Shown here in pieces: positions 1-64,000 of a stretch of 64,000 nucleotides of DNA. Numbering within the stretch: the first letter of the stretch is position 1; each line of letters begins with the position of its first letter. The DNA lies in the NCBI GenBank assembly GCA_037176725.1, contig JAZBRS010000059.1, positions 13,565,001-13,629,000 on the forward strand, in the 5' to 3' direction. The position numbers were made by a program, and so were the translations under genes. The notes below the pieces were generated by a model. The model was not told the origin of the DNA and made no database searches. It saw only the letters and a program-made list of their open reading frames with translations. Source of the DNA: Posidonia oceanica (Eukaryota > Streptophyta > Magnoliopsida > Alismatales > Posidoniaceae).

Positions 1-39
1 CACAACGACCGAGGATGGGTTTCGGACCTATCGACCGCA

Positions 40-780
40 AAAGAAAATCCAAATGACAAGTTTCGGACTTATCTACCGGATGGATGAGTTTCGGACACAT
101 CGACCGAGGATAGGATTCGGGCCTATCGACTATAAAAGGAAAAGAAAATGATAAATTTTGGACTTATGGACTGGAAGGATGAGTTTCGGAATCAACGACC
201 GAGAATAGGTTTCAAACCAATCCACCGGAAATGAGAATGCAAATGATAAGTTTCTGACTGATCGACCGAGGATTGGTTTCGGACCTATCGACCGCAAAAG
301 AAAATGCAAATGATAAGTTTCGGACAAAACGACCAGAAGGATGAGTTTCGTACGCATCGACCGAGGATTGGTTTCGAACCTACGACCGCAAATGAAATTG
401 CAAATGATAAGTTTCGGACATATCGATCGGAAGGAAATATTTCGGAGGCATCGACCGAGGATTGGTTTCGAACCTATCGACAGCAAAAGAAAATGCAAAT
501 GATATGTTACTGACTTATCGACCGGAAGGATGAGTTTCGGACTCATCGACCGAGGATAGGTTTCGGACCTATCGACTGCAAAAGAAAATGCTAATGATAA
601 GTTACGAACTTATCGACCCGAAGGTTGAATTTCAGACTCATCGACCGAGGATAGGTTTCGGACTGATCAACCGCAAATGAAAATGCAAATGATAAGTTTC
701 GGACTTAGATATCGGATGGATGGTTTTTGGACACATCGATCGAGGATAGGTTTCGGACCTACCGACCACAAAAGGAATTG
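40..780 (+). repeat. Satellite variant module A-F, copy 1
   Basis: Ordered variant monomers. A has GACACATC with GGATTCGG and spacer ending TAAAAGG (about 94-140). B has AAATTTTGG, GAATCAACGACC and spacer CCGGAAATGAG. C has CGCATCGACC and CCTACGACC. D has GGAGGCATC and CGACAGCAAAAG followed by GATATGTTAC. E has GTTACGAAC and CGACCCGAAGG...GAATTTC. F has GACTTAGATATCGG then GATGGTTTTTGG. The monomer after B has lost a hairpin (H1-H2 chimera at 245-263). Confidence 0.8.
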
Positions 781-1404
781 CAAATGATAAGTTTCGGACA
801 TTTCGACCGGAAGGATGAGTTTCGGACTCATCGACTGTGGAAAGGTTTCGGACCTATCGACCGCAAAAGAAAATGCAAATAATATGTTTCGGACCTATCG
901 ACCGCCAAAGGAAATGCAGATGATAAGTTTCGGACTTATCGACCGAAAGGATGAGTTTCAGAATCATCGACCGAGGAAAGGTTTCGGACCTATCAACCGC
1001 AAAAGAAAATGCAAATGATAAGTTTCGGACTTATCGACCAGGAGGTTGAGTTACGGACTCATCGACCGAGGATAGGTTTCGGACCTATCGACCGCAAAAG
1101 AAAATGCAAATGATATGTTTCTGACTTATCGACCGGAAGGATGAGTTTTAGACTCATCAACCGAGGACAGGTCTCGAACCTATCGACCGCAAATGAAAAT
1201 GCAAATGATAAGTTTCATACTTATCGACCGAAAGGATGCGTTTCGGACTCATCGACCAAGGTTTGGTTTCTAACCAATCGACCGCAAACGAAAATGCAAT
1301 TAATAAGTTTCGGACTAATCGACCAAAGGATGAGTTTTGGACTCATCGACTGAGGATAGTTTTCGGACCAATCGACCGCAAAAGAAAATCCAAATGATAA
1401 GTTT

Positions 1405-1880
1405 CGGACTTATCAACCGGAAGGTTGAGTATCGGACACAGCGACTAAGGATAGGATTCGGACCTGCCCACTGTAAAAGGATTTGTAAATGATAAATTTT
1501 GGACTTATCGACCGGAAGGATGAGTTTCGGAATCATCGACCGAGGATAGGTTTCGGACCGATTAACCGCAAAAGAAAATGCAAATGATAAGCTTCGGACT
1601 TATTGACCGGAAGGATGAGTTTCAGACTCTTCGACCGAGGATAGGTTTTGGACCTATCGACCGCAAAAGAAAATGCAAATGATTAGTTTCGGACATATCG
1701 ACCGGAAGGGTGAGTTTTGGACACATCGACCGAGGATTGGTTTCGGACCAACGACCGCAAATGAAAATGCCAATGATAAGTTTTGGACTTATCGACTGGA
1801 AGCATGAGTTTCGAAGGCAATGACCGAGGATTGGTTTCGGACCTATCGACAACAAATGAGAATGCAAATGATATCTTTCG
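1405..1880 (+). repeat. Variant module, partial (A-D)
   Basis: A (GACACAGCGAC, GGATTCGG), B (AAATTTTGG, GAATCATC, CCGATTAACC), a regular monomer, C (CCAACGACC) and D (GAAGGCAATGACC) occur in order. The module stops after D, where a two-hairpin monomer begins. Confidence 0.7.
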
Positions 1881-3734
1881 GACTCATCGACCGAGGATAG
1901 GTTTCGGAACTATCAACCGCAGAAGAGAAAGCAAATGATAAGTTTCGGACTAATCGACCAGAAGGTTGAGTTTCGGACACATCGACCGAGGATAGATTTC
2001 GAACCTATGGACTGCAAAAGAAAATGCAAATCATAAGTGTCGGACTTATCGACCGGATGGATGAGTTTCAGACTCATCGACCGAGGATAGGTTTCGACCG
2101 CAAAAGAAATTGCAAATGATAAGTTTCGTACAAATCGACCGAAAGGATGAGTTTCGGACTCATGGACCAAGGATAGGTTTCAGACATATCGACCGCAATA
2201 GAAAATGCAAATGATAAGTTCCCAAATTAGAGACCGGAAGGATGAGTTTCGGACTCATCGACAGAGGATAAATTTCAGACCTATCGACCGCAAGAGGAAA
2301 TGCAAATCTTAAGTTTCGGACTTATCGATTGGATGGATGAGTTTCGGACTCATCAACAATGGATTGGTTTCGAACCTAGCGACCGCGAAAGAAAATGCAA
2401 ATAATAAGTTTCGGACTTACCAACCAGAAGGATGAGTTTCGGACTCATCGACCAAGGATAGATTTCAGACCTATTGACCACAAAAGAAATTGCAAATGAT
2501 AAGTTTCGGACGTATCGACTGAATGGAAGAGTTTCGGACTCATCGAGCGAGGATAGGTTTCGGACCATTCGATCGCAAAAGGAAATGCAAATAATAAGTT
2601 TCGGACTTATCGACCGGAAGGATGAGTTTCGGAATCATCAACCGAGGAAAGTTTTGGACCTATCAACCGCAAAAGAAAATGCAAATGATATGTTTCGGAC
2701 TTATCGGTCGGAAGGATGAGTTTCGGACGCTTCGACCGAGGATGGGTCCGAACCTATCGACCGCGAAAGAAAATGCAAATAATAAGTTTCGGACTTATCG
2801 ATCGGAAGGATTAGTTTCGGACTCATCGACCAAGGATAGGTTTCGGACCTATCGACCGCAAAACAAAATGCAAATGATAAGTTTTGGACTTATCAACCGG
2901 AAGGATGAGTTTCAGACTCATCAACCCAGGATTGGTTTCGGACCTATCGACCGCGAAAGAAAATGCCAATAATAAGTTACGGACTTTTCGACCGAAGGAT
3001 GAGTTTCGGAATCATCGACATGGGATAGGTCTCTGACCTATTGACCGCAAAAGAAATTGCAAATGATAAGTTTCGGACTTATCGTTCGGAAGGATGATTT
3101 TCGAACTCATCGACCGAGGATTGGTTTCGGACCTATCGACCGCAAAAGGAAATGCAAATGATAAGTTTCGGACTTATCGATCGGAAGAATAAGGTTCAGA
3201 ATCATCGACCGAGGAAAGGTTTCGAACCTATCAACCGCAAAAGGAAATGCAAATGATAGGTTTTGGACTTATCGACCGGAAGGATGAGTTTCGGAATCAT
3301 CGACCGAGGAAAGGTTCCGGACCTATCAACCGCAAAAGAAAATGCAAATGTTAAGTTTCGGACCTATCGACTAGAAGGTTGAGTTCCGGACTCATCGACC
3401 GAGGATTGGTTTCGAACCTATCGACCGCTGAAGAAAATGCAAATGATATGTTTCGGACATACCGACCAGAAGGATGAGTTTCAGACTCATCGATCGAGGA
3501 TAGGATTCGAACCTATTGACCGCAGAAGAAAATGCCAATGATAAGTTTTGTACTTATCGAACGAAAGGATGAGTTGTGGACTCATCAACCGAGGTTTGGT
3601 TTCGGACCTATCGACCGCAAAAAAAAATGCAAATGATAAGTTTCGGACTTATCGACCAGATGGATGAGTTTCGGACTCATCGACCAAGGATTGGTTTCGG
3701 ATCTATCGACCGCAAAAGAAATTCCAAATGATAA

Positions 3735-4480
3735 GTTTCGGAGTTATCAACCGGAAGGTTGAGTTTTGGACACTTCGACCGAGGATAGGATTCGGACCTA
3801 TCGACCGTAAATGGAATTGTAAATGATAGATTTTGGACTTATCGATCGGAAGGATGAGTTTCAGAATCATCGACCGTGGATAGGTTTCGGACCGATCAGT
3901 TGCAAAAGAAAATGCAAATGATAAGCTTCGGACTTATCGACCGGAAGGACGAGTTTCAGACTCATCGATCGAGGATAGGTTTCGGACCTATCGACCGCAA
4001 AAGAAAACGCATATGATTAGTTACGAACATATCGATCGGAAGGATGAGTTTCAGACAAATCGACCGAGGATTGGTTTCGGACCAACGTGCACAAATGAAA
4101 ATGCCAATGACAAGTATCGGACTTAACGACCGGAAGGATGAGTTTCAGAGGCATCGACTGAGTATTGGTTTCGGACCTATCGACAGCAAAAGAAAATGCA
4201 AATGATGTGTTACGGACTTATCGACCGGAAGGATGAGTTTCGGACTCATCGACCGATGATAGGTTTCGGTCCTATTGACTGCAAAAGAAAATGCAAATGA
4301 TAAGTTACTGACTTATCGACCCGAAGGATGAATTTCAGACTCAACGACCGAGGATAGGTTTCGGACCTATCGACCACAAAAGAAAATGCAAATGTAAAGT
4401 TTCGGACGTAGAGACCGGAAGGAAGGTTTTCGGACTCATCGACCGAGGATTGGTTTCGAACCTATTGACTGCAAAAGGTA
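3735..4480 (+). repeat. Variant module A-F, copy 3
   Basis: Complete. A and B share private changes (CACTTCGACC, TAGATTTTGG, spacer AAATGGAATTGTAAATG) with the module at 12400, about 8.65 kb away. C is degenerate (CCAACGTGCAC). F reads GACGTAGAGACCGG then GAAGGTTTTCGG. Confidence 0.78.
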
Positions 4481-6639
4481 TTGCAACTGATTAGTTCCAG
4501 ACATATCGACCGGAAGGATGAGTTTCGGACTCATCGACCGAGGATTGGTTTCGAACCTATCGACCGCAAAATAAAATGCAAATGATAACTTTCGGACTTA
4601 TCGACCGAAAGGATGAGTCTCGGACTCTTCGACCGAGGATTGGTTTCGGACCAATCAACCGCGAACGAAAATTCAAATGATAAGTTTCGGACTTATCGAC
4701 CGGAAGGATGTGTTTCGGACTAACCAACTACGGATAGGCTTTGGACCTACCGACAGTAAATGAGAATGCAAATGATAAGTTTCGGACTTATCGACAAGAA
4801 GGATGAGTTTCGAACCCAACGACCGTGGATACGATTCAGACCTATCGACCGCCAAAGAAAATGCAAATAATAAGTTTCGGACTTATCGACCGGACGGATG
4901 AGTCTCGGACTCATCGACTAAGGATAGGTTTCGAACCTATCAACAGCTAAAAAAAATGCAAATGACAAGTTTTGGACTTATCGACCAAATGGATGAGTTT
5001 TGGACTCATCGACCGAGGATAGGTTTCGGACCTATTGACCACAAAAGAAAATCCAAATGATAAGTTTCGGACATATCGATCGGATGGATGAGTTTCGGAC
5101 TCATCGACCGAGGATAGGTTTCGAGCCTATCGACCGCAAAAGAAAGTGCAAATGATAAGTTTCGGACTTATCGACCGGAAGGATGAGTTTCAGACTAATA
5201 AACAAAGGATAGGTTTCGGACCTACCGACCGCAAAAGAGCATGCAAATGATAAGTTTCGGACTTATCGACCGGAAGGATGAGTTCCGGACACATCGACCG
5301 AGGATCGGTTTCGGACCCATCGACCGCAAAAGAAAATGCAAATGATAAGTTTCAGACTTATCAACCGGAAGGATGAGTTATGGACTCATCGATCGAGGAT
5401 AGGTTTCGGACTCATCGATCAAGGATTGGTTTCAGACCTATCAACCACAAAAGGAAATGCAGTGAGAAGTTTCAGACTTATCGATTGGAAGGATGAGTAT
5501 CAGACTCATCGACCGAGGATAGGTTTCGGACCTATCGACTGCAAAATAAAAAGCAAATGATAACTTTCAGACTTATCGACCGAAAGGATGAGTTTCGGAC
5601 TCATCGACCGAGGATAGGTTTCGGACCTATCGACCGTAAAAGAAAATGCAAATGTTAAGTTTTGGACTTCTCGACAGGAAGGATGACTTTCGGTCTCATC
5701 AACTGAGGATTGGTTTCGGACCTATCGACCGCAATAGAAAATGCAAATGATAAGTTTCGGACTTATCGACCGGAAGGATGAGTTCCGGACTCATCGACCG
5801 AGGATAGGTTTCAAACCGATTGACCGCAAATGAAAATGCAAATGATATGTTTCGGACTTATCGACAGGAAGGATTAGTTTCAGACCTATCGACCGCAAAA
5901 GAAAATGCAAATGATAAGTTTCGGACTTATCAACCTGAAGGATGAGTTTCGGTCTCAGCAACCGAGGACTGGTTTCGGACCTATCGACCGCAAAAGGAAA
6001 TGCAAATTATAAGTTTTGGACTTATCGATCGAAAGGGTGAGTTTCGGACTCATCGACCGAGGATAGGATTCGGACATATTGACCGCAAAAGAAAACGCAT
6101 GTAATAAGTTTCGGACTTATCGACCAGGGGGATGAGTTCCAGACTCAACGACCGAGGATAAGTTTCGGACCTATCGACCGCAAAAGAAAATGCAAATGAC
6201 AATTTTCGGACTAATCAACCGGATGGATGAGTTTCGGACTCATCGATAGAGGATAGGCTTCGGACCAATCGATAGCAAAAGGAAATGCTAATGATAAGTT
6301 TCGGACTAATCGATCGGAAGGATGAGTTTCGGACTCATCGGCCGATGATAGGTTTCAGACCTACCGACTGCAAAAGAAAATGCAAATGGTGAGTTACGGA
6401 CCTATCGACCCAAAGGATGAATTTGGGACTCATCGACCGAGGATAGGTTTCGGACCTATCGACCGCATAAGAAAATGCAAATTATAAGTTTCGAAATTAG
6501 TGACCGGATGGATGAGTTTCGGACTCATCAACCGAGGATAGGTTTCGGACCTATCGACCGCAAGAGGAAATGCAAAAGATATGTTTCGGACTTTTAGACC
6601 GGGAGGATGAGTTTCGAAATCATCTACCGAGGATAAGTT

Positions 6640-7960
6640 TCAGACCTATTGACCTGAAGGTTGAGTTTCGGACTCATCGACCGAGGATAGATTTCGAACC
6701 TATTGACCGACAAAGAAAATGTAAATAATAAGTTTCGGACATATCGACCCGAAGGATGAGTTTCAGACTCATCAACCGAGGATAGGTTTCGACCCTATCG
6801 ACCGCAAAAGAAAATGCAATTGATTAGTTTCGTACATATCGACCGAAAGTAGGTGTTTCAGACTCTTCGACCGAGGACAGGTTTCGGACCAATCGACCGC
6901 AAAAGATAATGCAAATGATAAGTTTCGGACTTATCGACCGGAAGCATGAGTTTCGGACTCAACGACCGAGGATGGGTTTCGGACCTATCGAGCGCAAAAG
7001 AAAATCCAAATGATAAGTTTCGAACTTATCAACTGGATGGATGAGTTTCGGACACATCGACCGAGGATTGGATTCGGACCTATCGACCGTAAAAGGATAA
7101 GAAAATGACAAAGTTTGGACTTATCGACCGGAAGGATGAGTTTCGGAATCAACGACCGAGGATAGGTTTCGGACCAATCCACCGGAAATGAGAATGCAAA
7201 TGATAAGTTTCTGACTTATCGACCGGATGGATGAGTTTCAGACTAATCGACCGAGGATAGGTTTCGGACCTATCGACCGCAAAAGAAAATGCAGTTAAGT
7301 TTCGGACATATCGACTAGAAGGATGAGTTTCGGACGCATCGACCGAGGATTAGTTTTGGACCTTCGACCGCAAATGAAATTGCATATGATAAGTTTCGGA
7401 CATATCAACCGAAAGGATGAGTTTCGAAGGCATCGACCGAGGATGGGTTTCGGACCAATCGACAGCAAAAGAAATTGCAAATGTTATGTTACTGACTTAT
7501 CGACCGGAAGGATGAGTTTTGGACTCATCGACCGAGGATTGGTTTCGAACCTATCGACTGCATAAGAAAATGCTAATGATAAGTTACGTACTTATCGACC
7601 CGAAGGTTGAATTTCAGACTCATCGACCGAGGATAGGTTTCAGACTGATCGACCGCAAATGAAAATGCAAAAGATAAGTTTCGGACTTGGAGACCGAAAG
7701 GATGGTTTTCGGACACATCGACCGAGGATAGGTTTCGGACCTATCGACCACCAAAGGAATTGCAAATGATAACTTTCAGACATATCGACCTGATGGGTGA
7801 GTTTCAGACTCATCGACTGTGGAAAGGTTTCAGACCTATCGACCGCAAAAGAAAATGCAAATAGTAAGTTTCGGACCTATCGACCGCAGAAGGAAATGCA
7901 GATGATAAGTTTCTGACTTATCGACCGGAAGGATGAGTTTCGGAATCATCGACTGACGAA
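6640..7960 (+). repeat. Satellite segmental duplication, left-arm copy a
   Basis: About 14 consecutive monomers match 10640-11960 in the same order, including private changes such as TTTCGACCCTAT, GAGGACAGG and CCACCGGAAATGAGAATGC. Similar order is also found at 1-1000 (offset 6957-6982). Confidence 0.78.
7035..7770 (+). repeat. Variant module A-F, copy 4
   Basis: Complete, within the segment duplicated at 10640-11960. B retains the CCACCGGAAATGAG spacer of copy 1, and C has lost a base (CCTTCGACC). F reads CTTGGAGACCGAAAGG then ATGGTTTTC. Confidence 0.78.
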
Positions 7961-8230
7961 AGCTTTCGGACCTATCGACCGCAAGGGGAAATGAAAAAGA
8001 TATGTTTCGGACTTATAGACTGGGAGGATGAGTTTCGAAATCATCGACCGAGGATAGGTTTCGGACCTATCGACTGCCAAAGAAAATGCAATTGATAAGT
8101 TACGGTCATATCGACCGGAGGGATGAATTTTGGAGTCATCGACCGAGGATAGGTTTCGGACCTATCGACGACAGAAGAAAATGCAAATGATAAGTTTCGA
8201 ACGTATCGACCGGATAGATGAGTTTCGTAC

Positions 8231-8420
8231 TCATCTACCGAGGATAGGTTTCGGACCTATCGACTGCAAAAGGAACTGCAAATGATAAGTTTCGGACTTT
8301 TCGACCGGATGGATGTGTTTCTGACTCATCGACCAAGGATAGGTTTCGGAGCTATCGACCGCAAAAGGAAATGCAAATGATAAGTTCAGACTTAGCGACC
8401 GGAAGGATGAGTTTCGGACT
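8231..8420 (+). repeat. Local duplication of two monomers, copy a
   Basis: Shares TCATCTACCG, AAAAGGAACTGC, ATGGATGTGTTTCTGAC, GGAGCTATC and GATAAGTTCAGACTTAGCG with 9275-9463. Only one difference was seen over about 190 bp (CGACC versus CAACC), so this is among the most recent exchanges in the window. The offset is 1044 bp, about 11 monomers. Confidence 0.8.
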
Positions 8421-9274
8421 CATCGACCGAGGATAAGTATCGGACCTATCGATTGCAATAGAAAATGCAAATGATAATTTTCGGACTTATCGACCAGAAG
8501 GATGAGTTTCATACTCATCAACCGAGGACAGGCTTCGGACGAATCGAGCACAAAAGAAAATGCAAATGACATGTGTCGAACTTATCGACCGGAAGAATGA
8601 GTTTCGGACTCATCGACCAAGGATAGATTTCGGACCTATCGACTGCAAAAGAAAATGCAAATGATAAGTTTCGTACATATCGACCGAAAGGATGAGTTTC
8701 GGACTCATCGTCCGAGGATAGGTTTCGGACCTATCGACGGCAAAAGAAAATGCAAATGATACGTTTCGAACATTGAGACCGGAAGGATGAGTTTCGGACT
8801 CATTGACCGAGGATAGGTTTCAGACCTATCGACCACAAAAGGAAATGCAAATGATTAATTTTGAACATATCAACCGGTTGAATGAGTTTTGGATCCATCG
8901 ACCGAGGATACGATTCGGACCTATCGACCGCAAAAGAAAATGCAATTAGTAAGTTTCGGACTTAGCGACCGGAGGGATGAGTCTCGAACTCATTGACCGA
9001 GGATAGGTTTCAAACCTATCGACTGCAAAAGAAAATGCAATTGATAAGTTTCGGACATATCGACCGAATGGATGAGTTTAGGTCTCATCGACTGAGGATA
9101 GGTTTCGGACCTATCGACCATAAATGGAAATGCAAATGATAAGTTTCGAACTTGTCGACCGAAAGGAAGTTTTTCAGACTCGTCGACTGAGGGTAGGTTT
9201 TGGACCTATCGACCGCAAAAGGAAATACAAATGATAAGTTTCAGACTTATCGACCGGAAGGATGTGTTTCGGAC

Positions 9275-9463
9275 TCATCTACCGAGGATAGGTTTCGGAC
9301 CTATCGACTGCAAAAGGAACTGCAAATGATAAGTTTCGGACTTTTCGACCGGATGGATGTGTTTCTGACTCATCGACCAAGGATAGGTTTCGGAGCTATC
9401 AACCGCAAAAGGAAATGCAAATGATAAGTTCAGACTTAGCGACCGGAAGGATGAGTTTCGGAC
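9275..9463 (+). repeat. Local duplication of two monomers, copy b
   Basis: Partner of 8231-8420. Sequence immediately upstream is not shared: the copy at 9241 has GATGTGTTTCGG where the other has GATGAGTTTCG. Confidence 0.8.
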
Positions 9464-10639
9464 TCAACGACCGACGATAGGTTTCAAACCTACCGACTGC
9501 AAAAGAAAATGCAAATGATAAGTTACGGACTTATCGACCCGAAGGATGAATTTCGGACACATCGACCGAGGATAGGTTTCGGACCTATCGACCGCTATAG
9601 AAAATGCAAATGATAAGTTCCGGAATTAGAGACCGGAAGGATGAGTTTCGGACTCATCGACCGAGGATAGGTTTCGGACCTATCGACCGCAAGAGGAAAT
9701 GCAAATGATAAGTTTCGGTCTTATCGACCGGAAGGATGAGTTTCGGACTCATCGACCGAGGATAGGTTTCGGACCTAGCGACCGTGAAAGAAAATGCAAA
9801 TAATATGTTTCGGACTTATCGACCGGAAGGATGAGTTTCGGACTCATCGACCGAGGATAGATTTCGGACCTATTGACCGCAAAAGAAATTGCAAATGATA
9901 AGTTTCGGACTTATCAACCAGAAGGACGAGTTTCGGACTCATCGAGCGAGGATAGGTTTCGGACCAATCGACTGCAAAAGGAAATGCATATAATAAGTTT
10001 TGGACTTATCGAATGGAAGGATGAGTTTCAGAATCATCGAACGAGGAAAGGTTTTGGACCTATCAACCGCAAAAGAGAGTGCAAATGATAAGTTTCGGAC
10101 TTATCAACCAGAAGGTTGAGTTTCGGACTCAACGACCGAGGATAGGTTTCGGTCCTAACGACTGCAAAAGAAAATACAAATACTAAGTTTCGGACATATC
10201 GAGCGGAAGGATGAGTTTCAAACTCATTGACCGAGGATTGGTTTCGTACCTATCAACCGCAGAAGAAAAAGTAAATGATAAGTTTCGGACATAGAGACCA
10301 GAACAATGAGTTTCGGACTCATCGACCGAGGTTAGGTTTCGGACCTATCGACCGCAAAATGAGAAGCAAATGATAGGTTTCAGACTCATCGACCGAGGAT
10401 AGGTTACGGACCTAGCGACCGTGAAAGAAATTGCAAATAATAAGTTTCGGACTTATCGACCGGAAGGATGGGTTTCGGACTCATCAAGTGAGGATTAGTT
10501 TCGGACCAATCGACCGCAAAAGGAAATGCAAATAATAAGTTTCGGACTTATCGACCGGAAGGATGAGTTTTGGAATCATCGACTAAGGAGAGGTTCTGGA
10601 CCTATCAACCGCAAATGAAAATGCAAATGATAAGTTTCG

Positions 10640-11960
10640 GACCTATTGACCTAATGGTTGAGTTTCGGACTCATCGACCGAGGATTGATTTCGAACCTAT
10701 TGACCGCAAAAGAAAATGCAAATAATAAGTTTCGGGCATATCGACCCGAAGGATGAGTTTCAGACTCATCGACCGAGGATAGGTTTCGACCCTATTGACC
10801 ACAAAAGAAAATGCAATTGATTAGTTTCGTACATATCAATCGAAAGGAGGAGTTTCAGACTCTTCGACCGAGGACAGGTTTCGGACCAATCGACCGCAAA
10901 AGATATTGCAAATGATAAGTTTCGGACTTATCGACCGGAAGCATGAGTTTCGGACACAACGACCGAGGATGGGTTTCGGACCTATCGAGCGCAAAAGAAA
11001 ATCCAAATGATAAGTTTCGGACTTATCAACTGGATGGATGAGTTTCGGACACATCGACCGAGGATAGGATTCGGACTTATCGACCGTAAAAGGAAAAGAA
11101 AATGATAAATTTTGGACTTATCGATCAGAAGGATGAGTTTCAGAATCAACGACCGAGGATAGGTTTCGGACCAATCCACTGGAAATGAGAATGCAAATGA
11201 TAAGTTTCTGACTTATCGACCAGAAGGATGAGTTTCAGACTAATCGACCGAGGATAGGTTTCGGACCTATCGACCGCAAAAGAAAATGCAAATGATAAGT
11301 TTCGGACATATCGACTAGAAGGATGAGTTTCGGACGCATCGATCGAGGATTGGTTTCAGACCTTCGACCGCAAATGAAATTGCAAATGATAAGTTTCAGG
11401 CATATCGACCGGAAGGATGAGTTTCGGAGGCATCGACCGAGGATTTGTTTTGGACCAATCGACAGCAAAAGAAATTGCAAATGATATGTTACTGACTTAT
11501 CGACCGGAAGGATGAGTTTTGGACTCATCGACCGAGGATTGGTTTCGAACCTATCGACTGCAAAAGAAAATGCTAATGATAAGTTACATACTTATCGACC
11601 CGAAGGTTGAATTTCAGACTCATCGACCGAGGATAGGTTTCGGACTGATCGACCGCAAATGAAAATGCAAAAGATAAGTTTCGGACTTGGAGACCGAAAG
11701 GATGGTTTCGGACACATCGACCGAGGATTTGTTTCGGACCTATCGACCACCAAAGGAATTGCAAATGATAACTTTCGGACATATCGACCGGAAGGGTGAG
11801 TTTCGGACTCATCGACTGTGGAAAGGTTTCGGACCTATCGACCGCAAAAGAAAATGCAAATAATAAGTTTTGGACCTATCGACCGCAAAAGGAAATGCAG
11901 ATGATAAGTTTTGGACTTATCGACCGGAAGGATGAGTTTCGGAATCATCGACCGAGGAAT
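10640..11960 (+). repeat. Satellite segmental duplication, left-arm copy b
   Basis: Partner of 6640-7960. The offset stays at 3997-3999 bp along the whole match, so few indels have accumulated. It continues past 11960 with similarity to 1000-1370 (offset about 10.98 kb). Confidence 0.78.
11035..11770 (+). repeat. Variant module A-F, copy 5
   Basis: Complete and nearly parallel to copy 4, including the CCTTCGACC deletion in C and TTGGAGACCGAAAGG in F. The offset is 3997-3999 bp. Confidence 0.78.
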
Positions 11961-12399
11961 GCTTTCGGACCTATCAACCGTAAAAGAAAATGCAAATGAT
12001 AAGTTTCAGACTTATCGACCAGAAGGTTGAGTTACGGACTCATTGACCGAGGATAGGTTTCGGACCTATCGACCACAAATGAAAATGCAAATGATGAGTT
12101 TCAGACTTATCGACCTGGAAGGATGAGTTTCAGACTCATCGACCGAGGACTTGTTTCGAGCCTATCGACCGCAAAAGAAAATGCAAATGATAAGTTTCAT
12201 ACTTATCGACCGAAAGGATGCGTTTCGGACTCATCGACCGAGGTTTGGTTTCGGACCAATCGACCGCAAAGGAAAATGCAATTGATAAGTTTCGGACTTA
12301 TCAGCCAAAAGGATGAGTTTTGGACTCATCGACCGAGGATAGGTTTCGGACCTATCGACCGCAAAAGAAATTCCAAATGATAAGTTTCGGAGTTATCAA

Positions 12400-13100
12400 C
12401 CGGAAGGTTGAGTTTTGGACACTTCGACCGAGGATAGGATTCGGACCTATCGACCGTAAATGGAATTGTAAATGATAGATTTTGGACTTATCGACCGGAA
12501 GGATGAGTTTCGTAATCATCGACCGAGGATACGTTTCGGACCGATCAACCGCAAAAGAAAATGCAAATGATAAGCTTCGGACTTATCGACCGGAAGGATG
12601 AGTTTCAGACTCATCGACCGAGGATAGGTTGTGGACCTATCGACCGCAAAAGAAAATGCAAATGATTAGTTTCGGACATATCGACTGGAAGGATGCGTTT
12701 TGGACGCATCGACCGAGGATTGGTTTCGGACCAACGACCGCAAATGAAAATGCCAATGATAAGTTTCGGACTTATCGACCGGAAGGATGAATTTCGAAGG
12801 CATCAACCGAGGATTGGTTTCGGACCTATCGACAGCAAATGAATATGCAAATTATATCATTCGGACTTATCGACCGGAAGCGTGAGTTTCGGACCTATCG
12901 ACTGCAAAAGAAAATGCAAATGATTAGTTACGGACTTATCAACCCGATGGAAGAATTTCGGACTCATAGATCGAGGTTAGATTTCGGACCTATCGTTCGC
13001 AAAAGAAAATGTAAATGCTAAGTTTCGGACTTGGAGATCGGAAGGATTGTTTTCGGACTCATCGACCGAGGATAGGTTTCGGACCTTTCAACTACAAAAG
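12400..13100 (+). repeat. Variant module A-F, copy 6
   Basis: Complete A-F with a degraded D/E (one hairpin lost near 12880). Its A and B match copy 3 rather than its neighbour copy 5, which shows that sequence blocks were shuffled rather than expanded strictly locally. Confidence 0.74.
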
Positions 13101-14546
13101 GAATTGCAAATGATAAGTTTCGGACTTAACGACCGGAAGGATGAGTTTCATGCTCATCAACCGAGGATTGGTTTCAGACCTTTCGACCGCCAAAGAAAAT
13201 GCAAATAATAAGTTTCGAACTTATCGACCGGAAGGATGAGTTTCGGACTCATCGACCGAGGATAGGATTCGGACCTATCGACCGCAATAAAAAATGCCAA
13301 TGTTAAGTTTCGGACATATCGACCGGAAGGATGATTTTCGGACGCATCAACCGAGGATAGGTTTCAGACCAATCGACCGCGAAAGAAAATGCAAATGATT
13401 TGTTTCGGCCTTATCGACCGAAAGGATGTGTTTCGAACTAATCAACTGAGGATAGGCTTCAGACCTTCTGACCGCAAAAGAGACTGCAAATGATAAGTTT
13501 CGAACTTATCGACCGAAAGGATGAGTTTCGGACACATAGACAGAGGATAGGTTTCAGACCCATCGACCGCAAAAGAAAATGCAAATGATAAGTTTCAGAC
13601 TTATCAACCGGAAGGATGAGTTTCAGACTCTTCGACCATGGATAGGTTTCGGACGTATCGACCACAAAAGGAAATGCAGTGAGAAGTTTCAGACTTACCG
13701 ACCGGAAGGATGAGTTTCGAACTCATCGACCGAGGATAGGTTTCGGACCTATCAACCGCAAAAGAAAATGCAAATGATCTGTTTCGGACTTATCGACAGG
13801 AAGGATGAGTTTCGGACTCATCAACCAAGGATAGGTTTCGGACCTATCGACCGCAATAGAAAATGCAATTGATAAGTTTCGTACTTATCGACTGGAAGGA
13901 AGAGTTTCGAACTCATCAACCATGGATAGGTTTCGGACCTATCGACCGCAAAAGAAAATGCAAATGATATGTTTCAGACTTATCGACCGTGTGGATTAGT
14001 TTTGGACTCATCGACCGTGGATCGGTTTCGGACCTATCGACCGCAAAAGAAAATGCAAATGATAAGTTTCGGACTTATCAACCGGAAGGATGAGTTTTGG
14101 ACTCATCGACCGAGGATAGGTTTCGGACCTATCGACCACGAAAGAAAATGCAAATATTATGTTTTGGACTTATCGACCGAAGGATGAGTTTCAGACTCAT
14201 CGACCGAGGATTGGTTTCGGACCTATCGACCGCAAAAGAAATTGCAAATGATAAGTTTCGGACTTATCGACCAGAAGGATGAGTTTCGGACTCATCGAGT
14301 GAGGATAGGTTTCAGACCAGTCGACCGCAAAAGGAAATGCAAATGATAAGTTTCGGACTTATCGACCGGATGGATGAGTTTCAGAATCCTCGACCGAGGA
14401 AAGGTTTCGGACCTATCAACCGCAAAAGAAGATGCAAATGATAAGTTTCGGACATATCGACCAAAAGGTTGTGTTTCGGTCTCATCGACCGTGGATTTGT
14501 TTCGAACCTTTCGACCACGATGAAAATGCAAATGATAAGTTTCGGA

Positions 14547-14551
14547 CTTAT
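14547..14551. repeat. Target site duplication, left copy (CTTAT)
   Basis: CTTAT lies directly outside the left LTR and is matched exactly at 27103-27107. In the uninterrupted satellite it is the 3' arm of hairpin H1, so removing the element and one copy restores a normal monomer. Confidence 0.95.
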
Positions 14552-15520
14552 TGTAGTAATCCTGAATTCTGATCGTCCATGCACATTACCAAAGCTTGTG
14601 TGCACCGATCAAAATAGGGTCACTATATGCGACTAGATCCGAGGGAAGAACTCGACTCGGAAACGCTGGCAAAAGAAAAGAAAAGAAATGATAAGACAAT
14701 TCGGATTCGCCACTGGGTCTATTGATTTGGAAGACAAGGAAAACCAGGGGGTAAAGCATGAAAAGACATGCTGAACTGGATGCAAGGAGGAGCAAAGGGA
14801 TGCAAGGATACGCTAAGCTATGCTATGCTATTATGCTTTGCTATGACTCTGGCCTAGGATAAAGGAAAGGTCGATGCGAGCCAAGAGAAAGGGCAAGGAC
14901 TCCTGTTACGCACGGGGAAGGTGTTAGGCACCCCGATACGTCCGAGAGTCGGTCTTTCTTAGGCAATCTCGCGCTTATGCAAGGAATTGCTAGCCTAAAT
15001 GCCTTAAATGCTTACCTATTATGTAAGGGAAGTAAACGTGCTATCTAAGTGCTCAGCCACGCTGCTAGTGTTCCGAACTGGGCGGACCCTGGTTCGTGAG
15101 AACTCCTAAGCAGTATGCATCATGGCCCTATATGCGAATGCAAGCGATAAAACAAAACGGCGGGAAAACCAAGCAATGTGAGCGATAAAGCAAAACAGGT
15201 GCGAAAAATGGTGCGGAAAATGCGGGAAATACTGCAACGTGTGGAAAACGATGCAAAAAGCGGAAAGCTATGCAAAGGGACGCGGAAAACCATGCAGCGG
15301 AGCGAGAAACGATGTAAAACGCGAAAAACAGGGCGAGGCATGGAAAACGAGGCAAAGCGGGGTGCGAAATCAAAACAAAGGGGTGGGTAACATGCATTGG
15401 GGTTGCAGCAAGCCAATGAAGCAATAAAATGCGAAAAACAGCAAATGACGCGAAATCAGCGTTTTAAAATGGCTGTCAGCCATCTACAAGCATTGGACGC
15501 TGGCAACACCAGCATCCAAC

Positions 15521-15524
15521 GTTG
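15521..15524. other. Deletion junction in the left LTR
   Basis: Left LTR sequence reads CCAACGTTGAGGGATGC. In the right LTR the two halves are CCAACGTCGG (24791-24800) and TTGTTTGAGGGATGC (ending near 26461). At most one base of microhomology (T) is shared, and no duplication flanks the 1651-bp segment. The left breakpoint lies at the centre of a GCGTCCAACG palindrome module. Confidence 0.8.
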
Positions 15525-15869
15525 AGGGATGCAAGGGTTCTGCTGCGAATTGCAGTGGCTTGGGCAGGAATTGCAGGCAAATGGCAGGTGCTCTGGGTGT
15601 GGGAAGGCCACGAGGAATGGCAGGAGGGGTGTGGGCGTGTCAGTCGGCAGCGAGGAGGCCGATGGCGGCTGACAGAGGCGGCAGGGGTCAGTGAGGGCAA
15701 GGAGAGCTGGATTTCAGCTGAAATAGAGGAGAGATAGGTAGTAACTCAAGCTTGGAAGGTAGTGGATGGCGTGGAGTGGAGGAAGGGACGGGTAGTAAGT
15801 GAGGGGAGGCGGTGGATTGGACGAGAGGTGAGAGGAAGGAGGCGGAGCAGCCGCTGCTGCAACCGAGCC

Positions 15870-15955
15870 GTTGGACACTAGACCAGAGGGCGTCCAACGT
15901 TGGACACTGGAACAGGACACGTCCAACGTTGGACGCTGCCTATTCCAGCGTTCAA
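15870..15955. repeat. LTR palindrome module 6 (left LTR copy)
   Basis: Same module as 26797-26885. The left copy keeps GTCCAACGTTGGACGC at its second centre, where the right copy has GTCCAATGTTGGACAC, and it has decayed instead at the first arm (GTTGGACACTAG). Confidence 0.73.
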
Positions 15956-16176
15956 CGAGCTCAGTTGGCAAAAGGCTACAACAAGGCTTGGGCTTGGGCC
16001 AAAGAGGTGGAAAAAGGTGTAAAATGGTTTGAGGTTTTGGCTTGGGATTTAGGTGAGGTTTTGAGCTAGGTTTTGGGTTAGAAAAGAGGTAGAAAAAAGA
16101 AGTGCCAATCCAGAGTCCACACGAGCCTGCAGGAGAAAACAACCAACTTCTGGGCTGTCAGAATGGGGTGTCTACA

Positions 16177-16190
16177 GATGCCCCTCCCTG
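16177..16190 (-). other. Polypurine tract next to the 3' LTR
   Basis: In element orientation CAGGGAGGGGCATC lies directly before the 3' LTR start TGTAGACACC. The purine core GGGAGGGG is the expected plus-strand DNA primer. Its position on the gag-distal side agrees with the primer binding site on the other side. Confidence 0.85.
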
Positions 16191-17772
16191 AGTGAGGTCA
16201 AGCGTAGCGAGACCAATGCTCAGGAGACAAGACACCCTACCTGACGCCGGCAAGAGCACAAATTGCTATGGACGTGAGTCACTTATCCGGCGGATGCACC
16301 GGAAATCATGACTCGATGCCACAATGCAGATGCAGATGCAGGATGCTAATGCAATGCAATGCATGCTAATGCAGAAGTTAGTGCAAAGCTTATGTTAGAT
16401 GTTAGTGCAGAACTAGTATGCAATGCGAATGCTGATGCTGGACTAGCATAAACTAGTGCACGTGCGAGTGCTGTGTATGAGGAGATGCTATGCAGATGCA
16501 TGGGGAATGCTGGCACTAAGGCCGATGCTGATGCATGGGGTGCTATGCTTGCAGATGCCAATGCTTGAAAGCTAATGCTTGAATGCTAGTGCTTGAATGC
16601 TTGCAGGAGTGCTAATCCTTTAAGTGAATGCTTGCAAATGCTAATGCTTGAAAGTGCTAATGCTGTGCGTGCTTGCTAATGCTGGGGCCGTGTAGAGTGA
16701 TGCATGGAGAAGAAGTAGGGGGTTCTACAGGGCAATGCGGCAAGTTGGCTGCTTGTCCAAGCTTGCGCAGAAAAGCTGGTCCGGGGGGGCTAACACACAT
16801 GCCACTTGGGCAGGCTGCTAGTCCAGGGGAGACCACGGGCTCTTGTCCGTTCAGGACAAGTGGAACAAGCAGGAGCTCGCGAGGCCGCGAGAATGAGAGA
16901 GTGCTTGCCTCCAGGCGAGGCAACAGACAGGCAAAAGAGGTAGAAGGGGTAACGCAATGCAAAGGGGATCCTAAGCAATGCGGGAAAGTGAATGCAAATG
17001 CAGATGAATGCAGACGCTAGAATGCTGTGCAAATGATATGCCTATGCTAACGCTTACTGTGCTGAAACTCCTCTGGGGGAAAGCGGGATGGTGCATGCAC
17101 GCGGAAAAGTGGAAATGAAATGCAATGCTGTCGCTGGCCAATGCATGTAGGCCAAGCAACGGGGGTGCCATTCGCAAAGCTCAGCTGTAGACGAATGGCG
17201 ATGCAAGTGCATGGGATACTGCAGAAAGTAAATATGCTAAAAGTAAAGCAGGGGAATGTGCATGCAGCAGCGGATACTAAAAGACCCGAGAAAGCGGAAT
17301 GCGGGAGTTGATGGAAGGACCACAGAGGAGCGGCAGCGCAAATAAGGGCACAATGCATGAGATGCTATGCAGTGGATGCAAGGTATGCAGCGGAACGCTG
17401 GGCATGCAGAATCGAGAAAGCGATCCTGGGTTATGCATTACTGCGAGCAACATCCCGAGCCGGCAATGCTATAAAAAGAAGCATGCGAGCGACGAAGATG
17501 CTGCCTTAGGCAATACGTGAACCTGGGGTTCGGATCCTAAGCGCGCGATGTCCGTGTAATGATGAGATGCAGTACTAGGACTGACTCTACAAGGCATACA
17601 AAGGAGCTATATGATGCTATGCAATGCGAATGCTGTGAGATGCAGTGTACTAATAATGATGGAACGCCGGGCACGTGAGACCGGGAAAACGATCCTGATC
17701 GCGCGACATCCAGGCGATGATGAAATACTAATGCCATGCAACAAAATGCTATTACACTAAGATGAAATGGGT
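16191..17772. other. Non-coding element interior with ATGC-rich degenerate repeats
   Basis: From about 16320 to 16690 the sequence is a degenerate run of ATGC words (GCAGATGC, CTAATGC, TGAATGCT). Related ATGCAATGC words are scattered to 17750. Open frames on both strands are short, low in complexity and match nothing known. This is where pol would lie in an autonomous relative. Confidence 0.6.
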
Positions 17773-18440
17773 GATAGGTTAACGAACCTATCGCCGAATA
17801 GTTAGCGCTATCAGCCCACGGGGTGTTAATGGACTCACCACCGGATAGTTGGGGCTATCAGCCCGATGGATGGTGACAGACCAACGAGTCTGTCAGGCAA
17901 GAGGGGTGATTACAAGTGTGACAGCTTGTAACCACGAATGCAACGGGAATACCATACCCGAGGGTGTGGCAGAGGTCCGCAGATGCTCCCGTAACAGTTA
18001 GGGATGTCAGCCCAAATGCAGATGGAAATGGGATACCAGGGGGCAGCTAAACAAAGATGCCCCTGGTATCGGCGAACGATACCAGGGGGCAGCCGAAGCG
18101 CCCCTGGCATCAAAATGCAAGGCGGAGACAACACTAACGGGTTTGTCAGCCGAGTAGTTAGGGCTACCAGCCCGAATGCAGTGAAATGGATGTAAGGGCA
18201 CACCGTGCAAAGTGCAATGACGATGGGGGATGCAATGGAATAATGCAAATGCAAGGTGATAAGTTAACGAACTTATCGCCGAATAGTTAGGGATATCAGC
18301 CCAAATGCAACGCAGATATGCAGGATGACATTTTAACGGGCGTCAGCCGAGCAGTTAGGGCTGCCAGCCCGATGCAGAGGAATGCAAAGTGATAGGTTAA
18401 CGGACCCATCGCCGAGCAGTTAGGGTTGCCAACCCGAATG
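17773..18440 (+). repeat. 3'-UTR tandem repeat cluster 1 (degenerate units)
   Basis: A more degraded cluster of the same alpha-beta unit, interspersed with ATGCAAATGC filler. Clear alpha hairpins: GATAGGTTAACGAACCTATC at 17773, GATAAGTTAACGAACTTATC near 18259 and GATAGGTTAACGGACCCATC near 18392. Beta stems include ATAG/CTAT near 17855, GTAG/CTAC near 18155 and GCAG/CTGC near 18352, all around a TTAGGG or TTGGGG loop. The copy near 18259 is preceded by AATGCAAATGCAAGGT, close to the satellite spacer AATGCAAAT. Confidence 0.82.
18032..18111. repeat. Two adjacent long inverted repeats
   Basis: GATACCAGGGGGC pairs with GCCCCTGGTATC (18032-18070). A second GATACCAGGGGGC (from 18078) pairs with GCCCCTGGCATC (to 18111). 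Stems of about 11-12 bp enclose loops of about 10-15 nt. They lie inside cluster 1 and may be an amplified relative of its hairpins. Confidence 0.75.
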
Positions 18441-19876
18441 CAGAAATGCTACAGAACGGAAACAGAAATCCATCGTGATAGGCATGCAATGGTCTCAGCG
18501 CGGGCATGCCTCGCGGCGTCACAAGGTGACAAACGAGGTACATGCCGGTCGTCACGGACCTACCCACGCGGTGGGCGGCAAAATTTGAAAATCGCGGAGC
18601 CTCTGAGCGAGGCAGGCAAAAATGCTCGTCCTTGGCTCCGGTTTTAGAAAATAGGGAGAAAGGAAGATAAAGATATATTACAGCATGCATGTTTTGGTGG
18701 CTTTGGACTCAAAGCAGCTACGCCATGAGGATGCTTATGCGATTGCTGTCTCAGGAGACCCGATCCTCGAGCGACGCCATGCCGAGTTGTGGTCGGTGGC
18801 TCTCTTTCTCACTCTTGGCTTAGGATGAGGCCTTGGCTTTGTAGAGTATAGCCTTCGGCTGCAGGGTAGCAGAAGCGTTGGATGCAGCTTCTTAGCCTCC
18901 GTTTCAATGCTTCGGGGACCAACTACCGCTTTTGACACTCACAGAATAGATCTTTCTTTTCCCCTCATGAGTGACCGAAGTTGCATCTAGCCTGCCAAGG
19001 AAGTAGTGATGTCTGCAGAGGAGATTGGAGCGTGCTGCTGCGCTCGAAGGGTGGGGCTAGGCCCTCCTGATAATGCATCTCGTGCAGTTGCCAGTGTGGC
19101 ACTTGAAGCTGAAGGCTGAGGTGGCTTCGACGCTCGTCTGAGTCACTCCTCTCATGAGCGCCTTCTTTCTTCGCTTTCTTTCTGCATTTTTCTTTTGTGC
19201 TCAGCATGCATATCATGTTGTCGTTTCTTCTACTCACATGACCTCTATTCTTTTGGATATGCATGTCTTCGCCCTCTTGGGGTAGCAGTCCCGGATGAGG
19301 CGTTGAAAGTTCGACTGATCAGCGTACACCCCCAGCCTCTGCAATGTGTATACAGCCTCTGGCTATGCTCTACTCTGCCTTGGTCCTATACATGATCGGT
19401 GGACTCTCTAGTTAAGGTGGACATCGCTTTGGGAGTTTTTAAGCTCGACGAGTCGCTCTGTTCTACTCTAGTCTCACTCTGTAGCCACATACAAGAGATG
19501 ACGCTGCTCGGGTGAGACCTACCTAAGACTGTCACTGCTTGACATCCTCCAGGCGCTGCTTGTTTGTCCAAAGCCGAGTTTCTAATTATGCAAATGTTTG
19601 TGGGTTTTGTATATTTTAGCAAGGGAAAGGACAAACATGTTTTTGGGTTTTGCATTGGTTTTGTATTTTTATGATTTTTGCTTAGGAAAACATAAAAGGG
19701 AAAACCAGCAGAAAGGCGAAGAAAATATTTTTGCTATTTTTGTTTTCTTGATGTTTTTGGCTTTATGCTTTACAGAATGCAAGAAATGATATGTACATGC
19801 AATAAATAACAATGCATGATGGCAGATATGTGCAGGATGAATGGATATGCATGCAAAGTGATTGATATGTGCAGGT
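18441..19876. other. Non-coding stretch between the two hairpin clusters
   Basis: About 1.4 kb of more complex sequence. I found no reverse transcriptase, RNase H, integrase or protease motif in the frames read on either strand. The end nearest cluster 2 (19600-19760) is T-rich and shares a 15-nt word, TTTTTATGATTTTTG (19666-19680), with 20178-20192 on the other side of the cluster. Its origin is unknown; captured host DNA or decayed element sequence are both possible. Confidence 0.5.
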
Positions 19877-20130
19877 GATAAGTTGACAGACTTATCGCCG
19901 AATAGTTAGGGATATCAGCCCAAATGGTAAGTTGACGGACTTACCACCGAGTAGTTAGGGCTACCAGCCCAGTGATGATAGGTTGACGGACCCATCGCTG
20001 GATAGTTAGGGGTATCAGCCCGATGATGATAGGTTAACGGACCTATCGCCGGATAGTTAGGGGTATCAACCCGGATGATGATAGGTTAACGGACCTATTA
20101 CCGGATAGTTAGGGGTATCAGCCCGTATGA
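19877..20130 (+). repeat. 3'-UTR tandem repeat cluster 2 (five ~51-bp units)
   Basis: Five head-to-tail units start near 19877, 19926, 19977, 20028 and 20080. Each has hairpin alpha, for example GATAGGTTAACGGACCTATC (7-bp stem, 6-nt loop), then GCCG, then hairpin beta such as GTAGTTAGGGCTAC followed by CAGCCC. Alpha arms change in pairs between units: GATAAG/CTTATC, GGTAAG/CTTACC, GATAGG/CCTATC. Given on the plus strand, these resemble the satellite subrepeats in the same orientation. They lie in the untranslated region between gag and the polypurine tract. Confidence 0.88.
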
Positions 20131-20517
20131 TAATGAATGCATGCAGGAAAAAATGCAAGTTTTTAGGGTTTTTATACTTTTTATGATTTTTGACATGGCA
20201 AGAAAACACAAAAACAAAACAAAACAAAACAAAAAGAAAGACAGTGCAGGAAACAAAAGGGAGGTAAGAAAGACTTACCTGTCAGCAACCTCAAGAGGGA
20301 GGTGCTGGGTCTGCCCTTACGCTGCTGATGCTGTCGGCAGTGCGGGGAGCACTGGGGCTGCAGATATTGGAGAAGAAGCTTACCTGAACGGTATTGCGAT
20401 TGGGCTTGCTGTTGATTCTGCCGTTGCGCTTCCGAGCGTCCCTCGGACAAACAGGCAGGGATAGGAAGGGGGATTGCGTCGATGGGATCGGAAGGACCCA
20501 CCGGGGCAGAGCTGAAT
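20131..20517 (-). other. Region just downstream of gag, no clear gene
   Basis: A CAAAA-type microsatellite occupies about 20204-20236. An overlapping minus-strand frame (20555-20181) reads through from another phase and is Gln- and Pro-rich, with no domain I recognise. A protease would be expected here in an autonomous element, but no DTG/DSG motif in a plausible context was found. Confidence 0.5.
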
Positions 20518-22710
20518 TCAAAGAAGATTGGGGTAAGCCCCCGAGGTTCCGACATCCCCGAAGCCCGCAGGCTCAGAAGAGGAAGGGCCAGCTACGCTAG
20601 GATGTGCGAGTGTAGGTGCAGGTGTGTGGGCAACCTCCTGCGGACTAACGACGAGGGTCCCGTTGTCAATTAGGTCCTGAACGACATCCCGGAGAGTGAG
20701 GCAATTATCCGTCAAATGCCCCGAGGCTCAATGGTAATCGCAATGCTTGCTCGCGTCGTACCACCTCGGGAGAGGATTTGGTGGAGGGCGAGTTTCCAAA
20801 AGCCTCAGAAGCGACACAACCTGAAGAAAGACGGCGCCTAGCAACTCACCAAGTGGGGTGAAGTCGCTCTTTGCACGGCAGACTCGTCTCTGCCTAGGCT
20901 ATCGTCCTTGCTGAGCTGGTGCGACGTGATGCACCGGCTCAACGGTGACAATGTGTGCAGTGGGTGCATAAATAGGTGCAGGCACTAGCGGAAAAGGATC
21001 TTGCAGACTTTCTGCAAAGGCAGGCACCTCTAGAGGATTAGCGCGGGCGATGGCGTGCTGCTCGAAGCAGTCGGAAGCGGAGTAGTTGCTGCTGTTGCTG
21101 CTGCGGCGATTGCTGGTGCTGTCAGCCTGCCTAGCCAGTGCAGAAAGTGCGGGGAAATGCCCACTCTACAGTGAGCTTTCCACGCGAGCGCCAGCCCTAA
21201 TCAGCGATGCAAAACTAGTGATGTGCTGGATGCAAAGTAGAGTCCCAGTCGCCGGCAGCGCCCCTTTGACGATCATCTTGATAGAATCCTCCTCGGAGGG
21301 TCTATCTCTGACCTAGGCGGTTGTGGAACGCCAGCGACCGACATACTCCCCGAATGGCTCTTGGGGCCTCTACCGGATGGCGACGAGATCCTCCCTCTTG
21401 GGGATCATGTCGAGGTTGAAAGCATATTGCTCAAGAAAGGCCCGAGAAAGACCAGTCCAAGTCTGAAGCGTAGCCGTGTCAAGGGACGTGAACCACCTGA
21501 GCACGGGGCCGGTTAAACTCTTCTGGAACAAGCGGATAAGGAGCCTTTCATCAGCCTGAAGCTGAGAAAGATCCCTGCAATATGCCTTCAGATGCGAGAT
21601 GGGGCAGCCTCTACCATCATATTTATCGAAGTCTGGGATGCGAAACTTCGAAGGGAGTGCAGCCTCGAGAAAGAGACAGAGGTCGCGAAATTGGTAAGGC
21701 TGGCGATCCTGGCCTTGCACTTGACGAAGTGCTCTCTCTAGATCACCCAACTTGGTAAGGAAGGCGTCAGAGGCTGCTGCTAGCGAGGGTTGTGCAGCAG
21801 AGGCAGGGACCACATATGCTGTGCAGGTCGCACGAGAGCGCTCCTCCGGATCCACCGTCACGCCACCTGGTGTCGTAGCGTGAGGGCCAGCATACCCGTG
21901 CAAGGGTGCAAAGTGTGGTGCTATGAATGCAGGGGTCTGAACTTGATGCAAGGGAGATGGATAGATAATATGCTGTGCAGTGTGAGGTGTAGTGCGGGGA
22001 AGCAGCAGCTATTGCACTGGCACGGTGCTGGGCAATGGGCTTAAGGGGTGCTGTGCTCCCGCCAATCCAGAAGACTGGCCACCAGAGGAAGGAGTTGTAT
22101 GCAGTGCAAGGTGCTGTGCAGGTGCAGGAGGCTGAAAAAGCGCCCCCATCGCTGGAGCCGTGAGGAGCCGGGGCGATGGAAAGGGCGGAGGTGCAGTGTA
22201 GCGAGCCTGCAGGGCTACAGAGGGCGGCACTGGAACCTCAAGGGTTGAACGGGAAGAGCAGGCCACAGTCGGGTCGAGTGCGAGAGCCATGCTTCGCAGC
22301 CTATCGACCTTAGCCAATAAACGCTGCGCTTGCAAGGCAGAGAACGCATCGACCAATGGGCCGAGGCGTAGGGAGGTGCCCGCCAGAGGAGGCACGGAAA
22401 CCAAGGAAGCAACTGGAGTGGATCCTATGCAAAGGGTAGCCGCAGAAGACCGAATTCCCGAGACGGGAAGGCCCTGGGATGGAACAGGAGGCAACGCTCC
22501 TAGAGCCAGAGTGGCGATCACCGCGGTAGATGCGGTGACAAGCTCCAGGTCGGTCGGGATCGACCCTTGATCCGAATAAAGGGGCTGGGAGGTCTCCTGT
22601 ACCAGAAGTGGAGGGGAGACGGGGGATGCCAAAGTAGAGGAAGGAGAGACCAAAGTCGGTACCTCTCCTGACGCCAATGAGGAAGGGGGCTCGTCGGTAT
22701 GCTGGGCCAT
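20518..22710 (-). pseudogene. gag: Tat/Ogre-type gag, six in-frame stops
   Basis: One reading frame of 731 codons, starting at ATG 22710 (MAQHTDEPP; an in-frame upstream ATG lies at 22815) and ending at TGA 20518-20520. Residues 1-250 are rich in Pro, Ser and Ala. Residues about 353-446 form the retrotransposon Gag domain, with FRIPDFDKYDG, LLIRLFQKSLTGPVLRWF and FLEQYAFNLDMIPKREDL. Residues 657-670 give a C-X2-H-X4-H-X4-C knuckle (CDYH...GH...C), followed by LRDVVQDLIDNG, typical of Ogre-like Gag. Stops interrupt it at 22009-22011, 21370-21372, 21313-21315, 21166-21168, 20899-20901 (all TAG) and 20728-20730 (TGA). No frameshift is needed anywhere. Gag would form the virus-like particle, but this copy cannot encode it in full. 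Confidence 0.9.
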
Positions 22711-22815
22711 AGCGGACGGCGAGCGAAAGCAAACAGGTCTGTGGCTGAAGGCAGGGACACAAGACCTAAAGAGACCTACTATCAGCGGCGACAGACAGCT
22801 CAGAGAGAGAGACAC

Positions 22816-23810
22816 TCAGAAACCAGGCTGAGGGGATCCGCACCTACCTGTAAAACAAATAAATGCATTAGAGGTTGGATGCAAAAAGAGGTTATTAGGG
22901 GTGGCATGATGCAGATGAATGCCCTAATATGCGCTCTCTTACCATGCATGTCCTGAGTAGATGACCTACCGGGACGCACTCAGGGGTAATGGGATTATGC
23001 AGACTCCAGGTCAGAAAAATAGGCTCCCGTCTCGACCCTGCCAAAGCTCAGGTATAACGGGTGGTGCATTGGTGGCCTCGACCCTGCTAGAAGCATGGGT
23101 GGTATCCTCCAATAACACCGACACGACCCCTAGACAAGGGGGGACAGACCGATCTACTCACACCACGCCAAAGCATTGGGAGCAAGAGACCGGGACTATC
23201 CTTCTCAAACTATGGGCTGACTCAGGTGAGAAGAATGCATGCTTTCTAAATGCTGATGCAAATGCTTTAGAGCATTTTACTTGCGTTTTATTTAACCGAA
23301 GGGGAAAATTGCAAGTTTTGGCTCTAGTTGTGCTTAGATGTTATTACTTTGCTTTATTGTGACCTTTAGATTAAGCAAAGGGAGAAGCAAGCAAGTTTCT
23401 ACTATCCTAGGCATGGCATATGCGAAGGGGAGAGAAAGAAGTCATGGTATGCAGGCAATTCACATAGCAAGGCAAAAAGCATGGGCGTGGCATGTGCAAG
23501 TGTATGTGGTCACGATAGTGAAAGAAAAAACACTTGTCATAGCAAAAGCAGGCATGCATGGCATGTGCAGGTGCAATGGCATTGCATTGGTGTAAAAAGA
23601 AGCATTCATCATTCAAAAAGGCATGCATGGTGTGCCAAGCAAGTATTTAGACATGTGATGCAAGCAAAATGAAGCAGTGCAGGCAATCATGGCATAAAGC
23701 AGGTAAATAAACAAGCAGGCAGGTAAGCAGGTAAAGCAGGCAGAAGCAAAAGACAAGCAAAACACCCAAGCAAGAGGCGAGAAGGCCAAGGCGAAAGCCA
23801 AAGTACTGCT
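22816..23810 (-). other. Element leader between primer binding site and gag
   Basis: About 1 kb without a recognisable coding frame. The part next to the primer site (23400-23800) is rich in GCATGCATGG and GCAAGCAGG-like short repeats. The gag-proximal part (22960-23230) is more complex. In element orientation TTTGTTTTACAGGTAGG at about 22845-22861 resembles a 3' splice site. Introns are known in Ogre elements, but this position is not established and I give it little weight. Confidence 0.6.
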
Positions 23811-23827
23811 CCCCAGCGGAGTCGCCA
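23811..23827 (-). other. Primer binding site, tRNA-Arg type
   Basis: In element orientation TGGCGACTCCGCTGGGG starts one base after the end of the 5' LTR. It begins with TGG, the complement of the tRNA CCA end, and continues as the complement of the GGAGTCG acceptor end of plant tRNA-Arg. Ogre elements are known to use tRNA-Arg. The site also proves that the element runs on the minus strand. Confidence 0.88.
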
Positions 23828-23978
23828 CTGTAGTAATCCTGAATTCTAATCGTCCATGCACATTACCAAAGCTTGTGTGCACCGATCAAAATAGGGTCAC
23901 TATATGCGGCTGGATCCGAGGGAAGAACTCGACTCGGAAACGCTGGCAAAAGAAAAGAAAAGAAATGATAAGACAATT

Positions 23979-23990
23979 CGGAGTCGCCAC
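23979..23990 (-). other. Primer-site-like sequence inside the 5' LTR
   Basis: In element orientation GTGGCGACTCCG repeats the first 12 bases seen after the LTR end (G plus the primer binding site), about 150 bp inside the LTR. The left LTR copy has mutated to GTGGCGAATCCG (near 14701-14712). Confidence 0.7.
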
Positions 23991-24767
23991 CGGGTCTATT
24001 AAATTGGAAGACAAGGAAAACCAGGGGGTAAAGCATGAAAAGACATGCTGAACCGGATGCAAGGAGGGGCAAAGGGATGCAAGGATAAGCGAAGCTATGC
24101 TATGCTATGACTCAAGCCTAGGATAAAGGAAAGGTCGATGCGAGCCAAGAGAAAGGGCAAGGACTCCTGTTACGCACGGGGAAGGTGTTAGGCACCCCGA
24201 TACGTCCGAGAGTCGGTCTTTCTTAGGCAATCTCGCGCTTATGCAAGGAATTGCTAGCCTAAATGCCTTAAATGCTTACCTATTATGCAAGGGAAGTAAA
24301 CGTGCTATCTAAGTGCTCAGCCACGCTGCTAGTGTTCCAAACTGGGCGGACCCTGGTTCGTGAGAACTCCTAAGCAGTAAGCATCATGGCCCTATATGCG
24401 GATGCAAGCGATAAAACAAAACGGCGGGAAAACCAAACAATGCGAGCGACATGCGAGCGATAAAGCAAAACAGGCACAGAAAACGGTGCGGAAAATGCGG
24501 GAAATACTGCAAAGCACGGAAAACGATGCAAAAAGCGGAAAGCTATGCAAAGGGACGCGGAAAACCATGCAGCAGAGCGAGAAACGATGCAAAACGTGAA
24601 AAACAGGGCGAAGCACGGAAAACGAGGCAAAGCGGGGTGCAAAATCAAAACAAAGGGGTGGGTAACATGCATTGGGGTTGCAGCAAGCCAAAGAAGCAAT
24701 AAAATGCGAAAAACAGCAAACAACGCGAAATCGGCGTTTTAAAATGGCTGTCAGCCATCTGCAAGCA

Positions 24768-24824
24768 TTGGACGCTGGCAACACCAGCGTCCAACGTCGG
24801 ACGCTGGCAAGGCTGGCGTCCAAC
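24768..24824. repeat. LTR palindrome module 1
   Basis: TTGGACGCTGG...CCAGCGTCCAACG followed by TCGGACGCTGG...GGCTGGCGTCCAAC: two back-to-back hairpins with 8-10 bp stems. The left LTR keeps only the first half, at 15493-15522, because the deletion starts at its centre. Confidence 0.75.
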
Positions 24825-25006
24825 ACCTGCTGTAGATAGACAGCATGCATTCTTTTGAAAACAATGCAATCTAACTATATGGATGCAATACAGATGCAAA
24901 TGTGCAGCTACAAGGGTGCTAGACATGCAGATCTATCCTAACAGAAAGATAGAAGAGGAATCAGAACAAGGGACATGCCAGAATCATGGATCCAAGCATG
25001 CAGGTT

Positions 25007-25065
25007 GTTGGACGCCTGTAGGCTGGGCGTCCAACGTTAGACGCCAGAGAGGCTGGCGTCCAACA
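25007..25065. repeat. LTR palindrome module 2
   Basis: GTTGGACGCC...GGGCGTCCAACGTTAGACGCC...GGCTGGCGTCCAAC. Same design as module 1, about 239 bp further on, with one change (TTAGAC) in the central palindrome. Confidence 0.72.
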
Positions 25066-25230
25066 CAGAACAGAAGGCAGAGGGGAGAAGGGAGCATGCA
25101 AGTGATAGGTGAGAGTTGGGATTATGCATTTGGGTCACTGGGGTTGAGCATGGAGCAAGCAAGCAAACAAGGGAGGCATAAAAAATTAAACCTTACCTGT
25201 GCAGAGTGCCAGGCCAGAGGCACAACTAGG

Positions 25231-25292
25231 GTGTTGTACGCGAGCTAGGCTGGCGTCCAACGTTGGACGCCAACACCAGCAGCGTACAACAC
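25231..25292. repeat. LTR palindrome module 3
   Basis: Outer arms GTGTTGTACGC and GCGTACAACAC pair perfectly over 11 bp. The centre holds GGCGTCCAACGTTGGACGCC, a 20-nt perfect palindrome. The outer arm carries GTAC where the other modules have GGAC, and the change is compensated on the far side. Confidence 0.78.
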
Positions 25293-25456
25293 TCTAGGAG
25301 GCACAACACACAAAAAGCATGCACAAACAAGCAAATAAATTAATGGAAGCTTAAGAACAGTTACTACTAAAGCTAAACATGCATAAGAACACAAGAAGCA
25401 AGCAAATAAGCATGATCAGAGAGGTATGCAAGCTTAAACAAATGCATGAGAAGCCA

Positions 25457-25522
25457 GGTCGTTGGACGCTAGAGCCAGCAACGTCCAACGTTGGACGCTG
25501 AATGCTCTAGCGTCGAACGACC
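25457..25522. repeat. LTR palindrome module 4
   Basis: Outer arms GGTCGTTGGACGCTAGAG and CTCTAGCGTCGAACGACC pair over 18 bp with one mismatch, around a central ACGTCCAACGTTGGACGC. The whole 66-nt unit is an imperfect palindrome. Confidence 0.78.
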
Positions 25523-25853
25523 CAGACCTGCAGACTCACCTGTTCTAAAGGGGGAGCTCAGCTCAGACCCCACCTACATGCATGCAGCTACTGTAACATG
25601 CCATAACAGAAAAGGAAGCATTGAAAGCAAGCATGGCAAGCACTTAAGTTAAGGAAAAACAAAAAGGAAGGACATGCATAAGAGATGGAAGCTTTAAACT
25701 TTGCAAAAAGGAGTAAACAACTTAGAAAAAATCCTAGCAAACCTAAACATGGTTGCCATAGGGGCCAGGCATCTCTAAGCATGCATGGATCATAAGATAA
25801 TACCATAAATATGCATGATATAGGCATGGCAGCAAAGCAAAGCAAACAGGGGT

Positions 25854-25911
25854 GTTGGACGCTAGGTGAACCAGCGTCCAACGTTGGACGCAGCTCACCC
25901 TAGCGTCCAAC
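25854..25911. repeat. LTR palindrome module 5
   Basis: Arms GTTGGACGCTAGGTGA and TCACCCTAGCGTCCAAC pair with a one-base bulge around the perfect 18-nt centre GCGTCCAACGTTGGACGC. A half-site (GCGTCCAACAC) follows near 26096. Confidence 0.77.
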
Positions 25912-26796
25912 GAAGGCAGAAGATAGACGGATATTAAACATGCAAAAAGCAATCAAACATGCATGGAACATGGTAAAAACATGGTATAGCATCAGAGAGA
26001 ATTAAAAGGAGGCAAATAGCATATACTTGCAGAGAAACATGCAAAGGAAAAGCATGGGAAGCAACTGAACAAGTGCAAAGCAGAGTAGAGCTGGTGCGTC
26101 CAACACACTAAGCTCCATTCCGGCCATGAATCATGGCCAAAAGGATTCAGAAGAATGCAAGGTTGCATGGGGATGCACACACTAGCATGCATGACCTACG
26201 AGGATAGAAATCTTACCTTGTCGTGGCTTGGAACGACGTGTCGGCCTCCCTCACCGGCGCTGCAGAAGTGGATGAGCAGCCAACTCCGGCGAGCTCGTGC
26301 GAGCTGCTGGAGGCACGGGAGAGGTTGGCTGAAGGTCCAGGATGAAGGTGGATACTTGGTTTCTCTCTGGAGGTGGAGAATTGGGGCCGAAGAGGGGTGT
26401 GCTGCTCTGTGTGTGTTGAGGAAGATGGGTGGTTGGTGCTGGTTTTGTTTGAGGGATGCAAGGGTTCTGCTGTGAATTGCAGCAGCTTGGGCGGGAATTG
26501 CAGGCAAATGGCAGGTGCTCTGGGTGTGGGAAGGCCACGAGGAATGGCAGGAGGGGTGTGGGCGTGTCAGTCGGCGGTGAGGAGGCCGATGGCGGCTAAC
26601 AGAGGCGGCAGGGGTCAGTGAGGGCAAGGAGAGCTGGATTTCGGCTGAAATAGAGGAGAGATAGGTAGTAACTCAAGCTTGGAAGGTAGTGGATGGCGTG
26701 GAGTGGAGGAAGGGACGGGTAGTAAGTGAGGGGAGGCGGTGGATTGGACAAGAGGTGAGCGGAAGGAGGCGGAGCAGCCGCTGCAGCAACTGAGCC

Positions 26797-26885
26797 GTTG
26801 GACGCCAGACCAAAGGGCATCCAACGTTGGACGCTGGAACAAGGCGCGTCCAATGTTGGACACTGCCTATTCCAGCGTTCAACGA
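26797..26885. repeat. LTR palindrome module 6 (right LTR)
   Basis: GTTGGACGCC...GGCATCCAACGTTGGACGC...GCGTCCAATGTTGGACACTG...CAGCGTTCAAC. Three consecutive half-palindromes near the element's transcription-proximal LTR end. The left LTR has the matching module at 15870-15955. Confidence 0.75.
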
Positions 26886-27102
26886 GCTCAGTTGGCAAAA
26901 GGCTGCAACAAGGCTTGGGCTTGGGCCAAAGAGGTGGAAAAAGGTGTTAAAAGGCTTGAGGTTTTAGCTTGGGATTTAGTTGAGGTTTTGAGCTAGGTTT
27001 TGGGTTAGAAAAGAGGTAGAAAAAAGGAGTGCCAATCCAGAGTCCACACAAGCCTGCAGGAGAAAACAACCAACTTCTGGGTGTCAGAATGAGGTGTCTA
27101 CA

Positions 27103-27107
27103 CTTAT
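27103..27107. repeat. Target site duplication, right copy (CTTAT)
   Basis: Second copy of the 5-bp duplication, directly after the LTR terminus GTCTACA. A 5-bp duplication is the usual size for Ty3/gypsy integrases. Confidence 0.95.
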
Positions 27108-27384
27108 CGACCGGAAGGATGAGTTTCAGACTCATCGACCGAGGATAGGTTTCGAACCTATCGACCGCAAAAGAAATGCAAATGATAAGTTTCATACTTA
27201 TCAATCGAAAGGATGTGTTTCGGACTCATCGACCGAGAATAGGTTATGGACCTATCGACCGCAAAAGAAAATGCAAATGATAAGTTTCGGACTTATCGAC
27301 CGGAAGGATGAGTTTCTGACTCATCGACCGAGAATAGGTTTCGGACCTATCGACCGCAAAAGAAAATGCAAATGATAAGTTTCG

Positions 27385-28130
27385 GACTTATCAACCGGAA
27401 GGATGAGTTTCGGACACATCGACCGAGGAAATGATTCGGACCTATCGACCGTAAATGGAAATGCAAAAGACAAAATTTGGACTTATCGACCGGAAGGTTG
27501 AGTTTCGGAATCATCGACCGAGGATAGTTTTCGAACTGATCAACCCCAAAAGAAAATGCAAATGATAAGTTTCGGACTTATCGACTGGAAGGATGAGTTT
27601 CAGACCCATCAACCGAGGTTAGGTTTCGGACCTATCGACCGCAAAAGAAATAGCAGATGATAAGTTTCGGACATATCGACCGGAAGGATGAGTTTCAGAC
27701 GCATCGACCGAGGATTGGTTTCGGACCTACGACCGCTAAAGGAAATGCAAATGATAAGTTTCAGACTTATCGACTGGAAGGATGAGTTTCGGACGCATCG
27801 ACCGAGGATTGCTTTCGGACCTATCGACAATAAAAGAAAATGCAAATGATAAGTTATGGATTTATCGACCGGAAGGATGAGTTTCGGACTCATCGACCGA
27901 GGATAGGTTTCGGACCTATCGACCGCAAAAGAAAATGCAAATGATAAGTTACGGACTTATCGACCCGAAGGGTGAATTTCGGACTCATCGACCGAGGATA
28001 GGTTTCAGACCAATCGACCGCAAATGAAAATGCAAATCATAAGTTGCGGACTTGGAGACCGGAAGGATGATTTTCGGACTCATCGACCGAGGATTGGTTT
28101 CGGACCTATCGACCGCAAAAGGAATTGCAA
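27385..28130 (+). repeat. Variant module A-F, copy 7
   Basis: First module right of the insertion. D has GACGCATC instead of GAGGCATC, and CGACAATAAAAG. Its A region is part of an exact 114-nt match (27368-27481) to 52531-52644. Confidence 0.77.
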
Positions 28131-31100
28131 ATGATAAGTTTCGGACTTATCGACCGGAAGGATGAGTTTCGGACTCATCGACCGAGGATAGGATTCGGAC
28201 CAATCGACCGCAAAAGAAAATGAAAATAATAAGTTTCGAACTTACCGACCGGAAGGATGAGTTTCAGACTCATCGACCGAGGATAGGTTTCGGACCTATC
28301 GACCGCAAAAGAAATAGCAAATGATAAGTTTCGGACATATCGACCGGAAGGATGAGTTTCGGACTCATCGACCGAGGATAGGTTTCGGACCTCTCGGCCG
28401 CAAAAGGAAATGCAGTGAGAAGTTTCTGACTTATCGACTGGAAGGATGAGTTTCGGACTCATCGACCGTGGATAGGTTTCGGACCTATCGACCGCAAAAT
28501 AAAATGCAAATGATAAGTTTCAGACTTATCGACCAGAAGGATGTGTTTCAGACTCATCGAGCGAGGATAGGTTTCAGACCTATCGACCACGAAAGAAAAT
28601 TCAAATGATCTGTTTCGGACTTATCGACAGGAAGGATGAGTTTCGGACTCATCAACCGAGGATAGGTTCGAACTTATCGACCGCAATAGAAAATGCAATT
28701 GATTAGTTTCGGACCTATCGACCGGAAGGATGAGTTTCGGACTCATCGACCGAGGATTGGTTTCGGACCTATCGACCGCAAAAGAAAATGCAAATGATCT
28801 GTTTCGGACTTATCGACTGGAAGGATGAGTTTCGGACTCATCGACAGAGGATAGGTTTCGGACCTATCGATTGCAAAAGAAAACGCAAGTGATAAGTTAC
28901 GGACTTATCGACCCGACGGATGAATTTCAGACTCATTGACCGAGGATAGGTTACGAACCTATCGACAACAAAAGAAATTGCAAATGATAAGTTTCAGACT
29001 TAGAGAACGGAAGGACGAGTTTCGAACTCATCGACCGAGGATAGGTTTCAGACCTATCGATCGCAAAAGGAATTGCAAATGATAAGTTTCGGACATATCG
29101 ACAGGAAGGATGAGTTTCAGACTCATCGACTGAGGATAGGTTTCGGACCAATCGACCGCAAAAGAAAAAGCAAATGACAAGTTTCGGACATATCGACCGG
29201 AAGGATGAGTTTCAGACTCATCGACCAAGGATAGGTTTCGGACCTAATGACCGCAAAAGAAATGCAAATGATAAGTTTCGGACATATCGACCGGAAGGAT
29301 GACTTTCGAACTCAACGACCGAGGATAGGTTTCGGACCTATCAACCACAAATGGAAATGCAAATGATAAGTTTCAGACTAATAAACTGAGGATAGGTTTC
29401 GGACCTACCGACCGCAAAAGTGAATGCAAATGATAAGTTTTGGACATATCAACCGGAAGGATGAGTTTCGGACTCATCAGCCGACGATAGGTTTCAAACC
29501 TACCGACTGCAAAAGAAAATGCAAATGATAAGTTACGAACCTATCGACCCGAAGGATGAATTTCGGACTCATCGACCTAGGGTAGGTTTCGGACCTATCG
29601 ACCGCATAAGAAAATGCAAATTATAAGTTTCGGAATTAAGACCGGAAGGATGAGTTTCGGACTCATCGACCGAGGATAGGTTTCGGACCTATCGACCGCA
29701 TGAGGAAATGCAAATGATAAGTATCGGACTTATCGACCGGAAGGATGAGTTTCGGACCTAGCGACCGCGATAGAAAATGCAAATAATGAGTTTCGGACTT
29801 ATCGACCGGAAGGATGAGTTTCGGACACATCGACCGAGGATAGGTTTCGGACCTATCGACCGCAAAAGAAAATGCAAAAGATATGTTTCGGACTTATAGA
29901 CCGGAAGGATGAGTTTCGGAATCATCGACCGAGGATAGGTTTCGAACCTATCGACGGCATAAGAAAATGCAAATGATAAGTAACAGTCTTATCGACCGGA
30001 AGGATGAATTTCAGACTCATCGACCGAGGACAGGTTTCAATCCTATCGACCGCAAAAGAAATTGCAAATGTTAAGTTTCGGGCTTGGGGACCGGAAGGAT
30101 GAGTTACTAACTCATTGATTGAGGATAGGTTTCGGACCTATTGACAGCAAAAGGAAATGCAAATGATACGTTTTGGACTTATCGACCGGAAGGATGAGTT
30201 TTGGACTCATCGACCGAGGATAGGTTTCGGACCTATCGACCGCAAAAGAAAATGCAAGTAGCAAGTTTCGGACTTATCGACCGGAAGGATGATTTTCGGA
30301 CTCATCGACCGAGGATAGGTTTCGGACCTATCGAGCGCAAAAGAAAATGCAGATGATAAGTTTCAATCATAACGACCTGATGGATGAGTTTCAGACTCAT
30401 CGACCGAGGATGGGTTTCGGACCTATCGACCGCAAATGAAAATGCAAATGATTAGTTTCGGACTTATCGACCGGATGGATGAGTTTCGGACTCATAGAGC
30501 GAGGATAGGTTTCATACTTATTGACTACAAATGGAAATGCAAATGATAAGTTTCAGACTTATCGACCAGAACGATGATTTTCGGACTCATCGACCGAGGA
30601 TAGGTTTCGGACATATCGACTGCAAAAGAAAATGCAAATGATAAGTTTCAGACATAACGACCGGATGGATGAGTTTCGGACTCATTGACCGACGATAGGT
30701 TTCGGACCTATTGACCGCAAATGAAAATGCAAATGATTAGTTTCGGACTTATCAACCTGATGGACGAGTTTAGGACTCATAGAGTGAGGATAGGTTTCAT
30801 ACTTATTGACCGCAAAAGGAAATGCAAATGATAAGTTTCAGACTTATCGACAGGAAGGATGAGTTTCAGAATCATCCACCGCGGATAGGTTTGGGACCTA
30901 TCAACAACAAAAGAAAATGCAAATCATAAGTTTCGGACTTATCGACCAGAAGGAAGAGTTTCAGACTCATCGACCGAGGATAGGTTTCGGACCAACCGAC
31001 CGCAAAACAAAATGCAAAAGAGAAGTTTCGGACATATCGACCGGAAGGATGAGTTTCAGACTCATCGACCGAGGATAGGTTTCGAACCTACCGAACGCAA

Positions 31101-34100
31101 AAGAAAATGCAAATGATAAGTTTCGTACTTATCAACCGAAAGGATGAGCTCCGAACCCATCGACCGAGGATAAATATCGGACCTATCGACCGCGAAAGAA
31201 AATGCTAATGAGAAGTTTTGGACTTATCGACTGGAAGGATGAGTTTCGGACTCATCGACCGAGTATTGGTTTCGGACCTATCGACTGCAAAAGAAAATGC
31301 AAATGTTATGTTTTGGACTTTTCAACCGGAAGGATGAGTCTCAGACACATCGACCGAGGATAGTATTCGAACCTATCGACCGTAAAAGGAAATGCAAATG
31401 ATAAATTTTGGACTTATCGATCGGAAGGATGAGTTTCGGAATCATCGACCGAGGATAGGCTTCGGACATGTCAACCGCAAAAGAAAATGCAAATGATAAG
31501 TTTCTGACTTATCGACCGGAAGGATGAGTTTCGGACACATCAACCGAGGATAGGTTTCGAACCCATCGATCGCAAATGGAAATGCAAATGATAAGTTTCA
31601 GACTTATCAACCAGAAGAATGAGTTTCGGACTCATCGACCGAGGATAGGTTTGGGACCTATCGACCACAAAAGGAAATGCAGTGTGAAGTTTCAGACTTA
31701 TCGACCGGAAGGGTGAGTTTCGGACTCATTGACCAAGGATAGGTTTCGGACCTACCGACCGCAAAATAAAATGCAAATGATAAGTTTCGGACTCATCGAC
31801 CGAGGATAGGTTTCGGAACTATCGACAGCAAAAGAAAATTCAAATGATCTGCTTCGGACTTATTGACAGGAAGGATGAGTTTCGGACTCATCAACTGAGG
31901 ATAGGTTTCGGACCTATCGACCGCAATAGAAAATGCAATTGATAAGTTTCGGACTTACCGACCGGAAGTTTGAGTTTCGGACTCATTGACCACGTATAGG
32001 ATTCGGACCTATCGATCGCAAAAGAAAATGCAAATGATATGTTTCGGACTTATCGATCGGAAGGATTAGTTTCGGACACAACAACTGAGGATTGGCTTTG
32101 GACCTATCGACCGCAAAAGAAAATGCAAATGATAAGTTTCGGACTTATCAACCGGAAGGATGAGTTTCGGACTCATCGACCGAGGATAGGTTTTGAACCT
32201 ATCAATCGTGAAAGAAAATGCAATTAATAAGTTTCGGACTCGTCGACCGAAGGATGAGTTTCGGACTCATCGACCGAGGATAGGTTTCGGACCTATCAAA
32301 ATTGCAAATGATAAGTTTCGGACTTATCGTCCGGAAGGACAACTTTCGAACTAATCGATCGAGGATTGGTTTCGGACCTATCGACCGCAAAACGAAATGC
32401 AAATGATAAGTTTCGGACTTACCAACCGGAAGGATGACTTCCGGAATCATCGACCGAGGAAAGGTTTCGAACCTATCAACAGCAAAAGAAAATGCAAATG
32501 ATAAGTTTCGGACATATCGACCAGAAGGTTGAGTTTCTGACTCATCGACCGAGGATTGGTTTCCGACCTATCGACAGCAAAAGAAAATGTAAATGACAAG
32601 TTTCAGACTTATTGACTGGAAGGATGAGTTTCAGACTCATCGACCGAGGAAAGGTTTCGAACCTTTCGACCGCAAAAGAAAATTCAAATTATAAGGTTCG
32701 TACTTATCGATCGAAAGGATGAGTTTCGGACTCATCGACCAAGGATTGGTTTCGGACCTATCGACCGCAAAAGAAAATGCAAATGATAAGTTTTGAGCTT
32801 ATCGACCGGAAGGATGAGTTTCAAACTCATCGACCAAGGATAGGTTTCGGACCTATCGACCGCAAAAGGAAATGCAAATGATAAGTTTCAGACATATCGA
32901 CAGGAAGGACGAGTTTCGGACTCATCGACCGAGGATAAGTTTCGGACCAATCGACCACAATAGAAAATGCAAATGATAAGTTTCGGACTTATCGACCGGA
33001 AGGATGAGTTTCAAACTCATCGACCAAGGATAGGTTTCGGACCTTTCGACCGCAAACGAAAATGCAAATGATAAGTTTCAGACATATCAACAGGAAGGAC
33101 AAGTTTCGGACTCATCGACCGAGGATAAGTTTCGGACCAATCGACCACAACAAAAAATGCAAATGATAAGTTTCGGACTTATCGACGAAAAGGATGAGTT
33201 TCAGACTCATCAACCATAGATAGGTTTCGGACCTATCGACCGCAAAAGAAAATGCAAATGATATGTTTCAGACTTGTAGACCGGAAGGATGAGTTTTGGA
33301 CTCATCGACCGAGGATAGGTTTCGGAACTATCGACTGCAGAAGAAAATGCAAATGATAAGTAACGGTCTTATCGACCGGAAGGATGAATTTCGGACTCAT
33401 CGACCGAGGATAGGTTTCGGTGCTATCGACCGCAAAAGAAAATGCAAATGTTAAGTTTCGGACTTGGGGACCGGAAGGATGAGTTACAGACTTATCCACC
33501 GAGGATAGGTTTCGGACCTATCGACCGCAAAAGGAAATGCAAATGATAAGTTTCGGACTTATCGATCGGAAGGATGAGTTTCGGACTCATCGACCGAGGA
33601 TAGGTTTCGGACCTATCGACCGCAAAAGAAAATGCAAATAATAAGTTTCGAACTTATCGACCGGAAGGATGATTTTCGGACTCATCGACCGAGGATAGGT
33701 TTTGGACCTATCGAGCGCAAAAGAAAATGCAAATGATAAGTTTCAGACATATCGACCAGAAGGATGAGTTTCGGACTCATCGACCGAGGATAGGTTTCGT
33801 ACCAATCGATCGCATAAGAAAATGCAAATGATTAGTTTCGGACTTAACGACCGAAAGTATGAGTTTCAGACTCCGAGAGCGTGGATAGCTTTCAGACCTA
33901 TCGACCACAAAAGGAAATGCAAATGATAAGTTTCAGACTTATCGACCGGAAGGATGAGTTTCAGAGTCATCCACAGTGGATAGGTTTCGGACCTATCAAC
34001 CACAAAAAAAAATGCAAATGATAAGTTTCGGACTTATCGACCAGATGGATGAGTTACGAACTCATCGACCGAGGATTGCTTTCGGACCTACTGACCGCAA

Positions 34101-36609
34101 AAGAAAATGCAAATGAGATGTTTCGGACTTATCGACCGGACGGATGAGTTTCAGACTCATGGACAGAGGATAGGTTTCGGACCCATCGACCGCAAAAGAA
34201 AATGCAAATGATAAGTTTCAGACTTATCGACCGGAAGGATGAGTTTCGGACTCTTCGAATGAGGATAGGTTTTGGACCTATCGACGACAATAGAAAATGC
34301 AGTGAGAAGTTTCTGACTTATCGACCGGAAGGATGAGTTTCGGACTCATCGACCGAGGTTAGGTTTCAGACCAATCGACCGCAATAGACAATGCAATTGA
34401 TAAGTTTCTGACTTATCGACCGGAAGGATGAGTTTCGAACTCATCGACCAAGGATAGGTTTCGGACCTATCGACCGCAAAAGAAAATGCAAATGATATGT
34501 TTCGGACTTATCGACCAGAAGGATTAGTTTCGGACTCATCGCCCGAGGATAGGTTTCGGACCTATCGACCGCAAAAGAAAATGCAAATGATATGTTTCGG
34601 ACTTATCGACCGGATGGATTTGTTTCGGACTCATCATGCGAGGATAGGTTTCGGTCCTACCGACCGCAAAAATAAATGCAAATGATATGTTTCGAACTTA
34701 TCAACCGGAAGGATGAGTTTCGGACTCATCGACAGAGGATATGTTTCGGACCTATCGACCGCGAAAGAAAATGCAAATATTAAGTTTCGGACTTATCGAC
34801 CGAATGATGTGTTTCGGACTCATCGACCGAGGATAGGTTTCGGACCTATCGACCGCGAAAGAAATTGCAATTGATAAGTTCCGGACTTATCTACTGGAAG
34901 GATGAGTTTCGCACTCATCGACCGAGGATAGGTTTCGGAACTAGCGACCGCGAAAGAAAATGCAAATAATAAGTTTCGGACTTATCGATCGAAAGGATGA
35001 GTTTTGGACATGTCGACCGAGGATAGGTTTCGGACCTATCGACCGCAAAAGAAAATGCAAAAGATATGTTTCGGACTTATAGACCGAAAGGATGAGTTTC
35101 GGAATCATCGACCGAGGATAGGTTTCGGACCAATCGACAGCAAATGAAAATGCAAATATTAAGTTACGGACTAATCGACCCGAAGGATGAATTTCGGACT
35201 CATCGACCGAGGATAGGCTTCGGACTAATCGACCGCAAAGGAAAATGCCAATGATAAGTTTCGGACTTGGAGACCGGAAGGATGTTTTTCGGACTCATCG
35301 ACCGAGGATTGCTTTCGGACCTACCGACTGCAAAAGGAATTGCAAATGATAAGTTTCGGACATATCGACCGTAAGGATGAATTTCGGACTCATCGACCGA
35401 GGATAGGTTTCGGACCTATCGACCGCAAAAGAAACTGCAAAAGATAAGTTTCGAACATATCGACCGGAAGGATGAGTTTCGGACTCGTCGACCGGGGATA
35501 GGTTTCGGACCTATCGACCGCAAAAGGAAATGCAAATGATAAGTTTCCGACTTATCGACCGGAAGGATGAGTTTCGAAATCATCGACCAAGGACAAGCTT
35601 CGAACCTATCAACCGTAAAAGAAAATGCAAATCATAAGTTTCATACTTATCGACCAGAAGGATGAGTTTCAAACTCATCGACCAAGGACAGGTTTCGGAC
35701 GATCGACCGCAAAAGGAAATGCAAATAATAAGTTTCAGACTTATCGATAGGATGGACGAGTTTCAGACTCAACGATCGAGGATATGTTTCAGACCTATCG
35801 ACCGCAACAGAAAATGCAAATGATAAGTTTCGGACATATTGACCAGAAGGATGAGTTTCAGACTCATCAACCGTGGATAGGTTTCGGACCTATCGAACAC
35901 AAAAGAAAATGCAAATGATAAGCTTCGGACTGATCGACCGGAAGGATGAGTTTCAGACTCATCAACCGAGGAATGGTTTCGGACCTATCGACCACAAAAC
36001 TAAATGCAAATGATAAGTTTCGAACTTATCGACTGGAAGGATGAGTTTCGAACGCATCGACCGTGGATTGGTTTCGGCCCTATCGACCGCAAAAGAAATT
36101 GCAAATGATAATTTTCAGACTTATCGACCGGAAGGATGAATTTTGGACTCATCGACCGAGGATAGGTTTTGGACCTATCGACCGCAAAAGAAAATGCAAA
36201 TGATAATTTTCGTACTTATCGACTGGATGGATGTGTTTCGTACTCATTGACCGAGGATAGGTTACGGACCTATCGACCGCAAAAGGAAATGCGAATGATA
36301 TGTTTCGGACTTATCGACCGGAAGGATGAGTTTCAGACTCATCGAGCGAGGATCGGTTTCGGACCAATCAACCGCAAAAGGAAATGCAAATGATAAGTTT
36401 CGGACTTATCGATCGGAAGGATGAGTTTCGAAATCATCGACCGAGGAACGGTTTCGAACCTATCAACCACAAAAGAAAATGCAATTGTTAAGTTTCGGAC
36501 TTATCGGCCAGTAGGTTGAGTTTCGGTCTCATCGACCGAGGATTGGTTTCGGACCTTTCGACCGCAATAGAAAATGCAAATGATAAGTTTCGGACTTATC
36601 AACCGGAAG

Positions 36610-37150
36610 GATGAGTTTTAGACTCATCGACCGAGGATAGGTTTCGGACCTATCAACCGCAAAAGAAAATGCAAATGATAAGTTTCGGACATATCGACCG
36701 GAAGGATGAGTTTTGGACGCATCGACCGAGGATTGGTTTCGGACCTACGACCGTAAATGAAACTGCAAATGATAAGTTTCGGACATATCGACCGGAAGGA
36801 TGAGTTTCGGTGGCTTTGACCGAGGATTGGTTTCGGACCTATCGACAGCAAAAGAAAATGCAAATGATATGTTACGGACTTATCGACCGGAAGGATGAGT
36901 TTCTGACTAATCGACCGAGGATAGGTTTTGGACCTATCGAATGCAGAAGACAATGCAAATGATATGTTACGGACTTATTGACCCGAAGGATGAATTTCGG
37001 ACTCGTCGCCCGAGGATAGGTTTCGGACCTCTCTACCGCAAATGAAAATGCAACTGATAAGTTTCGGACTTAAAGACTGGAAGGATGGTTTTCGGACTCA
37101 TCGACTGAGGATAGGTTTCGGACCTATCGACAGCAAAAGGAATTGCAAAT
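36610..37150 (+). repeat. Variant module, partial (C-F)
   Basis: C (CGCATCGACC, CCTACGACC), D (GGTGGCTTTGACC, CGACAGC, GATATGTTAC), E (CGACCCGAAGG, GAATTTC) and F (CTTAAAGACTGG, ATGGTTTTC) are present. A and B are not immediately upstream. Matched at 58550-59000. Confidence 0.72.
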
Positions 37151-38119
37151 GATAAGTTTCGGACTAATCGACCGGAGGGACGAGTTTCTGACTCATCGAC
37201 CGAGGATTGGTTTCAGACCTATCGACTGCAAAAGAAAATGCAAATGATAAGTTACAGGCTTATTGACCCGAAGGATGAATTTCAGACTCATCGACCGAGG
37301 ATAGGTTTCGGACCATCGACCGCAAAAGAAAATGCAAATGATAACTTTCAGAATGACAGACAGATAGGATGAGTATCGGACTCATCGACCGAGGTTAGGT
37401 TTCGGACCTATCGACCGCAAAAGGAAATGCTAATGACAAGTTTCGGACTTATCGACCGAATGGGTTAGTTTCAGACTCATCGACCGAGGATAGGTTTCGG
37501 ACCTATCGACCGAAAAAGAAAATGCAAATGATAAGTTTCAGACTTATCGACTGAAAGAATGAGTTTCAGACTGATCGACCGAGGATCGAATTCGGACCTA
37601 TCAACCACAAAAGAAAATGCAAATGATAAGTTTCAGACTTATCGACCGGAAGGATGAGTATCGGAATCGTCTACCGAGGATAAGTTTCGGACCTATCAAC
37701 CGCAAAAGAAAATGCCAATGATAAGTTTCGGACCTTTCAACCAAAAGGATGAGTTTCGGACTCATCGACCAAGGATAGGTTTCGGACCTATCGACCGCAA
37801 AAGAAAATGCAAATGATAAGTTTCAGACTTATCGACCGGAAGGATGAGTTTCAGACTCCTTGACCGAGGATAGGTTTCGAACCTATCGACCGCAAAAGAA
37901 AATGCAAACAATAAGTTTCGTACTTTTCGACCGAAAGGATGAGTTTCGGACTCATCGACCGAGGATAGCTTTTGGACCTATCGACCGCAAAAGAAAATGC
38001 AAACGATATGTTTCGGACATATCAACCGGAAGGATGAGTTTCATACTCATCGACCGAGGATAGGTTTCAGACCTATCGACCGCAAAAGAAAATGCAAATG
38101 ATAAGTTTCGGACTTATCA

Positions 38120-38480
38120 ACCGGAAGGATGAATTTCGGACACATCGACCGAGGATAGGATTCGGACCTATCGACCGTAAAAGGAAATGCAAATGATAAA
38201 TTTTGGACTTATCGACCGGAAGGTTGAGTTTCGGAATCATCGACCGAGGATAGGTTTCGGACCGATCCACCGCAAAAGAAAATGCAAATGATAAGTTTCG
38301 GACTTATCGACCAAAAGGATGAGTTTCAGACTCATCGACCGAGGATAGGTTTCGGACCTATCGACCGCAAAAGAAAATGCAAATGTTAAGTTTCGAACTT
38401 ATCGACCGGAAGGATGATTTTCGGTCGCATCGACCGAGGATTGGTTTCGGACCTATCGATTGCAGTAGAAAATGCAAATG
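38120..38480 (+). repeat. Variant module, partial (A-C)
   Basis: A (GACACATC, GGATTCGG, GTAAAAGG), B (AAATTTTGG, GAATCATC, CCGATCCACC), a regular monomer, then a C-like unit (CGGTCGCATC) with CGATTGCAGTAG. Matched at 59875-60235. Confidence 0.7.
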
Positions 38481-39744
38481 ATAAGTTTCGGACATATCGA
38501 CCAGAAAGATGAATTTCAGACTCATCAACCGAGGATTGGATTCGAACCTATCGACCGAAGAAGAAAATGCAAATGATAAGTTTCGTACTAATCGAACGAA
38601 AGGATGAGTTTCGGACTCATCGACCGAGGATAGGTATCGTACCTATCGACCGTAAAAGGAAATGCATATGATACGTTTCGGACTTACCGACCGGAAGGAT
38701 GAGTTTCAGACTCTTCGACCATGGATAGGTTTCGGACCAATCGACCGCAAAAGGAAATGCAAATGATATGTTTCCGACTTATCGACCGGAAGGATGAGTT
38801 TCGGACTCATCGACCGAGGTTACGTTTCTGACCAATCGACCGCAACAGAAAATGCAAATGAGAAGTTTCGTACTTACCAACCAGAAGGATGAGTTTCAGA
38901 CTCATCAACCGAGGACAGGCTTCGGACCTATCGACCGCAAAAGAAAATGCAAATGATATGTTTCGAACTTATCCACCAGAAGAATGAATTTCTGACTCAT
39001 CGACCGAGAATTGGTTTCGGACCTATCAACAGCAAAAGAAAATGCAAATGATAAGTTACGGACTTATCGACCGAAAGGACGAATTTCGGACTCATCGACC
39101 GAGGATTGGTTTCGGACCTATCGACCGCAAAAGGAAATGCAAATGATAAGTTTCGGACTTGGAGACCGGAAGGATGAGTTTCGGACTCATCGACCGAGGA
39201 TAGGTTTCGGACCTATCAACCGCAAAAGGAAATGCCAATGATAAGTTTCGGACTTATCAACCGGACGGCTGAGTTTCAGACTCACCGACCGAGGATAGGT
39301 TTCGGACCTATCGACCGCAAAATAGATTGCAAATGATAAGTTTCGGACTTATCGACCCAAAGGTTGAGTTTCGGACTCATCGAGCATGGATAGGTTTCGG
39401 ACCTATCGACTGCGAAAGAAAATTCAATTGATCTGTTTCGGACTTATCGACAGGAAGGATGAGTTTCGAACTCATCAACCGAGGATAGGTTTCGGACCTA
39501 TCAACCGCAATAGAAAATGCAATTGATAAGTTTTGGACTTATCAACCGGAAGGATGAGTTTCGGACTCATTGACCGAGGATTGGTATCGGACCAATCGAC
39601 TGCAAAAGAAAATGCAAATGATCTGTTTCGGACTTATCGACTGGAAGGATGAGTTTCGGACTCATCGACCGAGGATTGGTTTCTGACCTATCGACTGCAA
39701 AAGATAACGCAAGTGATAAGTTACGGAATTATCGACCGGAAGGA

Positions 39745-40285
39745 TGAGTTTCAGACTCATCGACCGTGGATAGGTTTCGGACCTATCGACCGCAAAAGAA
39801 AATGTAAATGATAAGTTTCAGACATAACGTCCGGAAGGATGAGTTTCGAACGCAACGACCGAGGATTGGTTTCGGACCTACGACCGAAAATGAAAATGCA
39901 AAAGATAAGTTTCGGTCTTGTCGGCTGAAAGGATATGTTTCTGAGGCATCGACCGAGGATTGGTTTCGAACCTATCAACAGCAAAAGAAAATGCAATTGA
40001 TATGTTACGGACTTATCGACCGGAAGGATGAGTTTCGGACTCCTCGACCGAGGATAGGTTTCGGACCTATCGACTGCTAAAGAAAATGCAAATGAAAAGT
40101 TACGGACTTATCGACCCGACGGATGAATTTCGGACTCATCGACCGAGGATAGGGTTCTGACCTATCGACCGCAAAAGAAAATGCAAATGATAAGTTTCGC
40201 ACTTGGAGACCGGAAGGATGGTTTTCGGACTCATCGACCAAGGATAGGTTACGGACCTATCGATTGCAAAAGGAATTGCAAATGA
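39745..40285 (+). repeat. Variant module, partial (C-F)
   Basis: C (CGCAACGACC, CCTACGACC), a distinctive D preceded by GTCTTGTCGGCTG, E (CGACCCGACGG) and F (CTTGGAGACCGG, ATGGTTTTC). The GTCTTGTCGGCTG signature recurs only in the module at 61495. Confidence 0.73.
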
Positions 40286-42114
40286 TTAGTTTCAGACTTA
40301 TCGACCGGAAGGATGAGTTTCGGACTAATCGACCGAGGATAGGATTCGGACCTATCGACCGCAAAAGAAAAAGCAAATAATAAGTTTCGGACTTATCGAC
40401 CGGACGGATGAGTTTTGGACTCATCGACCATGGCTTGGTTTCGGACCTATCGACCGCAAAAGAAAATGCAAATGATCTGTTTCAGACATATCGACCGGAA
40501 GGATGAGTTTCGGACTCGTCGACCGACGATAGGTTTCAGTCCAATCGTCCGCAAAAGAAAATGCAAATGATAAGTTTCGAACTTATCGACCGGATGGATG
40601 TGTTTCGGACGAATCAACTGAGGGTTGGCTTCAGACCTGCCGACCGCAAAAGAGAATTCAAATGATATGTTTCGGACTTATCGACCGGAAGGATGAGTTT
40701 CGTACACATCGACCGAGGATAGGTTTCGGACCCATCGATCGCAAAAGAAAATGCAATTGAAAAGTTTCAGACTTATCGACTAGAAGGATGAGTTTCGGAC
40801 TCATCGACCGAGGATAGGTTTCGGACCTATCGACCACAAAAGGAAATGCAATGAGAAGTTTCAGACTTATCGACCGGAAGGATGAGTTTCGGACTCATCG
40901 ACTAAGGATAGGTTTCGGACCTATCGACCGCTAACTAAAATGCAAATGATAAGTTTCGGACTTATCGACCGAGAGGATGAGTTTCGTACTCATCGACCGA
41001 GGATAGGTTTCTGACCTATCGACCGCGAAAGAAAATGCAAATGATCTGTTTCGAACTTATTGACTGGAAGGATGAGTTTCGGACTCATCAACCGAGGATA
41101 GGTTTCTTACCTATCGACGGCAATTGAAAATGCAATTGTTAATTTTTGGACTTATCGACCAGAAGAATGAGTTTCGGGCTCGTCAACCAAGGATAGGTTT
41201 CGGACCTATCGACCGCAAAAGCAAATGCAAATGATATGTTTCGGACTTATCAATCGGAAGGATTAGTTTCGGACTCATCGACCGAGGATAGGTTTCGGAC
41301 CTATCGACTGCCAAAGAAAATGCAAATGATAAGTTTCAGACTTATCATCCAGAACGATGAGTTTCGGACTCATCGACTGAGGATACGTTACGGACCTATC
41401 GACCGTGAAAGAACATTCAAAAAATAAGTATCGGACTCATCGACCAATGGATGAGTTTCAAACTCATCGATCGAGGATAGGTTTCGGACCTATCGACCGC
41501 CGAAGAAATTGTAAATGATAAGTTTCGAACATATCGACCAGAAGTATGATTTTCGGACTAATCGACCGAGGATAGGTTTCAGACCTATCGACCACAAAAG
41601 GAAATGCAAATGATATGTTTCGGACTTATCGACCGGAAGGATGAGTTTCGGAATCATCGATCGAGGAAAGGTTCCGGACCTATCCGTCGCAGGAAAAAAT
41701 GCAAATGATAAGTTTCGGACTTATCGAACGGACGGTTGAGTTTCGGACACATCGACCGAGGATAGGTTTCGAACCTATCGACCGCAAAAGAAAATGTAAA
41801 TGATAAGTTTCGGACTTATCGACCGGATGGATGAGTTTCAGACTCGTCGACCGAGGATAGGTTTCGAACCTATCGACCGCAAAAGAAAATGCAAATGATA
41901 CGTTTCGTACTTATCGACCGAAAGGATGAGTTTCGGACTCATCGACCGAGGATTGGTTTTGGACCTATCGACCGCAAAAGAAAATGCAAATGATAAGTTT
42001 TGGACTTATCGACCGGAAGGATGAGTTTCGGGCACATCGACCGAGGATAGGTTTCGGACCTATCGACCGCAAAAGAAAATCGAAATGATAAGTTTCGAAT
42101 TTATCTACCGGAAG

Positions 42115-42760
42115 GATTAGTTTTGGACACATCGACCGAGGATAGGATTCGGAATTATCTACCGTAAAAGGAAATGTAAATGATAAATTTTGGACTTATC
42201 GACAGAAAGGATGAGTTTTGGAATCAACGACCGCGGATAGGTTTCGGACGAATCAACTGCAAATGAAAATGCAAATGATAAGTTTAGGACTTATCGACTG
42301 GAAGGTTGAGTTTCAGATTCATTGACTGAGGATACCTTTTGGACTTATCGTCCGCAAAAGAAAATGCAAATGATACGTTTAGGACATATCGACCGAAAGG
42401 ATGTGTTTCGAACGCATCGATCGGGGATTGGCTTCGGACCTACGACCGTAAATGAAAATGCAAATGATATGTTACGGACTTATCGACCGGAAGGATGAGT
42501 TTCGGACTATTGACCGAGGATAGGTTTCGGACCTTTCGACTGCTAAAGAAAATGCAAATGATATGTTACAGACTTATCGACCCGACGGATGAATTTTGGA
42601 CTCATCAACCAAGGATAGTTTTCGGACCTATCGACCGCAAAAGAAAATGCAAATGATAAGTTTCGGACTTAGAGACCGGAAGGATGGTTTTCGGACTCAT
42701 CCACCGAGTATAGGTTTCGGACCTATCGACCGCTAAAGGAATTGCAACTGATAAGTTTCG
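42115..42760 (+). repeat. Variant module A-F with C and D fused
   Basis: A and B are present, then C (CGCATCGATCGGGG, CCTACGACC) runs directly into the GATATGTTAC that normally follows D, so about one monomer has been lost. E and F follow in order. Confidence 0.7.
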
Positions 42761-43669
42761 GACTTATCGACCGGAAGGATTAGTTTCGGACTCATCAACC
42801 GAGGATAGGTTTCGAACCTATCGACCGCAAAAATAAATGCAAATGATATGTTTCGGACATATCAACCGAAAGGATGAGTTTCAGACTCATCGACAAAGGA
42901 TAGGTTACGGACCTATCAACCGCGAAAGAAAATGCAAATATTATGTTTCGGACTTATCCACCGAAGGATGTGTTTTGGACTCCTCGACCGAGGATAAGTT
43001 TCGGACCTATCGACCGCAAATGAAATTGCAAATGATAAGTTTTGGACTTATCGACCGGAAGGATGAGTTTCGGACTCATCGACCGAGGATAGGTTTCGGA
43101 CCAATCGACCGCAGAACGAAATGCAAATGATAAGTTTCGGACTTATCGATCGGAGGGATCAGTTTCAGAATCTTCGACCAAGGAATGGTTTCGAACCTAT
43201 CAACCGCATAAGAAAATGCAAATGATAAGTTTTAGACTTATCGACCGGAGAAAATGCAAATGATAAGTTTCGGACTTATCGACCTGACGGTTGAGTTTTA
43301 GACACATCGACCGAGGATAGGTTTCGGACCTATCGACCGCAAAAGAAAATGTGAATGATAAGTTTCAGACTTATCGACCAGATGGATGAGTTTCAGACTC
43401 ATCGACCGAGGATAGGTTTCGAACCTTTCGACCACAAAAGAAAATTCAAATTATATGTTTCGTACTTATCGACCGAAAGGATGAGTTTCGGACTCATCGA
43501 CCAAGGATTGGTTTTGGACCTATCGACCGCAAAAGAAAATGCAAATGATAAGTTTTGGACTTATCGACCGGAAGGATTAGTTTTGGACTCATCGACCGAG
43601 GATAGGTTCCGGACCTATCGACCGCAAAAGAAAATCGAAATGATAAGTTTCAGATTTATCTACTGGAAG

Positions 43670-44220
43670 GATGAGTTTCAGACACATCGACCGAGGATAG
43701 GATTCGGACCTATCGACCGTAAAAGGAAATGTAAATGATAAATTATGGACTTATCGACCGTAAGGATGAGTTTCGGAATCATTGACCGCGGATAGGTTTC
43801 GGACGGATGAACCGCAAATGAAAATGCAAATGATAAGTTTAGGACTTATCGACCGGAAGGTTGAGTTTCAGACTCATCGACCGAGGATACCTTTCGGACT
43901 TATCGACCGCAAAATAAAATGCAAATGATAAGTTTAGGACAGATCGACCGGAAGGATGAGTTTCGGACACATCGACCGGGGATTGGCTTCGGACCTACGA
44001 CCGCAATTGAAAATGCAAATGATAAGTTTCGGACATATCGACCGGAAGGATGTGTTTCGGAGGCATCGACCGAGGATTGGTTACGGACCAATCGACTGCA
44101 AAAGATAATGCAAATGATATGTTACGGACTTATCAACCGGAAGGATGAGATTCGGACTCATCGACCAAGGATAGGTTTCGGACCTATCGACTGCAAAAGA
44201 AAATGCAAGTGATAAGTTAT
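43670..44220 (+). repeat. Variant module, partial (A-E)
   Basis: A, B, regular, C (CACATCGACCGGGG, CCTACGACC), D (GGAGGCATC) and a shortened E. F is missing: the array continues from a two-hairpin monomer near 44212. Confidence 0.7.
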
Positions 44221-44999
44221 GGACTTATCGACCGAGGATAGGTTTCGGACCTATCGATTGCAAAAGAAAATGCAAATGATATGTTTCGGACTTATCGACC
44301 GGAAGGATTAGTTTCGGACTCATCGACCGAGGATAGGTTTAGGACCAATCGACCGCAAAAGAAAATGCGAATGATTTGTTTCGGACTGATCGACCGGAAG
44401 GATTAGTTTCGGACTCATCGACCGAGGATAGGTTTCGGACCTATCGACCGCAAAACTAAATGCAAATGATATGTTTCGGATGTATCAACCGGAAGGATGA
44501 GTTTTGGACTAATCGACAATGGATAGGTTACGGAGCTATCGACCACGAAAGAAAATGCAAATATTATGTTTCGGACTTATCGACCGAAGGATGTGTTTTG
44601 GACTCATCGACCGAGGATAGGTTTCGAACCTTTCGACCGCAAAAGAAATTGCAAATGGTAAGTTTTGGACTTTTCGACCGGAAGGATGAGTTTCGGACTC
44701 ATCGAGCTAAGATAGGTTTCGGAAAAATCGACCGCAGAAGGAAATGCAAATGATAAGTTTTGGACTTATCGATCAGAGGGATGAGTTTCGGAATCATCGA
44801 CCGAGGAAAGGTTTCGGACCTATCAACCGCAAAAGAAAATGCAAATGATAAGTTTCGGACTTGTCGACCAGAAGGTTGAGTTTCTGTCTCATCGACCGAG
44901 GATAGGTTTCGGACCTTTCGACCGCAATAGAAAATGCAAAAGATAAATTTCAGAATTATCGACCGTAAGGATGACTTTCGGACTCATCGACCGAGGATC

Positions 45000-47900
45000 G
45001 GTTTCGAACCTGTCAACCGCAAAAGAAAATGCAAATGATAAGTTTCATACATATTGACCGATAGGATGAGTTTCGGACTCATCGACCGAGGATAGGTTTC
45101 GGACCAATCAACCGCAAAAGAAAATGCAAATGATATGTTTCGGACTTATCGACCGGAAGGATGAGTTTCGTACTCATCGACCGAGAATTGGTTTCGGACC
45201 TATCGACCGCAAATGAAAATGCCAATGATAAGTTTCGGACTTATCAACCGGATGGATGAGTTTTGGACACATCGACCGAGGAAAGGATTTGGACCTATCG
45301 ACCATAAAAGGAAATGCAATTGAAAAAATTTCGACTTATCAATCGGATGGTTGAGTTTCAGAATCATCGACCGAGGATAGGTTTCGGACCGATCAACCCC
45401 AAAAGAAAAAGCAAATGATAAGTTTCGGACTTATCGACCGGAAGGATTAGTTTCAGACTCATCGACCGTGGTTTGGTATCGGACCTATCGACCACAAAGG
45501 AAATAGCAAATGATAAGTTTCAGACATATCGACCGGAAGGATGAGTTTCGGTCGCATCGACCGAGGATTGGTTTCGGACCTACGACAGCAAAAGAAAATG
45601 CAATTGTTAAGCTTCGAACTTATCGACCGAAAGGATGAGTTTCAGACGCATCAACCAAGGAATGGCTTCGGACCCATCGGCAGCAAAAGAAAACGCTATT
45701 GATATGTTACGCATTTATCAAATGGAAGGACGAGTTTCAGACTCATCGACCGAGGATAGGTTTCGAACGTATCGACTGTAAAAGAAAATGCAAATGATAA
45801 GCTACGGACTTATCGACCCGAAGGATGAATTTCGGACTCATCGACCGTGGATAGGTTTCGGACCAATCGACCGCAAAGGAAAATGCAAATGATAAGTTAC
45901 GAACTTAGAGACCAGAAGGTTGATTTTCGGATTCATCGACCGAGGACTGGTTTCGGACCTATCGACTGCAAAAGGAATTGCAAATGATAAGTTTCAGACT
46001 TATAGAGCGGAAGGATGAGTTTCGTACGCATCGACCGTGGATAGGTTTCGGACCTATCGACCGCAAAAGAAAATGCAAATGATAAGTTTCGTACTTATCG
46101 ACGGAAAGGATGAGTTTCGGACTCGTCGACCGAGAATAGGTTTCGGACCTATCGACCACAAAAGAAAATGCAAATGATTTGTTTTGGACATATCGACCGA
46201 AAGGATGAGTTTCGGACTCATCGACCGAGGATAGGTTTCGGAACCATCGACCGCAAAAGAAAATGCAAATGATAACTTTCGGACTTATCGATCGGAAGGA
46301 TGAGTTTTGGACTGATCAACTGAGGATAGGCTTCGGGCCTATCGACTGCAAAAGAAAATGCAAATGACAAGTTTTAGACATATCGACCGGATTGATGAGT
46401 TTCGGACTCATCGATCGAGGATAGGTTTTGGACCTATCGACCGCAAATGGAAACGCAAATGATAACTTTCGGACTTATCGACCGAAAGGATGAGTTTCAA
46501 ACTCATCGACCAAGGATAGGTTTCGGACCTATCGACCGCGAAAGGAAATGCAAATGATAAGTTTCAGACATATCGACTGGAAGGACGAGTTTTGGACTCA
46601 TCGACCGAGGATAAGTTTCAAACCTATCGACCACAACAGAAAATGCAAATGATAAGTTTCGGACTTATCGACGAATAGGATGAGTTTTAGACTCATCAAC
46701 CGTAAATAGGTTTCGGACCTATCGACCGCAAAAGAAAATGCAAATGATATGTTTCGGACTTACAGACCGGAAGGATGAGTTTTGGACTCTTCGACCAAGG
46801 ATAGGTTTCGGACCTATCGACTGCAAAAGAAAATGCAAATGATAAGTTACGGTCTTATCGACCGGAAGGATGAATTTCGGACTCATCGACCGTGGATAGG
46901 TTTCGATGCTATCGACTGCAAAAAAAAATGCAAATGTTAAGTTTCGGACTTGGGGACCAGAAGGATGAGTTACGGACTCATCGACCGAGGATAGGTTTCG
47001 GACCTATCGACCGCAAAAGGAAATGCAAATGATAAGTTTCGGACTTATCGACCGGAAGGATGAGTTTCGGACTCATCGACCGAGGATAGGTTTCGGACCT
47101 ATCGACCGCAAAAGAAAATGCAAATAATAAGTTTCGGACTTATCGACCGGAAGGATGATTTTCGGACTCATCGACCGAGGATAGGTTTCGGACCTATCGA
47201 GCACAAAAGAAAATGCAAATGATAAGTTTCAAACATATCGACCGGAAGGATGAGTTTCGGACTCATCAACCAAGGATAGGTTACGGACCAATCGAACGCA
47301 AAAGAAAATGCAAATGATTAGTTTCTGACTTATCGACCGGAAGGATGAGTTTCTGACTCCTAGAGCATGGATAGCTTTCAGACCTATCAACTGCAAAAGG
47401 AAATGCAAATGATAAGTTTCAGACTTATCGACCGGACGGATGAGTTTCAGAATCATCCACAGTGGATAGGTTTCGGACCTATCAACCGCAAAAGAAAATG
47501 CAAATCATATGTTTCGGACATATCGACCAGAAGGATGAGTTTCGAACTCATTGACCGAGGATAGCTTTTGGACCTACCGACCGCAAAAGAAAATGCAAAT
47601 GAAAAGTTTCGGACTTATCGACAGGACGGATGAGTTTCAGACTCATCGATCGAGGATAGGTTTCGGACCCATCGACCGCAAAAGAAAATGCAAATGATAA
47701 GTTTCAGACTTATCGACCAGAAGGATGAGTTTCGGACTCTTCGAATGAGGATAGGTTTCGGACCTATCGATGACCAAAGAAAATGCAATGAGAAGTTTCA
47801 AACTTTTCGACCGAAAGGATGAGTTTCGGACTCGTCGACCGAGGTTAGGTTTCAGACCAATCGACCGCAATAGACAATGCAATTGATAAGTTTCGGACTC

Positions 47901-49800
47901 ATCGACAGAGGATAGGTTGCGGACCAATCGACCGTAAAAGAAAATGCAAATGATATGTTTCGGACTTATCGACCGGAAGGATTAGTTTCGGACTCATCGA
48001 CCGAGGATAGGTTTCGGACCTATCGACCGCAAAAGAAAATGCAAATGATATGTTTCGAACTTCTCGACCGGATGGATTTGTTTCTGACTCATCATGCGAG
48101 GATAGTTTTCGGTCCTATCAACCGCAAAAATAAATGCAAATGATATGTTTCGAACTTATCAACCGGAAGGATGAGTTTCGGACTCATCGACAGAGGATAT
48201 GTTTCGGACCTATCGACCGCGAAAGAAAATGCAAATATTAAGTTTCGGACTTATCGACCGAAGGTTGTGTTACGGACTCATCGACCGAGGATAGGTTTCG
48301 GACCTATCGACCACAAAAGAAATTGCAAATGATAAGTTCCGAACTTATCGACCAGAAGGATGAGTTTCGGACTCATCGACCGAGGATAGGTTTCGGACTT
48401 ATCGACCGCAAAGGGAATTGCTAATGTTAAATTTCGGACTTATCGACCGAAAGGATGAGTTTTGGACTCCTCGACAGAGGATAGAATTCGGACCTATCGA
48501 CCGCAAAAGGAATTGCAACTGATAAGTTTCGGACATATCGACCAGAAGGATGAGTTTCGGACTCGTCGACCGAGGATAGGTTTCGGACCAATCGACAGCA
48601 AATGAAAATGCAAATATTATGTTACGGACTAATCGACCCGAAGGATGAATTTCGGACTCATCGACCGAGGATCGGTTTCGGACCGATCGACCACAAAGGA
48701 AAATGCAAATGATAAGTTTCGGACGTAGTGACCGGAAGGATGTTTTTCAAACTCATCGACCAAGGATTGCTTTCGGACCTACCGACCGCAAAAGGAATTG
48801 CAAATGATAAGTTTCAGACTTATCGACCGTAAGGATGAGTTTCGGACTCATCGACCGAGGATAGGTTTCGAACCTATCGACCGCAAAAGGAAATGCAAAT
48901 GATTAGTTTCGGACTTATCAACCGGAAGGATGAGTTTCAGACTCATCGACTGAGGATAGGTTTCGGACCAATCGACCGCAAAGGAAAATGCAAATAATAA
49001 GTTTCGGACTTGTCGACCGGAAGGATGAGTTTCGGACTCATCGACTGACGATAGGTATCGAACCTATCGACCGCAAAAGAAAATGCAAATGATAAGTTTC
49101 GGACATATCGACCAGAAGGATGAGTTTCAGACTCGTCGACCGGGGATTGGTTTCAGACCTATCGACCGCAAAAGGAAATGCAAAAGATAAGTTTCAGACT
49201 TATCGACCGAAAGGATGAGTTTCGAAATCATCGACTGAGGACTGGTTTCGGACCTATCAACCGCAATAGAAAATGCAAAACATAAGTTTCGGACTTATCG
49301 ACCAGAAGGATGAGTTTCAAACTCATCGACCAAGGATAGGTTTCGGACCGATCGACCGCGAAAGGAAATGCAAATGATAAGTTTCAGACTTGTCGACGGG
49401 AAGGACGAGTTTCGGACTCAACAATCGAGGATATGTTTCGGACCTATCTACCGCAATAGAAAATGCAAATGATATGTTTCGGACTTATCGACCAGAAGGA
49501 TGAGTTTCAGACTCATCAACCGTGGATAGGTTTCGGACCTATCGAACGCAAAAGACAATGCAAATGATATGTTTCGGTCTTATAGATCGGAAGGATGAGT
49601 TTAGGACTCATCGACCGATGATAGGTTTTGGACCTATCGACTGCAAAAGAAAATGCAAATGATAAGTTACGGTCTTATCGACCGGTAGGATGAATTTCAG
49701 ACACATCGAACGAGGATAGGTTTCGATGCAATCGACCGCAAAAGAAAATGCAAATGTTAAGTTTAGGACTTATCGACCGGACGGATGAGTTTCGGACTCA
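45000..49800 (+). repeat. Large satellite duplication, copy B
   Basis: Matches copy C from 53450 onward at offset 8448-8473 (GATCGGTTTCGAACCTG at 44996 and 53444; GATGTTTTTC at 48739 and 57212). Its second half also matches copy A. After about 49.8 kb the order no longer follows A or C. Confidence 0.78.
45245..45995 (+). repeat. Variant module A-F, copy in segment B
   Basis: Complete. It shares with the module at 53695 an A-rich B start (AAAAAATTT) and CCGATCAACCCC. The offset between the two is about 8.45 kb. Confidence 0.76.
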
Positions 49801-50349
49801 ACGACTGAGGATAGGTTTCGGACCTATCGACCACAAAAGAAAATGCAAATAATAAGTTTCAGACTTATCGATCGGAAGGATACTTTTCGGACTCATCGAC
49901 CGAGGATCAGGTTCGGACCTATCGAACGCAAAAGAAAATGCAAATGATAAGTTTCAAACATACAGACCGGAAGGTTGTGTTTCGGACTCATCGACCGAGG
50001 TTAGGTTTTGGACCTATCAACTGCTAAGAAAAATGCAAAATATAAGTTTCGGACTTATCAACCAGAAGGTCGAGTTTCGGTCTCATCGACCGAGGATTGG
50101 TTTCGGACCATGCAACTGCGAAAGAAAATGCAAATGATAAGTTTCGGACTTATTGACCCGAAGGATGAGTTTCAGACTCATCGACCGAGAATTGGTTTCG
50201 AACCTATCGACCGCAAAAGAAAATGCAAATAATAAGTTTCATACTTATCGATCGAAAGGATGAGTTTCAGACTCATCGACCGAGGATAGGTTTCGAACCA
50301 ATCGACCACAATAGAAAATGTTAATGATATGTTTCGGACTTATCGACTG

Positions 50350-50715
50350 GAAGGATGAGTTTCGGACACATCGACCGAGATAAGGATTCGGACCGATCGA
50401 CCGTAAAAGGAAATGCAAATGAGAAATTTTGGACTTATCGATCGAAAGGTTGAGCTTCGGAATCATTGACTGAGGATAGGTTCCGGACCGATCAACCCCA
50501 AAAGAAAATACCAATGATAAGTTTCGGACTTATCGACCAGAAGGATGAGTTTCGGACTCATCGACCGAGGTTAGCTTTCGGTCCTATCGACCGCAAAAGA
50601 AAATGCAAATGATAAGTTTCGGACGTATCGACCGGAAGGATGAGTTTCGGACGCATCGACCGAGGATTGGCTTCGAACCTATCGACAGCAAAAGAAAATG
50701 CAAATGATATGTTAC
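50350..50715 (+). repeat. Variant module, partial, C and D fused
   Basis: A, B (CCGATCAACCCC) and a regular monomer are followed by a hybrid with C's CGCATCGACC and D's CGACAGCAAAAG and GATATGTTAC. E and F are absent. Confidence 0.68.
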
Positions 50716-53694
50716 AGGCTTATCGACCAGAAGGATGAGTTTTGGACTCATCGACCGAGGTTAGGTTTCAGACCTATCGACCGCAAAAGGAAATGCAAAT
50801 GATAAGTTTCGCACTTATCGACAGGAAGGACGAGTTTCGGACTCATCGACCGAGGATAAGCTTCGGAACTATAGACCACAACAGAAAATGCAAATGATAA
50901 GTTTCAGACTTATCGACCAGAAGGATGAGTTTCAGACTCATCAAACATTGATAGGTTTCGAACCAATCAACAACAAAAGAAAATGCAAATGATATGTTTC
51001 GGACTTAATGACCGGTAGGATGATCTTCGGACTCATCGACGGAGGATAGGTTTCAGACCTATCGACCGCAAAAGAAAATGCAAATGATAAGTTTCGGACT
51101 TAGAGGCCGGACGGATGGTTTTCGGACTCATCGATCGAGGATAGGTTTCGGACCTATTGACCGTAAAAGGAAATGCAAATGATAAGTTTCGGACTTATCG
51201 ACCGGAAGGATTAGTTTCGGACTCATCGACCGAGGATAGGTTTCGGACCTATCGACCGCAAAAGAAGCTACAAGTAATAAGTTTCGGACTTATCAAACGG
51301 AAGGATGAGTTTCGGACTCATCGACCGAGGATAGGTTTCGGACCTATCGACCACAAAAGAAAATGCAAATGATATGTTTCGGACTTATCGACCGGAAGGA
51401 TTTGTTTCAGACTCATCGACCGAGGATAGGTTTCGGATCTATCGACTGCAAAAGAAAATGCAAATGATATGTTTCGGACTTATCGACCGGATGGATGTGT
51501 TTCGGACAAATCAACTGAGGATAGGCTTCGAACCTACCGACTGCAAAAGTGAATGCAAATGATAAGTTTCGGACTTATCGACTAGAAGGATGAGTTTCGG
51601 ACACATCGACCGAGGATTGATTTGGGTCCCATCGATCGCAAATGGAAATGCAAATGATAAGTTTCAGACTTATCAACCAGAAGAATGAGTTTCGAACTCA
51701 TCGACCGAGGATAGGTTTGGGACCTATCGACCACAAAAGGAAATGCAGTGAGAAGTTTCAGACTTATCGACCGGAAGGGTGAGTTTCAAACTCATTGACC
51801 AAGGATAGGTTTTGGACCTACCGACCGCAAAATAAAATGCAAATGATAAGTTTCGGACTTATCGACCGAAAGGATGAGTTTCGGACTTATCGACCGAAAG
51901 GATGAGTTTCGGACTCATCAACCGAGGATAGGTTTCGGAACTATCGATAGCAAATGAAAATGCAAACGATCTGCTTCGGACTTATCGACAGGAAGGATGA
52001 GTTTTGGACTCATCAACCGAGGATAGGTTTCTGACCTATCGACCGCAATAGAAAATGCAATTGATAAGTTTCGGACTTACCGATCGGAAGTTTGAGTTTC
52101 GGACTCATTGACCGCGTATAGGTTTCTGATCTATCGACCGCAAAAGAAAATGCAAATGATATGTTTCGGACTTATCGATCGAAAGGATTAGTTTCGGACA
52201 CAACAATTGTGGATAGGCTTCGGACCAATCGACCGCAAAAGAAAATGCAAATGATAAGTTTCGGACTTATCAACCGAAAGGATGAGTTTTGGACTCATCG
52301 ACCGAGGATAGGTTTCGGACCTATCGACCGTGAAAGAAAATACAATTAAAAAGTTTCGGACTCGTCGACCGAAGGATGAGTTTCGGACTCATCGACCGAG
52401 GATAGGTTTCGGACCTATCGACCGCAATTCAAATTGCAAATGATAAGTTTCGGACTTATCGCCCGGAAGGATGACTTTCGAACTAATCGACCGAGGATTG
52501 GTTTCGGACCTATCGACCGCAAAACGAAATGCAAATGATAAGTTTCGGACTTATCAACCGGAAGGATGAGTTTCGGACACATCGACCGAGGAAATGATTC
52601 GGACCTATCGACCGTAAATGGAAATGCAAAAGACAAAATTTGGAAATATCGACCGGAAGGTTGAGTTTCGGAATCATCGACCGAGGATTGGTTTCTGACC
52701 TATCGACCGCAAAAGAAAATGTAAATGATAAGTTTTGGACTTATCGACCGGAAGGATGAGTTTCAAACTCATTGACTGAGGATAGGTTTCGAACCTTTCG
52801 ACCGCAAAAGAAAATGCAAATTATAAGGTTCGTACTTATCGACCGAAAGGATGAGTTTCGGACTCATCGACCGAGGATTGTTTCGGACCTATCGACTGCA
52901 AAAGGGATTGCAAATGATAAGTTTCGGACTTATCGACCGGAAGGATGAGTTTCGGACTCATCGACTGAGGATAGGTTTCGGACCTATTGACCGCAAAAGA
53001 AAATGAAAATAATAAGTTTCGAACTTACCGACCGGAAGGATGAGTTTCGGACTCATCGACCGAGGATAGGTTTCGGACCTATCGACCGCAAAAGAAATAG
53101 CAAATGATAAGTTTCAGACATATCGACTAGAAGGATGAGTTTCGGACTCATCAACCGAGGTTAGGTTTCGGACCTCTCGACCGCAAAAGGAAATGCAGTG
53201 AGAAGTTTCTGACGTATCGACTGGAAGGATGAGGTTCGGACTCACTGACCGAGGATTGGTTTCGAACGGATCAACCGCAAAAGAAAATGCAAATGATAAG
53301 TTTCGGACTTATCGACCGGAAGGATGAGTTTCAGACTCATCGACCGAGGATAGGTTTCGGACCTATCGACCGCAAATGAAAATGCAATTGAAAAGTTTCG
53401 GACATATTGACTAGAAGGATGAGTTTCGGACTCATCGACCAAGGATCGGTTTCGAACCTGTCGACCGCAAAAGAAAATGCAAATGATAAGTTTCATACAT
53501 ATTGACCGAAAGGATGAGTTTCGGACTCATCGACCGAGGATAGGTTTCGGACCAATCGACCACAAAAGAAAATGCAAATGATATGTTTCAAACTTATCGA
53601 CCAGAAGGATGAGTTTCGAACTCATCGACCGAGAATTGGTATCGGACCTATCGACCGCAAATGAAAATGAAAATGATAAGTTTCGGACTTATCA

Positions 53695-54435
53695 ACCGGA
53701 AGGATGTGTTTTGGACACATCGACCGAGGAAAGGATTCGAACCAATCGGCCGTAAAAGGAAATGCAAAAAAAAAATTTGGACTTATCGACCGGTTGGTTG
53801 AGTTTCTGAATCATCGACCGAGGATAGGTTTCGGACCGATCAACCCCGAAAGAAAAAGCAAATGATAAGTTTCGGACTTATCGACCAGAAGGATTAGTTT
53901 CAGACTCATCGACCGTGGTTTGGTCTCAGACCTATCGACCGCAAAGGAAAATGCAAATGATAAGTTTCAGACATATCGACCGGAAGGATGAGTTTCGGAC
54001 GCATCGACCGAGGATTGGTTTCGGACCTACGACCGCAATTGAAAATGCAAATGATAAGTTTCGGACATATCGACCGGAAGGATGAGTTTCGGAGACATCG
54101 ACCGAGGATTGGTTTCGAACCAATCGACAGCAAAAGAAAATGCAAATGATAAGTTACGGACTTATCGACCGGAAGGAAGAGTTTCGGACTCATCGATCGA
54201 GGATTGGTTTTGGACGTATCGACTTCAAAAGAAAATACAAATGATAAGCTAAGGACTTATCGACCCGAAGGATGAATTTCGGACTCATTGACCGAGGATA
54301 GGTTTCGGACCAATCGACCGCAAAGGAAAATGCAAATGATAAGTTTCGGACTTAGAGACCGGAAGGATGATTTTCGGATTCATCGACCGAGGACTGGTTT
54401 CGGACCTATCGACCGCAAAAGGAATTGCAAATGAT
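53695..54435 (+). repeat. Variant module A-F, copy in segment C
   Basis: Complete. B begins with a run of nine A (53767-53775). D reads GGAGACATC, and F reads CTTAGAGACCGG then ATGATTTTC. Confidence 0.76.
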
Positions 54436-57400
54436 AAGTTTCAGACTTATAGAGCAGAAGGATTAGTTTCGGACACATCGACCGTGGATAGGTTTCGGAC
54501 CTATCGACCGCAAAAGAAAATGCAAATGATAACTTTCGTACTTATCGACCGAAAGGATGAGTTTCGGACTCGTCGACCGAGGATAGGTTTCGGACCTATC
54601 GACCGCAAAACAAAATGCAAATGATATGTTTCGGACATATCGACCGGAAGGATGAGTTTCGGACTCAGCGACCGAGGATAGGTTTCGGACCCATCGACCG
54701 CAAAAGAAAATGCAGATGATAAGTTTCGGACCTATCGACCAGAAGGATGAGTTTCGGACTGATCAACAGGGGATAGGCTTCGGGCCTATCAACCGCAAAA
54801 GAAAATGCAAATGACAAGTTTTAGACTTATCGACCGGATTGATGAGTTTCGGACTCATCGATCGAGGATAGGTTTAGGACCTATCGATCGCAAATGGAAA
54901 CGCAAATGATAAGTTTCGGACTTATTGACCGGATGGATGAGTTTCAAACTCATCGACCAAGGATAGGTTTCAGACCTATCGACCGCAAAAGGAAATGCAA
55001 ATGATAAGTTTCAGACATATCGACAAGAAGGACGAGTTTCAGACTCATCGACCGAGGATAAGTTTCGGACCGATCGACCACAACTGAAAATGCAAATGAT
55101 AAGTTCCGGACTTATCGACGAAATTGATGAGTTTCAGACTCTTCAACCGTAGATAGGTTTCGGACCTATCGACCGCAAAAGAAAATGCAAATGATATGTT
55201 TCGGACTTATAGACCGGAAGGATGAGTTTTGGACTCATCGACCGAGGATTGGTTTCGGACCTATCGACTACAAAAAAAAATGCAAATGACAAGTTACGGT
55301 CTTATCAACCGGAAGGATGAATTTCGGACTCATCGACCGAGGGTAGGTTTCGGTGCTATCGACCGCAAAAGAAAATGCAAATGTTAAGTTCCGGACTTGG
55401 GGACCGAAAGGATGAGTTGCGGACTTATCCACCGAGGATAGGTTTCGGACCAATCGACCGCAAAAGGAAATGCAAAAGATAAGTTTCGGACATATCAACC
55501 GGAAGGATGAGTTTCGGACTCATCGACCGAGGATAGGTTTCGGACCTATCGACCGCAAAAGAAAATGCAAATAATAAGTTTCGGACTTATCGACCGGAAG
55601 GATGATTTTCAGACTCATCGACCGTGGATAGGTTTTGGACCAATCGAGCGCAAAAGAACATGCAAAGGATAAGTTTCAGACATATCGGCCGGAAGGATGA
55701 GTTTCGGACTCCTCGACCGAGGATAGGTTTCGACGAATCGACCGCATAAGAAAATGCAAATGATTAGTTCCAGACTTATCGACCAGAAGGATGAGTTTCG
55801 GACTCCTAGAGTGTGGATAGCTTTCAGACCTATCGACCGCAAAAGGAAATGCGAATGATAAGTTTCAAACTTATCGACCGGAAGGATGAGTTTCAGAGTC
55901 ATCCACTGTGGATAGGTTTCGGACCTATCAACCGCAAAAGAAAATGCAAATGATAGGTTTCGGACTTATCGACCAGAAGGATGACTTTCGAACTCATCGA
56001 CCGAGGATAGCTTTCGGACCTACCACCGCAAAAGAAAATGCAAATGAGAAGTTTCGGACTTATCGACCGGACAGATGAGTTTCAGACTCATCGACCGAGG
56101 ATAGGTTTCGGACCCATCGACCGCAGAAGAAAAAGCAAATGATAAGTTTCAGACTTATCGACCGGACGGATGAGTTTCAAACTCTTTGAATGAGGATTGG
56201 TTTCGGACCTATCGACAACAAAAGAAAATGCAGTGAGAAGTTTCAGACTTATCGACCGGAAGGATGAGTTTCGGACTCATCGACCGAGGATAGGTATCAA
56301 ACCAATCGACCGCAATAGACAATGCAATTGATAAGTTTTTGACTTATCGACCGGAAGGATGAGTTTCGAACTCATCGACCGAGGATAGGTTTCGAACCTA
56401 TCGACTGCAAAAGAAAATGCAAATGATATGTTTTGGACTTATCAACCGGAAGGATTAGTTTCGGACTCATCGACCGAGGTTAGGTTTCGAACCTATTGAC
56501 CGCAAAAGAAAATGCAAATGATATGTTTCGGACTTATCAACCGGATGGATTTGTTTCGGACTCATCGACCGAGGATAGGTTTCGGTCCTATCGACCGCTA
56601 AAATAAATGCAAATGACAGGTTTTGGACTTATCAACCGGAAGGATGAGTTTCGGACTCATCGATAGAGGATATGTTTCGGACCTATCGACCGCGAAAGAA
56701 AATGCAAATATTAAGTTTCAGACTTATCGACCGACGGATGTGTTTCGGACTCATCGACCGAGGATAGGTTTCGGACCTATCGACCGCAAAAGAAACTGCA
56801 AATGATAAGTTCTGGACTTATCGACCGGAAGGATGAGTTTCGGACTCATCGACCGAGGATAGGTTTCGGACCAATCGACTGCAATTGAAATTGCAAATAT
56901 TAAGTTACGGACTAATCGACCCGAAGGATGAGTTTCGGACACATCGACCGACGATAGGTATCGGACCTATCGACCGCAAAAGAAAATGCAAAAGATATGT
57001 TTCGGACTTATAGACCAGAAGGATGAGTTTCGGAATCATCGACCGAGGATAGGTTTCGGACCAATCGACTACAATTGAAATTGCAAATATTAAGTTACGG
57101 ACTAATCGACCCAAAGGATGGATTTCGGACTCATCGACCGAGGATAGGTTTCGGACCAATCGACCGCAAAGGAAAATGCAAATGATAAGTTTCGAACATA
57201 GTGACCGGAAGGATGTTTTTCGGACTCATCGACCGAGGATTGCTTTCTGACCTACCGACTGCAGAAGGAATTGCAAATGATAAGTTTCGGACTTTTCGAC
57301 CGTAAGGTTGAATTTCGGACTCATCGACCGAGGATTGGTTTTGGACCTATCGACCGCAAAAGAAACTGCAAAAGATAAGTTTCGGACATATCGACCGGAA

Positions 57401-58549
57401 GGATGAGTTTCGGACTCGTCGACCGGGGATTGGTTTCGGACCTATCGACCGCAAAAGGAAATGCAACTGATAAGTTTCCGACATATCGACCGAAAGGATG
57501 AGTTTTGATATCATCGACCGAGGACAGGTTTCGGACCTATCAACCACAAAAGGAAATGCAAATCATAAGTTTCATACTTATCGACCAGAAGGATGAGTTT
57601 CAAACTCATCGACCAAGGATAGGTTTCGGACCGATCGACCACAAAAGGAAATGCAAATAATAAATTTCAGACTTATCGACAGGAAGGACGAGTTTCGCAC
57701 TCAACGATCGAGGATATGTTTCGGACCTATCGACAGCAACAGAAAATGTTAATGATAAGTTTCGGACTTATTGACCTGACGAATGAGTTTCAGACTCATC
57801 AACCGTGGATAGGTTTCAGACATATCAAATGCAAAAGAAAATGCAAATGATAAGCTTCGGACTTATCGACCGGATGGATGAGTTTCAGACTCATCGACCG
57901 AGGAATGGTTTCGGACCTATCGACCGCAAAACTAAATGTAAATGATAAGTTTCGGACTTATCGACCGGAAGGATGAGTTTCGGACGCATCGACCGAGGAT
58001 TGGTTTCGGCCCAAACGACCACAAAAGAAATTGCAAATGATAATTTTCAGACTTATCGACCGGAAGGATGAGTTTTGGACTCATCGACCGAGGATAGGTT
58101 TTGGACCTATCGACCGCAAAAGAAATTGCAAACGATAATTTTCGTACATATCGACTAGATGGATGTATTTCGTACTCATCGACCGAGGATAGGTTACGGA
58201 CCTATCGACTGCATAAGGAAATGCAAATGATATGTTTCGGACTTATCTACCGGAAGGATGAGTTTCAGACTCATCGAGCAAGGATAGGTTTCGGACCAAT
58301 CGACCGCAAAAGGAAATGCAAATGATAAGTTTCGGACTTATCGACCGGAAGGATGAGTTTCGGAATCTTCGACCGAGGAACGGTTTCGAACCTATCAACC
58401 GCAAAAGAAATTGCAATTGTTAAGTTTTGGACTTATCAGCCAGAAGGTTGAGTTTCGGTCTCATCGACCGAGGATTGGTTTCGGACCTTTCGACCACAAT
58501 AGAAAATGCAAATGATAAGTTTCGAACTTATCGACCGGAAGGATGAGTT

Positions 58550-59000
58550 TCAGACTCATCGACCGAGGATAGGTTTCGGACCTATCGACCGCGAAAGAAA
58601 ATGCAAATGATGAGTTTCGGACATATCGACCGGAAGGTTGAGTTTCAAACGCATCGACCGAGGATTGGTTTCGGTCCTACGACCGTAAATGAAACTGCAA
58701 ATGATAAGTTTCAAACATATCGACCAGAAGAATGAGTTTCGAAGGCATCGACCGAGGATTGGTTTCGAACCTATTGACAGCAAAAGAAAATGCAAATGAT
58801 ATGTTACGGACTTATCGACCGGAAGGATGAGTTTCTAACTAATCGACCGAGGATAGGTTTCGGACCTATCGAATGCAAAAGACAATGCAAATGGTATGTT
58901 ACGGACTTATTGACCCGTAGGATGAATTTCAGACTCGTCGCCCGAGGATAGTTTTCGGACCTCTCCACCGCAAAAGAAAAAGAAAAAGCAAACGATAAGT
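58550..59000 (+). repeat. Variant module, partial (C-E)
   Basis: Counterpart of 36610-37150 in the 21.9-kb duplication: C (CGCATCGACC, CCTACGACC), D (GAAGGCATC, CGACAGC) and E with TCGTCGCCCGAGG are shared. F has been replaced by AAGAAAAAGAAAAAGC-type spacer sequence. Confidence 0.7.
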
Positions 59001-59874
59001 TACAGACTTATCGACCCGAAGGATGAATTTTAGACTCATCGACCGAGGATAGTTTTCGGACCTATCGACCGCAAAAGAAAATGCAAATGATTACTTTCGG
59101 AATTACAGACAGATAGGATGAGTTTCGGACTCATCGACCGAGGTTAGGTTTCGGACCTATCGACCGCAAAAGGAAATGCTAATGATAAGTTTCGGACTTA
59201 TCGACCGGATGGGTTAGTTTCGGACTCATCGACCAAGGATAGGTTTCGGACCTATCAACCGTAAAAAAAAATGCAAATGATAAGTTTCAGACTTATCAAC
59301 CGAAAGGATGAGTTTCGGACTGATCAACCGAGGATCGAATTCGGACCTATCAACCACAAAAGAAAATGCAAATGATAAGTTTCTGACTTATCGACCGGAA
59401 GTATGAGTAGCGGAATCGTCTACCGAGGATATGTTTCGAACCTATCATCTGCTAAAGAAAATGCCAATGATAAGTTTCGGACCTATCGACCAGAAGGATG
59501 AGTTTCGGACTCATCGACCGAGGATAGGTTTCGGACCTATCGACCGCAAAAGAAAATGCAAATGATAAGTTTCGGACTTATCGACCGGAAGGATGAGTTT
59601 CAGACTCCTCAACCAAGGATAGGTTTCAAACCTATCGACCGCAAAAGAAAATGCAAATGTTAAGTTTCGTACTTATCGACCGAAAGGATGAGTTTCGGAC
59701 TCATCGACTGAGGATAGGTTTCGGACCGATCGACCGCAAAAGGAATTGCAAACGATAAGTTTCGGACATATCGACCGGAAGGATGAGTTCCATACTCATC
59801 GACCGAGGATAGGTTTCGGACCTATCGACCGCAAAAGAAAATTCAAATGATAAGTTTCGGACTTATCAACCGGA

Positions 59875-60235
59875 AGGATGAGTTTCGGACACATCGACCG
59901 AGGATAGGATTCAGACCTATCGACCGTAAAAGGAAATGCAAATGATAAATTTTGGACTTATCGACCGGATGGATGAGTTTCGGAATCATCAACCGAGGAT
60001 AGGTTTTAGACCGATCCACCGCAAAGAAAATGCAAATGATAAGTTTCAGACTTATCAACCGAAAGGATGAGTTTCAGACTCATCGACTGAGGATAGGTTT
60101 CGGACTTATCGACCGCAAAAGAAAATGCAAATGATATGTTTCGGACCTATCGACCGGAAGGATGATTTTCGGACGCATCGACCGAGGATTGGTTTCAGAC
60201 CTATCGATTGCAATAGATAATGCAAATGATAAGTT
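59875..60235 (+). repeat. Variant module, partial (A-C)
   Basis: Counterpart of 38120-38480: A, B with CCGATCCACC, regular, and C-like CGCATCGACC with CGATTGCAATAG. Confidence 0.68.
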
Positions 60236-61494
60236 TCGGACTTATCTACCGGAAGGATGAGTTTTGGACTCATCGACCGAGGATAGGTTTCGGACCTATC
60301 GACCGCAAAAAAAAATGCAAATGATAAGTTTCGGACTTATCGACTGGATGGATGAGTTTCGGACTCATCGACCGAGGATAGGTATTGTACCTATCGACCG
60401 CAAAAGGAAATGCAAATGATACGTTTCGGACTTATCGACCGGAAGGATGAGTTTCAGACTCTTCGACCAAGGATAGGTTTCGGACCAATCGACCGCAAAA
60501 GGAAATGCAAATGATATGTTTCCGACTTATTGACCGGAAGGATGAGTTTCAGACTCATCGACCGAGGTTATGTTTTTGACCTATCGACCGCAACAGGGAA
60601 TGCAAATGATAAGTTTCGGACTTACCGACCAGAAGGATGAGTTTCAGACTCATCAACCGAGGACTGGCTTCGGACCTATCGACTGCAAAAGAAAATGCAA
60701 ATGATATGTTTCGGACTTATCCACCGGAAGAATGAATTTCAAACTCATCGACCGAGGATTGGTTTCAGACCTCTCGACTGCAAAAGAAAAAGCAAATGAT
60801 AAGTTACGGACTTATCGACCGGAAGGACGAATTTCGGACTCATCGACCGAAGATTAGTTTCGGACCTATCGACCGTAAAAGAAAATGCAAATGATAAGTT
60901 TCAGACTGGGAGAGCGGAAGGATGAGTTTCGGACTCATCGACCGAGGATAGGTTTGGGACCTATCAACCGCAAAAGGAAATGCAACTGATAAGTTTCAGA
61001 CTTATCAACCGGACGGATGAGTTTCGCACTCACCAACTGAGGTTAGGTTTCGGACCTATTGACCGCAAAATAGAATGCAAATGATAAGTTTCGGACTTAT
61101 CGACCGAAAGGTTGAGTTTCGGACTCATCGAGCCTGGATAGGTTTCAGACCTATCGACCACGAAAGAAAATTCAATTGATCTGTTTCGGACTTATCGACA
61201 GGAAGGATGAGTTTCGGACTCATCAACCGAGGATTGGTTTCGGACCTATCGACCGCAATAGAAAATGCAATTGATAAGTTTCGGACCTATCGACCGGAAG
61301 GATGAGTTTCAGACTCATTGACCAAGGATTGGTATCGGACCTATCGACTGCAAAAGAAAATGCAAATGATCTGTTTCGGACTTATCGACTGGAAGGATGA
61401 GTTTCAGACTCATCGATCGAGGATAGGTTTTGGACCTATCGACTGCAAAAGATAACGCAAGTGATTAGTTACGGACTTATCGACCGGAAGGATG

Positions 61495-62020
61495 AGTTTC
61501 AAACTCATCGACCGTGGATAGGTTTCGGACCTATCGACCGCAAAAGAAATTGTAAATGACAAGTTTCAGACATATCGTCCAGAAGGATGAGTTTCGAACG
61601 CAACGACCGAGGATTGGTTTCGGACCTACGACCGAAAATAAAAATGCAAAAGATAAGTTTCGGTCTTGTCGGCTGAAAGGATAAGTTTCTGAGGCATCGA
61701 CCGAGGATTGGTTTCGAACCTATCGACAGCAAAAGAAAATGCAATTGATATGTTACGGACTTATCGACCGGAAGGATGAGTTTCCGACTCCTCGACCGAG
61801 GATAGGTTTCGGACCTATCGACTGCGAAAGAAAATGCAAATGAAAAGTTACGGACTTATCGACCCGACGGATGAATTTCGGACTCATCGACCAAGGATAG
61901 GGTTCTGACCTATCGACCGCAAAAGAAAATGCAAATGATAAGTTTCGCACTTGGAGACCGGAAGGATGGTTTTTGGACTCATCAACCACGGATAGGTTAC
62001 GGACCTATCGATTGCAAAAG
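61495..62020 (+). repeat. Variant module, partial (C-F)
   Basis: Counterpart of 39745-40285, including the rare GTCTTGTCGGCTG signature and CGACCCGACGG. The offset is about 21.74 kb. Confidence 0.73.
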
Positions 62021-64000
62021 GAATTGCAAATGATTAGTTTCAAACTTATCGACCGGAAGGATGAGTTTCAGACTAATCGACCGAGGATAGGATTCGGACC
62101 TATCGACCGCAAAAGAAAATGCAAATAATATGTTTCGGACTTATCGACCGGACGGATGAGTTTCGAACTCATCGACCGTGGCTAGGTTTCGGACCTATCG
62201 ACTGCAAAAGAAAATGCAAATGATATGTTTCGGACATATCGACTGGAAGGATGAGTTTCGGACTCGTAGACCGATGATAGGTTTCAGACCCATCGTCCGC
62301 AACAGAAAATGCAAATGATAAGTTTCGAACTTATCGACCGAATGGATGTGTTTCGGACGAATCAACTGAGGGTTTGCTTCGGACCTACTAACCGCAAAAG
62401 AGAATGCAAATGATAAGTTTCGGACTTATCGACCGGAAGGATGAGTTTCGTTCACATCGACCGAGGATAGGTTTCGGACCCATCGATCGCAAAAGAAAAT
62501 GCAAATGAGAAGTTTCAGACTTATCGACCGAAAGGATGAGTTTCGGACTCATCGACTATGGATAGGTTTCGGACTTATCGACCGCTACTAAAATGCAAAT
62601 GGTCAGTTTCGGACTTATCGTCCGAAAGGATGAGTTTCGGACTCATCAACCGAGGATAGGTTTCTGACCTATCGACCGCAAAAGAAAATGCAAATGATCT
62701 GTTTCGGACTTATCGACCGGAAGGATGAGTTTCGGACTCATCAACCGAGGATAGGTTTCTGACCTATCGACCGCAATTGAAATTGCAATTGATAAGTTTC
62801 GGAATTATCGACCTGAAGAATGAGTTTCGGACTCGTCGACCAAGGATAGGTTTCGGACCTATCGACCGCAAACGAAAATGCAAATGATATGTTTCGGACT
62901 TATCAATCGGAAGGATTAGTTTCGGACTCATCGACCGAGGATAGGTTTCGGACCTATCGACTGCAAAAGAAAATGCAATTGATAAGTTTCAGATTTATCA
63001 TCCGGAACAATGAGTTTCGGACTCGTCGACCGAGGATACGTTACGGACCTATCGACCGCGAAAGAACATGCAAAAAATATGTATCGGACTTATCGACCGA
63101 AGGATGAGTTTCAGACTCATCGACTGAGGATAGGTTTCGGACCTATCGACCGCTGATGAAATTGCAAATGATAAGTTTCGAACATATCGACCAGAAGCTT
63201 GATTTTCAGACTAATCGACCGAGGATAGGTTTCAGACCTATCGACCGCAAAAGGAAATGCAACTGATAAGTTTCGGACTTATCGACCGGAAGGATGAGTT
63301 TCAGAATCATCGACCGAGGAAAGGTTTCGGACCTATCCGTCGTAGGAGAAAATGCAAATGATAAGTTTCGGACTTATCGACCAGACGGTTGAGTTTCGGA
63401 CACATCGACCGAGGATAGGTTTTGAACCTATCGACCGCAAAAGAAAATGTAAATGATATGTTTCGAACTTATCGACTGGATGGATGAGTTTCAGACTCAT
63501 CGACCGAGGATAGGTTTCGAACCTATCGACCGCAAAAGAAAATGCAAATGATAAGTTTCGTACTTATCGACTGAAAGGATGAGTTTCGGACTCATCGACC
63601 GAGGATTGGTTTCGGACATATCGACCGCAAAAGAAAATGCAAATGATAAGTTTTGGACTTATCGACCGGAAGGATGAGTTTCGGGCACATCGACCGAGGA
63701 TAGGTTCCGGACCTATCGACCGCAAATGAAAATCGAAATGATAAGTTTCGGATTTATCTACCGGAAGGATGAGTTTCGGACACATCAACTGAGGATAGGA
63801 TTCGGAACTATCGACCGTAAAAGGAAATGTAAATGATAAATTTTGGACTTATCGACCGAAAGGATGAGTTTCGGAATCAATGACCGTGGATAGGTTTCGG
63901 ATGAATCAACCGCAAATGAAAATGCAAATGATAAGTTTTGGACTTATCGACTGGAAGGTTGAGTTTCAGATTCTTCGACCGAGGATACCTTTTGGACTTA

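Follow-up and report, generated by a model that had tools for sequence, protein, structure and literature searches.

The 95-bp satellite of Posidonia oceanica described here is probably a new case of a known route, by which tandem repeats in the 3' untranslated region (UTR) of a retroelement become a satellite. The window, meaning the whole stretch of 64,000 nucleotides that was analysed, is one array of this satellite with a single interruption at 14552-27102, where an LTR retrotransposon sits. This element carries, in the stretch from gag to its 3' LTR, short hairpins, called alpha, whose resemblance to the satellite hairpins is moderately above chance even when chance is made to preserve hairpins. 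The hairpins differ from one another by compensated changes, both among the units of the element and among the three hairpins of the satellite monomer, the array itself carries no sign of compensation, and the element was inserted after the array had formed. Our preferred reading, to which we give close to an even chance, is that the alpha and satellite hairpins derive from one module, which would have diversified in a retroelement UTR and been amplified into the satellite, with a later member of the family inserting into the array.

The array and its interruption are laid out as follows.

1 to 14551, + strand: left part of the satellite array, 153 monomers segmented
14547 to 14551, no strand: left copy of the target-site duplication CTTAT, inside hairpin 1 of the satellite (right arm)
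14552 to 27102, - strand: LTR retrotransposon within the satellite, identified by LTR alignment, ends TGTAG..CTACA, a 5-bp target duplication and a recognisable gag
27103 to 27107, no strand: right copy of the target-site duplication CTTAT
27103 to 64000, + strand: right part of the satellite array, 388 monomers segmented, in the same orientation as the left part

When the two flanks are joined into the empty site, satellite hairpin 1 is restored and the array continues in phase; the array therefore predates the insertion. Since the element copy at 14552-27102 entered a pre-existing array, it cannot be the source of the satellite. The LTRs differ by a p-distance of 0.044 over 1612 ungapped sites, as against a pairwise divergence of about 16% between satellite monomers. 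The insertion point, at 14547-14551, falls within an arm of a satellite hairpin. LTR elements reportedly often target palindromes, to go by the title of a cited paper.

Within the element, the following parts were recognised.

23829 to 27102, - strand: 5' LTR, 3274 bp, from the LTR alignment
23810 to 23827, - strand: putative primer binding site TGGCGACTCCGCTGGGGA, from its position beside the 5' LTR
21370 to 21951, - strand: open reading frame of a gag fragment, Retrotrans_gag, E 5.9e-4 and 20.4 bits, under the Pfam cutoff of 24.1
16181 to 16189, - strand: putative polypurine tract AGGGAGGGG, adjoining the 3' LTR
14552 to 16176, - strand: 3' LTR, 1625 bp, from the LTR alignment, without the segment matching 24798-26448 of the 5' LTR

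The sequence-only reading had taken this for an Ogre-type element with UTR repeats. It is an LTR retrotransposon with gag and fits the non-autonomous class: the LTRs are paired (93.5 and 95.1% identical across their two shared parts), the target duplication is 5 bp long, and a candidate primer binding site and polypurine tract are in place. Tandem repeats between the coding region and the 3' LTR, a feature of the Ogre/Tat type, are present as a 51-bp array containing five of the alpha hairpins. The name Ogre-type itself is not established: of the 24 stop-to-stop pieces of at least 90 aa on both strands, 15 are on the minus strand, and a scan of 12 of these gave no pol domain. Within that scope gag is the only coding domain recognised in the element, and the same scan returned two matches to unrelated families (E 0.06-0.07), below the cutoff. 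The putative primer binding site at 23810-23827, possibly of the tRNA-Arg type, and the putative polypurine tract would be points of resemblance to Ogre elements. Tat lineages are defined by RT/RH/INT phylogeny and the aRH domain in the cited portion of PMC6317226. The gag reading frame has 35 relatives among predicted proteins, 13 of them labelled PF03732 and 34 on contigs of at most 1404 bases; searches for gag in genome contigs and viral contigs gave pattern matches, none of them confirmed. An Rfam scan of 14000-28000 at gathering scores gave no matches, and no tRNA genes were found in the 64-kb window. The segment at 24798-26448, 1.65 kb in the 5' LTR and missing from the 3' LTR (join near 15522), contains palindromic modules of the form GTTGGACGC..GCGTCCAAC, some 58-74 bp long, at 25226-25297, 25457-25522 and 25854-25913, and a similar module occurs at 15898-15957.

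The satellite was segmented into 541 monomers, of which 408 are exactly 95 bp, with a mean edit distance to the consensus of 9.3 over all 541. Figures for compensation, perfect hairpins, the profile-HMM and monomer identity refer to the 408, the other 133 being left out. The consensus consists of three hairpins and a 17-bp spacer, CAAAAGAAAATGCAAAT. The hairpin arms are GATAAGT, GATGAGT and GATAGGT, each with the loop TTCGG inside a T-A closing pair (TTTCGGA) and the tail GACCG. Folded as single-stranded DNA or as RNA, the consensus forms all three. A 19-mer of the satellite has 543 matches at up to 2 mismatches, with none expected. One near-consensus monomer serves as an example.

27279 to 27373, + strand: hairpins with the consensus arms GATAAG, GATGAG and GATAGG, loop TTTCGGA, tail GACCG, spacer CAAAAGAAAATGCAAAT

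Neighbouring monomers of 95 bp are no more alike than average (0.826 vs 0.831 in the left part, 0.842 vs 0.844 in the right), and similarity peaks at long lags of 42, 74 and 116 monomers on the left and 229 and 231 on the right. This suggests that segments were duplicated while monomers were not homogenised locally. An extra 41-bp unit of hairpin plus spacer recurs in the left array at 845-945, 7827-7927 and 11826-11926 and is perhaps a trace of larger duplicated blocks. Hairpins 1 and 3 mirror each other in their most frequent arm variants (columns 5/15 and 58/70), with A>T on the left side of the stem and T>A at the partner position, but the two mostly occur in different monomers; over the whole monomer A>T and T>A run at 0.045 and 0.038 per site, above the 0.022 and 0.019 of A>G and T>C. 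A satellite 20-mer had no matches in viral contigs, and the satellite was not found in plasmids.

The element holds eight clean alpha hairpins, all between gag and the 3' LTR and each followed by a second hairpin, called beta.

17773 to 17796, + strand: alpha hairpin unit with the loop TAACGA
17820 to 18352, + strand: four possible decayed relatives of alpha, loop cores at 17827, 17882, 18135 and 18334, picked by eye from loop and tail
18258 to 18281, + strand: alpha hairpin unit with GATAAG arms, AATGCAAATGCAAGGT directly before it
18391 to 18414, + strand: alpha hairpin unit with one A-C mismatch in the stem
about 19876 to 20131, + strand: five tandem units of about 51 bp, each made of alpha hairpin, GCCG or a variant, beta hairpin, and AGCCC or a variant

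Left arms of the clean units read GATAGGT, GATAAGT or GGTAAGT, the loops TAACGG, TAACGA, TGACGG or TGACAG, and the tails GCCG (five units), ACCG (two units) or GCTG (one unit). Among the decayed relatives, only that at 17882 has a perfect 8-bp stem (score 4); the other three score 0, 1 and 2, which is chance level. RNA of the + strand, antisense to gag, folds better in the hairpin array at 19870-20131 (z -4.3) than the sense strand (z -2.4).

How closely do these hairpins match those of the satellite? The motif was present where the sequence-only reading had placed it: the exact 20-mer GATAGGTTAACGGACCTATC lies at 20028-20047, and its five matches at up to 2 mismatches all fall within the element. 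At this best copy both 7-bp arms, the CGG of the loop, the CCG that follows and the orientation are common to element and satellite, as claimed, whereas the copy at 17773 reads AACGAACC and is without CGG. GATAAG/CTTATC forms do occur in both the alpha and the satellite hairpins. A satellite-like word had also been noted before one element copy, and AATGCAAATGCAAGGT does precede the hairpin at 18258; it carries little weight, however, because such words are very common in the UTR, where AATGCA occurs 26 times against 1.1 expected. On the same count AATGCAAAT before 18258 was set aside as independent evidence.

The best pair of alpha and satellite 24-mers agrees in 22 bases and differs by a single substitution and two gaps. 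Ordinary statistics would mislead where both sequences are hairpins, and we therefore used nulls that keep pairing and composition. Under column permutation that keeps the hairpins, the best score of the eight alpha 24-mers, 17, was reached by 1 of 3000 permutations, and that of the five-unit array, 27, by 4 of 5000, one of which scored 33. Random hairpins drawn from real k-mers of the element reached the best alpha score in 0 of 20000 cases under each of four scoring schemes, and the median alpha score in 3 to 7 of 20000. Comparison of the whole element with the satellite gave a best score of 27, on the + strand and at the alpha array, which none of 1000 dinucleotide shuffles reached (maximum 25); the reversed element, with its hairpins kept, scored 17. 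These four null tests overlap in data, and their p values, about 3e-4 to 8e-4 for the permutations, carry no correction for the pair having been picked by the earlier reader. The comparison with shuffled hairpins that had been proposed thus came out above the hairpin-preserving nulls (1/3000, 4/5000 and 0/20000).

The homology claimed for the satellite and the UTR repeats as a whole is narrowed by these results to the alpha hairpin, for which it is statistically supported over 24 bp only. Searching the element with a profile of the 408 monomers, nhmmer found no alpha hairpin; its best matches, of 2.2 to 3.0 bits, were not significant and lay on the reversed control. Beta hairpins alone score 9, alpha hairpins alone 30, and the permuted array 10.6 on average, so that beta, being at background, was rejected as a relative of the satellite hairpins. 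Two unrelated hairpin repeats could also have come to share GATA..TATC arms, CGG and CCG by chance. Such convergence would suit the shortness of the matching stretch, the failure of the profile-HMM and the few permutations, among many, that do reach the score; we nevertheless consider it unlikely, as chance stands at about 1e-3 or below in the four overlapping tests, two arm variants are common to both repeats and the orientation is identical. Common descent of the alpha and satellite hairpins is likely, though not proven, on the strength of this resemblance.

The satellite might instead have come from the LTR of the family and not from its UTR hairpins. The stretch in question is the following.

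23953 to 23993, + strand: LTR stretch with a weak, not significant match to spacer and hairpin 1 (score 18); other LTR copy at 14676-14716

Matches to AAAAGAAAA, AAATGATAAG, TTCGGA and ACCGG do occur in order there, but 112 of 1000 shuffles score at least as high as its 18, A and G predominate in this sequence, and the arms of the hairpin do not align with it. An LTR source is very improbable in our estimate, and the stretch was rejected as source of the satellite on the shuffle count.

If the alpha and satellite hairpins are indeed related, in which direction did the sequence travel? Compensating changes distinguish the hairpin units of the element from one another. In the alignment of the eight clean units, changes on both sides were seen in 4 of 11 pairs (reached by 4 of 500 shuffles), 92% of cells were paired (0 of 500), and the covariation score was 0.295 against a shuffled mean of 0.164 (0 of 500) and slid controls of at most 0.143, all in a small sample of eight related rows from one element, and related sequences can exceed shuffles. 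Every one of the 500 shuffles gave a higher value for further standard pair types than the real units did, and two pairs contain cells that do not pair (2/8 and 5/8). The four decayed units were left out of this alignment; their inclusion would lower the pairing percentage.

Compensated differences are also found among the three satellite consensus hairpins, which agree in loop and tail and differ at four columns, these making up exactly two complementary pairs. Within the array the picture was different. The 408 monomers hold 26 compensated double changes against 36.8 expected under independence; slid controls give ratios from 0.66 to 1.12, a span that includes the observed one. Hairpins 1, 2 and 3 are perfect in 120, 139 and 129 of the 408 monomers, where the null means are 132, 137 and 131, and 988, 417 and 700 of 1000 shuffles, respectively, reach these counts. 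For hairpin 3 alone there are 8 perfect forms with non-consensus arms where 6.0 are expected, and 248 of 1000 shuffles have at least as many. Hairpin maintenance in the array was thus rejected, neither compensated changes nor perfect hairpins being above the null. Since the array shows no compensation, the paired differences are probably older than the array, that is, the diversity of the satellite hairpins probably predates amplification. This in turn favours, without proving, a structured, UTR-like ancestor, and, with paired differences being seen between units of the element UTR, it gives the best, if indirect, support to the direction from UTR to satellite. The sequence-only reading, which did not raise this point, had proposed that direction, with the satellite arising by tripling of the alpha hairpin and loss of the beta hairpin; as to these steps, the satellite may have arisen in this way.

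The reverse is that an ancestor of the element, lying in the array, captured satellite hairpins, the UTR array being a remodelled piece of satellite. The element does now sit in the satellite, and capture is among the two scenarios given in the cited passages of PMC7004042. However, the element hairpins stand in 51-bp units of alpha and beta and not in 95-bp monomers, the 17-bp spacer is not joined to them, and the satellite consensus has compensated differences of which the array shows no sign of producing any. We regard capture as unlikely. Arm diversity does not separate the two directions, with three clean forms each in element and satellite. An argument from greater arm diversity of the element hairpins was dropped for this reason; it had depended on the four decayed units, and three of their stems are at chance level.

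A hypervariable 3' UTR of plant LTR retrotransposons was reportedly described by Macas et al. (2009) and proposed as a route to satellites. As other papers cite that work, the source region and the proposed route are alike to those considered here. In Lathyrus sativus, nine satellite (FabTR) families are Ogre-derived, and both directions, from UTR to satellite and capture of a satellite, are named as possible in the excerpted text of Vondrak et al. (PMC7004042). From the same excerpts the likeness is that tandem repeats lie downstream of gag-pol in LTR elements and recur as long satellite arrays, that FabTR-54 and 57 are often in non-autonomous elements without pol, and that elements also insert into expanded arrays. 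There, however, element and satellite carry the same repeat, and three of the repeats were traced in other species as well, whereas here only a 24-bp hairpin is common, the periods are 51 and 95 bp and the layouts are unlike. The soybean Gmr9/GmOgre minisatellites, in the sections cited from PMC3305785, are likewise interleaved families of short repeats between coding region and LTR, but mostly stay in elements (90% associated with Gmr9, 9% with other annotated retrotransposons, 1% with uncharacterized repeats). Units of Vaccinium VaccSat6 also occur inside Ogre-like elements according to the part of PMC7290377 cited here, although that monomer is 49 bp long and AT-rich, and similar repeats are described in cited parts of PMC11963269. 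The strings 'palindrom' and 'hairpin' are absent from the main texts of PMC7004042 and PMC7290377; PMC11963269 lacks 'hairpin' and has 'palindrom' only within the title of a cited work. Satellite and UTR words of 17-18 letters and LTR and PBS words had no match in the main texts of the papers searched, and '95 bp' together with Ogre terms had none in the searched literature.

Under the preferred reading, a single hairpin module would be ancestral to the satellite and alpha hairpins. It may have diversified in one arm after another, the arms staying complementary, within the non-coding stretch that precedes the 3' LTR in this family, until a short run of hairpins with an A-rich spacer was presumably amplified into the 95-bp satellite. 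The array would then have drifted with nothing to maintain its hairpins, and insertion by a later family member would have followed. Counting against this are the length of the match, 24 bp only with one substitution and two gaps, the failure of the profile-HMM, the beta hairpin at background, and arm forms in the clean alpha units that number three, no more than in the satellite. The window also offers one copy of the element, in which no intermediate array was found.

A bolder extension, which we hold as doubtful, is that the satellite preserves a structured UTR of a retroelement as a frozen copy, its paired arm differences being a fossil of hairpin-keeping selection or templated copying in the nucleic acid of the element; compensation between subunits without compensation in the array could then be a general mark of satellites from structured retroelement tails. 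The origins of satellites are usually lost to later change. If the preferred reading is true, the hairpin grammar of a satellite that ordinary profile searches cannot align could still reveal its origin in a retroelement tail, and setting compensated subunits against an uncompensated array would be a simple test applicable to other satellites. The case points towards an origin of such satellites in the tails of retroelements, without proving it.
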